From: a virus
DNA length: 35,811 nucleotides
IMG/VR virus record: IMGVR_UViG_3300035459_000030
Coordinates: 1-35,811 of that record
Strand: one strand, 5' to 3'
How positions within the stretch are numbered: the stretch's first letter is position 1; every line of letters starts with the position of its first letter. The notes below the pieces were generated by a model. That model was given only the letters and a program-made list of their open reading frames with translations. It was not told the origin of the DNA and did no database searches. Both the position numbers and the translations under genes were made by a program. This document shows positions 1 through 35,811 of this stretch, one piece after another.

Positions 1-136
1 CCCCAATCGCCACGGCCTCCAGGGTGACCAGCATATCAAGGTACTCAGACAGAGACATTTTCTCCCTGGCGGCCGAAACCTTAGCCAGGTCGTGGGTCTT
101 TTTCCAGACCTTCATCGTGACAAATTTCTCACTCAC
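1..136 (-). CDS. Small protein, possible ribbon-helix-helix type, cut by the left edge
   Basis: Only the first 45 codons are present. The chosen start is GTG at 136-134, which overlaps the stop of the upstream TROVE gene and has GGAGG six bases before it; an in-frame ATG at 115-113 is the alternative. The visible protein is short, charged and helical, with a VWKKTHDLAKVSAAREKMSL stretch followed by SEYLDMLV. That pattern (a 'K-W-K-x-T-H' strand, then a helix, then 'S-x-x-E-Y-L-D') resembles small DNA-binding or antitoxin-like ribbon-helix-helix proteins, but this is only a resemblance. The overlap implies translational coupling to the Ro protein gene. Function unknown. Confidence 0.6.
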   Translation of the reverse strand, partial: MSEKFVTMKVWKKTHDLAKVSAAREKMSLSEYLDMLVTLEAVAIG

Positions 137-1469
137 CGGACGCCTCCAGCGGCTGCCCCTCCAGGGCCTCGATGTACGCCAGACAGGCTTCGGACCAGCC
201 GTCAATGTGGATCCAGGCGCCGTAGCCCACCCCGTTCTGGTCAACTGACACGTTGATCATGTAGTGCTTGCGGCCAGCGACGTAAGGCTGGCGCACCCGG
301 TCGTGAGCCTGCTCGTCGGTCAGAACGATCATGCGGTCGTACGTTTCCCGGGCCAGCAAGATGTCGACTGCGCCGCCCAGGTTGGTGCCGCTGTGACCCT
401 GGCTATTTACGATGGCGTCCCGCAGGGCAAAGCCCCGGCGGTCGGGCACCCGTTTCATGGCGTCTGAGAAGCTGTAAACCGCTATATCCTCGCAAAGCTC
501 TCGAGCCAGGATGGCCAGGCCGCAGGCCGCATCCATCCGCATCAGATCGGACTTGGCAGAGATAGAACTGTCCATACTACCAGAGACGTCGACCAGAAGC
601 ACTGTACGCCCGGGCAGCTTCTCGAGGCCGGCCAGGCACTTGAACATGGGAACCTCAATATGCGTCTCCCACTGCGGGGCCGCCTTGGCGGCAGCGATGA
701 AGCGGAAGGGGAGCACCCGCTCGACCTTCATATCCTCCAGGGCATGCAGGATGGTCGGCTCGTCGACCTTGGCCTCGGCCATGTTCCGCAGGTTGCGGAG
801 CAAGGCCAGGGCGCCCAACTTCTGCTCCCGAATCAAGCGCTCCCAGGTCTCTTTCTTGTCGGCGCCGGCAGACAGAGCCACCTCCCAGGTGTCCGGCACC
901 GCCAGCTTGTCCTCGGCCAGCTTTTTGTACAGCTCGACCTGGTATTCGAGTATCGGCCGTGGGTGGGTCATAAACATGACATCCCGCAGCTTGACGGCGC
1001 CGTCCCGGTTGTACTTGGCGAACTGGTATTCGTCGAACCTGGCGAACGAAGCCGCCAGCCCGAGCTTGACTTTCTTGGAGATCGGGCACTTGCCGTCCTT
1101 CCAATAGATAGCCAGGAACTCGGCCAACTCGTCCGGGCGCTGGATAATGCGGGGTAAGAGCGACTCAACTGCGTCCTTGTGGGACGGGATGCGAGCCATC
1201 TCCCTGGCGATCAGAAGCGGCACGTGGCGCAATTTGAAACGAGTGCGGGCATCGAAAGCGATCTCGCAGACCGTCTCGACCGGCACGTGCGGAATCAGCG
1301 AAGCAATGCGGTCAGCGATAGCCACCCCGTTCTCGTAAAAGGTGGACTCCCACAGCAAACAGGCCATCACGGAGCGCCGCAGCTCCTGCTCGGGGGTGAT
1401 ACGCATGGCCCGGCCCCCTTCGTGAGTGGTTGCATGGGTAGCAACCGGTCGTACATTCAGTCTTGCCAT
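129..1469 (-). CDS. rsr: TROVE/vWA domain protein (Ro60 / Rsr homologue)
   Basis: A 446-residue Ro 60 kDa-type RNA-binding protein. Residues about 1-285 are the helical TROVE ring, recognisable from THATTHEGG, RRSVMACLLWES, KLRHVPLLIAREMAR, RPDELAEFLAIYWKDG, GAVKLRDV and LSAGADKKETWERL. Residues about 290-446 are a von Willebrand factor A domain with an intact MIDAS: DVSGSM near residue 295, the GTNLGG threonine, and LTDEQAHD. Ro proteins form a ring that binds misfolded RNA ends in its hole and Y RNA on its outer face, and in bacteria they work with exonucleases in RNA decay. The start is ATG at 1469, with GGAGG five bases upstream; a longer reading from TTG is less likely. The gene lies directly behind the terminator of two Y-RNA-like transcripts, the usual partner arrangement. 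It probably relies on readthrough, since I see no separate promoter. Confidence 0.93.
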   Translation of the reverse strand: MARLNVRPVATHATTHEGGRAMRITPEQELRRSVMACLLWESTFYENGVAIADRIASLIPHVPVETVCEIAFDARTRFKLRHVPLLIAREMARIPSHKDAVESLLPRIIQRPDELAEFLAIYWKDGKCPISKKVKLGLAASFARFDEYQFAKYNRDGAVKLRDVMFMTHPRPILEYQVELYKKLAEDKLAVPDTWEVALSAGADKKETWERLIREQKLGALALLRNLRNMAEAKVDEPTILHALEDMKVERVLPFRFIAAAKAAPQWETHIEVPMFKCLAGLEKLPGRTVLLVDVSGSMDSSISAKSDLMRMDAACGLAILARELCEDIAVYSFSDAMKRVPDRRGFALRDAIVNSQGHSGTNLGGAVDILLARETYDRMIVLTDEQAHDRVRQPYVAGRKHYMINVSVDQNGVGYGAWIHIDGWSEACLAYIEALEGQPLEASGE

Positions 1470-1485
1470 AACAGCCTCCATCAGC

Positions 1486-1513
1486 AAAATAAAAAGCCAG
1501 CAAAATGCTGGCC
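1486..1513 (-). terminator. Intrinsic terminator after the Y RNA unit
   Basis: A perfect 7-bp stem with a 3-base loop (1496-1512) is followed, in the minus direction, by a T-rich tract covering 1486-1495. It closes the RNA unit that starts near 1743 and sits only a few bases before the ribosome site of the TROVE gene. Readthrough or RNA processing here would link Y RNA and Ro expression. Confidence 0.85.
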
Positions 1514-1522
1514 TTTGAAAGA

Positions 1523-1654
1523 TGAGGGGAACAAGCGCTCAGAGTTCTTTTAGGCGCTCTGCCGACTGAGCTATCTCAGCTTTCGCTGAGAGTGGGACTT
1601 GAACCCACGACCACCCGCTCCATAGGCGATGAAACTCTAAACTACACCACCTCA
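1523..1654 (-). ncRNA. yrlA: Y RNA with a tRNA-mimicking domain (YrlA-like)
   Basis: This RNA of about 132 nt folds as a long helix ending in a tRNA-like head. The outer strands are TGAGG (1654-1650) and CCTCA (1527-1523). Next come a GGTGGTGTAGTT strand (1651-1640) and a GCGCTTGTTCCC strand (1538-1527), both shared with the RNA upstream. Then an 8-bp helix pairs TAGAGTTT (1639-1632) with GAACTCTG (1547-1540), with GU pairs at both ends. The head holds a canonical T-arm (1608-1592, loop TTCAAGT), a 7-bp Watson-Crick acceptor-like stem (1591-1585 with 1580-1574) closed by a GAAA tetraloop, and a canonical D-arm (1571-1556). The order T-arm, capped acceptor, D-arm is what is known for bacterial YrlA, which mimics tRNA. 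It is encoded directly before the Ro gene. The assignment is inferred from these signatures and the context; the exact ends are uncertain. Confidence 0.8.
1556..1608 (-). other. tRNA-like domain in permuted order
   Basis: In transcript order: T-arm (5-bp stem, TTCAAGT loop), 7-nt acceptor 3' strand, GAAA loop, 7-nt acceptor 5' strand, TA, D-arm (GCTC/GAGC stem with AGTCGGCA loop). The acceptor end is closed by a tetraloop, so it cannot be aminoacylated. No proper anticodon arm can be built. This fits tRNA mimicry and argues against a working tRNA. Confidence 0.8.
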
Positions 1655-1663
1655 ACATTTTCG

Positions 1664-1743
1664 CAGACCAGGGAACAGGCGCCCAGGGGCTTTTGTTCTT
1701 TTATCAGGAAAGAGAAGTAACCCTGAACTACACCACCGGTCTG
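1664..1743 (-). ncRNA. Second Y-RNA-like hairpin, lacking the tRNA-like domain
   Basis: The first 80 nt of the transcript form a closed unit: 6-bp outer stem CAGACC (1743-1738) with GGTCTG (1669-1664), then GGTGGTGTAGTT (1737-1726) facing GCGCCTGTTCCC (1682-1671), then CAGGG (1725-1721) pairing with CCCTG (1688-1684). The 12-base GGTGGTGTAGTT strand is identical in the YrlA-like RNA and the other strand matches at 11 of 12 bases, while the adjoining helix covaries (CAGGG/CCCTG against TAGAG/CTCTG). The loop region has no T- or D-arm. This suggests a second Ro-binding RNA, comparable to the additional Y RNA (YrlB) near some bacterial rsr genes. It may be cleaved from the downstream RNA or act in tandem with it. 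Confidence 0.65.
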
Positions 1744-1749
1744 AGTGTA

Positions 1750-1778
1750 AATTTACTACATTCCACAACTTTTGTCAA
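1750..1778 (-). promoter_or_regulatory. Sigma70-type promoter of the Y RNA unit
   Basis: Minus-strand TTGACA (1778-1773), a 17-bp spacer and TAAATT (1755-1750). The predicted transcription start falls at about 1743, exactly at the first base of the first RNA hairpin. This gives a discrete transcript of roughly 255 nt ending at the terminator near 1490. The -35 box lies just past the stop codon of the preceding gene. Confidence 0.8.
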
Positions 1779-1781
1779 GGT

Positions 1782-2264
1782 TTATTTAGGCACCACAAAA
1801 AACGCCTGGTGGGTTATAAGCGACCAGGCGATTCCTACCAGAGCAACTACGCCGGCCACTAACAGAGGCGCCACAAAAAAGATCAGAATCGTCTTCCCGA
1901 TATTTTCGTAAGACTTCACCTTGGCGTCGACCGTAGTTTTTATCGATGTTATTTGAGACGCCATATTCCGCATCACTTCATCCATCCCGGGCGTCTTGGG
2001 GTCTTTCGGGTCGCCAAACAGGAAGTTGTACATCACCTGCTGGGTCGAACTGAGTTCAGAGATGTCTTTGCCATGCTGCTTGACAACTGCTACCAGTCCA
2101 ACATCCGGGCACCCTTCAGGACCAAAAACTGTAGTTTTTAGTGAACTGATATCCTTGTAAATTCCCGAATCAACCATATCTTCCGGTTCTCTGTACTGCT
2201 TCTCGGGGGTCTGTTTACGGGCATTCCCCTCGGCCCGGTTTGGACGTTGCGACGGCGGTGGCAT
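1782..2264 (-). CDS. Protein with one C-terminal membrane segment, lysis region
   Basis: A 160-residue protein not recognised as a family. Residues 1-30 are polar and rich in P, R, Q and E; the middle is soluble and helical; residues about 124-148 form one clear hydrophobic span (IGKTILIFFVAPLLVAGVV onward) followed by a short tail. This is a C-tail-anchored topology. The start at 2264 has no good ribosome site but lies 9 bases after the preceding stop, so coupled translation is plausible; an internal ATG at residue 30 is an alternative. Its place after a holin-like gene and an endolysin suggests a lysis accessory protein, but this is inference. Confidence 0.7.
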   Translation of the reverse strand: MPPPSQRPNRAEGNARKQTPEKQYREPEDMVDSGIYKDISSLKTTVFGPEGCPDVGLVAVVKQHGKDISELSSTQQVMYNFLFGDPKDPKTPGMDEVMRNMASQITSIKTTVDAKVKSYENIGKTILIFFVAPLLVAGVVALVGIAWSLITHQAFFVVPK

Positions 2265-2273
2265 GGCGGCGGT

Positions 2274-2645
2274 TTATTGGGCAGTAGGTGGAGTGGGGTC
2301 TAGAGTCCGCCCTAGTGGTTTCGTGGCCGGTTTGGGAGCCGCAGCGACCTTGGGTAGGATGGGGAACACGCCCTGGTTGGCCACAATTCCTGACAGAAGC
2401 ATCCATATCATGGTCTGCGCCCCGGCCAGTGTACAGACAGTGCCCGCCACCCAGCCGATGCAGCCCAGGCCGAAGATGACCAGGACCAGCACCACCAGCG
2501 CCACCAACATCACCAGGCGCTGGCTGTTATCCGGCAGGGCGTTGTACTTGTCGTGAAGGACGGGAGCATACTCAAATATGACTGATACGATCACGGCCAG
2601 TAAGGCGGTGATAGCCGAATAAGTCAGTGTTACGGTAGGTACCAT
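2274..2645 (-). CDS. Holin-like membrane protein
   Basis: A 123-residue protein with three hydrophobic stretches: residues about 7-25, 43-70 and 76-97. A Pro/Ala/Lys-rich soluble tail follows. The second span (VMLVALVVLVLVIFGLG) is strongly hydrophobic. Ribosome site AGAAGGAG lies about 7 bases before ATG. The size, the three spans, the polar C-terminus and the place one gene beyond a GH25 endolysin are typical of phage holins, which make membrane lesions that release the endolysin. No family motif was recognised, so holin is a context-based call. Confidence 0.6.
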   Translation of the reverse strand: MVPTVTLTYSAITALLAVIVSVIFEYAPVLHDKYNALPDNSQRLVMLVALVVLVLVIFGLGCIGWVAGTVCTLAGAQTMIWMLLSGIVANQGVFPILPKVAAAPKPATKPLGRTLDPTPPTAQ

Positions 2646-2646
2646 T

Positions 2647-2835
2647 TCAAGCTCCTTCTCTTAGATGGGTATTCCGGCCAAACCTAATAGCACCAGAATT
2701 GCTACCAGGATAAGCACAATGATCAGAACCGTCCTGAGTCAGGCCAAGCGCGCTGGTATCGGCAGGATGGTTGATCAGGGCATACAGCAAAGAAAACACG
2801 ACCGCGTATACCAGTAATTTTATAATGATGGTCAT
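2647..2835 (-). CDS. Small membrane ORF, possibly frameshifted two-span protein
   Basis: The open frame gives 62 residues with one hydrophobic span (IIKLLVYAVVFSLLYALI) and a polar tail. In the +1 frame, from about 2735 to a TAA at 2661-2663, a second very hydrophobic segment appears (VLIIVLILVAILVLLGLAGI). Two short spans joined by a Pro-containing loop are a common phage small-membrane-protein plan. The original gene was therefore probably a two-span protein of about 58 residues, now split by a frameshift (real or a sequencing error). The ribosome site GGAG precedes ATG at 2835. It lies between endolysin and holin-like genes, so a lysis role is likely but unproven. Confidence 0.5.
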   Translation of the reverse strand: MTIIIKLLVYAVVFSLLYALINHPADTSALGLTQDGSDHCAYPGSNSGAIRFGRNTHLREGA

Positions 2836-2839
2836 TGCT

Positions 2840-3889
2840 TTAGTCTCCTTTCGGGGCCGTAGACGTCCAGCCCAGGAACGACTTAGCTTCAGCCTGAAGC
2901 TGTACGATATTCGCCTCGGCTGTTACCAGGCGGTTGTTCAGCGTCTCGAGCGTGATCTCGGCCGGCGGTACATCGGGCGGAACGACAACTGGGGGAACCT
3001 GGGTGGAGTGTGGCTTGTAAGCGAAGCGCTGGCACATGGTTGGGTAGTCGCCGTGAAACAGGTTCAGGCCGATCTGGTGGCCATGGGTACCGGCCATCCC
3101 GATATAGTTCTCAGCCCACTGCACCATCAGGTAGTCATCCCAGCCCGGCGGCTGCGGTTTGTACGCATCGCCCGGATAGTAGTTGAGCAAGTCCTGCCAG
3201 GTGATGGTGGTGGTCGGCGTGGCCGGGTGAATCCACTGCGCCAGGTGAACCAACTTCTGGTTGGCGGTCACCTGGGGACCAACCCAGTCCCGGACGGCTG
3301 GGTACAAACCAAACCAGCCCGGGGAGCTGTAGAATGCGAGCGGCACCGTGTTGACGTCCGGGTCGTGCAGGAACCACCCGTACAGCGTATTTAAGTAAAT
3401 CTGGGTATTCGTGTTGGTATTGGACTGGTCTTCGCAGTCGAGCTCCAGGCCGTGGAATGAGACGCCGGCCTTCTTATTCTTCAGGGCGTACTTGAAGGCC
3501 AGGTAGCCAATATCCGAGCTGGCGCTCCCCGCCTGGGGAACGTCGAATTTCGGAAAGTGGTAGCCAAAAAACATCAGATCGTTATTGTAGGCCGACTGGC
3601 AGTAATTCGAAAACTGCTGGTCGACGTAGTTCGCCGGGTCGAACGGGTCTCCGGCCACCTGCTGCCAGCCGCTCGAGGCCCGGGCCAGCACCCAGCGCAC
3701 CCCGCTGGCGTACATGGCAGCGAAGTCGCCATCCGTCAGCGGCCCGCAGTAGCTGGAGATATCCACGCCCAGGGCGTAGTTGACGTACTGGCTGACCACC
3801 GCAGCGGCCTCTGCGATCATGGCCACCTGGGGCTGCGCCCCAAACTCCTCCGCAAAAGACTGGCCTAAGAATAGAGGATTCGTATCCAT
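2840..3889 (-). CDS. Endolysin, GH25-type muramidase
   Basis: A 349-residue enzyme predicted to cleave the glycan strand of peptidoglycan at host lysis. The GH25 barrel starts around residue 40 with GVDISSY (Asp43) and carries GLELDCED near 147-154, where Asp151 and Glu153 form the DxE catalytic pair expected for the family. GYHFPKFD and HLAQW-type strands follow. Residues 1-38 precede the barrel with no signal peptide. After a Pro-rich linker around 295-312 (PPVVVPPDVPP) comes a short coiled-coil-like tail of about 35 residues instead of a recognisable wall-binding domain. Start ATG at 3889 has AAAGGAG eight bases upstream. Placed next to holin-like genes. Confidence 0.85.
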   Translation of the reverse strand: MDTNPLFLGQSFAEEFGAQPQVAMIAEAAAVVSQYVNYALGVDISSYCGPLTDGDFAAMYASGVRWVLARASSGWQQVAGDPFDPANYVDQQFSNYCQSAYNNDLMFFGYHFPKFDVPQAGSASSDIGYLAFKYALKNKKAGVSFHGLELDCEDQSNTNTNTQIYLNTLYGWFLHDPDVNTVPLAFYSSPGWFGLYPAVRDWVGPQVTANQKLVHLAQWIHPATPTTTITWQDLLNYYPGDAYKPQPPGWDDYLMVQWAENYIGMAGTHGHQIGLNLFHGDYPTMCQRFAYKPHSTQVPPVVVPPDVPPAEITLETLNNRLVTAEANIVQLQAEAKSFLGWTSTAPKGD

Positions 3890-3904
3890 TGACTTACTCC
3901 TTTA

Positions 3905-4255
3905 TCAGCCGTTGGCTGCCCCGGGCTGGGCGTTGCCGTAGTCCTGGGGTTGAATTCCGAGCAAGTTCTGCAGCTCTGCGATGGCGGCAGAATACCCTGC
4001 AATGCCGTTATTGCATTCCAGGATGGTCTGGTTCAGCTCGTTCTGGAGCTTGTTGACCCGCTCCTGAGACTGCTTGCCGTACGATTCCCGCTCGGCGATC
4101 AGGGCCGCCAGGCGCATCCTGGCCCGCACCTCGAATTCGAGCACCGGGGGCGGCCCCATGGTGGGCGGAGCCACCGGCCCCATATCTTCGTGAACATGGG
4201 GCGCCTGTTCCATTTTCTCAATTGCATCTTTTACTGCATCGGATCCATCAGACAT
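3905..4255 (-). CDS. Hypothetical coiled-coil protein
   Basis: A 116-residue protein with no recognised family. Residues about 25-40 are Pro/Met/Gly rich; residues 42-100 are predicted long helices with coiled-coil character (RMRLAALIAERESYGKQSQE and the following RVNKLQNELNQTI). Strong ribosome site AAAGGAG. It sits between the last tail-fibre gene and the endolysin, a spot often taken by fibre chaperones or lysis accessories, but nothing in the sequence decides this. Confidence 0.65.
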   Translation of the reverse strand: MSDGSDAVKDAIEKMEQAPHVHEDMGPVAPPTMGPPPVLEFEVRARMRLAALIAERESYGKQSQERVNKLQNELNQTILECNNGIAGYSAAIAELQNLLGIQPQDYGNAQPGAANG

Positions 4256-4310
4256 TTGGTACTCTCCTTTTTGTGAACTAAAAGACTAATAAACGTTTGA
4301 TAACAGTATA

Positions 4311-7079
4311 CTACGTCGTGGCGCCCTTGATGACAGCGAACCTGAGTGGCGTGGCCTCGGTGATCGTGGCGCCCGAGATATTGCGGACAGAGATCGTACA
4401 GGAACCGGCCGCTGGCAGCACGCTGAAGGACCAGGCCCCGCCATTCGAGCTGCTGTTATGCTGCACGTCGACAAAGTCGGTGGCAGCGATGACAGAATTT
4501 GTAAAGACAAAAGAGACCACATCGTTGGCGCCCTGCGAGCCGCTGAACATGGTGATCGTCCCGGCGTATTTATTCAGGGTCACGCCCGTCGCCCGGCTGG
4601 TGGCCTGGCCGATAGACCCCCCTGCCCCGGCCACGTAGCCGATGCCACCACCCGATGAAGTGAGCGCCCCAGTGACCGCCAGGGAACTGCCAGACGTGGC
4701 GCCAATGGCCTGCACGACCGTGAACGTACCGGAGCCGCTGAGATACTGGGATGGATTCCCGGACAGGGTTGGTAAAAATCCAGGGGAGCCGGAAGTAGCC
4801 AGGTTGTGCAGGGCGCCCCCGACCTGGGCACCATGGGCATGTACGTGGTTGCCATGTGAGGCGGAGCCGCTCGAGCCGACCGCCGCCGTGCCGATGGGCT
4901 GAGGCGTAGCCGGATCCAAAACCAGGCCGCCACCAGCCCCAGGCGCCGCACCAGTCCAGGTACTTGACCCGCTGTTATAAGTCAGGACGTGCCCGTTGGT
5001 CGTATCGGACAGGTCGACCTTCTTGCCCCCCAGGTAAAAACTCGTACTGCCCGGGGAGAACTGGGCAAAGTTATTCGAATCGACGCCCACAAGCTGTACG
5101 CTGGCGTTATTGGCAGCATTGGCGCCGGCTATATACTGGGCGTTTGGTAGGTTCATCCATTGGTCAAACTGGGTCGAGACGCCAAAGAATGAGCGGCCGT
5201 CGTACTGAATCTCGAAATTAGTGGCCTTGATCTGCATCGCATGGTAAGTCTTACCCGTCGAGCCGGCCGTGGCAGAATCGATATAGCCGGTCGACCCGCC
5301 GGAATCGTAGTACATATGCAGGCCGGACACCCCGCCCATGTAATTCTCGTCGCCCGTCCCTGTCGCAATAAATCGACCCTCCAGCCTGGCGTAGGCTCCG
5401 GCCGCTGAAGTGACTCCAAAAATGAAGTTGTTGGTGGATGAGTTGAGAGCGAAGCCCCAGAAGTACTGGTAGGGCATTTGATACAGAATAGCCGCATTAT
5501 AGGTATTGACCAGATCGGAATGCTGGTAGTTGCCAAAGACCATGGTGTAGTCGTCGTAAGCCGCCAGGATCGGGTCGTTGTACGTATTGCGAACCTTGAA
5601 GGCCAGGGCGCCCGTCCAGGCTGAATCGATCTTGACGTCCAGGAAGGCCGGGGCGTCGTGCTCGTTGGCGCCCGAATCGTTGACGTCGTAATTGATGATA
5701 AATTTATGATTCCCCAGGAGCTTCATGGCGAAGTCGCCGTTGTTGACGTACCAGGTGAAAGCCCCGTTGGTGGTCTGGACGTCCGTGGCGAAGTTGCCCG
5801 CCAGCACCGAATAAGGCCGTACACCATCGTTATCCGGAAGCTGAGACAGGAAGCTGAAGGCGCTGGCCGCCCACATGCCCAGGGACACCGGCCCCTCGTT
5901 CACCGCCTGCAGCCGCAGCGTGGTATCCCAGGTACTGGTCCCGCCATATTCGCTGGTGCCAGTCGTGACCACTTCGAGTGGCTCGGAAGGCGCTGAAGGG
6001 GAACCCTGGCGGTCGATCCGCAGACCATAAGACCCCTGGTCGAACTGGAACTGCGCCCTGCCATTGATTGAGGATGCCCCGCTATAGACCGTGACGTAGT
6101 TATTCGCTCCGCCCGATACTGCTCCACTGAAGGGCCGCCAGGCCGGAGAGCCTGAGAACACCTGTAGGGCGTAGCCGCTCGCACCCAGCGGCAGGCGTGT
6201 GGGCGTACCGCCGGCCCCAGCCCAGATCAGGTCACCCAGCGTGGTCATGGGGTTGGTCATGCCGCCCCCGCCACCACCGCTCCCGCTGCCGCCCTGGGCC
6301 AGGAACGTACGCCCGTCCACAAAGTCGGTGTAGTCCTTATCTTCGTGCGTGAACGTCATGCCGCCCCACAGCCTGACAGCCCCGATCATGATATTCCCAG
6401 TCGGGATAACCGGGTATTGGGACAGGGCCGGCGTGAAACCGGCGGCCACGGAGCCAGCCGTGAACTGCACCGTGGCGGCGGATCCGCTGATGGCGTACGA
6501 GGCCGCCACCATGCAGGATGAGCCTGAACCCGGAATGTAGGACGTCAGGTCGAATACCTGGTAGGGGATGTTGATCCAATTCCCGGCGAAGTAAATCAGG
6601 TCGGGCAGCACGGCCACGGCCGCAGAGCCGGAAGCGCCGGAGCCGCTGTAGTACGTGGCGGCAGTCAGCCGGCTCTGGGTGATCATGCGCTTATCCACCC
6701 AGACCGTATCTCCGCCATAAAGCGTGTGGGTAGAGGCGTGTGGCGGCACATTCATGTTGAACGTAGGGGTCGGAGCGCCGGTACCGGCGTATATATCCTG
6801 CTGGATCGTCCCCCCACTCAGAATCTGCAGCGTCGACGGCTCGTGCGGGTCGAAACCCACTACCACCGGCATGCCGTACTTCACCACAATACGCTTATTG
6901 AGCACTGAGACGGGCGGCATGTCGGCGGTCGAAACCCACACGTGGCCAGGGTTCGAGGGGTCGGTCAAGGTGCCGTCCGGCTTGCCTACGTAAGCAATGA
7001 CCCCTTTGGTATGCAAATCGACCTGGAACCTGGCCAGCCTCTGGTTTAGTTTAGCCCGCAGCGAATCCATCGTGCTCAT
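4311..7079 (-). CDS. Tail fibre / receptor-binding-type protein
   Basis: A 922-residue virion protein. The start is ATG at 7079 (MSTMDSLRAKL), overlapping the preceding stop as ATGA; an 84-residue longer open frame lies inside the upstream gene and is rejected. The N-terminal 110 residues look like a baseplate-attachment domain. At about 265-290 a Gly-rich linker leads into NPMTTLGDLIW and PTRLPLG, a motif common in phage fibres. A long beta-rich region follows. Around 715-750 is a TPQPIGTAAVGSSG segment with SHGNHVHAHG, resembling the repeat hinge of other fibres. No chaperone or autoprotease domain was recognised at the C-terminus. It probably contacts the host surface alongside the DGR-diversified protein. 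Confidence 0.75.
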   Translation of the reverse strand: MSTMDSLRAKLNQRLARFQVDLHTKGVIAYVGKPDGTLTDPSNPGHVWVSTADMPPVSVLNKRIVVKYGMPVVVGFDPHEPSTLQILSGGTIQQDIYAGTGAPTPTFNMNVPPHASTHTLYGGDTVWVDKRMITQSRLTAATYYSGSGASGSAAVAVLPDLIYFAGNWINIPYQVFDLTSYIPGSGSSCMVAASYAISGSAATVQFTAGSVAAGFTPALSQYPVIPTGNIMIGAVRLWGGMTFTHEDKDYTDFVDGRTFLAQGGSGSGGGGGGMTNPMTTLGDLIWAGAGGTPTRLPLGASGYALQVFSGSPAWRPFSGAVSGGANNYVTVYSGASSINGRAQFQFDQGSYGLRIDRQGSPSAPSEPLEVVTTGTSEYGGTSTWDTTLRLQAVNEGPVSLGMWAASAFSFLSQLPDNDGVRPYSVLAGNFATDVQTTNGAFTWYVNNGDFAMKLLGNHKFIINYDVNDSGANEHDAPAFLDVKIDSAWTGALAFKVRNTYNDPILAAYDDYTMVFGNYQHSDLVNTYNAAILYQMPYQYFWGFALNSSTNNFIFGVTSAAGAYARLEGRFIATGTGDENYMGGVSGLHMYYDSGGSTGYIDSATAGSTGKTYHAMQIKATNFEIQYDGRSFFGVSTQFDQWMNLPNAQYIAGANAANNASVQLVGVDSNNFAQFSPGSTSFYLGGKKVDLSDTTNGHVLTYNSGSSTWTGAAPGAGGGLVLDPATPQPIGTAAVGSSGSASHGNHVHAHGAQVGGALHNLATSGSPGFLPTLSGNPSQYLSGSGTFTVVQAIGATSGSSLAVTGALTSSGGGIGYVAGAGGSIGQATSRATGVTLNKYAGTITMFSGSQGANDVVSFVFTNSVIAATDFVDVQHNSSSNGGAWSFSVLPAAGSCTISVRNISGATITEATPLRFAVIKGATT

Positions 7080-10000
7080 AAGTCGGTGTACCTGCACCAG
7101 TTCAGAATGCTCATCTGCGCCAATTGTACCCGGGTGCTTAGGGTTCCCGAGAGGACCTTGCTGGCGATGCCAATTTTCCAGCTCTGGCCGTACGAGACGC
7201 TCGCCCAGGCATAACCCCAGTTGAGCGGCGGGTAGATAGACGCCACGCTGAAGGCGGAATTCTGGGAGTTGAAGTACCCCCGCAGGTTGTAGCCGTCGGT
7301 CGTGTCGACGTGGTCGAAGAACGCCGTCCAATAAGCCGCACCGTAAAGGCTTAGACTGAAGCCCGAATCATAGACCACGGCTCCGTCTGAATAATTGATC
7401 AGTCGGCCAAACGAGCCATAAACCCCGTTGCCGATATGCGGCAGGGGCCAGTCGACAGAGGCGTACACCCCCCAGCTCTGGGTGTGATAGGTGTGCTGCC
7501 CATCCCCGAAATAATACTGGTCGTTCGGGCCGCCGGTGGTCTCGATATAATACTCCGCCACGGATCCGCCAATCGGGCCGCAGTACGGCGCCATGTTGAC
7601 GCCGCCGGTGCTCCCGGAATTATTATAGTTACCCGTCCACTGGTTCTGATTCGAGCCGGCGTAGTAATACAGCGGAGAGCCAGATGCGACAATCGGACTG
7701 CCGCTGGGCGCATAAGTATAAGATGTTCCCCCACTTATTGCTGTGATCAGGAACCCGTACACCTCAACCATGCTCCCGGAAGTAAAAATAAACGGGCGGA
7801 CGCCCGAGACTGTGCCGTCGTAGTAAGCTGCAGACCCGGCCGCCACCGCTGTGATGATCGGGCTGCCAGAGATGTTGCAGCCCTGCACGGTCACGCCGTA
7901 CATATTCCCGGTGGGCACCCAGTCAGCGACGCCCGGAGAAGCCGATGTGGTGGTGTAGGTGCTCTCGTAAAGGTTGATAATAGTTGGGTAGACGGCGCTC
8001 GAAGGCCTGATCTTGCCGTGCCAGGGCAAGTACACGGAAACTGCGCCGCCCCCGATAGTCTGAATCGTCTTATTGATCGGTATCGTGACAGCCTGGGTAG
8101 TCTTCAGCCCCAGAGAGCACGGAGCACCAGGAAACCAGGGCGGCGTGTTGCCAGGCCCGATGGAATTGACTGGCGGCGTGGGGGTAGAGGGCGGCAGGGG
8201 CGTATCGTCGCCCGAGTAAAACGGCAGCCAATAACCGTCAATTGGAATGGTATTGCCTTCAGCCGTAACATCCGCCAGAAGCACGCCGCTCTTACTATCC
8301 CAGGTGTAATTCACCTGATTCGGGACCATATACTGAGACTGCATCGTGAAGCCCCGGGGGTTGTCGGCTGCCGCAATTGAAAGCGAAAAGAACTGGTTGG
8401 GAGCGATATCGATAAAACGGTTGTTGGCGGCCAGGGGCACGGTCACGCTTGGAAGTGGGTTGTTGGCGGACGCCAGCAAAAGTCCCGCCAGTTTATTTGT
8501 ACCGCTCTGCTGTCCAAACAGGGCGCCGTAACTGCCAGAAGTATTGGCGCTGACATACAGCTCGGTGGTATTCTGCATGGCGCCAAAGCGACCGGCCGCC
8601 GTACCCCAGGCGCCCGCCCTATATCCGTTGGGGGTAGTCCCGTCCCAGGTCATGGCAGTCGTGTCCTGGTAGCTAACCTGCTGCACCGTCTGGCGCTGAA
8701 TCTCAACCGTATCCCGCCAGTCTAGCTTCGCCACCTCCATCACGACCGGAATGCTTGTTCGTAAAAACGAGAGCACAAACTTGGTCGGCGGCATAAAATA
8801 AACCTTGCCATAGCGGTCGGAGTAAGGCTGAATCAGGCGCCGGCTCTGGCCAACCTGGGTGATCTGCCCCCAGACCGTGCCCCAGGGCGCCGTACTGCCC
8901 ACCATACGAACGGTGTCGCCGGATGGGTAGCAGTCCATGATCTCGCTGGCCGTCGAGCGCCAGCGAATGACGTGCCAGTAAAAGGCGTCCACGTTGAAGT
9001 TTTTGTACTGATTCCAGTTCGTCGGGTTCGTGGTCACGTCGATGATACCCGCCGGCCAGGACATGATCATATTGAGCCAGTAAGCCGGCCCGTCCACCGT
9101 AAACTGAACTGTGGACTGCTCCGGGTTGTACTCGATGGTTTGGCCGTCAATCCACCCCACAGCGATCAGATTCTCGTAACCAGGATACGGCCCCAGGTTG
9201 GCTGGCGACCCGCCATAATAGTCCTGGGTGCCCAGGAACACCTTGGCTCTATCGACGATGGCCGGTAGGGCAGCTTGGGCGTACATGGTGACCTGGAAGG
9301 ACCAGCCACCTGAATCGACGTCGCCCCGACACTCGTCGAGTGTGAGCATGGTCAAAAGCGGGTTGGCGTCGTTGTAAACAGCGACCACCCGGTGGCCGGT
9401 TGTGTAGCGGCTGGCGGTTGTGCCAACCGTACACGACACATCATACACGCCAGGCAAAGTGAAAGTGATAGTCGGATTGGCCACGGATCCGGAAGTAAAA
9501 GTCGCCCCCGACCCCGAGCACGCCCAGAGCCAGGTACTGACCGTGTCGCCGCTCCCTCCGACCGGAACCCAGGAAGGGGAAGCGTCCAGGGCCAGGGACA
9601 CAGAACCCCCCTGCAGGTAGAGCAAGGCGTCCGGCCCCATGATGGGTATCGGGTTCAGATAATAATGCTGGTCGGTATACGCCTGGTCATTGTCGATCAG
9701 CATATTCCCGGTGTTGATATCCAGAATGGACGTCTTGGGAAACAGACCGTACTCGTTGACAATGGTGATATAGGCATTGGTCTGCCACTGCACCTCGCTA
9801 GTCAGTCCGATCTTCAGCGTGCCCACGGCCCCGCTCGAGCCGCCCATGAAGCTGATGGAGATCAGGCGGAACGTGCCCAGGTCGTAAGCCCCCGGCGTAC
9901 TGCCCAGCCAGCCCGTCTGGTTGTAGGCCATGATCGCCCCGGCGGAGCCAGCGATAACATTGTAGAACTGAATCGAACCGACGTTGTCGTTGGATGCGGG

Positions 10001-10120
10001 CGCCGCCAGAACCTGGGCCTGTAGCACGACGGGCGGAGAGACTATGTACAGGCCCAGCTTCGAAAACTGCTGAACCTGACGCAATAAACTCTGCTCTGGG
10101 GCGGTGATGGGCCTGGTCAT
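7076..10120 (-). CDS. Large tail tip / baseplate protein with PKD-like domain
   Basis: A 1014-residue structural protein. Residues about 175-245 look like a PKD/Ig domain (VSTWLWACSGSG, then TFTLPGVYDVSCTVG). Residues about 250-620 resemble a phage tail-hub type region with many aromatic residues but no motif I can name. The C-terminal half is rich in Tyr, Gly and Ser and probably beta-structured (YYAGSNQNQW, GVYGSFGRLINYSDG). The start ATG at 10120 overlaps the previous stop (ATGA), and the stop overlaps the next start in the same way. Position two genes after the tape measure, before the fibre, suggests the distal tail tip or baseplate. Confidence 0.7.
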   Translation of the reverse strand: MTRPITAPEQSLLRQVQQFSKLGLYIVSPPVVLQAQVLAAPASNDNVGSIQFYNVIAGSAGAIMAYNQTGWLGSTPGAYDLGTFRLISISFMGGSSGAVGTLKIGLTSEVQWQTNAYITIVNEYGLFPKTSILDINTGNMLIDNDQAYTDQHYYLNPIPIMGPDALLYLQGGSVSLALDASPSWVPVGGSGDTVSTWLWACSGSGATFTSGSVANPTITFTLPGVYDVSCTVGTTASRYTTGHRVVAVYNDANPLLTMLTLDECRGDVDSGGWSFQVTMYAQAALPAIVDRAKVFLGTQDYYGGSPANLGPYPGYENLIAVGWIDGQTIEYNPEQSTVQFTVDGPAYWLNMIMSWPAGIIDVTTNPTNWNQYKNFNVDAFYWHVIRWRSTASEIMDCYPSGDTVRMVGSTAPWGTVWGQITQVGQSRRLIQPYSDRYGKVYFMPPTKFVLSFLRTSIPVVMEVAKLDWRDTVEIQRQTVQQVSYQDTTAMTWDGTTPNGYRAGAWGTAAGRFGAMQNTTELYVSANTSGSYGALFGQQSGTNKLAGLLLASANNPLPSVTVPLAANNRFIDIAPNQFFSLSIAAADNPRGFTMQSQYMVPNQVNYTWDSKSGVLLADVTAEGNTIPIDGYWLPFYSGDDTPLPPSTPTPPVNSIGPGNTPPWFPGAPCSLGLKTTQAVTIPINKTIQTIGGGAVSVYLPWHGKIRPSSAVYPTIINLYESTYTTTSASPGVADWVPTGNMYGVTVQGCNISGSPIITAVAAGSAAYYDGTVSGVRPFIFTSGSMVEVYGFLITAISGGTSYTYAPSGSPIVASGSPLYYYAGSNQNQWTGNYNNSGSTGGVNMAPYCGPIGGSVAEYYIETTGGPNDQYYFGDGQHTYHTQSWGVYASVDWPLPHIGNGVYGSFGRLINYSDGAVVYDSGFSLSLYGAAYWTAFFDHVDTTDGYNLRGYFNSQNSAFSVASIYPPLNWGYAWASVSYGQSWKIGIASKVLSGTLSTRVQLAQMSILNWCRYTDL

Positions 10121-10923
10121 GTGGTCGTCATCCGCTGGAAAGCGATGGTGAAATTAGTACGGCGGTGGGCATCGTGAACTTCTGTATCGATGGGCCAGAC
10201 CGCCACCACGTGCAGGGGCACGTACTGCTCGGCGTTGTCCATGATTCTGGTGTTCACCCACACCTCGGCAGACTGGCCAGGCACGAAGCCCCGCAGCCAG
10301 TCACGCTGGATGGCAGAGATGATCACCCAATCCCAGGTTCCCACGGCCCAGCCCATGCCCATCACCAGGCCGGCGCCGTTTACGATCTGCTTAGAATAAG
10401 GCTTGTACGTGAAGTGCGGAGCGGCCCAGGTGGTCGTATCGCCCGTCTGCTCCAGGAAACTCATGGCGGTCGGGTTGTAAAAGGCGCTCGAGCCACCCAC
10501 CGTGATCGAACCCGACACAGAAGCTGTCCCGGAGATCGTACCGGATCCCGTTATATACCCGGCCCCGCAGGTGGCAGAGCCGGAGATAACCCCGGAGCCG
10601 GCCGCTCCAAAAGAGCCGGAATAGGTCGCCGTGCCGTAAAACAGGCCGCTGCCAGCGACCGCCTGGGGACCAGTCATGTTCATCGAACCGGAGACGGTGG
10701 GGGAGCCAGAGATGGTACCGGAACCGTAGATACTGACAGAGCCGGCCAGGATACCAGAACCCGAGATGGGGGAGCCGCTGGCAAAGCCGGAGCCAGAGAT
10801 AACGCAGGAACCGGAGAGCGTGCCATAGCCACTGACAGAGCCGGAGCCGTACACCAGGAACGAACCGGATGCGATCGCCGGGTAAGCCCCGATCATAAAG
10901 AGCGTCTGCGGAATGTAGGCCAT
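10117..10923 (-). CDS. Distal tail-type protein with Gly-Ser repeat insertion
   Basis: A 268-residue protein directly after the tape measure, where distal tail proteins usually lie. Residues about 18-150 are a low-complexity tract of degenerate GSGxISGSxxxSGS units (for example GSGTISGSPTVSGS). Residues 155-268 are an ordinary folded domain with several Trp residues (TWAAPHFTYKP, GTWDWVIISAIQRDWLRGF, LHVVAVWP). The repeat tract could form a solvent-exposed beta-roll or flexible stalk; this is inference. Ribosome site GAGGAG precedes ATG at 10923. ATGA overlap with the next gene. Confidence 0.65.
   Translation of the reverse strand: MAYIPQTLFMIGAYPAIASGSFLVYGSGSVSGYGTLSGSCVISGSGFASGSPISGSGILAGSVSIYGSGTISGSPTVSGSMNMTGPQAVAGSGLFYGTATYSGSFGAAGSGVISGSATCGAGYITGSGTISGTASVSGSITVGGSSAFYNPTAMSFLEQTGDTTTWAAPHFTYKPYSKQIVNGAGLVMGMGWAVGTWDWVIISAIQRDWLRGFVPGQSAEVWVNTRIMDNAEQYVPLHVVAVWPIDTEVHDAHRRTNFTIAFQRMTTT
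10490..10870 (-). repeat. Degenerate GSG/SGS coding repeats
   Basis: The DNA contains many short imperfect repeats around 'ggagccggagata' and 'accggatcccg', coding for Gly-Ser-Gly units of about 6-8 residues. The unit length varies, so it is an expanded low-complexity tract, not a strict tandem array. Confidence 0.7.
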
Positions 10924-10926
10924 CGG

Positions 10927-13104
10927 CTATCTCCTCGGGAGCAACTTGATGAACATCTCGACCGCCTCCCGGTTGGCAGCGTTGCGAGTTTCAGCGGACG
11001 TGTCGGCAGCGAATTGAGGCTGGTACACCAGCGTGCCGCCGTTTGAGCCGCCGCCCAGCATGGCCTCCAGCACGTTCTGCTGGGAGAGCGAAGTCCCGAC
11101 CACCTTCTCGGCGGCCGACGTGGCAGGCTGGGTGAGCACGAACTCGCCGGAATGGACATAAGCCATACCCGGAGCGGTATAACCACCCTCCTGGTACGAG
11201 CCAGGCATGTTGGGGCCGCCAGGGTTGGAGGATGAATAACCCGATGCGGCCTGGTTCTTTAGATTTTGAATGGTCTTTTCCATCGCATCCAACTGAGAAG
11301 TAAGCCCGTTGACCGCAGTCGTGCCCATTTCGTGAATCAGATAGTCGATCTTGCCGGCCTCGTCGTCGATGGTAGGCAGAATCTGGCTGGTAAAATCCTG
11401 GCGAGAACGGGCATTCTGCAGCTTGTATTGGTAGTCCATTTCATTCAACTGAATCTGGAATTGCTGCTTCGCCCGGGACTGGGAGATATCGAAGTCCTGC
11501 TGGTTGTACTGAATCTGCAGCTTCTGCATCTTATCCCGGTAAGCCTTCTCGATGTTATAAGACTGCTGGTTATCCTGAAGCTGGAGCTGGTGGCTCTGGT
11601 CAGCCCGGTTTACCTGAATCGTATGGTCCTGGGCGGCCCGCTGGGTGGAGATGTTGTACTGGCGCTGTGCCAGATAATACTGCATGGCGTCGCCGGTCAA
11701 GGCGATCTGGAATAAGTCGAACTTGTGATCCTCGGCGTTGCGGGTAACAGAGAGCTGGTAGTCCTCCTCGGACTGCTTCATCTGGATATTGAAGTCCCGA
11801 TTCGAGATCGCCCGCTGACGGTAAAATTCTTTCTCGGTCATGGCCTCCGACATCTGGAACTGTTCGGCGGCCCGGGAAACCTGCTTCTGGTAGTCCTGGG
11901 TGGCGTACAACTGGGACAGGTTGAACTGGTTGGTATCCAGAAGGGCGGTGTGCTGGTAGTCCTCCTGGGCACGAGACATCTGCAGCAAAAATTGACGGTA
12001 AGCCTCAAGCTGTTGAGATGAAGCCGGGTATTGCTGGGTGACCTGAGCCGGAGCCGATACCGTCTTGACGGCGTTCTGGATGGCAGTAACGATATTTTGA
12101 GGCGCATTGATAACGGCGGAAGCGGTCTGGTTGGTCTGGTTGGCCCGGGCCTTGGATACATCCTCCGGAGCGCCAAACAGCTTATTCAACTCATAGTCGG
12201 CCACGGTGGCGACCTGGTTCATTGGCGCAAAGCCGATTCCCAGCTTCTTGGCAAACTGGCTCTGGTTAAATTTAGAATTAGCCAAAGCCTGGTCAACCAA
12301 CCCACCCAGCACCAGCCCACCCCCTACAGAAGCCAGGATGCCGGCCAGGGTGACCCCACCGGCCCCAGCCACAACCGCCGTACCCTCGGCAGTCTCGGCA
12401 GCCGGCGCAACCGCCTCAGCGGCAGGAACACCGCCTACCGGCACGACCGGGGCCTCTGGCGCAGCCACCGGCTCCACCGGCGCCTCCGGCGTCGCGGAAG
12501 GTTCGGACGTCGGCGTAACAGGCGCCGTACCGCCCTTGGGGAAGGCCCCGATCACCTTCTGCAGGGTCTTGACGCCCATGATGCCACTGCCAACGGCACC
12601 CACTGCAGCCAGGACCCCGGCGCCCTGGGCAGCGTACTGCACCACGGCCGGATGGGCCTCCACGAAGGACGCAGCCTTAGAGGACAGGTCGGCGGCCTTC
12701 TGCATATACGGCAGCAAGACACCGGTGGCGACCTTGCCCATACGGTTGTACGAGTCCTCGAGCTGGGTCTGGGCCGCCATCCAGTTGCGACTGAGCTGGG
12801 TGGAGCTGTTCATGGTAGCGACGTAGGACTTGGCCGCAGAGCTGATAGCGGTGAAGATCGTGGCGGCCGTACCGGTCACCCCCAGGGACACGGCAGTCTT
12901 CAGGATGCTATCGGTGATCGTTTTTAGGCTGCTGGCCTCACGAACACTATCCTGAAGGTTCTTGTGGTACAGGGTCGACTGCTTGGCCGCCCCCTCGGTG
13001 TTTTTATTGATGTCGCCCAGGGACTTGGCAGCGTCCTTGGCGCCTTTGTCGTCAAATTTTGAAACAAACAGGATATCAAGCTCTTTGGAAGCGTCTGCCG
13101 TCAT
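10927..13104 (-). CDS. Tape measure protein
   Basis: A 725-residue protein placed straight after the tail-chaperone frameshift pair, the standard location. The N-terminus (ELDILFVSKFDDKGAKDAAKS) is helical. Residues about 50-300 hold several hydrophobic stretches (LGVTGTAATIFTAISSAA, GAGVLAAVGAVGSGI, LAGILASVGGGLVLGGLV) separated by an Ala/Pro/Glu linker. Residues about 370-590 are a Gln-rich heptad-like coiled coil with recurring NISTQRAAQDH / QVNRADQSH / DISQSRAKQQ units. The protein sets tail length; at roughly 0.15 nm per residue this gives about 0.1 micrometre. It carries no peptidase or lysozyme motif that I recognise. Start ATG at 13104 with GAAGG upstream. Confidence 0.88.
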   Translation of the reverse strand: MTADASKELDILFVSKFDDKGAKDAAKSLGDINKNTEGAAKQSTLYHKNLQDSVREASSLKTITDSILKTAVSLGVTGTAATIFTAISSAAKSYVATMNSSTQLSRNWMAAQTQLEDSYNRMGKVATGVLLPYMQKAADLSSKAASFVEAHPAVVQYAAQGAGVLAAVGAVGSGIMGVKTLQKVIGAFPKGGTAPVTPTSEPSATPEAPVEPVAAPEAPVVPVGGVPAAEAVAPAAETAEGTAVVAGAGGVTLAGILASVGGGLVLGGLVDQALANSKFNQSQFAKKLGIGFAPMNQVATVADYELNKLFGAPEDVSKARANQTNQTASAVINAPQNIVTAIQNAVKTVSAPAQVTQQYPASSQQLEAYRQFLLQMSRAQEDYQHTALLDTNQFNLSQLYATQDYQKQVSRAAEQFQMSEAMTEKEFYRQRAISNRDFNIQMKQSEEDYQLSVTRNAEDHKFDLFQIALTGDAMQYYLAQRQYNISTQRAAQDHTIQVNRADQSHQLQLQDNQQSYNIEKAYRDKMQKLQIQYNQQDFDISQSRAKQQFQIQLNEMDYQYKLQNARSRQDFTSQILPTIDDEAGKIDYLIHEMGTTAVNGLTSQLDAMEKTIQNLKNQAASGYSSSNPGGPNMPGSYQEGGYTAPGMAYVHSGEFVLTQPATSAAEKVVGTSLSQQNVLEAMLGGGSNGGTLVYQPQFAADTSAETRNAANREAVEMFIKLLPRR

Positions 13105-13105
13105 A

Positions 13106-13731
13106 TTAGGATGCCTTCGTACGCCGCAGGGCGGCTTTTAGTCGAAAGATGTTCTCCATCAGCACCTCATCCTGATCCTGCAGACCACCGGCAGCCGGAA
13201 GGTGTTTCCAATCACACGCCTCGAGCTGTACAAAGAATTTCCAGGCTTCTTCCTGGTCGGCATCGTCTCCGACCAGGACCGGAATCAGCGGCGTGCTCGC
13301 TATCTCATCGTCGGTGGGGACGTGGAGATAACGGCGGAATTTTTGCGTGAGGTCGGCCTGCCTTTTTTTATTTGGTCGGCCGCCACCCCCGGTTCGACTA
13401 TCCGACTCCACTGGGGGTTGATCTCGTACACCGCTGCGGACCAGGCATCCACGTCGACCTCGTCCAGGTCACAAAACTTCTCGAACGTGATCGGCCAGGG
13501 CATTCCCTGGCAGTCGGTGACGGCACACACGCAGTCTGGGTAGGTAATGATCCGCAGGATCCGCTCGGCCTGCGTACCGGTGCCCTCTGCCAGCTCCTTA
13601 TTATTCTGTTCCACGCCCTGGCTTCCCAGAATAAAACGGTTTACGCCCATTCGGGCGGTAGCCCTGCTGATGGTCAGGACCACCGCCCGTCCATCCACTT
13701 CAAAATTGAGTGTCTTGCGTTTCTCAGTCAT
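13106..13731 (-). CDS. Tail assembly chaperone, frameshifted form (gpGT-like)
   Basis: Predicted product of a -1 ribosomal frameshift joining residues 1 to about 122 of the short chaperone to the second frame ending at 13106, about 207 residues in all. The second frame (13411 to 13106) reads RQADLTQKFRRYLHVP, WKFFVQLEACDWKHLP and ENIFRLKAALRRTKAS. It has no good start of its own. Upstream frame codons begin at positions divisible by three and the downstream frame is one base upstream of that, which is exactly -1. In siphoviruses the long form carries the tape-measure-binding part. Confidence 0.75.
13300..13731 (-). CDS. Tail assembly chaperone, short form (gpG-like)
   Basis: A 143-residue acidic protein between the tail-tube and tape-measure genes. 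It begins MTEKRKTLNFEVDGR and contains a Cys/Asp-rich middle (YPDCVCAVTDCQG). Its role is known for the family by position: a chaperone that coats the tape measure during tail assembly. The ribosome site GAGG lies four bases before ATG. Its 3' part overlaps a second open frame by 112 bases, and the overlap contains a slippery heptamer, so this is the unshifted product. Confidence 0.78.
   Translation of the reverse strand: MTEKRKTLNFEVDGRAVVLTISRATARMGVNRFILGSQGVEQNNKELAEGTGTQAERILRIITYPDCVCAVTDCQGMPWPITFEKFCDLDEVDVDAWSAAVYEINPQWSRIVEPGVAADQIKKGRPTSRKNSAVISTSPPTMR
13363..13369 (-). other. Slippery heptamer A AAA AAA for -1 frameshifting
   Basis: Seven consecutive A residues on the coding strand, read ATA AAA AAA GGC in the zero frame and AAA AAA AGG CAG after slipping. 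It lies in the overlap of the two chaperone frames and is the only canonical slippery site seen there. Confidence 0.8.
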
Positions 13732-13741
13732 TGAACCTCAA

Positions 13742-14659
13742 CTAACCTTCGTAGAATACGGTAATTACATGACCCAGCACCGGCGCCACAGCGAATGAGA
13801 CGCCATTGGTGAAGGTTTGGATACCGCTTGACTTCAGCGTGTTATTGTCCCAGACTGCGATCTTGGTGGCAGTCTTGGCCGGCTGGGCGCTGTCGAACGG
13901 GAAGGCCAGAGTGGAACCATCCCCCAGGAAGGTGACCATGGTCGGCTTGCCGTACCCGTTGCCCCGGATCATCTGGGAACGGGTGACGCCTTCTACTGCA
14001 GTTGTATACTGCACCTGCCAGGGGTAAGCGGTCACAATCATGGGCACGAATGAGTACAGCCTGACGTTGTCGTCGGCGCTATAACCGCTCTCCCGCATAA
14101 AGACTGTCGCCTTCGGGATGATTCTGAAATCAAACAAAGCGGAGCCAAAGTTTACAGAATCAGGGTCGGCGTCCAGAGCGGCAGAGTAAGCGATGGCAGC
14201 GAGCTGGCCTTCAAAGCCACGCAGGTTGGTGGCCTCGTGAAACAGGTTGGCTTCCTCTACAGTGACCAGTTTGGCACCCCCAGAGGCCATGGCGTCGACA
14301 ATATCGTTGGTCTTATCGATCTGCAGCTCGCCCGACATGACCTCGGTCGCCGGCAGAACCTGTACAGCGAACGGGCCATCGTCCCCGACGTGGGTGATGA
14401 TACGAGGGGTCGGGTCGTTGATGGTCAAGACTTTGGCGCCGGACTGCCAGGCGCCGTAGTACCCGATGGAGCCGGAGACGGTTGCGCCGGCAGCGATGGC
14501 ACTGCCAGCCGAACCGGACAGGGCCGAACCGGATGAGATCAGGTAGGGGGTTGTCGTGCGTCTCGTAACGGTTCCAATCGGGTAAAAGCTGGTGTTCAGC
14601 TCGTAGAGCACAATCGAACGGAAACCAGCGGTAGTACGAATGGTAGTAGGTGCAGGCAT
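13742..14659 (-). CDS. Major tail tube protein
   Basis: A 305-residue protein in the position of the tail tube subunit, between connectors and tail chaperones. It has a strong ribosome site (AAGGAG) fitting a highly expressed structural gene. Its N-terminal 70 residues include a Ser/Gly/Ala-rich stretch (SGSALSGSAGSAIAAGATVS) similar in flavour to other virion proteins here. The remainder alternates beta-strand-like segments (ALFDFRIIPKATVFMRESG, VPMIVTAYPWQVQYTT). The C-terminus (NGVSFAVAPVLGHVITVFYE) may be a small Ig-like appendage. The assignment rests on gene order and expression signals, not a diagnostic motif. Confidence 0.65.
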   Translation of the reverse strand: MPAPTTIRTTAGFRSIVLYELNTSFYPIGTVTRRTTTPYLISSGSALSGSAGSAIAAGATVSGSIGYYGAWQSGAKVLTINDPTPRIITHVGDDGPFAVQVLPATEVMSGELQIDKTNDIVDAMASGGAKLVTVEEANLFHEATNLRGFEGQLAAIAYSAALDADPDSVNFGSALFDFRIIPKATVFMRESGYSADDNVRLYSFVPMIVTAYPWQVQYTTAVEGVTRSQMIRGNGYGKPTMVTFLGDGSTLAFPFDSAQPAKTATKIAVWDNNTLKSSGIQTFTNGVSFAVAPVLGHVITVFYEG

Positions 14660-14669
14660 TTTTTACTCC

Positions 14670-15158
14670 TTAGTCGGTCTCGGCCAGCAAGCGCCTGGCC
14701 TGCCGTGAGACACGTAATTGAAACCGGATGCCCCAGTACTCAGTATTGTTGATATTCACGGTTCCGACACCGCTGTCGCCAATGATCAGCGCATCCTTCA
14801 CGCCCTGGGTGGCGGAAAGTCTCGGATACAGGCCGAACTGGGTGTACACCAGCTCCAGGTAAGGGACCAGCAAGCCGCTTTTCTCTTCGGGTGTGCCAGC
14901 GGCCATGGGGGAATGGTAGAGCACCACGTCCCACATGCGGGTTTCCATAAACTCTCTGTACAGCCCCTCTGAGCCGATCAGACGGTTCTCGATAAGCCGG
15001 CCCGGGAAGTTGATGAAATCTGGCATGTTGCCAACCGGGTTCACCAGAGGAACGCTGGCATAGGCATAAATCGGGTTGCCAGTATCCGGGGAAATGATCT
15101 GCCCCTCCACGCTGGCGATGGCGGCCATGATGGCCTCGGCGGAACCGGGCGTCGTCAT
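14670..15158 (-). CDS. Tail terminator / tail completion-type protein
   Basis: A 162-residue protein (segments IISPDTGNPIYAYAS, DFINFPGRLIENRLIG, MRMWDVVLYHSP-like) placed directly before the tail tube gene. That is the usual slot of the protein that caps the tail tube. ATGA overlap with the upstream connector gene. No signature motif was recognised, so the call is by synteny. Confidence 0.55.
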   Translation of the reverse strand: MTTPGSAEAIMAAIASVEGQIISPDTGNPIYAYASVPLVNPVGNMPDFINFPGRLIENRLIGSEGLYREFMETRMWDVVLYHSPMAAGTPEEKSGLLVPYLELVYTQFGLYPRLSATQGVKDALIIGDSGVGTVNINNTEYWGIRFQLRVSRQARRLLAETD

Positions 15159-15772
15159 AAGTAATTCCAGCCTTCCTTGCGGATGTACGGCTGAAGTTGC
15201 TCGACCAGGCGGACCGGCCAGGCTTTGGTGTAAACCATCGTAGCCAGCTCAGCCACACCTATGGCGTCGGTCATCCCGGTTTCGGCCTCGTGGTAAAAGC
15301 GAGCCGTCAGCAAGGCGCAAAGCTCGAGCAAATCCGCCGGCAGGCCCGCTGTACTGCCGCTGATGCCACCTATGTAGCTGATCTGCACCCGGCACTTGCC
15401 CGGGTAGTTGCATACCGGGCCGCCGGTCGGGTAAGCGAGCACCTTATTGCCCCAGATATCGGTCAGCGTCGGGCTGACTGTCGTCCAGAGCTGGGTGACA
15501 TCGGCACGGTACGCAAAAGCGGACACAGAAGCCACCATGGGCTTGTGCGGGAAACAGGTCACCAGGCCGGCAGCGGTGGCCAGGCCCGGAATCTGCTCGC
15601 CGGTCTTGGTCTCCAGCATAAAGTAGTTATCGGAATCGGGACCGTACTGGCCAGTGCATTTGCGATCGATGGCCCGGGAGCAAGCGGTGATGAACGTCTG
15701 CAAGAGCGCATCGTCCGTCCCCAGAGTAATTCGCATTTCGCTTTTAGCCTGAGCCAGGGTTGTGTAGTCCAT
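15155..15772 (-). CDS. Head-tail connector (adaptor) protein
   Basis: A 205-residue protein whose start, DYTTLAQAKSEMRI, then DDALLQTFITACSRAIDRKC, is the helical pattern of the HK97 gp6 / YqbG-like head-tail adaptors: a first helix with 'T-L-A-x-A-K', then a helix with 'A-x-x-x-I-D'. A beta-rich middle follows. These proteins form a ring under the portal. GGAG ribosome site; its start follows the previous stop by one base and its end overlaps the next gene by ATGA. Confidence 0.72.
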   Translation of the reverse strand: MDYTTLAQAKSEMRITLGTDDALLQTFITACSRAIDRKCTGQYGPDSDNYFMLETKTGEQIPGLATAAGLVTCFPHKPMVASVSAFAYRADVTQLWTTVSPTLTDIWGNKVLAYPTGGPVCNYPGKCRVQISYIGGISGSTAGLPADLLELCALLTARFYHEAETGMTDAIGVAELATMVYTKAWPVRLVEQLQPYIRKEGWNYL

Positions 15773-15773
15773 A

Positions 15774-16301
15774 TCACTCCGCTAGCTTATCTAAGAAACT
15801 TTGTACAGCCGCCTCAATGATGCCGTCGACGTCCGGACCAGCCTTAGCCAGGGCGTCGTCAGCGGAAACCCAGCCGGAAGCGGCGTGGAAACTGACCTGC
15901 TTGGGGTCGTTATCTTTCCAGCCGTTGACGTATCCGGAGTACGAAGCGGAGTTGTGCAGGTGGCCCTCCACCCCTCCGCCGGCCAGCTTAGCCTCTTTCG
16001 TCCAGCGTTTGTCGAGCTGCTGGCTGGTCAGCTTGATCTGACCCCGCCTGGCAGCCTTGACTTTGAACCCGCCAGGCTGAGAAGCGTCCGCCACGAAAAA
16101 CGACTTCGGATAGCGGCCTTTGCCCCTGACATACGTGTTGAACGTCCTGGCCCGAGTGCGGGACGGCTGCGGTGCGTACACTTGGATCACCTCCTGCACC
16201 GCCTCCTCTGCGTCCAGGACGGCTCGGCTGGCGAACGGAGCGAATATCTCGCTCGCATTCGCCAGCACATCTTCCATTCGACTGATCGTCGAATCGGTCA
16301 T
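15774..16301 (-). CDS. Probable neck / head-tail joining protein (HK97 gp10-like position)
   Basis: A 175-residue basic protein just after the capsid gene. It opens with a helical segment (MEDVLANASEIFAPFASRAV) and holds YAPQPSRTRARTF, GKGRYPKSFFV and LTSQQLDKRWTKEA. Proteins of this size with a 'tail-completion' plan (helix, then P-x-x-T/S-R loops, ending in helix) occur in head-tail modules. It starts within the capsid stop (TAATG overlap), so it is translationally coupled and lacks its own clear ribosome site. Confidence 0.5.
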   Translation of the reverse strand: MTDSTISRMEDVLANASEIFAPFASRAVLDAEEAVQEVIQVYAPQPSRTRARTFNTYVRGKGRYPKSFFVADASQPGGFKVKAARRGQIKLTSQQLDKRWTKEAKLAGGGVEGHLHNSASYSGYVNGWKDNDPKQVSFHAASGWVSADDALAKAGPDVDGIIEAAVQSFLDKLAE

Positions 16302-18442
16302 TAGAGTGTATAGTCGACGCCCACCAGAGCCGTCTGAACCTGGGGTAAATAGCCCTCCAGGATCTCAGAAGTCGTGATGGAGTAGTTGTACGTGATCTGG
16401 TTGACGCCAGAAGCCTGGGACGGCAAGGGGAAGTAGGTGTAGGGGATGAGAACATCCCGAACGATGCCCCGGGACTCGTTGCCCATGGGGTACGGAATGG
16501 TTTCGGTCACAAACAGGACGGTCCCATCCGGCATATATGGATGGGGAAGGATGTCGATCATCTTCGGAGTGCCGTCAGCAAAAGGTGCAAACTTGTTAAC
16601 GTACCCGGTGACCATCATACCGCCGTTGACCTGGTTGCGGCTGTTGGTGACATCCAGGCGATAGAACCCGCCAGCGCCGCCCAGGGCCAGAAGCTTGCCC
16701 ACGACCGTACCGTTCATATTTGGTGACATGATCATCAGCGATGGAGCGATCTGCCAGTTCGTCCACAGGCTGGCCAGGATGGTATCGAATTCGGTGATGC
16801 CGCCCTGCCCGGTGGTCAAACCGAGGCCGGCCTTGTTGGTGATGGTGACTTTGCTGGTGATGGCCTGTGAGTACAGGGTTGAAAGCTCGCACTGCCCGAT
16901 CATGCCCTCGATGCCCAGGGCGTTGACCGTGGTATCGGCGGCAGGTGGGGTCAAGGCGGTTGAGCCTGAAGCCGCTGTAATGGTGGCCTTGGTGGTAACG
17001 ACTGTCTGGTTCCATGTGCTGGCAGAGCCAGAAGCTGCGCCCTGAGCCGACAGGTAAACGTTATAAGCCACCGCATTCTCGACTGGCGTCCAGGTGACAA
17101 CCAGGGAGTTCGTGGCGCCTGTACCGGTAACGGCAGAGCCGCTGATCACTGGAGTTGTTTCGCCAACGGTGGCGGAGCCGCCCTTACTCGTCGCCAACCA
17201 GCCTTCGTACGACAGGGCGGTGACTTCGATGTAGTAGGTGCCGGCAGAGCCGGAGTTAGAGATGGTGCCGCCCGCTGAGCCGGCGGTGACTGACAGGCCG
17301 GTGGGAACTGCCAGAGCCGCCACGTTGGACCCGAGCAAAACACGCTCCTGGCCTACCAGAAGGGCTGACATTGACTTGATGACAGATATCTGCATCGGGT
17401 CGGCGTAGCCACGGGTGGTGTTGAGAGCTTTCAGGGTGACGCTATCCTGTACAGCGATATCGTCGAACCCGGAAGTGAAGGTGATGAAGCTGGTGGGCGG
17501 ATTTACGCCAATGTTGGCCTCTGCCACCCGGAAGAATCCTTGCCAGCCGATGGAACCGAACCCGAGCTGCGCTTTCCAGGTTGCTAAGTTAGAGGACATT
17601 CCCTGCGGAGACTGAGCCGGCAGGCGGTTGGTGAGGCCGGCGTACACCGGCAGCATCAGCTTCGCCAGGCGGATCAAATAGACGCCGGGAACGCTGGCAG
17701 CGGTGATACCCTTGGCCAGGGAACCGTCGCCTATCTGAGCCAGGCCGGAGAGCTTGGACAGGTTATTGATATTCCAGCCGCCTTCGTTCAGAATGGCGAA
17801 CTGGGCCATTTTGAACATCTCGTCGAACTTCTGCTGGTTATTCCCGACCACCAGTTGAGCTTCCTTCACAGACCCGCCAGACAGGCTCTTGGGGTCGCCA
17901 ATCAAAGCCTTGATGAAGGCTGGCAGCTCAGACTCGTAGTCCTGGATTTTGTCAAATATCAGGTTGGGCTTGGGCGGCGTGGTCGAAAGGGGACCCTGGT
18001 CAACCTTTTGGGTGCTGCTGGGTACAGTTGTCATACTCGTATCCTCTGGGGGGCTGAATGAATAACCCTTGTCGGAAGGCGTCGAAGGGTCAAAATCGCC
18101 GGATGAACTATCCGGCACGGTTTTCGTGTCATCGTCGCTCGAAGATGAGCTGGATGAACTGGATGAGCTGGAACTGGGTGACGGCGTACTGCCCGAAGGC
18201 GTGGTAGGCATAGACGGGTCGCTGGTCTTGGAAACATCCGACATAGCCGCTTTCCCGTCTGAATTGGCGTCCGAGGCCGTATCCACCGTCACGTCCAGCA
18301 CCGACCCGAGCTGGTCGAGAAGCTGGCCGTCGATCTGGCCGTTCTTGGCCTGCTCTTGGAGCTGGCTGACCATCTGGCGGGCATTCCCAAGGATGTCCGT
18401 CGAGCTGGCCTTTTGTACAGGGTCTGTAACTTTAGTGGTCAT
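16301..18442 (-). CDS. Major capsid protein, HK97-fold type, with scaffold-like N-terminus and Ig-like insertion
   Basis: A 713-residue protein directly downstream of the prohead protease and preceded by a good GAGGG site. Residues 1 to about 165 are disordered and Ser/Pro/Asp rich, with a run of about 13 serines near 92-104. They look like a removable scaffold (delta) domain. From about 170 it resembles long phage capsid proteins: NEGGWNINNLSKLSGLAQIG, LAKLMLPVYAGLTNRLP, SPSLMIMSP-type helices, and a C-terminal region with NKFAPFADGTPKMIDILPHP and IPYPMGNESRG. Residues about 380-500 contain an inserted FN3/Ig-like domain (PTGLSVTAGSAGG, VVTWTPVENAVAYNVYLS). Such inserts often display on the capsid surface. 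The fold is inferred from position and general pattern. Confidence 0.75.
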   Translation of the reverse strand: MTTKVTDPVQKASSTDILGNARQMVSQLQEQAKNGQIDGQLLDQLGSVLDVTVDTASDANSDGKAAMSDVSKTSDPSMPTTPSGSTPSPSSSSSSSSSSSSSDDDTKTVPDSSSGDFDPSTPSDKGYSFSPPEDTSMTTVPSSTQKVDQGPLSTTPPKPNLIFDKIQDYESELPAFIKALIGDPKSLSGGSVKEAQLVVGNNQQKFDEMFKMAQFAILNEGGWNINNLSKLSGLAQIGDGSLAKGITAASVPGVYLIRLAKLMLPVYAGLTNRLPAQSPQGMSSNLATWKAQLGFGSIGWQGFFRVAEANIGVNPPTSFITFTSGFDDIAVQDSVTLKALNTTRGYADPMQISVIKSMSALLVGQERVLLGSNVAALAVPTGLSVTAGSAGGTISNSGSAGTYYIEVTALSYEGWLATSKGGSATVGETTPVISGSAVTGTGATNSLVVTWTPVENAVAYNVYLSAQGAASGSASTWNQTVVTTKATITAASGSTALTPPAADTTVNALGIEGMIGQCELSTLYSQAITSKVTITNKAGLGLTTGQGGITEFDTILASLWTNWQIAPSLMIMSPNMNGTVVGKLLALGGAGGFYRLDVTNSRNQVNGGMMVTGYVNKFAPFADGTPKMIDILPHPYMPDGTVLFVTETIPYPMGNESRGIVRDVLIPYTYFPLPSQASGVNQITYNYSITTSEILEGYLPQVQTALVGVDYTL

Positions 18443-19330
18443 TTATTCCCTCACTACTCGGATCATATGGCCGGGGGCGTCTGCTACGTCCTCGGAAAGT
18501 ATTTTTTCAAGTTCTTCCCGTACCGCCTGCCGCAGCAAATCCGGCAGGGAATCTCGAAAGTCCTGCATGACCTTGATCAGGGCATTGGCGGAGTCGGTCA
18601 TTTCCCGGCTGCGGACCAGGGCCTGGGTCAAAGTTTCAGTGGGCGGAACGTCGGTATTGGACTTGATAGGCAGCGGGTTGTTGGCCAGGGGAAATCGTGA
18701 TATTGAGATGGTCATCCCCTGTACACCGGTGATCACGTCCTCGGACGCCGGAGCCGGCGTGGGCGGGGTTGGAATCGCCTTGGTAACATCTTCATCTGGC
18801 TCCCAGGTGAGCGACAGGCCGGCTGCGCCAGGATGGAACTCCACCTCGCTGGCACCATCGGCCTTGGTAAGCTGGAACGTGGCACCCGGGATGCAGGGAG
18901 CGTCTACAATTGACAACTCGGACGGCTTGGCGGTGTAGCGAGTCAACCCAGGACGACTGCCGTCCGGCCATCTCTTGACGTAAGACCCGCCAATAGAAAA
19001 GCCGGTGTAGACGCCCTCTTTCACCTTCTGCCACTCGCCGTCGTCGACTATTTTGGCCCCGACAAAAAAGCCCATGGTCTTGTCGTCCGGCCGGAAGTCA
19101 ATCAACTTGCCGGCCACCCGGGTTTGGTGCATTGCTCGCAGGTTGCCCATTGAGCGGCCACCGGAGCGTTTCTGGGCGGCTGAGGACCAGTCCTCGAAGT
19201 ACGGCTTGGAACTTTTATAGTCCATGATCTCGTCTACCGCATCGGGCTGCTCCAGGGCACCCCAGCCCCATATTTCGTGGCGCTCTTCGTCGACTTTGGT
19301 GATCGGAAGGAACATCGTGTGATCGGGCAT
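18443..19330 (-). CDS. Prohead maturation protease
   Basis: A 295-residue protein just before the capsid gene. The N-terminal 175 residues match the HK97-family (S78/XkdF-like) prohead protease plan: NLRAMHQTRVAGK near 63-75 supplies a candidate catalytic His, and EGVYTGFSIGGSYVKR near 106-120 the Ser, followed by ELSIVDAPCIPGATF. The C-terminal third is polar and helical (SLPDLLRQAVREELEKIL) and may act as internal scaffold. The ribosome site is a very strong AAAGGAGG. A promoter with a leader hairpin lies just upstream, so head genes from here on may be separately controlled. Confidence 0.78.
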   Translation of the reverse strand: MPDHTMFLPITKVDEERHEIWGWGALEQPDAVDEIMDYKSSKPYFEDWSSAAQKRSGGRSMGNLRAMHQTRVAGKLIDFRPDDKTMGFFVGAKIVDDGEWQKVKEGVYTGFSIGGSYVKRWPDGSRPGLTRYTAKPSELSIVDAPCIPGATFQLTKADGASEVEFHPGAAGLSLTWEPDEDVTKAIPTPPTPAPASEDVITGVQGMTISISRFPLANNPLPIKSNTDVPPTETLTQALVRSREMTDSANALIKVMQDFRDSLPDLLRQAVREELEKILSEDVADAPGHMIRVVRE

Positions 19331-19345
19331 AAAACCTCCTTTCTA

Positions 19346-19377
19346 AACGAAAAGGCCAGCCGGAATACCGGCTGGCC
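19346..19377 (-). terminator. Leader hairpin, possible attenuator, before the protease gene
   Basis: A 10-bp perfect stem with an AATA-type loop (19354-19377), followed in the minus direction by TTTTCGTTT. It lies about 24 bases into the transcript from the promoter just upstream and before the protease ribosome site. It looks like an intrinsic terminator in a 5' leader. It could instead stop transcription from upstream genes. Confidence 0.65.
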
Positions 19378-19397
19378 GTGTGAGCGTGTTTCACGTC
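19372..19397 (-). promoter_or_regulatory. Conserved 26-base leader element, copy 1
   Basis: Minus-strand GACGTGAAACNCGCTCAC followed by ACGGCCAG. The 26 bases match the element at 35588-35613 at 25 positions. It begins about 5 bases after the predicted transcription start and runs into the left arm of the hairpin. It contains a GTGA/TCAC inverted pair. Possible roles are a regulator-binding site or a nascent-RNA antitermination signal. Confidence 0.6.
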
Positions 19398-19407
19398 GTC
19401 TGAAATT

Positions 19408-19435
19408 ATTATACGCCGTTTTTATGCGACTGCAA
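19408..19435 (-). promoter_or_regulatory. Sigma70-type promoter before the prohead protease
   Basis: Minus-strand TTGCAG (19435-19430), 16-bp spacer, perfect TATAAT (19413-19408). The -35 box lies within the last codons of the preceding small gene. Predicted start near 19401. Confidence 0.7.
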
Positions 19436-19613
19436 TAGAGCTGCCTCCTCCAGAGCCAGAAGCGAACGCCTCAAGCTGCTCCCAGAAGCCCCGTACGTTG
19501 ATCTGCAAGGGGTAAGTGTTCACCCTGATCTCGCATGGTTCCGACTTGCGGAGCTGGCGGAGCCGGAGCAAGAGCTTGACCTCAGCCTTAGTGAGAGATG
19601 GCGTATTACTCAT
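19422..19613 (-). CDS. Small hypothetical protein
   Basis: A 63-residue protein (SLTKAEVKLLLRLRQLRKS, then CEIRVNTYPLQINVRGFW) ending in a Gly/Ser tail. Its start overlaps the preceding stop as ATGA and has a perfect AGGAGG site six bases before it, so translation is likely. No family was recognised. It is the last gene of the upstream head operon before the internal promoter. Confidence 0.6.
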   Translation of the reverse strand: MSNTPSLTKAEVKLLLRLRQLRKSEPCEIRVNTYPLQINVRGFWEQLEAFASGSGGGSSIAVA

Positions 19614-19876
19614 GACCCGCCTCCTGGGGGTTTATTCCAAACCGATTCGTAAAAGTAAGTTTTATCCAGCGCCGTCACATAGCGGGGGTCGTCCAGGAAC
19701 TTCACCCACACCTGCAGCGGGCGGGGATCGGGATAGAGCACGCCAAGGTCGGCCCGGTACAAATAAAATTTCTGGGTGTGGTCATCCTTGCGCTCCTTCT
19801 CGTCGTTGGGAAGCAAGAGCCAGGCGTCTGGCCCATCCCGGCCAACCGGGTACAGATCAGCGAGTGTCGGGGGCAT
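19610..19876 (-). CDS. Small hypothetical protein
   Basis: An 88-residue protein rich in Asp, Pro and aromatic residues (PTLADLYPVGRDGPDAWLLL, QKFYLYRADLGVLYPDP). The chosen start is ATG at 19876, three bases after GAGGTGG; a TTG four codons upstream is less likely. It overlaps the end of the previous gene by 20 bases and the next by ATGA. No function recognised. Confidence 0.6.
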   Translation of the reverse strand: MPPTLADLYPVGRDGPDAWLLLPNDEKERKDDHTQKFYLYRADLGVLYPDPRPLQVWVKFLDDPRYVTALDKTYFYESVWNKPPGGGS

Positions 19877-22046
19877 ATTCCACCTCAATTCCCATATCTT
19901 TCAACTTAGCCTCCACTATCTTGTAACGGTCAGAGAGTTGAGGCTTCCCGCCTCGCATACCCCACTCCCCTTCAAAACAAGAACTATGGAACACCACCTT
20001 CTGTACCTCGGCCAACTCAACCCCGCCCGTTATTTGAGCCTCCATGTACGACGACCAGCCCTTCAACCCAGCGCCCCGGGGATGATCCATGAGATCTTCA
20101 ACCTCCCCGTCCAGGCCCTCGATATCAGGGTTCAGAAGGGGTGTACCGCATAGCGACCCGTTGGCAAAATCTCCGAGCGAATCTCCGCAGGTGATAGTGG
20201 TGCGCTTCTTCACTTCCTCTTTCATGACTAGCTTGATCTCGCCATAAGATTCGGCGTCGGAGCCAGCGCCTTCGATGTAGCCGTAAATCGGCCGCAGGTG
20301 GGGCGTGATTTTGACGCCGTCCTTGAAACCCATGCCGTACATCTCGGCCCGGTTGCGATGTGAAGGGGACAGACAACCTTCCGACCTACCCGTCTCGAAC
20401 TGCGTCTTGAACCGCCCATCCCCATCGATCACTCTCGTCATGGCGTCAATACCCGTACGCTTACAGAGCGGCTTGTCCTTCACAGAGGCCCGGAAGTAGT
20501 CCAGAACCTTTTTTCTTGCACTGGCGACAGTCGTTTTATGCCGCCTGGCCCAGTCGGATATTTCGGTTTCCGCATGATTCCGGGCATTCTCCAGATCTTC
20601 GCCCTTGGCCTGGTACAGCGGCTTCTCGGCCTTACGGATATACTCCCGGGCTGGATCCGCTGGCGGTGCCTTGAGCGGAGCATGAGGCTTGGCGGCCGCA
20701 GCACCAGGCTTGGCTGGAGCGGGGCGGGGAGCGGGGGCAGGGGCTGGCACCTTGGCCTCCCGGGCCTCCCGGATCTTCACGGCGTACCGATCCCGGATAT
20801 TGTTGGTCATCTCAACCATTTCGTTGTCGAGGGTCTCAAGATCGGACCCCGAGAGCTTTTCGGCTGCAATCTCACGGGCTTTATCCCGGAACTCAATCAC
20901 GCCGTCAATATCCGACGTAACAGAATGCTGCAGGGCGTACAACTTATCATTCTTCCCGATCTTCGCTTTTACCCGCAGGTAGATCGCCCGGATGCCGTCG
21001 CCAGCGACTTCGGCCTCGATGGGCTTGACCTCGTCGGGTGTCAGATCGGGCAACGCTGAAGCCGGAGCCGGCGCTGCACCCAGGCCACCGTCAGGACGCA
21101 TCCCAGGCCCAGGCATCGGTACACCGCTGGTGGGTCTGACCGTCACAAACCTAGCCGGCAGAGCCGCAGGACCAGCACCCGCAGCCTTCTTGCGCTCCCG
21201 TAGTTCTGCGATACGAATAGCAGTCACGGCACGATCAAACGTACTTTTATCCTCCGCTCGCATCAGAGCGCCTCGCATAGAATGAACTACATAGTCGTAA
21301 CGCTTCTTTCCGCTAAGACCCAATTTTCCAGCCATATCAAAAGCCAATACAGGATCATCGTCCGGACCAGGATAAGCCAGCTTCAGGCGCCTCATCCCCT
21401 CGCCCTCCCAGAATGTTTCAGGGGCGGCCGGGGCAGGTGTCCCGAATACAGCGTCCAGGATCGCCCGATCCCTTGCCTCCATCGTGGGACTGCGTGGGGG
21501 CGCCGTGGGGGCTTTTGGCGGTACAGCCGACACAGATGCCACTGCGGCTGGCTTTGGGGGCACTGTGGCCGTCCTGGGGGCGGGTGGCGCAACCGGAGCG
21601 GCGGAGACACGTGGCGGGCCGATCTTCTTGCCAGGCTCGAACACACCCGCCTTCTTGCGCTCCCGCAGCTCTGCAATGCGGACTGCAGTCATGGCGTGGT
21701 CGAACTTGTCACGGTCAGCACCGGAGAGCTTCGCTCGCAAGCCGGCCGCCATAAAATCATAAAGAGCCTTACCTTTCAGATCGTCGGGGGCGGCCGCCAT
21801 AATTTCAGGCAAGTCATGGTCTCCCCCTGGGTAAGCCTCGACCAACCTCCTTGCGCCGACCACGGTGAAAAATTTATCCCGGTCGTACGCAGGCGCCTTG
21901 GCCGGCGCCTCAGCCGCAGAAGCGGCAGCTGGTTCACCGCCGCCGCCACCTTTCGGGGCAAACTCGCCGCCACCCCCTTCCCCTTTCGGTACCCGGGGAT
22001 GCTCGGTCGGGTCGAAATCAACCTTGATCATTCTTGGCAGCGTCAT
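19857..22046 (-). CDS. Minor head-associated protein with possible ADP-ribosyltransferase-like C-terminus
   Basis: A 729-residue protein in three parts. Residues 1-40 carry HPRVPKGEGGGGEFAPKGG, a motif also present in the kinase-like protein upstream. Residues 55-440 hold Ala/Pro-rich linkers and repeated helical modules: RIAELRERKKA occurs twice, and the module with VKAKIGKNDKLYALQHSV is shared with the kinase-like protein. The C-terminal 200 residues read SEGCLSPSHRNRAEMYG, SYGEIKLVMKEEVKKRTTIT-CGDS and SSYMEAQITGGVELAEVQKV. This resembles DUF3626-type domains that have been linked to the ADP-ribosyltransferase fold, with possible Arg, Ser and Glu positions; I hold this link loosely. ATGA overlap with the Mu F-like gene. 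It may be packaged in the head and ejected. Confidence 0.6.
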   Translation of the reverse strand: MTLPRMIKVDFDPTEHPRVPKGEGGGGEFAPKGGGGGEPAAASAAEAPAKAPAYDRDKFFTVVGARRLVEAYPGGDHDLPEIMAAAPDDLKGKALYDFMAAGLRAKLSGADRDKFDHAMTAVRIAELRERKKAGVFEPGKKIGPPRVSAAPVAPPAPRTATVPPKPAAVASVSAVPPKAPTAPPRSPTMEARDRAILDAVFGTPAPAAPETFWEGEGMRRLKLAYPGPDDDPVLAFDMAGKLGLSGKKRYDYVVHSMRGALMRAEDKSTFDRAVTAIRIAELRERKKAAGAGPAALPARFVTVRPTSGVPMPGPGMRPDGGLGAAPAPASALPDLTPDEVKPIEAEVAGDGIRAIYLRVKAKIGKNDKLYALQHSVTSDIDGVIEFRDKAREIAAEKLSGSDLETLDNEMVEMTNNIRDRYAVKIREAREAKVPAPAPAPRPAPAKPGAAAAKPHAPLKAPPADPAREYIRKAEKPLYQAKGEDLENARNHAETEISDWARRHKTTVASARKKVLDYFRASVKDKPLCKRTGIDAMTRVIDGDGRFKTQFETGRSEGCLSPSHRNRAEMYGMGFKDGVKITPHLRPIYGYIEGAGSDAESYGEIKLVMKEEVKKRTTITCGDSLGDFANGSLCGTPLLNPDIEGLDGEVEDLMDHPRGAGLKGWSSYMEAQITGGVELAEVQKVVFHSSCFEGEWGMRGGKPQLSDRYKIVEAKLKDMGIEVEYAPDTR

Positions 22047-22804
22047 AGTACGACTCCTCTGGCAACCTCACTGGGGCGCATGAGCACGCTCGAGCACCGG
22101 CAGTCAGGATGCCCTGGCGGCATCTTCTGCCCCACGTTGAACACCCGGCCATGCAGCGCCCGGCAGCCGTTGTACCAGGCGCCGTCCGGCCCCTGCAGGC
22201 GCTTCGTGCAGACCAGGCTGTCCCGCTTAGTCTGCCACCACCACTGGTTGATACCCAGTACGCCCGCCACGTGCTCCTGAATCAGGCTGGCGGCCCGGGT
22301 GATCTCGGTCTGAGCGATCAGGTCGGCCCGGGGCCGGCCAAAGTGCGGAGACAGATCCCGCACCGCAGCCTCCATGGTCTCGCCAGGCGTGGCAAACCAC
22401 TGGTTGATGCGAGCCGCCACCTTGCGCTGGGTCGACACCCGTACGCGCCGGATCTGCAGCGCCAGGTCGGCCTCGATCTGGTTCAGAACCGCCTGGTAAT
22501 TGAATTCGAATGGATCGGAGAGCGGCTGCATCCTGGCGATGGCCTCCTCTAGCGTAAACAGGGGTACGATACCGTCCGCCACCAGGTCGATCAGCCGCTT
22601 GTGCAAGCGCTCCTCGAAGCGCTCCCAGACGGCATGGTTCTCATAGAACGAAACCTTGCGGAGCTGGCTGCTGGCCGTACGCAGCTTCACCCGCACCCGG
22701 CGCCACAACCACTGCAGCTCCTCATGAGCCGCCTGGCCCATCTTGTCCTGCAGATCGGTTTGCAGCCGGGAGCGCTGGCGTGCAGCATCGGTCAGGCGTT
22801 TCAT
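22043..22804 (-). CDS. Minor head protein, Mu gpF / SPP1 gp7-like
   Basis: A 253-residue protein, mostly helical. It carries the family's two landmarks: a helix with IAQTEITRAASLIQEHVAG near 164-184, and the terminal CRALHGRVFNVGQ then MPPGHPDCRCSSVL motif near 217-243, with His and Cys residues. Proteins of this family associate with the portal and are often needed for infectivity or DNA entry. The gene is embedded in the head operon with ATGA overlaps on both sides and no separate ribosome site of note. Confidence 0.85.
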   Translation of the reverse strand: MKRLTDAARQRSRLQTDLQDKMGQAAHEELQWLWRRVRVKLRTASSQLRKVSFYENHAVWERFEERLHKRLIDLVADGIVPLFTLEEAIARMQPLSDPFEFNYQAVLNQIEADLALQIRRVRVSTQRKVAARINQWFATPGETMEAAVRDLSPHFGRPRADLIAQTEITRAASLIQEHVAGVLGINQWWWQTKRDSLVCTKRLQGPDGAWYNGCRALHGRVFNVGQKMPPGHPDCRCSSVLMRPSEVARGVVL

Positions 22805-23124
22805 GCAGGCAGCCCTTCTTGCAAGCTAACGTGGTCGTAGGCGCTGCGAAAGATAATGCGGAGCGTACGCCAGTGCTTGCGGTTGGTTGGGTCAAACAGG
22901 CCCTTGCTATCGGGGAAGTCATCCTCGATCTGGCCAAACCAGGTCTTGCCAGACATCAGGGCCTTGAACGTGTCCGCACCCGATTCGGTGCCAGAGACCT
23001 GGGTGGCCGTACAGCTCTCCTCGGGACCCGTCACCTTCACCACCAGATAAGGCGTGGTGGTGCGCTTGGCCCGGTTCCACTCGTAAAACGTGACTGTCAA
23101 ATCCTGTACATTCGCCATATCCAT
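22801..23124 (-). CDS. Hypothetical protein in head operon
   Basis: A 107-residue protein with beta-type composition (VQDLTVTFYEWNRA, TTPYLVVKVTG, HWRTLRIIFRSAYDHVSL). Ribosome site GAGG precedes ATG at 23124, 3 bases past the previous stop. It lies between the kinase-like gene and the Mu F-like gene. No family was recognised. Confidence 0.6.
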   Translation of the reverse strand: MDMANVQDLTVTFYEWNRAKRTTTPYLVVKVTGPEESCTATQVSGTESGADTFKALMSGKTWFGQIEDDFPDSKGLFDPTNRKHWRTLRIIFRSAYDHVSLQEGLPA

Positions 23125-23127
23125 AGT

Positions 23128-25305
23128 TTACCTCACCATCCCCTCGAGCTGAGAGATGCCGTAGTCGCAGGCTTCTTTCCAGTTCTTTTCGAATTGATCC
23201 ACGGTGACGTGGCGCTTCGCCAGGTCGGCGGCCCCCACCCCCTGGCCGTAGTGCTCCTTAACCAACTGACTAAACTGCGGACTGTTCACGAACGCCTTGA
23301 CCTTGGCGACGTCCTCTTTTTTGACCACCTTATTGACACGGTCGCCCGTCAGGGCAGCACAATATGTGTCGCAGTTCGAAGCGCACCGGCCCAGGATGTG
23401 AGCATGCGGCTCGCCCCGGCCGGCCTCCAGGCCGACCAGGCCATTGTCGACACCCCGCATCTCACCCGTGGCCTCGTCGTACATCCAATTGCCAGGGTTG
23501 CGGTCACGGTTGGCCAGGCCGTAGTCGAAGGCGATCATCTCAGAGACTGAAGCCCGCAGGGCCGGCGTATCCTTCACGCCGCCCCGGTGGTACAGCACAT
23601 CCGAGCCACGGATGCCAGTCTCCAGCCACGCCTGCATCGAATAGGTGCCCTTCTTGCCCGTCACCGGGTCGTCGGCCTCTTTGTACGAAGTCGGCTGGAG
23701 CACGTGGAAGCCGGCCAGGACAGAAGCTTCGTAGGCACAAACCTCGGAAGGCGGGAAGCCGTACCGGCTGCCCTCGCTGGTGCTGGTGCCCTTCATACAG
23801 GCATCGGCATCGCCCTCCACGTGCATGTGGAAGGTGGTATCGTCATTGATACCGCCGCCCTTGATCTCGTCGACCAGCGAAACAGGGTTGTCGTGGTACA
23901 TCTGCAAGAGCTTGGCGTGAACCGGGGACACACGGGCCAGAATCGAAGCGTGAAAAGCATCCCCACTCAGCACGCCATGGGCCTTCTTATCCTCCAGGGC
24001 CTTGGCCTGCGCCGCAACCCATTCGTTGCCGGCAGCGAGATAATGCTCATTCATCGCAGCGGCAGACATTTTATCGCCGCCCACCGCCTTCAGCTTATTC
24101 ATAAAAGCCAGCATGTCATTCTCGGGGTCGGAGCCGGCGTCCGCCTGTTTCCAGGCCCGCAGCACCTCGCCGCCTCGAATGCCATGAGCGATGGCAGTCT
24201 CAGCCAGGCTGTCGATATGCTTATGCCAGATCGGGGCTGCAATGGCCTTGCGCTCGTGGTCGTCCAGAGTAACAGACTTGACCGGAACCGGAGCCGCAGG
24301 CGGAATGGGCTTCTTGGCTTCACGGGCCGCCTTTACCCTGTCGTCGAACTCGTTTACAGCGTTCTGGGCGATTGAGTCAATCTCGTCCATCTCGCCCGGG
24401 CGACCATTGCGCTCTAAAATATCCCTGACCTGCTGATGAAAATACACTATCCCAGTCAGATCTCGCCCAGCTTTATGCTGGAGGGCAAACAGCTCATCAT
24501 TCTTGCCGATCTTGGCCTTGGCCTTCAAGTACATACTACGGATGGCGTTGGTGGCTACATCGGCCTTGATATTAGCCACCTCGGTTGTGCTCAGGTCTGG
24601 CAGCCCGGAAGTGCCAGTGCCCGCCGCAGCCGGAGCTGAAGCGCCGCCAAAGGCGCCCCCGACCGGGCGTACGGCAAAGCCCTTGGGTGCAGGCTTCGCC
24701 GCCGGAGCAGCCGCAGGCGCTGCAGCTCCAACGTGCTTGGCCTTGATGCCGCCAGCGCCACGCCAGCCGGCCACACGGAGCTTCTCTCGCATGGCCTTGA
24801 ACTCGGCGCCCTTGCCCTCTATATCGGCCGCTCTTTGTACAAAGCCGGCCATGTATTTGAAACCTTCCTCTGGATCCTTAGAAGCCCCGATATCAATGGC
24901 GTCCCGATAAGCCTGCTCGAAGTTTGAAGGGTCCATGGCTAATTCGTCTTTGCCATAGTCCCTCATCTGGCGGATGGCGTTGGCATAATGCTTGGCCTTG
25001 AACCTTGCCACCGATTCCTTGCCGCCCGTACTAACGTCCGCCGTGGCCGGGTAGTGCGGCTTCTTGGCAGCCGGAGCGGCTGCGGCAGCCCCAGCGACCG
25101 CACCGCCCTTGGGAGCGAACTCGCCCCCGCCCTTACCGCTGGGAACCCGGGGATGCTTGGTGGAGTCGAACGCCTTATCCAGATCGTCTGGCCAGACCAC
25201 CTTGATCATGCGTGAGCCAGGCACCGTCTCGATCTCCACCTGCTCCAGATGCTTGGTGTGGTGCCGTACAGCCAGTTTCAATTGGTTCCGGATAGAGACC
25301 TTCAT
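23128..25305 (-). CDS. Kinase-like protein (PI3K/HipA-related fold) with phage N-terminal modules
   Basis: A 725-residue protein. The start is ATG at 25305 (MKVSIRNQLK) with GGGAGGTG upstream and ATGA overlap with the portal stop; 46 extra open codons upstream are rejected. Residues about 42-65 carry STKHPRVPSG then GGEFAPKGG. The middle holds helical modules with KAKIGKNDELFALQHK, shared with the 729-residue protein downstream. The C-terminal 230 residues look like an atypical kinase: ACMKGTSTSEG (candidate ATP-binding Lys near 503), EVCAYEASVLAG (Glu), VLQPTSY, then ANRDRNPGNWMYD near 600 and GVDNGL near 620, equivalent to the catalytic and metal-binding loops. Catalytic residues appear intact. 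The substrate is unknown. Position suggests a virion-associated or ejected enzyme. Confidence 0.7.
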   Translation of the reverse strand: MKVSIRNQLKLAVRHHTKHLEQVEIETVPGSRMIKVVWPDDLDKAFDSTKHPRVPSGKGGGEFAPKGGAVAGAAAAAPAAKKPHYPATADVSTGGKESVARFKAKHYANAIRQMRDYGKDELAMDPSNFEQAYRDAIDIGASKDPEEGFKYMAGFVQRAADIEGKGAEFKAMREKLRVAGWRGAGGIKAKHVGAAAPAAAPAAKPAPKGFAVRPVGGAFGGASAPAAAGTGTSGLPDLSTTEVANIKADVATNAIRSMYLKAKAKIGKNDELFALQHKAGRDLTGIVYFHQQVRDILERNGRPGEMDEIDSIAQNAVNEFDDRVKAAREAKKPIPPAAPVPVKSVTLDDHERKAIAAPIWHKHIDSLAETAIAHGIRGGEVLRAWKQADAGSDPENDMLAFMNKLKAVGGDKMSAAAMNEHYLAAGNEWVAAQAKALEDKKAHGVLSGDAFHASILARVSPVHAKLLQMYHDNPVSLVDEIKGGGINDDTTFHMHVEGDADACMKGTSTSEGSRYGFPPSEVCAYEASVLAGFHVLQPTSYKEADDPVTGKKGTYSMQAWLETGIRGSDVLYHRGGVKDTPALRASVSEMIAFDYGLANRDRNPGNWMYDEATGEMRGVDNGLVGLEAGRGEPHAHILGRCASNCDTYCAALTGDRVNKVVKKEDVAKVKAFVNSPQFSQLVKEHYGQGVGAADLAKRHVTVDQFEKNWKEACDYGISQLEGMVR

Positions 25306-28253
25306 CCCGCACCTCCCTCGGTCATCGGTGTCGGCAGCGGGGGAACCATGGGAATCATGCGAGCCTTGTACACGTCCACCGCTCGCTGCAGAGCGTTTGC
25401 GACCGCCTGCTCGTCCTCCAGGCAGTTGCGAATGTCGGACCACAGGTCGTGGTTGCCGATAATGAGATAAACCGAATCGATCAACTCGGGGTTCAGCGGC
25501 CGGCCCCTGACAGCGTCCACAAATGTGCTGTGCAGCTCCTGGTCGGCCTTGACCGGGAAGGCCAGGTCGCTGTCGATCAGCACCGGCCGGCCGTCGTCAT
25601 CCGGGTGGGTCAACCAGTTTTTGTTGAAGCGGTCGACCTGGCCGGAGATGTAGTCCAGCACCGCCGCCTGCTGCACCCAGGCTTCGTCGTATTCGTTGAC
25701 GTCCTTACGCTGCTCCCGGCCCTGTACGTAGTGCTGAATCGAGCCAGGCTTGCCGTCCAGTTCGTCCATCCAGGTGACCGGCACCAGGTAATGGTTCACG
25801 TCGGGCGCCAGCTCCCGGTCGAGAAGGTAAACCGCCTCGGCCCGCCGGTACATCTCGCCTCCCACCCACTCCTGCAGATCCTTCTTCTCGCCGTCCAGCG
25901 GCTTCCAGACCGCCGGCCTGGGTTCCTGGTTGACCCCACCCACAGATACGATCATGGCGTCATTGGCGCCCTGGTGCGGCATGGGTACAGCCAGCGGGTG
26001 GGTGACCGGGGCACCGTAATACTGCTCGTCCAGAGCGTCCACCCCGCAGGTCTTAAACAAATCCAAGCCGGCCAGGAACTTCTCAGCCAGGCCAGCGTCC
26101 TCGAGCTTGTCGTAATAATGCGGATCCTCTTTTAAGTGGTCGAGCGCCACCTGGGCGATCTTCGCCTGATCGCCGCCCAGCGTACCAGCGTGCTCCTGCT
26201 CCTCTTTCAAGCCAGCAAACCACTCAAACATGGTGATCTTGTCCCAGTCGACCCCGAGCTGCTCACCCAGGTCGAGCATGGCATCTTCCTGCGCCTCTTC
26301 GTTGTCGAGCGACTCGGCATCGGTCACCGGATCGCCGGCAGCGTCGTCAGCGCCCAGGGCCTTCTTCACCCGCAGCGGCTGCTTGAGCACCGATACCATG
26401 TGGTTGAGCACCTGAACGGTCTTGTGGTCTTTGACGTCGATAGCGCCGTGCAGTCCACCAGGCTTCACGCCAATCGGGCCATCCAAACCACCGCCACCAT
26501 CTGACCCGTCGTCCTGTGCAGAACCCTTGCCGCCCAGGGGAGCCATCTGCTGGCCCTTCTCGCCGCCCAGCGGCTCCATGTTGATGCCGCCCCGGTATTC
26601 GTCCAGGGTGATGCCGCCAATCTGGAAGCGGGTGGCAAACTTGGCCTCTTCTTTGTCGGGGTCGATGCTCTCTTTGGGGAACATCAGTTTGAAGAACGTG
26701 CCATCGTAGCCGTTCTCAGTCAGCGTCTCATTGAAACAGCCCTCGATATACGACTGCAGGGGACTGATACACATACGGTAAAAGGCCGAGCTCATCGCCT
26801 CAGCAAAGCCCTTGCCCCCCAGCATGCCCTCCGGAGCCTCACCTACCTCGGATTTCGGGATGCCGGCCGATATGCGTACGGCGTTTGAAGCCACGTCGTA
26901 GGTCTCCTGGTTGAAGGTCATATCCTTGACCGCAATCTGGGTCATGCCGGCAGGCATAAATCGCACCCTGGCCGCCCGTTCTTGCAGATTGCCGCCCATG
27001 CGGTCGTTGTATTCGTCCTCGTACTGGAATATCTTCTCAGGGGAAGTCCACTCGGGCGGAGAAGCCAGCATCATCTCAGGCAGCGTGCCGGTAGTGTACT
27101 TGGCCTGCTCGTAAGTCCACAGGTTGGCCAGCAACAGCACAGCGCCTATGCTATCCTCGATGAACGTCTTGCCATAAGGCGCATCGGGCCGCAGGTAGCG
27201 GGGCCGGTACAGAAGCTGGCGCGTGTTGAGATACATCCTCGGCGTGCCCCAGATCACCTGGGTGAAGGCCGGAGCCGGCGGCTGCGGTTGCTCGCCTCGC
27301 TCGTCGATCACGCTAAAGATGGTCGAGCCGTCAATGATCCGCAGGCCGACCACCGGGGCGTTAGCCAGCTTCGCCAGCTTGCCCTTGAATAGCTTATCGT
27401 GCTGGATCGCATCGCCGTCGATCTCAGTCATCTGGTGCTGAGTGAGCGATTCGCCGCAGTTACGGCAGCGCTTCTCGCTGACGTCAGTCTTGGCTAAGTC
27501 GTAATGGTAAACATTGGCCTGACCGCAATTGGTACAAAACCAGCGCACCTGCGGGATAGCCGTCTCGTTCTCCCAGATATGGGTCAGGTCGCAGGGCTTG
27601 TAGACCTTGCCCTTCAGCATGCGCTGCGGCTCGCCCGAGATATCACGGATGCGGTACAGCGCCGGCGCATCGTAGGCCAGAACGTTGAAGATAAAACGAG
27701 AGAGCCAGACCGGCCAGGGGTTGAAGCGGTCAGGCTTGGTGGTCATCCATTCCATTTCGGGTATCTTAACCGGCTGGTCGTTCTTATCCACCAGGGTCGG
27801 GTTGAACGCCTTCAGCTCCTCGGTGGGCAGCCGGATGCAGAGAGCGACCTCCGGCACGTTCAGGGCGTAGTTCTTCAGATCGCTGAACGCCGTCAGGTTG
27901 TAAGCCAGGCGGGGACTGATGGTGCTGTTGACAGACGGCACGTACTGGAATGAGCGTGGCTCGGCATTGCGCTGCTCTTCCGAGAACGTCTCGTTCGTCC
28001 AGGGCCGGCCAGGCCCCATCCATTCATTGGCCCAACTGCCCGGCACGTTGTTGTGCCTCGGGGGCCGCAGCGTATCGACTACCTCGATTGGGCCATTCGT
28101 GCCATTATTGGACTGTACACCCGTGGGTGTTGACAAGCCGGTCGTGACGTTTACCGGGTGAGCCGGCGCCTGCGCCAGACCGCCCAAGACCGGGACGCCG
28201 GGCGCTTTCCTTAGCCCGTCTACAAAGCCGTTTACGGCTTCTCGTAGTCCCAT
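25302..28253 (-). CDS. Portal protein with C-terminal kinase-like domain
   Basis: At 983 residues this is about twice the usual portal length. Residues 1 to about 590 form the portal: WPVWLSRFIFNVLAYDAPAL, the YRPRYLRPDAPYGKTFIED clip/wing segment, and RISAGIPKSEVGEAPEG with a stem-crown helix. A Cys cluster (CTNCGQ then CRNCGES near 235-265) may bind zinc. Residues about 640-760 contain ALDHLKEDPHYYDKLED, a motif seen in other phage structural proteins. Residues about 780-900 look like a kinase: AVWKPLDGEKK (Lys), RRAEAVYLLDREL (Glu), VPVTWMDELDGKPGS, DYISGQVDRFNKNWL (catalytic loop) and LIDSDLAFP (metal site). Strong GGAGGG site. The fusion puts a kinase-like domain at the DNA-entry vertex of the virion. 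Confidence 0.82.
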   Translation of the reverse strand: MGLREAVNGFVDGLRKAPGVPVLGGLAQAPAHPVNVTTGLSTPTGVQSNNGTNGPIEVVDTLRPPRHNNVPGSWANEWMGPGRPWTNETFSEEQRNAEPRSFQYVPSVNSTISPRLAYNLTAFSDLKNYALNVPEVALCIRLPTEELKAFNPTLVDKNDQPVKIPEMEWMTTKPDRFNPWPVWLSRFIFNVLAYDAPALYRIRDISGEPQRMLKGKVYKPCDLTHIWENETAIPQVRWFCTNCGQANVYHYDLAKTDVSEKRCRNCGESLTQHQMTEIDGDAIQHDKLFKGKLAKLANAPVVGLRIIDGSTIFSVIDERGEQPQPPAPAFTQVIWGTPRMYLNTRQLLYRPRYLRPDAPYGKTFIEDSIGAVLLLANLWTYEQAKYTTGTLPEMMLASPPEWTSPEKIFQYEDEYNDRMGGNLQERAARVRFMPAGMTQIAVKDMTFNQETYDVASNAVRISAGIPKSEVGEAPEGMLGGKGFAEAMSSAFYRMCISPLQSYIEGCFNETLTENGYDGTFFKLMFPKESIDPDKEEAKFATRFQIGGITLDEYRGGINMEPLGGEKGQQMAPLGGKGSAQDDGSDGGGGLDGPIGVKPGGLHGAIDVKDHKTVQVLNHMVSVLKQPLRVKKALGADDAAGDPVTDAESLDNEEAQEDAMLDLGEQLGVDWDKITMFEWFAGLKEEQEHAGTLGGDQAKIAQVALDHLKEDPHYYDKLEDAGLAEKFLAGLDLFKTCGVDALDEQYYGAPVTHPLAVPMPHQGANDAMIVSVGGVNQEPRPAVWKPLDGEKKDLQEWVGGEMYRRAEAVYLLDRELAPDVNHYLVPVTWMDELDGKPGSIQHYVQGREQRKDVNEYDEAWVQQAAVLDYISGQVDRFNKNWLTHPDDDGRPVLIDSDLAFPVKADQELHSTFVDAVRGRPLNPELIDSVYLIIGNHDLWSDIRNCLEDEQAVANALQRAVDVYKARMIPMVPPLPTPMTEGGAG

Positions 28254-28285
28254 TTTATTACCCTCCGCTCGTTGCTCTCATTGTA

Positions 28286-29866
28286 TCAAAAACCCTGAAT
28301 AATACTACCCGCCACCTGGGGCCGTACCCGGGCTGCCCGCTCGGCGTTCGATTTCTTCAACGCCTCAATCCACTTATCGATACTGGGCTGGCTGCCTTCC
28401 CAGAAGGCCATGACCACGCCGTCGCCGTCATCGGTGGAGCGGCCGATGCGCTCCTTGATATCATCCTTCGACTCCATGATGATCTTGCCGCCGCTCTGCT
28501 CTTTCCAGTGTACGGAAGTCAGGTCGCCGGTCAGGTTGGTGGCCAGGGCGTCGCCCTGATCTTCGTCGGGGGGCAGCGCCACATGGAAACCGTTGGCCGG
28601 GTCGAGCAACTCCCGCATGTGCCACCAGGCTGCCGCCCGCAGGTTGGCAAAGCCCAACTCGTGCGTGCTGTCCAGGGCGTCAGTCTTCTCGGCGGCGTTG
28701 AACGCCACTACATTGCAATGCTGCTCCCGTAGCCGATCGAACACCCCGGCCCCGATGCCGATCACGTCCACCACGGCATACCCGCCGTAAGCGTCAAGAA
28801 TCCCTTTGATACGGCCGGTGGTCTGCATGGTATCCTCAAGGTGCATCTTCCGCAGCTCTTTGATCACGAACTCGTAACGCAGGGCCAGCGACGTGGCGTC
28901 CTCGCCAGACCTGGCGATGTCCGAGCCTACGCAGGTGAACTGCAGGCCGGCAAAGTTGTGATCTTGCTGCGCGTACCACTCCTCATTGGCCTTCTCCACC
29001 CAGGACAGGGGAATGACGCCGTCTTTCTCGCTCGAAGCAAAATTACCCAGCACCCGGTTCTGGTACGCAGCCGACTGCTCGCCCCACTGCTTGATACGGA
29101 AGTTCGCCCACTCCTGGTTGAGCCGGCCAGCTGCGATGACCTCGGCCAGGGTGATGTGACGCACGGACCAGTCCTCGTAGCCGTTCTTGCGGCTCTGGAT
29201 GTCGTAGAACCGCCCGGCCGGCTCGCCAGGCGTACTGACCGCCAGCCAGTAGCAGTCGCCAGCGCTGAAGGCGCCCTCGGCGCTGTCCCAGGTATCGACC
29301 GGTATCTCCTTGCTCTCGTCGAACACGTACAGCATGCGCTCGGCGTGGGCGCCCTCGATCAGGGCGGAGTTGTCGGATGCCAGGCAGAACGCCTCGCCCG
29401 TGTCCAGCTTCAGATTCAGCTCCTGCAGCTCCAGGCGCTCGTCGAACGGCTGGCGGCCGATCACATCCCACCTCAGCCGGCGTGCCCACTTGTGTACTTC
29501 AGGGAAAAGGAACTTGGTGAGCTGGCGCCAGGCACTGGCCGTGATAGGCACCTTCCAATCGTAGTCGCCGTCGTTCACCAGGGCAAACCACAGAATGATG
29601 AGAGCCACCACCGCCGTCTTGCCCACGCCGTGCGGACTGCGGACTGACAACCGCCGCAGGGCTGGCAGATCCGTGGCGATCTTGGTCTGGTACGGAGCCG
29701 GCCCCTCGCCAGGGCGCCAATTGATACAGTCCCGGATGAAACCCGCCGCATCATACCGGTATCGCTCTTTGAAGCGCTGGTAGGCCGTGCGCTCGTCCCC
29801 CGCCTTCCCGGCCCGCCGCCGCAGCTCGAGCTGTGCCCTAGCCTGGATTTGCAGTGACGTCGGCAG
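28286..29866 (-). CDS. terL: Terminase large subunit
   Basis: The DNA-packaging motor ATPase and nuclease. The uninterrupted frame from a CTG at 29866 gives 526 residues. Walker A is PHGVGKT near 78-84, Walker B MLYVFDE near 178-184, and the RNase-H-like nuclease begins VGSDIARSGEDAT near 313-325, followed by VVDVIGIGAGV and the final GDALATNLTGD region. The APYQTKIATDL segment (Q-motif) lies upstream of the first TTG at 29650, so a start at that TTG would remove a needed part. Between 29905 and 29651 the frame has no ATG, GTG or TTG. CTG at 29866 follows GGGAG by six bases and is my preferred start. It overlaps the end of the small subunit gene by 29 bases. Confidence 0.88.
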   Translation of the reverse strand: MPTSLQIQARAQLELRRRAGKAGDERTAYQRFKERYRYDAAGFIRDCINWRPGEGPAPYQTKIATDLPALRRLSVRSPHGVGKTAVVALIILWFALVNDGDYDWKVPITASAWRQLTKFLFPEVHKWARRLRWDVIGRQPFDERLELQELNLKLDTGEAFCLASDNSALIEGAHAERMLYVFDESKEIPVDTWDSAEGAFSAGDCYWLAVSTPGEPAGRFYDIQSRKNGYEDWSVRHITLAEVIAAGRLNQEWANFRIKQWGEQSAAYQNRVLGNFASSEKDGVIPLSWVEKANEEWYAQQDHNFAGLQFTCVGSDIARSGEDATSLALRYEFVIKELRKMHLEDTMQTTGRIKGILDAYGGYAVVDVIGIGAGVFDRLREQHCNVVAFNAAEKTDALDSTHELGFANLRAAAWWHMRELLDPANGFHVALPPDEDQGDALATNLTGDLTSVHWKEQSGGKIIMESKDDIKERIGRSTDDGDGVVMAFWEGSQPSIDKWIEALKKSNAERAARVRPQVAGSIIQGF

Positions 29867-30227
29867 GGTCTTCTCCCGCAGCCAGTCGAATGAGCTGCTC
29901 GGTGGTCAGGTTATTCCAGTTCAGGTTGAAATTCTCGGTACGGACCCGCTCGATGTAACCACGGTCCCGGGCCTTGCACTTCAAATAAAAAAAGATCGAT
30001 GCCTCTTTGCCCGCAGCGATATTCTTGACAAGCTGCTGCTCGACAAAGTCCTTCATGGTTTCATCAGCGTCGTGGGCCGCCTTGCGTACAGAAGCGTAGC
30101 GGTGCAGGTAAGCCTGCACCGTCTGGCGGCTGGTTTTTAGCTGCTGGGCCGCCGCAGTCACAATGCCCTTCTGGTCGGTCAGCGCCTTGCAAACCTCCTC
30201 GGGTTTGAATTGTTGTGGTCTCGCCAT
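29838..30227 (-). CDS. terS: Terminase small subunit
   Basis: A 129-residue DNA-binding protein placed directly before the large terminase gene. Residues about 8-50 form a helix-turn-helix (FKPEEVCKALTDQKGIVTAA then QQLKTSRQTVQAYLHRY), typical of small terminases that recognise the packaging site. The middle helix pair (DETMKDFVEQQLVKNIAAGK) probably mediates ring assembly. The C-terminus (NLTTEQLIRLAAGEDPADV) would contact the large subunit. The ribosome site is modest (AGG). Confidence 0.8.
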   Translation of the reverse strand: MARPQQFKPEEVCKALTDQKGIVTAAAQQLKTSRQTVQAYLHRYASVRKAAHDADETMKDFVEQQLVKNIAAGKEASIFFYLKCKARDRGYIERVRTENFNLNWNNLTTEQLIRLAAGEDPADVTANPG

Positions 30228-30271
30228 TTTATACCTGCCAAAAAATCAAGTTACTCATCCTATAATGACAA

Positions 30272-30361
30272 TTATCGGACGTGCGTAGCCTCGATCTTGC
30301 CGCGTAGTCTGTCAAAAAGTGTGTCGCTCTTACACCAAACAAATGCGTCTGCGTTGCTCAT
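30272..30361 (-). CDS. 29-residue ORF coupled to the DGR-side gene
   Basis: A short frame, starting MSNADAFVWCKSDTLFDRL and ending EATHVR. Its ATG overlaps the stop of the 119-residue gene as ATGA, which is the coupling used throughout this operon. No other evidence of coding. Too short to assign. The remaining 44 bases before the small terminase start hold no clear signal. Confidence 0.35.
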   Translation of the reverse strand: MSNADAFVWCKSDTLFDRLRGKIEATHVR

Positions 30362-30717
30362 GATGTCAATTTCGACCTCATCGCCGCCAGCACCTGGGCA
30401 TACGTGCTGGTTACATTGGCCGTCGCAAAGCCCTGCGCCGCCAGCCATTGGTTGAGCTGCAATCGTATCCCGGCCGGAATAACCACAATATAAGTTGCTC
30501 CCGACAGATCCATCGCCCTGGCCTGTAGCACCTTCGCAAAATCTGCAAAAACATTCTGGATATTCGTGACAGCATCGGACGCTACACCCGCCAGGTCGAA
30601 GGCGCTCAATGGAACCGTATTAATCTGCACATCGCAATAACCATTGCCGTCCGGCGCAACCTGCGTGACATACTCAACAATCTGGCCGAACAGGGGAATA
30701 GGCGCGTATTTAGGCAT
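30358..30717 (-). CDS. Hypothetical protein downstream of the DGR reverse transcriptase
   Basis: A 119-residue protein overlapping the end of the reverse transcriptase gene by 8 bases. It begins with PKYAPIPLFGQIVEYVTQVA and has a helical remainder (AVTNIQNVFADFAKVLQARA, IPAGIRLQLNQWLAAQG). It is not a recognisable Avd four-helix accessory protein, although its place (next to the RT) and helical C-terminal half make an accessory role possible. It could equally belong to the terminase side. Confidence 0.6.
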   Translation of the reverse strand: MPKYAPIPLFGQIVEYVTQVAPDGNGYCDVQINTVPLSAFDLAGVASDAVTNIQNVFADFAKVLQARAMDLSGATYIVVIPAGIRLQLNQWLAAQGFATANVTSTYAQVLAAMRSKLTS

Positions 30718-31744
30718 AGTGACTGATCACTCCTTTCGCTAATCGCAAACTTACTTTTGGCTTGACATATTTATTGTAAAAATGATAACTATTACTCCTC
30801 TTGATCCAGCCCCAATAAGACACCACTGCACATGCATCTTGATAGGTCATCATCTTTTTACCGCCAATCTTGGCCATCCTTCTTCGGATGCGTAGGGCAT
30901 TCCGTTTGCGCAGTATTGTCTTATCCCGGAAAAAACGTAATCCCAAAAAATCAATTGCTCGCTTCGTTATCAAGAATACCTGCCAGTCCTGTTTGAGCGT
31001 TAGGTGAAGCGTGGCGAGATATTCGCTGATAGCTATCCTTACCTGGTGTAGTTTGCGTTTATTGCTGCCCGGGATAACCAAATCGTCAACGTAGCGCAGG
31101 TAATACTTCGCTCCAAATTTCTCTTTAATCAAATGATCCAGGTCCTGTAATAAGAAATTAGATAGCCACTGGCTGGTATAGTTCCCGATCGGCAAACCCT
31201 GCGGATTACTATCGATAATTATGTCCAACAGCCACAGGCAGTCGGCGTCCTTGATGTGCTTCCTTAGGATTGCCTTGAGTATTTCTCGGTCAATGGATGG
31301 ATAAAATTTAGAGATATCCATCTTCAGGCAATATTTGGTGCCTTTGTAATCTCTATCCAGCCATTTGCGCAGCGCCTTCTGGGCGTAGCTCGTTCCTCGC
31401 CCAGGAACGCTACCGCAGGTATATTCATACATTCCGCGTGTAAATACGCCATGCAGTTGCAGCATCAGCGCCCAATGGATGATTTGGTCGGGATAATAAC
31501 GCGGTTTGTAAATCGTGCGCTCCTTGTTGCTCGACCGATCCTGGATGGTTTTGATCGTGTATGGCGACGGGATATAGGTTCGCCCCGTCAAAATTTTTTG
31601 AATTTCCCTTGCATAGAAATCCGCGTTATCCATAATTCTCTTGACATACCTTCTATCGCGCTTACCAATCGAGGAACGCTTGATCGCCTCCTTGATATTT
31701 TCGATCTCACAAACCTTTTCGTAGATGTGACCAGTTCGTTTCAT
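30710..31744 (-). CDS. DGR reverse transcriptase
   Basis: A 344-residue reverse transcriptase of the diversity-generating retroelement class. It begins MKRTGHIYEKVCEIENIKEA, like other DGR RTs. Motif A is KMDISKFYPSID (Asp143). The motif-4 region GLPIGNYTSQWLSNF at 183-197 has the IGN-x-x-SQ form diagnostic of DGR enzymes. The polymerase aspartates are RYVDD at 217-221. No maturase, nuclease or thumb extension beyond the compact DGR size. It copies the TR RNA with errors opposite adenines. The start has AAGAAGG upstream. The TR lies 127 bases before the gene, in the usual target-TR-RT order. Confidence 0.95.
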   Translation of the reverse strand: MKRTGHIYEKVCEIENIKEAIKRSSIGKRDRRYVKRIMDNADFYAREIQKILTGRTYIPSPYTIKTIQDRSSNKERTIYKPRYYPDQIIHWALMLQLHGVFTRGMYEYTCGSVPGRGTSYAQKALRKWLDRDYKGTKYCLKMDISKFYPSIDREILKAILRKHIKDADCLWLLDIIIDSNPQGLPIGNYTSQWLSNFLLQDLDHLIKEKFGAKYYLRYVDDLVIPGSNKRKLHQVRIAISEYLATLHLTLKQDWQVFLITKRAIDFLGLRFFRDKTILRKRNALRIRRRMAKIGGKKMMTYQDACAVVSYWGWIKRSNSYHFYNKYVKPKVSLRLAKGVISHYA

Positions 31745-31870
31745 AAGACCTTCTTATTAGCCTCAAGGTGGTTCGGTTTCCCTACTAAACCCTGCTCTTT
31801 ACGGCCTGATTTTCACCAAGAGGTGGGGAATATAAGATGCAAATATTTCATAACCATCTCTAATAAGAGT

Positions 31871-31974
31871 CCGGCCGCCGATGTTGACGTTCGCATTCCC
31901 GGAGGTGTTGTTCAGGTTCCAGTAGAACAGGCCCGCATTCGACCCGTTGTTCCAATTCGCACCAAACATCGCAA
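31871..31974 (-). repeat. DGR template repeat (TR)
   Basis: A 104-base segment matching the 3' end of the target gene without gaps. It differs at 17 positions, all T on the plus strand, that is, A on the coding strand (17 of its 24 adenines). No G, C or T of the coding strand is changed. Read in the target frame it codes for ten Asn codons, the usual adenine-rich AAC/AAT design that allows broad substitution. Confidence 0.97.
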
Positions 31975-32024
31975 GCACGCATCCTATATCCCTTTTTGAT
32001 TTATAAAGAACAAGAAAAGCAAGA

Positions 32025-32042
32025 CTGGGGGGAGACCCCCAG
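32025..32042 (-). other. Hairpin downstream of the variable region
   Basis: A perfect 7-bp GC-rich stem with a 4-base loop (GAGA on the plus strand, TCTC on the coding strand). It lies 27 bases past the VR, just beyond the target stop codon. Known DGRs carry a GC-rich hairpin or cruciform with a tetraloop here that raises retrohoming efficiency. The T-rich sequence beyond it could also make it a terminator. Confidence 0.7.
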
Positions 32043-32047
32043 ACCCC

Positions 32048-33406
32048 CTAAAGAGCCTTTCTAAGAAGCCGGCCGCCGAGGGTGACGCCCGCATCCCCGG
32101 AGGCGTTGCTCAGGTTCCAGGAGAACAGGCCCGCAGCCGACCCGCCGCGCCAAGACGCACCAAACAGCGCAATTCTTTGTCCGGTAGAGGAGTAATAGTA
32201 GTCTGAGTAGTATGTGCTTGATGCGGCCCCGACAGCGGTCGGGAGCGCTGCGTATGGATGTGCGGCGTCGTAGCCGAGCGCGGTCGAGTAACCATCTATT
32301 GAGCCATCGGCGTACGAGAGTTGTTCGTACGGGGAAGCAAACAGGTTGCTGGCGTAGCTGGCCGGATCTGCGCAAACCCAGGCCTGGCGCTCGTTGATAT
32401 TCAGCCCATCGACAAACTGGTAAATCGAGCCCCACGGATTTTCGATGCCCCGGTAAACGCAGGGGTGTTTGGCATCACTGTTGCTCGCGATGGAGCCAGT
32501 TTTAGCGACAACTGCATCACACGCACCGGATTTCCAGGCGACGTTATAAAGCATATTACCAATTGCGATATTGACCGCAGCGCCATCAAAACTAACGGCT
32601 TTGTTACTTCCATCGTAAACATCGATGGAAGTGATATTACGTCCATAGCAGATCTGGTTTCCGCCTTGAGTTGTGCCAATTCCAATTGGCTGCCCAACCG
32701 TAAATGCGGCGGCGTTTGCATTGGAGACCACGATCCTGTTGACTCCGCTCTCTGCTACAGTCGCCGTGTGCGTGGCATCATATTGCCCACCCGTCCAACC
32801 CTGCATAATGCTCTGGCTGTTCAGTGTGGCGAACTCAACCAAAAACAATGTTTGCAGCACATCTATGGCGTGGATGTCGAGTTGCTGATAACCCGCGCCG
32901 TTGGCCTGTGCGTATCCCCGGATATCAACAATGTTTTTGTTGATCAATGGATAGACGCCACTCTTGCTTTCTAATTTATTGGCGCCGCTAAGCGAGGCAT
33001 TGTATTTACCGATGTCCACATACGGCAGGATCAACCCACTGGCGCCAACAAAACATTTAGGCAGGTAGGCTGAGCCAAATGGGTTGCGCGAGATGCGCCA
33101 GGTCATTGCTGGAGCATTGTTCTTTTTCTCGATGTAGAATTTAGGGATACGGATAAAAACGTTGCCCAACCCATCAGTGACCTGAGTGATGCTACGGTAA
33201 ATGTCGGCATTGTCAAAGTTGTTGGTAACTACATCACTATCTACACCGGCAGCCGCAACCATGCCAACTGACGCATCGGTGCGGGTCAATGTTGGGCTGG
33301 AACCGCCATTCCAAGATACGCCATAAATGGGCGCAACCCCTCCCCCTCTCAGCGTCCCCTGCCCTGGAACTTGCCTTCCAATTGTTGGCAATCTCAATCC
33401 TGGCAT
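32048..33406 (-). CDS. DGR target protein with variable C-terminus
   Basis: A 452-residue protein. It begins with a short attachment segment, then YGVSWNGGSSPTLTRTDAS, a beginning seen in phage DGR tropism-type proteins. The C-terminal half (VYRGIENPWGSIYQFVDGLN, then ALFGASWRGGSAAGLFSWNL, NASGDAGVTLGGRLL) has the C-type-lectin / formylglycine-enzyme-like pattern with W, G and D residues that surrounds exposed variable sites. The last 35 residues are the VR. Eight of the ten template Asn codons have been replaced (S, R, G, A, S, D, G, T). A strong GGAGGTG site precedes ATG at 33406 and overlaps the end of the homing endonuclease gene. It is probably a tail-tip receptor-binding protein. Confidence 0.92.
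   Translation of the reverse strand: MPGLRLPTIGRQVPGQGTLRGGGVAPIYGVSWNGGSSPTLTRTDASVGMVAAAGVDSDVVTNNFDNADIYRSITQVTDGLGNVFIRIPKFYIEKKNNAPAMTWRISRNPFGSAYLPKCFVGASGLILPYVDIGKYNASLSGANKLESKSGVYPLINKNIVDIRGYAQANGAGYQQLDIHAIDVLQTLFLVEFATLNSQSIMQGWTGGQYDATHTATVAESGVNRIVVSNANAAAFTVGQPIGIGTTQGGNQICYGRNITSIDVYDGSNKAVSFDGAAVNIAIGNMLYNVAWKSGACDAVVAKTGSIASNSDAKHPCVYRGIENPWGSIYQFVDGLNINERQAWVCADPASYASNLFASPYEQLSYADGSIDGYSTALGYDAAHPYAALPTAVGAASSTYYSDYYYSSTGQRIALFGASWRGGSAAGLFSWNLSNASGDAGVTLGGRLLRKAL
32069..32172 (-). repeat. DGR variable region (VR)
   Basis: The 104-base counterpart of the TR at the 3' end of the target gene. It ends on the coding strand in an unmutated GGCGGCCGG block, with a divergent sequence beyond, which fits an initiation-of-mutagenic-homing site. 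All changed positions are adenines in the template. Confidence 0.97.
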
Positions 33407-33915
33407 GTCACACCTCCACGTCCGATAATGCGACTCAAATCATGCTGGTACAATTTGTCACCCGAGTCTCTTGGGGGATTCTTCAACTCTTTCATAATGG
33501 CATGATACCAAGTCAATTGCTCTTCCATTTTCTCTCTTTCAACTCTACTGCACATTTTGTAGCCTTTTTTATATTCCATGAAATCCATCACAATTTTCGC
33601 TTGGTCTTTTTTGCCAATAAGATATGGGAATATCGCATCCAAAACTTCAATCGTTTGATCTTGATTTAGCTTCCAGTGCCAGGCATCATGCTTGAATGTC
33701 GTAACTGTTCCAAGGTTATAGTAATGCACATAACCAATCCCGGTAACCTCCCGGCACCATTCAACAACATTCTTACTGCATATATTAACAATTAATTCAA
33801 GCCTATATCCAAACGTTTTACATCGTTTTTTCTTAGATCGCACAATTCCGATATATCCTTCGCCGTCAATTATTCCTGCGAGATATGCTTTTTGTGCTTC
33901 AGTCATATCTTTCAT
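33394..33915 (-). CDS. LAGLIDADG homing endonuclease
   Basis: A 173-residue protein with one LAGLIDADG motif, YLAGIIDGEGYIGI, at residues 12-25, containing the acidic metal-binding residue. A basic stretch follows (SKKKRCKTFGYRLEL), then DAIFPYLIGKKDQAKIVMDF. A single motif implies it works as a homodimer. Its AT-richer DNA differs from neighbours, suggesting recent arrival. It stands free between two virion genes, three bases after one stop and overlapping the start of the DGR target by 13 bases. Its cleavage site is probably in a related phage at this junction. Confidence 0.85.
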   Translation of the reverse strand: MKDMTEAQKAYLAGIIDGEGYIGIVRSKKKRCKTFGYRLELIVNICSKNVVEWCREVTGIGYVHYYNLGTVTTFKHDAWHWKLNQDQTIEVLDAIFPYLIGKKDQAKIVMDFMEYKKGYKMCSRVEREKMEEQLTWYHAIMKELKNPPRDSGDKLYQHDLSRIIGRGGVTCQD

Positions 33916-33918
33916 AAT

Positions 33919-34290
33919 TCACGCCGCCCATTGGTACTCCAGGTCGGTCGCACTTTCCTGAATCACGTTGATCCCGCCCCCCGGGACAGGAATCGTGACA
34001 GGCAACTGCCCCGCTTGCAGCTCGAAGCCGTAGGTGGCCGTGGGCGTCGAGCCGTCCAGCGTGAAGCGGACGTTGCCCGTGATCGCCTGGATGATGATCT
34101 GCGTCGCCCCGGCGGGCTTCACCAGCGGTATGGCAGTCGGCACACCGCCGCTGCCAGATGTGGCGTGCGAGCCGATCACCGTACACTGAGCGTCCGCTAT
34201 GACCACCGGCATCCCGTCAGGGCCGGTCGAACCGGCCACGTGCTGCAAGTTCATGTTTCCACCAGAATCAATCGTCATTTTCGAAGTCAT
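33919..34290 (-). CDS. Small structural-type protein
   Basis: A 123-residue beta-rich protein (MNLQHVAGSTGPDGMPVVI, TQIIIQAITGNVRFTLDG, TYGFELQAGQLPVTIPVPG). The second half looks like a compact beta-sandwich of the decoration or tail-associated kind found in phages. Good AAGGAG ribosome site. It lies between the methyltransferase gene and the homing endonuclease, next to the DGR target, so it may help mount that protein. No family recognised with certainty. Confidence 0.6.
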   Translation of the reverse strand: MTSKMTIDSGGNMNLQHVAGSTGPDGMPVVIADAQCTVIGSHATSGSGGVPTAIPLVKPAGATQIIIQAITGNVRFTLDGSTPTATYGFELQAGQLPVTIPVPGGGINVIQESATDLEYQWAA

Positions 34291-34301
34291 TTCATCTCTC
34301 C

Positions 34302-35546
34302 TTATTGCGTAACTAATTCAGGCACGCCCGCCCCCATCTGGGACCAGCGCTCCAAGCCCACTGCCACGTACTTCGGCTCCAGCTCGATCACCCGCCCCAC
34401 CCGCCCGATGCTCTCGCAGACACACAGCGTGGTACCGGAGCCGGAGAACGGGTCGAGCACCAGGTCGCCCGGGTTGGAACTGTTGATAAGCGCCCGCTCC
34501 ACCAGCTCGGGCGGCTTCATGGTCGGGTGTTCATCAGAAGCCTTGGGCCGGTCGATCACCCACACGTCCGACTGGGTGCGGTCACCTACCCGATGCACCC
34601 GGGGCGCATCCCCCTTCCACCCGTACCAGAGCGGGTCATAGTCACCCTTCCACCCGCCCCAGATCGGCTCGAACTGGGTGTGGTAGTCCTTACGGGACAG
34701 CACCAGGCTGTCCTTCACCCAGATGATCGTCGAGGACCAGTGGAAGTTCAGCCCCCGAATCACGGCGTCTACGTACGGCCACTCCTGGGTCGACATCGCC
34801 ATGTAAAGGATGGCCCCAGGCACCGTGTAGTCGTAAACGCAATGGAACACCTGTTCGATAAACGGATAAAATTTATCCCCTAAGTTGTCATTCTGAATGG
34901 GCCGCTGACGCTTGGTTGACGTGCCGCCCTGGCCGCCCGTGTTCGTGTTGTAGGGCGGATCCGTCCACGTGATCACCGGGCGATCGGCGCCCAGCAAGCG
35001 GTCGTACACGCTGCGGTCAGTCGAGTCGCCACAGATGATCATGTGGGCACCGCAAGACCAGAGCTGGCCAGGTTGCACCTGCCACTTCACCTGCAGCTCA
35101 TCAGCCCGGTCGAACTCAGGCTCAGGAACGGGCGTACGGTTCACCACGCCCAGGCGCTCCAGCTCGGACTTCGTAAACATGCCGCCCAGGTTGCCCAGGT
35201 CAAGCTCGATCATGAGCTGATCAGGATCCCAGAACGCCAGCTCGGCCGTACGGTTGTCCCAGAGCGCCAGGCGCTTCTTCTGCGCCGGCGTCAGGCCGCT
35301 GCGGCGGACAGCAATAATCGTGCTGCCGTCAGCGTCAACGATCTGCAAGCCCTCGATGCCCGCAATGCCCGCAGCGTCCACCACGCCGTTTCCAGCCAGG
35401 ATCTGGTTATTCTCGTCAATTACGATGGAGCGAGCCGCCCCCACTTCCTGCAAACTGCGTACGATCTGGCCAATGTTGCGCTCGTTGTGAAGCCGGGCAT
35501 TCTCGGGGTCTGGGACCAGGTCGCCAATCGAAACAGGGTCTGTCAT
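34302..35546 (-). CDS. ParB-like / DNA methyltransferase fusion
   Basis: A 414-residue protein. The start is ATG at 35546 (MTDPVSIGDL) with GAGG five bases upstream; a TTG six codons earlier is less likely. Residues 1-105 are a ParB/Srx-type domain: IGDLVPDPENARLHNERNIG, then ILAGNGVVDAAGIAG. Residues about 150-405 are an amino-methyltransferase: the catalytic DPPYNTN lies near 197 and the AdoMet-binding DPFSGSGTTLCV near 368. Motif IV precedes motif I, so it is a permuted (beta-type) N6-adenine or N4-cytosine enzyme. Such orphan phage methylases protect DNA from restriction or affect packaging. No restriction partner is present. It is the first gene behind the right-end promoter. Confidence 0.88.
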   Translation of the reverse strand: MTDPVSIGDLVPDPENARLHNERNIGQIVRSLQEVGAARSIVIDENNQILAGNGVVDAAGIAGIEGLQIVDADGSTIIAVRRSGLTPAQKKRLALWDNRTAELAFWDPDQLMIELDLGNLGGMFTKSELERLGVVNRTPVPEPEFDRADELQVKWQVQPGQLWSCGAHMIICGDSTDRSVYDRLLGADRPVITWTDPPYNTNTGGQGGTSTKRQRPIQNDNLGDKFYPFIEQVFHCVYDYTVPGAILYMAMSTQEWPYVDAVIRGLNFHWSSTIIWVKDSLVLSRKDYHTQFEPIWGGWKGDYDPLWYGWKGDAPRVHRVGDRTQSDVWVIDRPKASDEHPTMKPPELVERALINSSNPGDLVLDPFSGSGTTLCVCESIGRVGRVIELEPKYVAVGLERWSQMGAGVPELVTQ

Positions 35547-35560
35547 TCTTGCCTCATAAA

Positions 35561-35597
35561 ACAAACACGGCCAGCCTGAAACCAGGTCTGGCCGTGT
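35561..35597 (-). terminator. Leader hairpin, possible attenuator, before the methyltransferase gene
   Basis: A 10-bp stem (35565-35574 with 35588-35597) enclosing a smaller CCTG/CAGG stem. It is followed in the minus direction by TTTGTTTT and then the gene start. It lies within the leader of the promoter upstream, the same layout as at 19346-19413. Confidence 0.65.
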
Positions 35598-35613
35598 GAG
35601 CGAGTTTCACGTC
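35588..35613 (-). promoter_or_regulatory. Conserved 26-base leader element, copy 2
   Basis: Matches the copy at 19372-19397 at 25 of 26 bases. It begins about 6 bases after the predicted transcription start and runs into the hairpin arm. Conservation between two sites 16 kb apart points to a shared control signal. Confidence 0.6.
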
Positions 35614-35624
35614 CGTACAAAAGT

Positions 35625-35653
35625 ATTATAGGTCGCTATTCTTTACTTCGCAA
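35625..35653 (-). promoter_or_regulatory. Sigma70-type promoter before the methyltransferase
   Basis: Minus-strand TTGCGA (35653-35648), 17-bp spacer, perfect TATAAT (35630-35625). Predicted start near 35618. The -35 box overlaps the last codons of the upstream repeat-containing gene. Confidence 0.7.
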
Positions 35654-35811
35654 GCGTCGCATCCGCCAGGCGAGCCAGGGCAAAAGACTGGATACGGTCA
35701 ATCCGGCCACGAATCTCGGAGATGGTCTCGTCGTTCCGAGCCAGTATATTCTTGACCATGATACGGTCAATCCGGCCACGAATCTCGGAGATGGTCTCGT
35801 CGTTCCGAGCC
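35643..35811 (-). CDS. Coiled-coil repeat protein, C-terminal part only
   Basis: A frame open from the right edge to TAA at 35643-35645, about 55 residues. It shows a 23-residue unit (ARNDETISEIRGRIDRI followed by MVKNIL) whose first 17 residues recur at once, then a terminal ALARLADATLAK. The charge and hydrophobic spacing suggest a coiled coil. Function unknown. Confidence 0.6.
   Translation of the reverse strand, partial: ARNDETISEIRGRIDRIMVKNILARNDETISEIRGRIDRIQSFALARLADATLAK
35691..35811. repeat. Direct repeat, 52 bp, spaced 69 bp
   Basis: The 52 bases at 35691-35742 recur exactly at 35760-35811. The offset of 69 bp keeps the reading frame (23 codons). The second copy stops precisely at the window edge, as expected if assembly ended inside a longer tandem array. 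Confidence 0.85.

Follow-up and report, generated by a model that had tools for sequence, protein, structure and literature searches.

A bacterial virus from metagenomic sequence (IMG/VR virus record IMGVR_UViG_3300035459_000030, analysed over all of its 35,811 bases and called here the window) carries a Ro60/Y RNA module, which our analysis confirms as real and finds to be more complete than earlier described, with two tandem Y RNAs. The initial annotation had proposed one structured RNA of about 255 nt between a promoter and a terminator, and an RNA unit does lie before the Ro gene, but it is not one RNA: a covariance model built from relatives (R1) resolves two units, and the single long RNA was dropped for that reason.

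The Ro60 protein and its genomic setting

All genes of the window that family searches recognised lie on the minus strand, including those for the terminase large subunit (28286-29650), the portal (25302-28253), head morphogenesis (22043-22804), the maturation protease (18443-19330), the connector (15155-15772) and a GH25-like endolysin (2840-3889). The Ro gene and the Y RNAs occupy the downstream end of the window, just downstream of the endolysin region and on the same strand. Elsewhere on this strand, a weak PI3/PI4-kinase-like match, below the cut-off, falls between the portal and head-morphogenesis genes (23128-25443), a DNA methyltransferase with a ParB-like N-terminal part is found at 34302-35564, and a homing endonuclease ORF of LAGLIDADG/HNH-like type at 33394-33915. 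The window also holds a diversity-generating retroelement (30710-33406, minus strand) made up of a reverse transcriptase (30710-31744, PHROG_1423), an RT-18 RNA (31750-31825), a template repeat (31864-31974) and a variable repeat (32062-32172) that forms the 3′-terminal part of an ORF for a tail protein (32048-33406), where 18 of the 19 differences between the two repeats fall on a template A. An exact 52-nt direct repeat (35691-35742 and 35760-35811), the second copy of which reaches the contig end, may be a tandem repeat or an effect of assembly.

By its domain profiles and predicted fold, the protein of 446 aa encoded at 129-1469 (minus strand) is a member of the Ro60/Rsr family, as first claimed from its TROVE and vWA domains, and it is predicted to bind Y RNA. 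The TROVE profile PF05731 matches it with 56.6 bits against a cut-off of 23, PHROG_850 (“RNA-binding protein”) covers residues 7-440 (E 1.5e-43), and the vWA_Ro60 profile reaches 23.2 bits, below its cut-off of 27.7. The C-terminal vWA domain carries a MIDAS motif, DVSGSM, whose residues D294, S296 and S298 are invariant in 36 relatives, and translation likely starts at the ATG at 1469, preceded by the ribosome binding site GGAGG (1475-1479, minus strand). A profile of 20 relatives matches the solved Ro structures 9l5y, 9kop, 9nen, 1yvp and 2nvo, and the AlphaFold model (pLDDT 87.7), calculated from an alignment without GenBank-phage rows, predicts a helical-repeat ring together with a vWA fold. 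The first 13 PDB matches of this model are all Ro or TROVE proteins (TM 0.63-0.76 by query), led by 9kop, a TROVE crystal structure, and 9l5y, Ro60 from the Thermus phage phiLo.

Relatives of this protein occur in 81 INPHARED phage records, and profile scans confirmed them in 499 IMG/VR stretches and in 258 stretches of genome contigs from bacteria and archaea, the best 80 from each set being kept; scanning the genome contigs with the single Ro protein had found none, and the 258 came with an alignment as query. On a tree of 184 Ro proteins, the phage and genome labels need 8 changes compared with about 59 when shuffled, a suggestive sign that phage copies mostly group together, limited by low tree support and by a sampling that favours clustering.

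Two tandem Y RNAs and their candidate regulatory signals

The regions upstream of the Ro relatives contain repeated units marked by GUGGYG, GGUUACUUC and UUGUUCCC, and in many of them a T arm, a closed acceptor hairpin and a D arm follow one another in this order. From 29 such units, with the window left out, we built R1, which finds two Y RNAs in the window, both on the minus strand, at 1526-1650 (115.3 bits, E 6e-28) and at 1670-1736 (31.6 bits, E 1.7e-6), the third-best match having an E value of 0.79. Y RNA 1 (1664-1743, core 1670-1736), supported by R1 and by folding, is a simple stem closed by CAGACC/GGTCTG that lacks a tRNA module. Y RNA 2 (about 1523-1654, core 1526-1650) ends 54 nt before the Ro start, and is thus encoded next to the rsr-like gene; R1 and covariation bear out the YrlA-type tRNA-mimicking domain assigned to this region, this RNA holding a circularly permuted tRNA module of T arm, closed acceptor hairpin and D arm. 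The region 1480-1750 (minus strand) as a whole folds with a z of -3.0.

A search with the Rfam model of bacterial YrlA, RF02553, was favourable in part: it does match the core of Y RNA 2, but over model positions 23-87 of 114 only and with 33.9 bits; the gathering score of 69 is reached neither by the window nor by any of 13 relative loci. This match alone is weak, since the model also scores at a low level in control genomes bearing tRNAs (E <= 0.001, below the cut-off, in 7 of 14), and it was dropped as sole proof. A hand-made motif counter gave a false unit at 2363-2495, inside a gene, and for this reason unit counts rest on the covariance model.

In an alignment of 30 units including the window, made with MAFFT and without use of the structure, 90.9% of the cells at paired positions can pair, compared with 66.3% after shuffling and 35-48% when the pairing is slid, and 216 cells are changed on both sides compared with 69 in the shuffles. 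The Y stem, in which the 5′ and 3′ ends pair and which lay outside the filter by which the units were picked, shows double changes in all 8 of its pairs (87.9% of cells paired). Double changes were also seen in 7/7 pairs of the acceptor hairpin, 3/5 of the T arm, 3/4 of the D arm and 2/5 of an anticodon-like arm, counts that lean towards structure because the script required the T, acceptor and D arms, and mostly the anticodon-like arm too, to pair.

At E <= 0.01, R1 matches 239 times across 99 further Ro loci, with 238 matches lying on the strand of the Ro gene; the number is an upper estimate, since a few low-scoring ones are real tRNAs, on which the model reaches up to about 46 bits (e.g. 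L019 4215-4336). These matches often stand several in a row, in tandem arrays, across bacteria and phages. A stricter script finds a permuted-tRNA unit in 35 of 91 loci from IMG/VR, 44 of 80 from genomes and 6 of 14 from GenBank phages. Most Y units immediately precede Ro on its strand, and some lie downstream of it (e.g. L019-L021, L148, L157). One viral contig with arrayed Y RNAs (L008) also has a tmRNA at 1353-1739, matched by the Rfam permuted tmRNA and betaproteobacterial tmRNA families.

The two RNAs are framed, on the minus strand, by a candidate sigma70-like promoter, TTGACA-17-TAAATT (1750-1778, 10 of 12 consensus positions), which stops 7 nt short of the 5′ end of Y RNA 1, and by an 11-bp hairpin resembling an intrinsic terminator after Y RNA 2 (1492-1516, fold z -4.8). 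Both signals claimed in the initial annotation can therefore be located, but as consensus matches, and they rest on their position rather than on the scan, since in 6 kb such sites were no commoner than in shuffled sequence. The same annotation had placed the module in a late structural operon. Strand and position just downstream of the endolysin region agree with this, but the late-operon reading is doubtful, because the Y RNAs have a sigma70-like promoter of their own and because another hairpin could possibly terminate the upstream unit: 8 bp, CGCCTGGT/ACCAGGCG, with a T run (1797-1830, minus strand, fold -16.4 kcal/mol, z -1.6), in the end of the ORF at 1782-2264. The TROVE gene of crAss001 is an early one, transcribed at 0-10 min of infection (PMC8375218), and by this analogy the Ro protein and Y RNAs may be expressed early rather than late.

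Permuted tRNA modules with an anticodon-like arm

A further arm is likely to be real in many units. Among 106 script-detected units, 42 have a hairpin of 5 bp, with a loop of 7 nt and U33, placed 5 nt ahead of the T arm, compared with 0-10 that have it at other distances. Its anticodon-like triplets are diverse, and U occupies position 36 in 33 of the 48 distinct cases. When modules are rebuilt in tRNA order, ARAGORN calls a tRNA in 53 of 55 selected units and in none of 55 shuffled ones, which speaks of tRNA likeness and is no independent test, as the 55 were selected for their arms and rebuilding supplied the ACCA end. In the window this arm is tentative: AUCGC-CUAUGGA-GCGGG forms 4 of 5 pairs, and a shifted hairpin is favoured in the fold of lowest energy. 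The tRNA copy in the Y RNA module may be more complete than usually described, and if the diversity of the arm is functional, it would bear on the purpose that the tRNA module serves in bacterial Y RNAs.

The likeness to tRNA also affects annotation. Annotations of phage Ro60 genes usually omit the accompanying RNAs and in some cases list them as tRNAs. ARAGORN calls a tRNA in 11 of 98 Y units, including that of the window (tRNA-His, 1583-1657, minus strand, in Y RNA 2), and the Rfam tRNA model takes one unit of Xanthomonas phage 10KY502B as a tRNA. Three GenBank tRNA features of cultured phages are probably misannotated Y units: a tRNA-Thr in Xanthomonas phage 10KY502B (L015 2322-2389), a tRNA-Ser in Brevundimonas phage Gurke (L016 2266-2340) and a tRNA-Gln in the Caulobacter phage CcrColossus (L018 1628-1695). 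R1 finds such Y RNAs, and points to laboratory phages of Xanthomonas, Caulobacter and Brevundimonas for the removal of Ro and Y RNAs.

Possible roles and known systems

The explanation in which we place fairly good confidence is that the phage encodes a ribonucleoprotein of Ro60 and Y RNA, which would steer or shield structured RNAs in the course of infection. Taking the protein family with its predicted fold, the two RNAs with their covarying structure and the recurring place of such RNAs beside Ro genes in phages and bacteria, we infer transcription, processing, binding, partner and effect as follows. A transcript of about 255 nt from the sigma70-like promoter would hold both Y RNAs, which would fold separately and probably be cut apart, and partial read-through of the terminator would allow expression of the Ro protein. 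The conserved stem (GUGGYGUAG...UUGUUCCC) would let both RNAs bind the Ro ring; Y RNA 1 may be a simple gate on the ring, and the permuted tRNA module of Y RNA 2 would dock a host partner in tRNA handling or RNA decay, comparable to the D. radiodurans system, where Y RNA tethers Rsr to PNPase (PMC7790460, PMC8394870). The resulting particle would then steer or shield structured RNAs; the initial annotation had suggested that it might serve host RNA decay or the protection of phage RNA. Neither PNPase, the partner in a RYPER-like Rsr-Y RNA-PNPase machine, nor RtcB was seen in the window; the effector step is carried over by analogy from bacteria, PNPase tethering being reported for D. radiodurans and not for phages, and phages might use the ribonucleoprotein otherwise.

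The main alternative, to which we give a minor share of belief, is a decoy against host defence, where the Ro-protected permuted tRNA would bait anticodon nucleases or other tRNA-attacking defences and so spare the real tRNAs. The tRNA-like spacing of the anticodon-like hairpin, its varying triplets and the early transcription in crAss001 fit such a role, and a competitive-inhibitor function has been floated for YrlA (PMC7790460); however, the nuclease studied does not cut Salmonella YrlA (although an inhibitor would fit that too), the same RNAs are carried by bacteria, which are not phages, and the arm of the window is incomplete and shifted in its lowest-energy fold. It is comparably improbable, in its widest form, that the Ro-bound RNAs of this phage and of its phage and bacterial relatives are diversified, complete, circularly permuted tRNAs in tandem arrays, whose anticodon arms with varied anticodons would serve as isotype-specific decoys or sensors for tRNA-attacking enzymes, a role for these arrays that is a guess.

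Less probable still is that the upstream RNA acts mainly in cis, as a leader setting Ro expression, for instance by a feedback in which Ro binds the leader of its own gene. The terminator-like hairpin between Y RNA 2 and the Ro start and the usual place of Y units directly upstream of Ro speak for it, but some units lie downstream, bacteria have known stand-alone Y RNAs that bind Ro, and a leader would be compatible with the ribonucleoprotein. Finally, YrlA could be imitated by a tRNA-His gene, whether ordinary or decayed, or by tRNAs in tandem, as suggested by the ARAGORN call and by the scores that YrlA models and R1 give in tRNA-bearing genomes and on real tRNAs. We regard this as very improbable: Y RNA 2 scores across the whole R1 model, Y stem included, its seven perfect acceptor pairs, closed by GAAA, covary across relatives, Y motifs stand at both ends, and the neighbouring Y unit has no tRNA parts. 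We rejected a plain tRNA-His gene because the acceptor hairpin covaries and because both the Y stem and the Y motifs are present.

Ro60/Y RNA modules are not new in phages, since a phage Ro60 structure has been solved (9l5y) and earlier work has reported or proposed Y RNAs in phages (PMC12282133, PMC7765460). The phiLo Ro60 shares the fold predicted for the window protein, which is 24% identical to it over the structural match; in the phiLo stretch (L023) no Y unit passed R1 at E 0.01. Listeria phage CKA15 likewise has a Ro-like (Rsr) gene near abundant small RNAs proposed as Y RNAs (PMC12282133), which were seen by sequencing and not modelled, whereas those of the window come from modelling. 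A further parallel is found in the bacterial Rsr with YrlA and YrlB (Salmonella, D. radiodurans and others): there too a TROVE-vWA protein has Y RNAs encoded beside it, and in one or more of these RNAs the T arm, acceptor hairpin and D arm make up a permuted tRNA module. Chen et al. 2014 reportedly noted likely Y RNAs close to Ro60 in more than 250 bacterial and phage species. The window differs from the bacterial systems in belonging to a phage, in showing no rtcBA repair genes within its length and in matching the Rfam YrlA model at the core only; moreover, the arms by which a review characterises YrlA are the D, T and acceptor arms, whereas the window may have an anticodon-like one as well. 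Less expected than the module itself is that many such modules, in bacteria and phages alike, hold a hairpin resembling an anticodon arm with varied triplets, and that their Y RNAs often occur in tandem arrays.

What the first reader, a model, noticed from the sequence alone, without database searches (positions are those of the whole stretch)
1556..1608. tRNA mimic with permuted T-arm, capped acceptor stem and D-arm
The 7-bp acceptor-like stem is fully Watson-Crick and closed by GAAA, with canonical T- and D-arms on either side in reversed order. A phage-made tRNA mimic could attract host tRNA-modifying enzymes or nucleases and so tune Ro function.
Basis: partly seen in the sequence, partly recalled or inferred. 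Interest (0 to 1): 0.7.

Follow-up and report, generated by a model that had tools for sequence, protein, structure and literature searches.

The report
Phage Y RNA mimicking a tRNA
A phage carries, just in front of its Ro60-like gene, a small RNA whose end copies the shape of a tRNA with its parts in rotated order; this is a new example of a known family (YrlA Y RNAs), and comparing about 150 relatives suggests the copy also includes the tRNA's anticodon stem and, in some members, a closed anticodon-like loop.

Summary
On the minus strand, 1608-1556 reads T-arm, 7-bp GAAA-capped acceptor stem, UA, D-arm; chance gives none. It is the effector module of a YrlA-type bacterial Y RNA, transcribed towards a Ro60/Rsr (TROVE) gene at 1487-129. 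Rfam YrlA matches exactly this stretch, though below its gathering score. The gene unit has a promoter-like site, an upstream Y-like RNA without the tRNA part, the YrlA RNA and a terminator. The same module precedes Ro, on the same strand, in about half of 100 viral and three quarters of 60 bacterial Ro loci searched with a covariance model. tRNA-like Y RNAs, also in phages, are published; so it is a new member of a known kind. New here, and not checkable against the primary papers: the mimicry extends to a complete anticodon stem in tRNA register (nt 27-28/42-43), so the RNA is a circularly permuted tRNA opened either in the anticodon loop or, in a subclass that includes the window, between nt 28 and 29, keeping a closed CUNNUAA-like loop. 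Function in phages is inferred, not shown.

The parts
129..1487 (-). Ro60/Rsr-type protein, 452 aa (TROVE plus vWA domains)
   Evidence: Pfam TROVE 56.6 bits; PHROG 850 150 bits; profile of 13 homologues (mostly phage) matches solved Ro60 and D. radiodurans Rsr
1750..1778 (-). promoter-like site TTGACA-17-TAAATT for the RNA genes
   Evidence: 10 of 12 consensus matches; 0.2 sites expected in the region; consensus match only
1664..1743 (-). upstream Y-like RNA: same Ro-stem motif (GGUGGUGUAG ... CGCCUGUUCCC) without a tRNA-like module
   Evidence: fold and motif-pair scan
1523..1654 (-). YrlA-type Y RNA: Ro-binding-type stem (GAGGUGGUGUAG...CGCUUGUUCCCCUC) enclosing the tRNA-like module
   Evidence: MFE -53.3, z -3.0
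1616..1628 (-). anticodon-loop-like hairpin CGC CUAUGGA GCG (tRNA nt 29-41)
   Evidence: by homology with 50 relatives; in the window alone a competing hairpin AUCGCCU/GGGUGGU is preferred
1614..1615 (-). tRNA nt 42-43, pairing with 1553-1554 (nt 28, 27): outer anticodon stem
   Evidence: G-C, G-C here; 97% paired with changes on both sides across 50 relatives
1609..1613 (-). 5-nt variable region UGGUC (consensus AGGUC; C48 opposite G15)
1592..1608 (-). T-arm
1574..1591 (-). acceptor-like 7-bp stem capped by GAAA
1556..1571 (-). D-arm
1553..1555 (-). nt 26 (G) and nt 27-28 (CC), 5' half of the outer anticodon stem
1492..1516 (-). intrinsic terminator between the YrlA RNA and the Ro ORF
   Evidence: 11-bp stem, loop 3, T tail; z -3.9

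Best explanation
The feature is the effector module of a YrlA-type Y RNA made by a tailed phage together with its own Ro60/Rsr protein. The paired ends of the RNA form the Ro-binding stem, while the central module folds like a tRNA whose chain is circularly permuted: the acceptor stem is closed by a tetraloop and the chain is opened on the anticodon side, where the Ro stem is attached. Ro would bind the stem and the tRNA-shaped module would recruit or occupy a tRNA-recognising partner (PNPase, tRNA-modifying enzymes, or a tRNA-cutting nuclease), so that Ro is steered to particular RNAs during infection. A second, upstream Y-like RNA with the same Ro stem but no tRNA module would compete for Ro and gate it. 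Shown here: sequence, fold, gene order, family match, conservation and covariation. Inferred from published YrlA and Rsr work: Ro binding, modification, partner recruitment. Speculative: which partner matters for the phage. The confidence given is for the identity as a Ro-linked YrlA-type Y RNA; for recruitment of a tRNA-recognising partner as its function in the phage I would give about 0.5.
For: Rfam YrlA RF02553 aligns model positions 23-87 to 1616-1550(-), E 7.8e-6 in a 361-base search, 1.9e-7 for the record. Ro gene immediately downstream on the same strand. Model R2 of the T/acceptor/D module: 109 matches in 100 viral and 114 in 60 bacterial Ro loci, every one on the Ro strand; about 48 and 46 loci at 40 bits or more, some of them in the training set; modules end a median 248 nt before the Ro match. 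Covariation on 42 sequences: 99.2% of cells paired, score 0.735 against 0.185 shuffled and at most 0.17 slid. tRNA tertiary nucleotides U8, A14, G15, G18, G19, A21, C48, G53, U54, U55, C56, A58, C61 all present. Promoter-like site and terminator bracket the two RNAs. Published: YrlA has D, T and acceptor-like arms, is modified by DusA and TruB, tethers Rsr (PMC8394870); phages carry YrlA (PMC7765460).
Against: The Rfam score, 33.9 bits, is below the family's gathering score of 69; so are those of other phage and bacterial Ro-linked RNAs tested (31-56 bits), which suggests the model is narrow. No expression or binding data. About half of the viral Ro loci gave no strong module, and some modules lie in virus records with no detected TROVE protein, although one of those sits beside a divergent vWA protein.
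Confidence: 0.9

Rival explanations
1. A normal tRNA-His(ATG) gene at 1657-1583(-), as ARAGORN reports; the D-arm-like sequence downstream is incidental.
For: ARAGORN call; acceptor UGUUGAG/CUCAGCG has 7 of 7 pairs, two of them G-U.
Against: Those pairs have probability 0 in the RNA; forcing them costs about 19 kcal/mol; the 75-mer folds little better than shuffles (z -1.0); no D-arm consensus, no encoded CCA, an ATG anticodon that tRNA-His does not normally use (own knowledge); Rfam tRNA not reached. ARAGORN also calls tRNA-Ser(GCT), Thr(TGT) and Lys(TTT) on relatives at the same place, which shows a systematic mis-call.
Confidence: 0.03
2. A circularly permuted tRNA gene that is processed into a working tRNA, as known from some algae and archaea (PMC3978253).
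For: All tRNA arms are present in permuted order; class A relatives even have a closed anticodon-like loop.
Against: The acceptor is closed by a stable tetraloop rather than a processable leader; the window loop CUAUGGA would give the anticodon AUG; the module is embedded in a conserved Ro stem and linked to Ro on the same strand.
Confidence: 0.03
3. A decoy for host anticodon nucleases or other tRNA-directed defence: the phage occupies such enzymes with an uncleavable tRNA-shaped RNA. This is a function hypothesis within the YrlA identity, not an alternative to it.
For: Class A RNAs keep an anticodon-like loop (U33 in 23 of 25, U36A37A38 in 21 of 25 phage sequences). Hughes et al. suggested YrlA as a competitive inhibitor of an anticodon nuclease (PMC7790460).
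Against: The same RNAs occur in bacteria; no nuclease or assay; the window loop lacks U36A37.
Confidence: 0.15
4. A cis-acting leader that regulates Ro translation rather than a free Y RNA.
For: It lies 66 nt upstream of the Ro start.
Against: An intrinsic terminator separates it from Ro and the distance to Ro varies widely among relatives (quartiles 144 and 616 nt).
Confidence: 0.05

Closest known systems
YrlA (Rfam RF02553), bacterial Y RNA, S. Typhimurium structure 6CU1
   Same: T-arm, capped acceptor, D-arm in this permuted order; linked to a Ro60/Rsr gene; stem formed by the RNA's ends
   Different: Scores below the Rfam gathering cut-off; Rfam's model has a continuous open stem where the window and its class A relatives have a split stem plus closed 7-nt loop; sits in a phage
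YrlB and other Y RNAs without a tRNA module
   Same: The upstream RNA 1743-1664 has the Ro-stem motif and no tRNA-like module
   Different: Not tested for homology with YrlB beyond architecture
Circularly permuted tRNA genes
   Same: tRNA arms in rotated order
   Different: Acceptor capped, embedded in a Ro-binding stem, not expected to give a tRNA
tmRNA tRNA-like domain
   Same: tRNA mimic with T-arm and D-like loop
   Different: No tag reading frame, no free acceptor end; only 10.9 bits

Membership tests
YrlA-type bacterial Y RNA | tRNA-like module with permuted T, capped acceptor and D arms | tested here: met
YrlA-type bacterial Y RNA | encoded next to a Ro60/Rsr orthologue | tested here: met
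YrlA-type bacterial Y RNA | 5' and 3' ends form a Ro-binding stem | tested here: inconclusive
   stem present and its motif shared by the upstream RNA and relatives; Ro binding itself not testable here
YrlA-type bacterial Y RNA | Rfam RF02553 gathering score (69 bits) | tested here: not met
   33.9 bits; other Ro-linked RNAs also below it, so treated as a limit of the model, not as a defining biological feature
YrlA-type bacterial Y RNA | pseudouridine in the T-loop and dihydrouridine in the D-loop | not testable with these tools
   U55 present; nt 20 is C
Ro60/Rsr | TROVE domain plus vWA domain with MIDAS DxSxS | tested here: met
   D300, S302, S304 invariant in A1
canonical tRNA | cloverleaf with acceptor formed by the two ends, in the order D, anticodon, T | tested here: not met

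The most novel reading that the evidence does not exclude
YrlA RNAs are complete circular permutations of tRNA including a 5-bp anticodon stem in exact register (nt 26 unpaired, 27-31/39-43, 5-nt variable region), with two alternative opening points. In one subclass, which includes the window's RNA, the opening lies between nt 28 and 29, leaving a closed 7-nt anticodon-like loop, usually CUNNUAA with the U33 and U36A37A38 of ANN-decoding tRNAs; such RNAs could be bound, modified (for example t6A37) or cut by anticodon-loop enzymes.
Probability: 0.4. Interest if true: 0.55.

Novelty: new member of a known kind. Interest (0 to 1): 0.37.

Why it matters
It adds a phage example of the tRNA-mimicking Y RNAs, shows that Rfam's cut-off misses many phage and bacterial members while tRNA finders mis-call some of them as tRNAs, and gives a testable structural rule. 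If the anticodon stem and loop are real, these RNAs become candidate substrates or decoys for anticodon-loop enzymes, which would connect phage Ro RNPs to tRNA-targeting defence.

Tried and rejected
Normal tRNA-His reading: rejected on energy and arms. A contiguous 5-bp anticodon hairpin (27-31 with 39-43, all 5' of the T-arm): its inner three pairs covary, but its outer two hardly do (UG, UA and many mismatches); replaced by the split stem using nt 27-28 3' of the D-arm. Nearest-neighbour folding does not favour this split stem in most sequences (median probability near 0; for the window 0.44 as an isolated domain, about 0.06 for the inner hairpin in the full RNA); support is from covariation. 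Orphan modules without Ro: several virus records had no TROVE or PHROG 850 match near the module, but one has a divergent vWA protein at the expected place, so orphan status is unproven. Primary YrlA papers (Chen 2014, Wang 2018, Sim reviews) were not in the library. No phage relative by megablast of window 1-20000.

Full report
What is there. The window is a 35,811-base virus record of IMG/VR, a tailed phage by its terminase, portal and tail genes. The finding lies on the minus strand. Reading 5' to 3': T-arm 1608-1592, 7-bp acceptor-like stem with GAAA cap 1591-1574, UA, D-arm 1571-1556, exactly the coordinates given. Folded alone the 53 nt form only these helices (z -4.1, 73% of the ensemble). 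Neither a strict nor a sequence-free version of the motif occurred in random sequences of the same composition.

Surroundings. About 70 nt downstream of the module on the same strand begins a 452-aa Ro60/Rsr-type protein (TROVE plus vWA), whose family profile matches solved Ro60 and Deinococcus Rsr. Upstream lies a second hairpin RNA (1743-1664) that shares the outer stem motif GGUGGUGUAG...CGCYUGUUCCC but has no tRNA module. A TTGACA-17-TAAATT promoter-like site at 1778-1750 and an intrinsic terminator at 1516-1492 bracket the two RNAs. This is the layout of a Y RNA gene pair ahead of its Ro partner.

What it is. Rfam's YrlA model aligns to 1616-1550(-) with 33.9 bits (E 7.8e-6), under its cut-off of 69. 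Ro-linked modules from other phages and bacteria score 31-56 bits, so the model is narrow. Using Ro as a handle, viral and bacterial Ro loci were fetched, plus 13 named phage regions. A covariance model of the T/acceptor/D module gave 109 matches in 100 viral and 114 in 60 bacterial Ro loci, all on the Ro strand; about 48 and 46 loci reach 40 bits (part of these trained the model, and a few matches are ordinary tRNAs, left out of the 48). The helices covary strongly: 99.2% of cells paired, covariation 0.735 against 0.185 shuffled.

The roughly 20 nt before the T-arm and the 3-6 nt after the D-arm also follow tRNA rules. (i) Among 87 non-redundant modules, a hairpin with 7-nt loop ending 5 nt before the T-stem is present in 25%, against 0-11% for all other loop sizes and offsets tried; its inner three pairs form in 22 of 87 against a shuffle mean of 4.6 and a maximum of 11 in 2000. 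In a set picked only by loop letters U33, R37, A38 it is 15 of 29 against 2.9, maximum 8. (ii) The two nt 5' of the 5-nt variable region pair with the second and third nt after the D-arm, that is 42-43 with 27-28 with nt 26 left out, in 20 of 22 hairpin-bearing modules (shuffle mean 6.3, maximum 14) and in 52 of 65 of the others (13.0, maximum 23), with a peak only at that offset. In 20 of the 65 others all five pairs 27-31/39-43 form (1.4, maximum 7). (iii) On the 50-sequence alignment A4 the outer pair helix, which played no part in choosing the sequences, is 97% paired, with A-U, G-C, C-G and U-A types. The natural reading is a complete anticodon stem and hence a circularly permuted tRNA, opened in the anticodon loop (class B, as in Rfam's YrlA) or between nt 28 and 29 with the loop closed (class A). 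The conserved tertiary nucleotides of tRNA are present, including G15-C48 (44 of 50).

Cautions on the extension. Secondary-structure energies do not favour the split stem in most members, and in the window a competing hairpin AUCGCCU/GGGUGGU wins in the full RNA. The window's loop CUAUGGA keeps C32, U33 and A38 but not U36A37. So the anticodon-like loop is supported for the family by covariation and for the window by homology only. The inner helix percentages are inflated by selection; the unselected tests are those. Sequences are related, so shuffles overstate significance. Whether the primary YrlA papers already describe this could not be checked; a review names only D, T and acceptor similarity (PMC8394870).

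Known context. YrlA RNAs are modified by DusA and TruB, and Y RNA tethers Rsr to PNPase (PMC8394870). Phages have been said to carry YrlA (PMC7765460), and jumbo phages carry TROVE proteins, which in cells work with a tRNA-like partner (PMC7824862). A competitive inhibitor role against an anticodon nuclease has been suggested (PMC7790460). From memory, and not read here, Chen et al. 2014 reported Y RNAs near Ro60 in more than 250 bacterial and phage genomes. Hence the object is a new member of a known kind.

Mechanism. Shown: an RNA gene pair with the Ro-stem motif in front of Ro, and a conserved, covarying tRNA-like module. Inferred from YrlA and Rsr work: the stem binds Ro, the module binds a tRNA-recognising protein, and the pair of RNAs with and without the module offers Ro two alternative partners. 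Not known: the partner in this phage.

Practical by-product. tRNA finders mis-call class A RNAs: tRNA-His(ATG) here, and annotated tRNA-Thr in Xanthomonas phage 10KY502B and tRNA-Ser in Brevundimonas phage Gurke overlap permuted modules just upstream of Ro.

Noticed in passing
window 30710-33406 (-): A diversity-generating retroelement: reverse transcriptase 30710-31744, RT-18 RNA 31750-31825, template repeat 31864-31974 and variable repeat 32062-32172 in the end of a tail protein gene; 18 of 19 differences fall on template adenines.
   Followed up: yes
L151 2322-2389 (OQ622092 20624-20691) and L158 2329-2403 (ON529850 157691-157765): Deposited tRNA-Thr and tRNA-Ser annotations overlap YrlA modules upstream of Ro; they look like mis-annotated Y RNAs.
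   Followed up: partly
L077 2069-3532 (-) with module 3736-3787 (-): A permuted module sits just upstream of a vWA protein that no TROVE model detects: possibly a very divergent Ro.
   Followed up: partly
L034, L042, L060, L074, L107: Strong permuted modules in virus records (fragments) without a detected Ro protein near them.
   Followed up: partly
L131, L151, L155, L158, L167, L190 and many Bradyrhizobium loci: Two tRNA-like Y RNAs in tandem before Ro, often one with and one without the closed anticodon-like loop.
   Followed up: partly

Follow-up and report, generated by a model that had tools for sequence, protein, structure and literature searches.

A predicted PI3/PI4-kinase-like domain on the portal protein of an IMG/VR virus, a candidate head-carried effector

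Where portal or MuF proteins carry a fused enzyme domain, it has been interpreted as an effector that is packaged in the phage head and injected (Iyer et al. 2017, PMC5512222; PMC9503650). In the available text of these two papers, such domains are encoded in the packaging module and swapped between relatives; the portal partners described comprise PBECR, 2H and Nudix domains together with ADP-ribosyltransferases (ARTs), and the polyvalent kinases described belong to another group, which lacks the C-terminal subdomain. In MuF polymorphic toxins, the MuF gene lies directly downstream of the portal gene and encodes variable C-terminal enzymes (Jamet et al. 2017, PMC5576092). A HipA-like kinase gene located between the portal and capsid genes of Gratiaviridae was interpreted as late-acting (PMC8008677). 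The gp3 protein of the cultured Arthrobacter phage Mufasa8 combines portal, an effector enzyme (Nudix) and MuF in a single chain. The TIGR03843 (SCO1664) family comprises stand-alone, cellular PI3/PI4-kinase-like proteins of actinobacteria; it is uncharacterised, and one paper records just its linkage to mycothiol genes.

The locus described here was found in IMG/VR record IMGVR_UViG_3300035459_000030, from an uncultivated phage, and the window denotes the whole analysed stretch of 35,811 nucleotides. Portal proteins form the ring by which DNA passes into and out of the virus head. The portal gene of the window encodes an uninterrupted chain with a portal core at residues 298–624 (phrog_2662, 9.5e-26), followed by DUF5661 and a kinase-like domain (Table 1). 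The window portal (P0001) scores 23.7 with the Pfam Phage_portal model, under the cut-off of 39.1, and homologous portals score above this cut-off. DUF5661 is also present in the portals of two related loci, L003 and L039. The portal of the window has an insertion at residues 204–298 (about 27360–27644) with two CxxC pairs, C240/C243 and C263/C266; it is zinc-ribbon-like and is absent from the L003 portal.

Table 1. Features of the window, all on the minus strand where a strand is given
Feature	Coordinates	Strand	Basis or remark
Probable major capsid protein	16301..18442	-	phrog_13692 5.1e-39 (family without known function)
Probable head maturation protease	18443..19330	-	phrog_9427 1.8e-12
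HPR tag, shared linker module and C-terminal DUF3626 gene	19857..22046	-	DUF3626 1.8e-8
MuF-like minor head protein	22043..22804	-	phrog_2468 1e-10; Phage_Mu_F 6e-4
Second kinase-like gene: HPR tag, shared linker module, C-terminal kinase-like domain	23128..25305	-	
Portal-DUF5661-kinase fusion gene, 983 aa	25302..28253	-	single open frame; phrog_2662 and DUF5661 matches
Kinase-like domain, residues 735–978	25320..26051 (about)	-	family profile; TIGR03843 4.9e-7; residue positions
DUF5661 domain, residues 661–719	26097..26273	-	Pfam PF18905 3.2e-13
Terminase large subunit	28286..29650	-	phrog_2 1.3e-27
Reverse transcriptase of retroelement	30710–31744	-	phrog_1423 4e-107
Template repeat of retroelement	31864–31974	-	
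Variable repeat of retroelement	32062–32172	-	at 3' end of 452-aa gene 32048–33406

A preliminary description of this DNA had proposed a portal of about 983 residues whose C-terminal part is a PI3K/HipA-type kinase. The size, the portal identity and the fusion were all confirmed, and the catalytic motifs that it listed are present: K784 of KPLDGE (codon 25902–25904), the downstream E806, D874, R875 and N879 of VDRFNKNW, and D894 of IDSD. Within the proposed metal site IDSD, D894 is conserved and the other aspartate is not. The interval given for the domain, 25302–26000, located it correctly but is too short, since the family profile extends the domain to residues 735–978. The PI3K part of the assignment is supported, and the HipA part is not, since no HipA family model occurs among the Pfam, NCBIfam or PADLOC matches; membership of HipA was thus rejected.

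The kinase assignment draws on homologues and profile HMMs, with the fold predicted from sequence. The Pfam PI3_PI4_kinase model (PF00454) matches the portal kinase domains weakly, from E = 0.04 in the window portal to 2e-5 in homologue P0009, and every match is under the cut-off (25.0 bits against 27.1 in P0009). The NCBIfam model TIGR03843 matches the intact portals with the exception of that of L041 (four of five) and also the separate kinase of L036, with E values of 4.9e-7 (P0001), 1.3e-8 (P0009), 7.8e-9 (P0023), 2e-10 (P0015, the L036 kinase) and 8.3e-13 (P0017, the L039 portal). The last match is nearly full-length and spans positions 13–246 of the 253 in the model. The scores of 23–48 bits are far under the curated cut-off of 172.4 bits, so the portal domain is a distant relative of TIGR03843 and not a member. 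TIGR03843 is the nearest named family. A profile built from the other homologues alone recovers P0001 at 2.1e-102 (database size fixed at one million). A chance motif match is ruled out by the homologue profiles together with the independent TIGR03843 model. These results support the presence, at the portal C-terminus, of a PI3K/PI4K-like kinase domain whose catalytic residues are intact.

Among the homologues, L003, whose 1033-aa portal bears the same kinase domain, came from scanning IMG/VR with a terminase query; portal, kinase and capsid alignments used as queries yielded L035, L036, L038/L039/L040, L041, L043 and L049. No matches were obtained when viral contigs were scanned with P0001 or each kinase domain as a single-sequence query. 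The portals of L038, L039 and L040 are identical, so that an intact kinase-like domain is found on five distinct portals, those of the window, L003, L039, L041 and L043; the fusion with intact residues is thus seen again in four portals besides the one first described. In L036, the kinase is a gene of its own (280 aa) that adjoins a portal-ADP-ribosyltransferase fusion (PF03496, 1.2e-29). Across these six intact sequences the five catalytic positions do not vary, and all six show the ordered features of the PI3/PI4-kinase-like superfamily: nucleotide-binding Lys, helix Glu, DRxxxN loop and metal Asp. The portals of L035 and L049 carry degraded copies in which the catalytic residues are gone. 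Loss of the Lys, Asn and Asp positions in homologues, which the preliminary description had named as evidence against a kinase, is thus confined to these two and absent from the other six. The virus of L035 also encodes a 1205-aa MuF-Nudix protein (9998–13615), in which a further kinase-like stretch, GNWDVIGMNADN...RIDNGG, was noticed by eye; it has no Pfam kinase match.

Outside this family, relatives of the kinase domain were sought in several collections. In PHROGs, no family was found for it (best E 0.11, in one of seven members). No relatives were found in the cultured phage collection even with E limits of 1 or 10, nor in plasmids and GTDB genomes apart from one insignificant plasmid match (E = 4); these scans used exact peptide patterns or single-sequence tblastn, which distant relatives could escape. 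Sequence searches of the PDB gave no useful match, and no fusion of a portal to a PI3/4K-like kinase was found in searches of an open-access library.

Along the minus strand, the terminase gene is followed by the portal-kinase gene, the second kinase-like gene, an ORF of 107 aa, MuF, the DUF3626 gene, the protease gene and the gene for the probable major capsid protein. The capsid call rests on position and conservation; relatives occupy the same place. The second kinase-like gene, which had been overlooked in the preliminary description, likely starts at an ATG at 25305 and overlaps the portal stop. It matches PI3_PI4_kinase at 2.8e-5, or at 7.1e-6 when the C-terminal part is compared by itself, and contains a separate ordered set of Lys, Glu, D..N and Asp residues. 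Comparison with the portal-kinase profile was without significance, so kinship between the two is not established and the second domain would be at best a divergent relative. The DUF3626 gene appears ADP-ribosyltransferase-like, by eye only. It has an HPR...GEF tag in common with the second kinase-like gene, as well as a 97-aa module (38%, 2e-17). Across the window and the related loci retrieved, all copies of the HPR tag lie in a portal gene or in a gene of the downstream stretch. This tag or linker (FDxxxHPRxxxGxF) recurs before effector-like domains in the window (19857–25305), L003, L036, L038, L039 and L041; it is perhaps a packaging or processing signal. The 107-aa ORF (22801–23124, minus strand) is situated between the second kinase-like gene and MuF; immunity genes often occupy such a position.

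The corresponding islands of the relatives contain 2H phosphoesterase, Nudix and ADP-ribosyltransferase domains and a weak JAB-like match. The L041 portal gene encodes a portal-kinase-2H phosphoesterase chain, the L039 island has MuF-ART with the weak JAB-like tail, and the L035 island has MuF-Nudix. PADLOC gave a marginal JetB match outside the kinase. The window thus has a predicted enzyme domain fused to a head protein within the packaging module, the feature that marks portal/MuF head effectors, and as in the published fusions its partners are swapped between relatives. The island fits the known pattern of head-carried effectors, and its kinase type turned up in neither PHROGs nor the collection of cultured phages. 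Unlike in MuF polymorphic toxins, the kinases of the window are on the portal and in a separate gene and not on MuF. The Gratiaviridae kinase is similarly placed, but it is a separate gene of the HipA family from another phage group, with no portal fusion reported. Mufasa8 gp3 has a Nudix domain instead of a kinase.

We put at somewhat better than even the chance that this distant TIGR03843 and PI3/PI4-kinase-like relative is carried in the head as an effector, anchored at the portal. It is the likeliest reading because published work treats portal/MuF-enzyme fusions as packaged, injected effectors, and the gene neighbourhood also favours carried effector cargo over the role suggested in the preliminary description, action during assembly or on the host at ejection. 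Sequence-level support comes from the intact chain, the invariant catalytic residues in six sequences with their independent TIGR03843 match, and the exchangeable enzyme domains of the islands (window, L035, L036, L039 and L041), with Mufasa8 as a cultured precedent. The portal-kinase design, kept in related viruses, probably carries a host-modifying enzyme in the virus particle. We infer its activity, substrate and delivery as follows. About twelve copies would be present per head, since the domain is built into the portal ring. The C-terminal side of HK97-type portals is established to face the head interior, and by analogy the kinase may face it too. T4 Alt ADP-ribosylates host targets when DNA enters; the portal kinase, cleaved free or still anchored, may likewise phosphorylate host targets at DNA entry, protein being the first guess for the substrate. 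Three points weigh against this reading: the portal itself remains in the particle, so delivery would need an extra step; degraded copies persist on the L035 and L049 portals; and TIGR03843 is itself uncharacterised.

An alternative is that the kinase acts in the producing cell late in infection, where it would time head assembly or packaging by phosphorylating portal, protease, terminase or capsid, or would phosphorylate host proteins and so block superinfection. Its place in the late structural module, tied to the portal, is consistent with this, as is the late-acting interpretation of the Gratiaviridae kinase. However, the kinase is off the portal in L036 and dead in L035 and L049, so a fused active enzyme is dispensable for assembly in this group, and the neighbouring genes look like host-directed effectors; we regard late action as unlikely. 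The same degraded copies bear on the proposal that the domain is of kinase-like ancestry and serves on the portal as a non-catalytic structural or binding module. The L035 and L049 portals retain them, so enzyme function is not required of the domain in every virus, and their retention argues for an added structural role in these two portals; the Pfam matches under cut-off also agree with this proposal. Against it, none of the catalytic positions varies among the six distinct intact sequences, and constraint drops sharply once they are lost. In portal-core and kinase trees, the end branches leading to intact kinases measure about 1–2.6 times the length of the corresponding portal-core branches, compared with about 7–10 times for the two degraded kinases. 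This supports constraint on the intact copies, and with it the effector reading, without deciding, because resolution in the kinase tree is poor and the alignment may inflate its long branches. The kinase region has the usual third-position excess among codon-position differences. We consider a non-catalytic module improbable.

Distinctly improbable is a further reading, in which the assembled portal would itself function within the particle as a ring of about twelve kinases. Its targets would be the portal, ejected proteins or host factors, the effect would be to gate packaging or ejection, and in some lineages it would have decayed to a portal-shaping pseudokinase. Very doubtful is phosphorylation of a host metabolite or lipid rather than protein: the nearest named families are PI3/PI4-kinase-like, but the superfamily has protein kinases too, and no substrate site was identified in the domain.

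If active, the fused domain would station kinases in fixed copy number at the DNA gate of the virus head, and the phage effectors carried in heads would come to include this kinase type. The naturally occurring forms, whether intact, split or dead, can separate selection on catalysis from selection on fold. The uncharacterised bacterial family TIGR03843 gains an assayable phage relative.

Elsewhere in the window, an apparently complete diversity-generating retroelement is located at 30710–33406 on the minus strand. Its template and variable repeats differ at 19 positions, 18 of which are template adenines. At the contig end (35691–35811), an identical 52-nt sequence occurs twice, 69 bases apart, possibly as an assembly effect.

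What the first reader, a model, noticed from the sequence alone, without database searches (positions are those of the whole stretch)
23128..24000. Second kinase-like domain in the next gene
The neighbouring 725-residue protein has its own kinase-like C-terminus (ACMKGTS, EVCAYEAS, DRNPGNW, VDNGL). Two kinase-like domains in adjacent head genes suggest either duplication or an enzyme pair carried in the virion.
Basis: partly seen in the sequence, partly recalled or inferred. Interest (0 to 1): 0.75.

Follow-up and report, generated by a model that had tools for sequence, protein, structure and literature searches.

The report
Second kinase-like effector beside phage portal
A phage gene co-translated with the DNA-portal gene encodes a divergent kinase that looks like exchangeable cargo loaded into the virus head, and it shares a short N-terminal tag with other predicted head-loaded enzymes; the kinase family is supported by sequence, while packaging and enzyme activity are inferred.

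Summary
The 725-aa protein P1 (23128-25305, minus strand) has a C-terminal kinase-like domain with a full catalytic set: K505, E521, D601/N606 (DRNPGNW), D620 (VDNGL). It belongs to the PI4K-type-II/FAM20-like atypical kinases: hhalign against portal- and MuF-fused phage kinases gives 96.3%, E=1.6e-9 over 137 columns, and 0 of 200 motif-preserving shuffles reach its score. The neighbouring portal protein (P2) also ends in a kinase of this superfamily. It is not a local duplication: portal kinases form their own clade (100/100), and P1+P2 as sisters is rejected (AU p=0.00012). In related phages the portal kinase persists, while P1 was not detected in any of 80 terminase-matched loci, so P1 looks like accessory cargo. 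P1 and the DUF3626 protein three genes on share an N-terminal tag (FDxxxHPR...GEFAPKGG) and a helical module. Similar tags lie in portal or portal-adjacent proteins with ART, Acb1, topoisomerase or kinase domains in unrelated phages, including cultured Pseudomonas and Gordonia phages. Most likely P1 is a virion-packaged kinase effector delivered at infection.

The parts
23128..25305 (-). P1: 725-aa protein, gene overlapping the portal stop codon by ATGA
23131..23913 (-). Kinase-like C-terminal region of P1, residues 465-725 (profile-supported core about 472-625)
23791..23793 (-). K505, predicted ATP-binding lysine (ACMKGTS)
23743..23745 (-). E521, predicted helix-C glutamate (SEVCAYEAS aligned to REAGAWEVA)
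23485..23505 (-). DRNPGNW catalytic loop, D601 and N606
23446..23448 (-). D620 of VDNGL, predicted metal-binding Asp (matches IDNGLAFP of PI4K2A)
25102..25170 (-). N-terminal tag of P1, FDSTKHPRVPSGKGGGEFAPKGG (residues 46-68)
24277..24792 (-). Helical-looking module of P1 (residues 172-343), 41% identical to P3
25302..28253 (-). P2: 983-aa portal protein with DUF5661 and C-terminal kinase-like domain
25539..25970 (-). Kinase-like region of the portal (residues about 762-905; K784, D874, N879, D894), conserved in related portals
22801..23124 (-). P5: 107-aa ORF directly after P1; function unknown, candidate accessory or immunity protein
22043..22804 (-). P4: 253-aa MuF-like minor head protein (below curated cut-offs; PHROG head morphogenesis 1e-10)
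19857..22046 (-). P3: 729-aa protein with the same tag and helical module, DUF3626 C-terminus
21945..22016 (-). N-terminal tag of P3, FDPTEHPRVPKGEGGGGEFAPKGG
18443..19330 (-). P7: predicted head maturation protease (XkdF-like), closing the portal-protease interval

Best explanation
P1 is a cargo (effector) kinase of the phage head. It is co-translated with the portal (stop and start overlap as ATGA) and carries, from N- to C-terminus, a short HPR-GEFAPKGG tag, helical-looking modules and a PI4K2/FAM20-like kinase. I propose that the tag and helical part load P1 into or onto the prohead near the portal, that P1 leaves with the DNA at infection, and that the kinase then phosphorylates a host component (a protein, or a nucleotide or lipid) to blunt defence or redirect host functions. 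The portal's own kinase is a conserved, related but separate enzyme. Shown: gene layout, catalytic residues, superfamily membership by profile, tag and module shared with P3, tag recurrence at portal loci, and P1 not being detected in relatives that keep the portal kinase. Inferred: packaging, ejection, catalysis and target.
For: Kinase: PF00454 2.7e-5; hhalign 96.3%, E=1.6e-9; 0 of 200 motif-kept shuffles; a profile holding P1, P2 and phage kinases finds PI4K type II (4hnd, 1.8e-9), FAM20 (4kqa, 3.2e-6) and FAM20B (5xom, 1e-3) among solved structures. Kin in head proteins: L125, L130, L132 and L009 carry MuF, and L024 a minor capsid domain, on the same polypeptide as a kinase domain. Coupling and location. 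Tag: 62% over 48 aa between P1 and P3. Among 80 loci chosen by terminase, the tag regex gives 13 hits in 10 of 1074 ORFs, all in the portal-to-MuF stretch or the ORF just after it in the closest relatives; shuffled mean 0.7, reversed 0. Of 20 tag-bearing proteins scanned, 7 are portals and 1 has MuF; others include ART and topoisomerase IB, and two of the portals carry Acb1 or InPase. In annotated phages the best tag matches fall in portals (Orimi01 portal-tag-ART, PhiXhv-5, Helicobacter prophage portal-tag-LPD3) or the gene after the portal (Gordonia Boopy gp78). L029: portal then ART-like, kinase, ParB-like-looking and ART ORFs, each with the tag. Precedents: T4 Alt and capsid-targeting sequences (PMC5694885, PMC5512222), MuF/portal-fused effectors (PMC5512222, PMC9503650).
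Against: No virion proteomics, activity or structure. P1 is below the PF00454 curated cut-off and its similarity rests heavily on the catalytic loop. No close homologue of P1 was found, so selection on its active site cannot be measured. The tag is short, its matches in annotated phages are individually weak (E 0.02-3), and it may be a plain linker. The 80-locus set includes three near-identical contigs (L240-L242), so independent lineages are few; many of the 80 contigs are fragments, so absence of P1 is weaker evidence than it looks.
Confidence: 0.62

Rival explanations
1. An assembly enzyme: one or both kinases phosphorylate head proteins (portal, MuF, protease) during morphogenesis rather than host targets.
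For: A kinase fused to the portal is conserved across related phages (39-61% identity); P1 is translationally coupled to the portal.
Against: P1 and P3 are not detected in relatives with the same portal kinase; cargo domains at tagged loci include ART, Acb1 and topoisomerase, which fit host-directed functions better.
Confidence: 0.14
2. A polymorphic toxin-immunity pair: P1 is a toxin carried by the phage or prophage and the 107-aa P5 behind it is the immunity protein.
For: [quoted passage not shown] P5 follows P1 by 3 bp; class A kinases sit at the C-terminus of large Nocardiopsis proteins.
Against: P5 matches nothing; P1 itself has no MuF domain; no integrase or lysogeny gene was identified among the ORFs scanned, though not every ORF was scanned.
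Confidence: 0.1
3. A pseudokinase or ATP-binding structural module in the head.
For: The P1 branch is very long (2.63), and the KP-GE motif of its kin is degraded to KGTSTSE.
Against: All five catalytic positions are kept.
Confidence: 0.1
4. A tandem duplication of the portal kinase in this phage.
For: Both domains fall in the same half of the tree (99/97).
Against: P1+P2 clade rejected, AU p=0.00012; no significant pairwise similarity.
Confidence: 0.04

Closest known systems
Phosphatidylinositol 4-kinase type II / FAM20-like atypical kinases (PF00454; PDB 4hnd, 4kqa, 5xom)
   Same: Order and spacing of Lys, Glu, DRxxxN and (I/V)DNGL; profile hits
   Different: No solved relative close in sequence; eukaryotic lipid or secretory kinases versus a phage head gene; substrate unknown
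SCO1664 family (TIGR03843), proteins of unknown function
   Same: N-lobe match to the portal kinase P2 (2e-8); weak match to P1 (0.015)
   Different: Far below the curated cut-off; neither domain is a member
MuF polymorphic toxins and MuF/portal-fused effectors (PMC5576092, PMC5512222, PMC9503650)
   Same: Effector next to or fused with portal/MuF genes; exchangeable C-terminal enzymes; kin of P1 share a polypeptide with MuF
   Different: P1 is a separate protein with a tag instead of a MuF domain; PI4K-like kinases do not appear in the passages of those papers read here, and 'phosphatidylinositol' does not occur in PMC5512222
T4 Alt and internal proteins with capsid-targeting sequences (PMC5694885)
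   Same: Works-like analogy: short N-terminal signal before enzymes packaged in the head
   Different: No sequence relation tested or claimed; cleavage of the HPR-GxF tag is not known
Gordonia phage Boopy gp78/gp80 and Pseudomonas phage Orimi01 portal
   Same: Tag after or inside the portal, followed by effector-like domains: ParB-like hint (E=0.055) and a possible kinase-like stretch in gp78, ART in gp80 and Orimi01
   Different: Different cargo; the kinase-like reading of gp78 is weak and by eye

Membership tests
PI4K2/FAM20-like atypical kinases | N-lobe ATP-binding Lys and helix-C Glu | tested here: met
   K505, E521 in alignments
PI4K2/FAM20-like atypical kinases | Catalytic DxxxxN loop and metal-binding Asp in (I/V)DNG | tested here: met
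   D601, N606, D620
PI4K2/FAM20-like atypical kinases | Profile similarity beyond the loop | tested here: met
   hhalign 137 columns, 1.6e-9; 0 of 200 motif-kept shuffles; but noise if the loop is masked
Pfam PF00454 | Curated gathering score (27.1 bits) | tested here: not met
   P1 24.7 whole protein, 26.5 domain; P2 14.3 and 17.1
PI4K2/FAM20-like atypical kinases | Kinase fold | not testable with these tools
   Prediction job failed, then tool switched off
PI4K2/FAM20-like atypical kinases | ATP-dependent phosphotransfer | not testable with these tools
   Needs biochemistry
TIGR03843 (SCO1664) | Curated cut-off 172.4 bits | tested here: not met
   P2 33.9, P1 14.7 bits
MuF polymorphic toxins | MuF domain on the same polypeptide | tested here: not met
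   None in P1; MuF-like P4 is two genes downstream
Polyvalent proteins | Two or more distinct effector domains in one polypeptide | tested here: not met
   Only one enzymatic domain found in P1
Portal-proximal virion cargo | Gene in the portal-protease interval | tested here: met
Portal-proximal virion cargo | Protein present in virions and ejected | not testable with these tools
   Needs proteomics

The most novel reading that the evidence does not exclude
The HPR-x(n)-G-x-F-(A)-x-K-G-G element is a general, so far unnamed loading or release signal used by unrelated tailed phages to bring diverse enzymes (kinases, ARTs, Acb1-type nucleases, ParB-like, DUF3626) into the head at the portal, and P1 is one such tagged cargo kinase.
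Probability: 0.35. Interest if true: 0.85.

Novelty: new variant of a known kind. Interest (0 to 1): 0.62.

Why it matters
Which enzymes a phage brings into the cell with its DNA decides the first minutes of infection and the outcome against host defences, but such cargo is found mainly by fusion to MuF or portal proteins. A short tag shared by separate cargo genes would make cargo predictable from sequence, and would be testable in cultured phages (Pseudomonas phage Orimi01, Gordonia phage Boopy). PI4K2/FAM20-like kinases would add a family to the known head-delivered effectors.

Tried and rejected
Single-protein searches for P1 in INPHARED phages, plasmids and PDB sequences: nothing significant. 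The search for related loci with P1 and P2 as single proteins: no relatives. Pattern DRFNKNW: no hits. HipA-like-looking class B proteins (L016, L017, L034 and others) share the DRNPGN/DRHPGN loop but branch apart from P1 in the exploratory tree. Close relation to class A kinases rejected by the tree (99/97 split). Local duplication rejected (AU). Text search for the tag letters in open-access papers: no phage paper; subscription papers and supplements were not searched. Many genome-contig hits to the DRNPGNW pattern were chance frames.

Full report
The observation. The window is a 35.8-kb virus record. On the minus strand it carries terminase (28286-29650), portal (P2, 25302-28253), P1 (23128-25305), a 107-aa ORF (P5), a MuF-like protein (P4, 22043-22804), P3 (19857-22046), a predicted head maturation protease (P7) and a capsid-like protein. 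The portal stop and the P1 start overlap as ATGA, as do P5/P4 and P4/P3, which suggests translational coupling.

Is it a kinase? By sequence, very likely. P1 matches PF00454 at 2.7e-5 but just below the curated cut-off. Because single-sequence searches found nothing, I collected relatives by degenerate DNA patterns for DRNPGNW, NxDRNPGN and NxDRHPGN. They split into class A (phage proteins, several with MuF, minor capsid or ART domains, and C-termini of large actinobacterial proteins), class B (HipA-like looking), class C (several on MuF proteins) and class D. These sets are biased towards the loop by construction. So the key control keeps the loop: 200 shuffles of P1 with ANRDRNPGNWM fixed average 9.9 bits (max 20.5) against 31.2 for P1, and hhalign aligns 137 columns colinearly (96.3%, 1.6e-9). 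With the loop masked nothing is left, so the claim rests on the loop plus colinear weak similarity. A profile of P1, P2 and class C finds PI4K type II and FAM20 proteins among solved structures (1.8e-9, 3.2e-6; 5.2e-8 and 1.4e-4 without P1). P1 keeps K505, E521, D601, N606 and D620.

The neighbour. The portal's C-terminus is also a kinase of this superfamily (TIGR03843 2e-8; class C profile 1.8e-15, and 4.9e-9 with its motif masked). A terminase profile built with the TurkishDelight and phiAsp2 terminases fetched 80 loci. Six of them have the portal kinase (39-61% identity; three are near-identical contigs), with Lys, D-R, Asn and Asp kept, while P1 was found in none by tblastn at 1e-3; P3 was not found in the six records checked. 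Many of these contigs are fragments. In the tree, portal kinases form a clade (100/100), P1 joins portal plus class C against A plus D (99/97), P1+P2 as sisters is rejected (AU p=0.00012), and P1 with all portal kinases is not (p=0.33). P1 has a long branch, so its exact place is unsure.

The tag. P1 and P3 share an N-terminal stretch (62% over 48 aa) and a helical-looking module (41%) but differ in their C-terminal domain (kinase versus DUF3626). In the relative L242 the same type of tag precedes an extra domain on the portal, a 310-aa protein, an ART on the MuF protein and a 179-aa ART-like protein (the ART matches are below Pfam cut-offs). Over 1074 ORFs of the 80 loci, a tag regex hits 10 ORFs, all in the stretch from portal to the ORF just after MuF in L240-L244; shuffles give 0.7 hits on average and reversed sequences none. 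In loci found by the GxFAPKGG pattern (chosen for the tag, not for portals), 7 of 20 tagged proteins are portals and one has MuF; L207 joins portal and Acb1 (anti-CBASS), L150 portal and InPase, L141 is an ART, L156 a topoisomerase IB. In L029 a tagged portal is followed by ART-like, class A kinase, ParB-like-looking and ART ORFs, all tagged. In annotated phages the best tag matches lie in portals (Orimi01 with a C-terminal ART 5e-19, PhiXhv-5, a Helicobacter prophage with LPD3) or in the gene after the portal (Gordonia Boopy gp78, with ART gp80 two genes on). The individual tblastn E-values are weak (0.02-3); the evidence is their position.

How it most likely works. P1 is made with the portal, enters or attaches to the prohead through its tag and helical part, leaves with the DNA and phosphorylates a host component. 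The first half rests on layout and on precedents: T4 Alt and capsid-targeting sequences (PMC5694885), MuF and portal fusions and polyvalent proteins (PMC5512222), ARTs near portals (PMC9503650) and MuF toxins (PMC5576092). The target is unknown. The tag may be a docking signal, a protease site or a linker; no test separates these here.

Novelty. Head-linked effectors are known. New here are a PI4K2/FAM20-like kinase as a separate tagged cargo protein next to a portal that has its own kinase, and a recurring tag that I could not find described in the open-access library, which does not cover most subscription journals. Hence a new variant of a known kind.

Noticed in passing
window 30710-33406 (minus): A diversity-generating retroelement: reverse transcriptase (phrog_1423, 4e-107), template repeat 31864-31974 and variable repeat 32062-32172 at the end of a tail protein; 18 of 19 mismatches are at template adenines.
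   Followed up: partly
window 19857-22046 (minus): P3 has a DUF3626 C-terminus (1.8e-8, above cut-off) and repeated helical-looking units; possibly another effector, function unknown.
   Followed up: partly
window, portal residues about 205-292 (about 27380-27640): The portal carries a zinc-ribbon-like insert that relatives L242 and L244 lack.
   Followed up: no
window 28286-29650: The terminase ORF opens at the Walker A region; the N-terminal part present in TurkishDelight and phiAsp2 terminases is missing from this frame.
   Followed up: no
L207:1-2625: Portal protein with an Acb1 (anti-CBASS) domain (5.4e-45) followed by the HPR-type tag.
   Followed up: partly
L296:6723-9932 and L287:5301-8528: Portals with a LigT/2H phosphoesterase domain before the kinase domain.
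   Followed up: no
L296:9929-11476: MuF-type protein interrupted by an intein (Intein_splicing 2.4e-9).
   Followed up: no
L029:216-6327: Five consecutive ORFs starting with a portal, each with a W..HPR..GKF-type tag; includes two ART-like ORFs, a kinase and a ParB-like-looking ORF.
   Followed up: partly
L044, L067, L088 (Nocardiopsis, Streptomonospora): Class A kinase domains at the C-terminus of very large chromosomal proteins, reminiscent of polymorphic toxins.
   Followed up: no
L128:2-3088: One ORF joins Zeta toxin, a cytidylyltransferase-like, a GNAT-looking and a kinase domain, separated by repeated DQARD.HGRFASE stretches.
   Followed up: no

Follow-up and report, generated by a model that had tools for sequence, protein, structure and literature searches.

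A phage-borne diversity-generating retroelement cassette with an RT-18 RNA between its template repeat and reverse transcriptase

Diversity-generating retroelements (DGRs) acting on phage tail proteins are well known. The phage DNA analysed here (35,811 nucleotides, positions 1 to 35,811 of IMG/VR virus record IMGVR_UViG_3300035459_000030, called the window below) contains a reverse transcriptase (RT) gene next to a repeat pair and a tail-type gene, and a previous sequence-only reading took this locus for an active-looking DGR. Do these parts form a complete DGR, is it in use, and does anything set it apart from the systems already described? Past adenine-specific transfer between the repeats, an intact RT frame, a hairpin, a structured RNA and a predicted protein fold are all seen in the window. 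These five independent lines bear out the DGR interpretation, since the repeat differences are adenine-specific, the RT is of the DGR type, the hairpin is present only at the variable repeat (VR), the spacer RNA is RT-associated and the target is predicted to have a variable-protein fold. Taken as an explanation of the mechanism as a whole, a complete, phage-borne DGR is almost certainly what the cassette represents. The cassette is of a known kind, and nothing marks it out within its clade, which is widespread. What goes beyond the ordinary is found only at the level of the clade, namely the lack of Avd, the RT-18 RNA and the hairpin loop rule.

The repeat pair and the reverse transcriptase

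All parts of the cassette lie on the minus strand, and the open reading frames together with the alignment confirm that RT, TR, VR and target gene are present in order. In the sense direction, the target gene (33406-32048) is followed by a hairpin (32042-32025), the template repeat (TR, 31974-31871), the RT-18 RNA (31825-31750), the RT gene (31744-30710) and a gene for a 119-aa protein (30717-30358). The locus had been delimited as 31871-33406. This interval encloses TR, VR and target, while the RT gene lies outside it.

A repeat search of the record returns 31864-31974 and 32062-32172 as a repeat pair with a spacing of 198. Direct alignment places the TR at 31871-31974 (104 nt; in the VR frame it reads AMFGANWNNGSNAGLFYWNLNNTSGNANVNIGGR) and the VR at 32069-32172. 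Within this 104-nt minus-strand core 17 differences are observed, and all 17 fall on TR adenines, as was claimed. The TR contains 24 adenines, seven of which are unaltered in the VR, as is normal for DGRs, and the 80 non-A template positions are identical in the VR without exception. For 17 randomly placed differences in 104 nt, the probability that all fall on the 24 adenines is 2.5e-14. Twelve codons are altered, all 12 non-synonymously, and the changes mainly lead from TR AAY codons to S, R, G, A, D or T. The statement that no other base is affected is true for the core; past 31871 the repeat continues for another 7 nt, in which an A>C and a C>T are found (GGACTCTTA in the TR, GGCTTCTTA in the VR). 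This is the usual site of the differences between IMH and IMH*, so that they are expected at this boundary. By position and TR/VR comparison the proposed IMH is located at the VR 3' end (32062-32077, GGCGGCCGGCTTCTTA), and the alignment places the proposed IMH* at the TR 3' end (31864-31879, GGCGGCCGGACTCTTA), differing from the IMH by the A>C and C>T just described. The VR 3' end is conserved among relatives. A single VR is found in the whole 35.8 kb record, with no further ones.

The RT is full-length (344 aa, 30710-31744) and is matched by RVT_1 (8e-14) and by PHROG 1423 (4e-107). Its best solved match is PDB entry 8ub7 (6e-28), with group II RTs well behind at 3e-12. 8ub7 is the BPP-1 DGR RT complex, and the aligned residues agree with the length of the BPP-1 RT, 328. 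Motif 4 of the window RT, GLPIGNYTSQ, aligns with GIPIGSLTSQ of 8ub7, and the catalytic YVDD is intact. An SQ dipeptide in motif 4 is a DGR signature (PMC3521204). Judged by its motifs and by the PDB match, the RT fits the DGR type, with a motif 4 of the form [I/V/L]GxxxSQ and an intact YxDD.

The closest named phage RT found is that of Lactobacillus phage LBR48 (NC_027990), with 52.6% identity to the window RT. In LBR48 as in the window, RT-18 lies directly upstream of the RT and a small gene overlaps the RT end. Fragments of a target homologue are present at the start of the LBR48 record, the target being only partly within it. LBR48 is a different phage, and the likeness rests on the RT, RT-18, the target fragments and the small gene.

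Hairpin, spacer RNA and target protein

Five nucleotides past the target stop codon, a hairpin scan detects a hairpin or cruciform (32025-32042, minus strand; CTGGGGG-TCTC-CCCCCAG in the sense direction; shuffle p 0.001), which lies 3' of the VR and has no counterpart at the TR. The same scan on BPP-1 recovers the known GCGGGGCC-GAAA-GGCCCCGC. Across 56 distinct clade loci, a hairpin above the score threshold is found after the VR in 40, and after the TR or before the VR in none. In published phage DGRs the hairpin loop is functionally important and reads GRNA on the sense strand (PMC3240598). The window loop, TCTC (GAGA on the opposite strand), is off this sense-strand rule. Among the 43 four-nucleotide loops of the clade, one fits GRNA on the sense strand and 14, including that of the window, fit it on the opposite strand.

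The spacer between TR and RT contains RT-18 (Rfam RF03021; 31750-31825, minus strand), recognised by its covariance model with 67.9 bits (gathering 41.3). It occurs at the same position in 19 of 19 relatives tested. A pattern search with the RT-18 sequence returns 18 viral contigs, none of them new to the RT set. An RNA-first genome search gives a handful of matches, two of which (L184 and L185) had not been reached through the RT; in both, the RT-18 match is next to this RT and to a repeat pair of the adenine type. Rfam assigns no function to RT-18, and its RF03022 is the bacteriophage DGR RNA. Given the constant spacer site and the RNA-side matches beside this RT, the simplest reading is that in this clade RT-18 forms the 3' part of the DGR template RNA, as its proposed scaffold. 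A literature search for RT-18 by name found nothing, the paper that defines the RT motifs lying outside this search. The same spacer (31750-31830, minus strand) also gives weak matches to Rfam RT-17 and RT-4, hinting that these may be DGR RNAs of sister clades.

The target gene (32048-33406, minus strand) encodes a tail-type protein of 452 aa. The VR lies in its 3' end, where it accounts for about 34 residues close to the C-terminus. Searches of Pfam, NCBIfam and PDB sequences give no match for the target, which is placed only by PHROGs (PHROG 5302, tail protein, 7e-47) and by fold comparison. An AlphaFold model built with 33 homologues (pLDDT 88.9, pTM 0.88) predicts a C-type-lectin fold. Its best structural match is TaqVP, the DGR variable protein of Thermus aquaticus (5vf4; Foldseek 2e-9; VIA Z 26, 277 residues), the nearest fold but with only 19% identity. 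The model also matches Treponema TvpA (Z 13), BPP-1 Mtd (Z 11) and other proteins of the C-type-lectin/FGE fold. Unlike TaqVP, the target additionally resembles unrelated tail-type beta-domains at residues ~206-291, for example T5 pb9 (Z 6-9), a likeness in the model that may reflect a common arrangement only. From its predicted fold, its family and its context, the target would likely be a receptor-binding protein. A fibre-type target is also suggested by the gene after the RT, which stands in the slot taken by a tail-fibre-assembly gene in some relatives.

The overall design is that of BPP-1 (mtd/avd/TR/brt), with the VR in the 3' end of the target, followed downstream by TR and then RT, an IMH-type end, a hairpin with a four-nucleotide loop after the VR, a structured RNA between TR and RT, and a tail target of C-type-lectin fold. 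The two systems differ in the avd gene, which in BPP-1 lies between mtd and TR and is not found in the window; in the loop, GAAA in BPP-1 and TCTC here; and in the spacer RNA, Phage_DGR (RF03022) in BPP-1 and RT-18 (RF03021) here. The phage-dominated DGR clades described by Roux et al. 2021 (PMC8144416) have tail targets of C-type-lectin fold and are broadly active in metagenomes; the window resembles them in its phage tail target and its predicted fold.

By analogy with the established DGR mechanism, a transcript spanning TR and RT-18 would fold, be bound by the RT and be copied to cDNA, with misincorporation by the RT opposite template adenines. The cDNA would replace the VR at the target 3' end, guided by IMH/IMH* and the hairpin. 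A hairpin that follows the VR and not the TR would make this transfer one-way. Such transcription and cDNA synthesis would take place in this phage as well. This would vary roughly twelve residues close to the C-terminus of the tail protein with its predicted C-type-lectin fold, and the protein would probably serve in host binding. Variation of the VR could in this way change the host range.

Activity in the clade and alternative readings

About 60 distinct relatives have the same VR-TR-RT layout. Their pooled TR/VR changes comprise 1074 A>N and 57 at bases other than A, an excess that is partly built in because the scan favours A mismatches. Two relatives, L012 and L015, have the same TR and show no difference over 2431 bp of sequence outside the repeats, while their VRs differ at 20 of 102 positions, all 20 at template A; the L012 RT is 63% identical to the window RT. 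Among L017, L018 and L019 the pairwise VR differences are 5, 18 and 19, with 5, 17 and 18 of them at template A and 0-1 differences in the flanks. Other near-identical pairs have identical VRs and are unremarkable. Because L012 and L015 share TR and flanks and diverge in the VR solely at template adenines, sequence comparison argues that the clade diversifies its VRs in nature. The description of the locus as active-looking is thus upheld for the clade, and from its relatives we infer present activity in this very phage as well. The window DGR is very probably functional.

It could still be argued that the VR was diversified once and that the DGR is now inactive in this phage. An exact-pattern search in IMG/VR for its TR/VR finds no second copy, and there is no second isolate of this phage for comparison; no Avd is found, and seven of the 24 template adenines are unaltered in the VR, normal as this is. 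Against such a relic, the RT frame, YVDD, motif 4, RT-18 RNA, IMH and hairpin are all intact. Decay would be expected after a loss of activity, yet the non-A positions of TR and VR are all still identical. Furthermore, close members of the clade that carry these parts and likewise lack Avd vary only at template A. We therefore consider a relic unlikely and keep to a functional DGR.

Avd is essential in BPP-1. In the window record and in the records of 14 relatives, all of which may be fragments, no match to PF22296 or to the BPP-1 Avd is found; BPP-1, the positive control of this search, is detected. An accessory gene of this phage could thus be located beyond the end of the contig. PF05635 is useless as an Avd probe and gives no match even in controls, the BPP-1 Avd being PF22296. 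One explanation, to which we give slightly less than an even chance, is that the clade is an Avd-free DGR variant, whose RT would recognise the compact RT-18 fold as the template scaffold and use a non-GRNA hairpin loop. If this is true, RT-18 could be reassigned as a DGR RNA, like RF03022, and the clade would offer a compact DGR for studying the requirements of the RT and its RNA in adenine mutagenesis. The clade is widespread and active, apparently dispenses with Avd and has a short, well-defined RNA between TR and RT; the window itself adds one clean case to the known mechanism of phage tail-protein variation.

Alternatively, the 119-aa protein could be an accessory that replaces Avd. Its gene (30358-30717, minus strand) overlaps the RT stop codon and has homologues in the same slot in most relatives. 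In a screen around 58 RTs, apart from target and RT, only the gene after the RT recurs as a sense-strand partner that the window also has. A gene overlapping or abutting the RT stop belongs to one family in about 38 of the 58 loci, which come from largely unrelated phages, and to a second family in about 10 more, the connected groups behind these counts including a few spurious members. One member, compared with 50,697 phage records, gives no match. On the other side, the second family has its matches among tail-fibre-assembly proteins, within the first some proteins are fused to CBM5/12 carbohydrate-binding domains, and the conserved core comprises only about 40 residues. The tail-fibre-assembly matches and the CBM fusions make it more likely that the slot gene is fibre-linked and belongs to a tail-fibre operon following the target. 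A substitute for Avd thus seems improbable, and the simplest reading is a fibre operon in which TR and RT are inserted between the gene for the fibre and that for its partner.

An RT from another system (group II intron, retron or defence RT), with a TR/VR pair that arose as a duplication unrelated to it, is next to impossible: models for group II intron and retron RTs do match, but with 91 against 300 and 85 against 235 bits, far below the curated NCBIfam cut-offs, the best solved match is the BPP-1 DGR RT, the repeat differences are adenine-only, and about 60 relatives retain the repeat pair beside this RT, with the adenine pattern recurring.

Genomic setting and further observations

The DGR had been assigned to the virion region. 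This is not the case here: terminase genes come after the cassette in the window record, so that the cassette precedes the virion block and is not within the tail module. In the partly related contig L016 the same cassette sits within the tail module, and L016 and the window share tape-measure-like and large tail-like proteins. The other phage genes of the window are nearly absent from the flanks of the remaining relatives, which indicates that the cassette is shared and the phage is not. The separate fibre that the sequence-only reading assumed in addition to the target goes back solely to two large unassigned proteins (4311-7331 and 7076-10120).

Directly upstream of the target gene, and overlapping its start, a LAGLIDADG-like homing endonuclease gene is found (33394-33915, minus strand; Pfam 6.5e-4, just below the cut-off; PHROG 5046, 1.6e-19). 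It is not found at the loci of the relatives. Two relatives show additional repeats. L050 has one TR and two candidate VRs (4414-4529 and 4594-4711); the second VR has several non-adenine differences, which suggests that it is older and decaying. In L031, an imperfect duplication of 1.1 kb (196-1307 and 3580-4691) lies upstream of the RT and is possibly a duplicated target gene.

Two large head-region proteins of the window (23128-25443 and 19857-22046, minus strand) seemingly have a repeated internal segment in common; a weak match of the PI3/PI4-kinase type is found in the first and a DUF3626 match in the second. Towards its C-terminus the portal-type protein (25302-28253) additionally matches DUF5661 and, weakly, TIGR03843. 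The record closes exactly with a perfect direct repeat of 52 nt (35691-35742 and 35760-35811, 69 nt start to start), which may represent a tandem repeat within a gene or have arisen at an assembly end. Near the other end, a Ro60-like protein is encoded (129-1657, minus strand; TROVE 3e-15, and vWA). Just upstream of its gene, YrlA (Y RNA-like) is matched at 1550-1616 with 33.9 bits (E 9e-6), below the gathering value of 69, and ARAGORN calls a tRNA-His with the unusual anticodon atg at 1583-1657. The supposed tRNA probably corresponds to the tRNA-like portion of a Y RNA, and protein and RNA together would represent a phage-borne Ro60/Y RNA pair.
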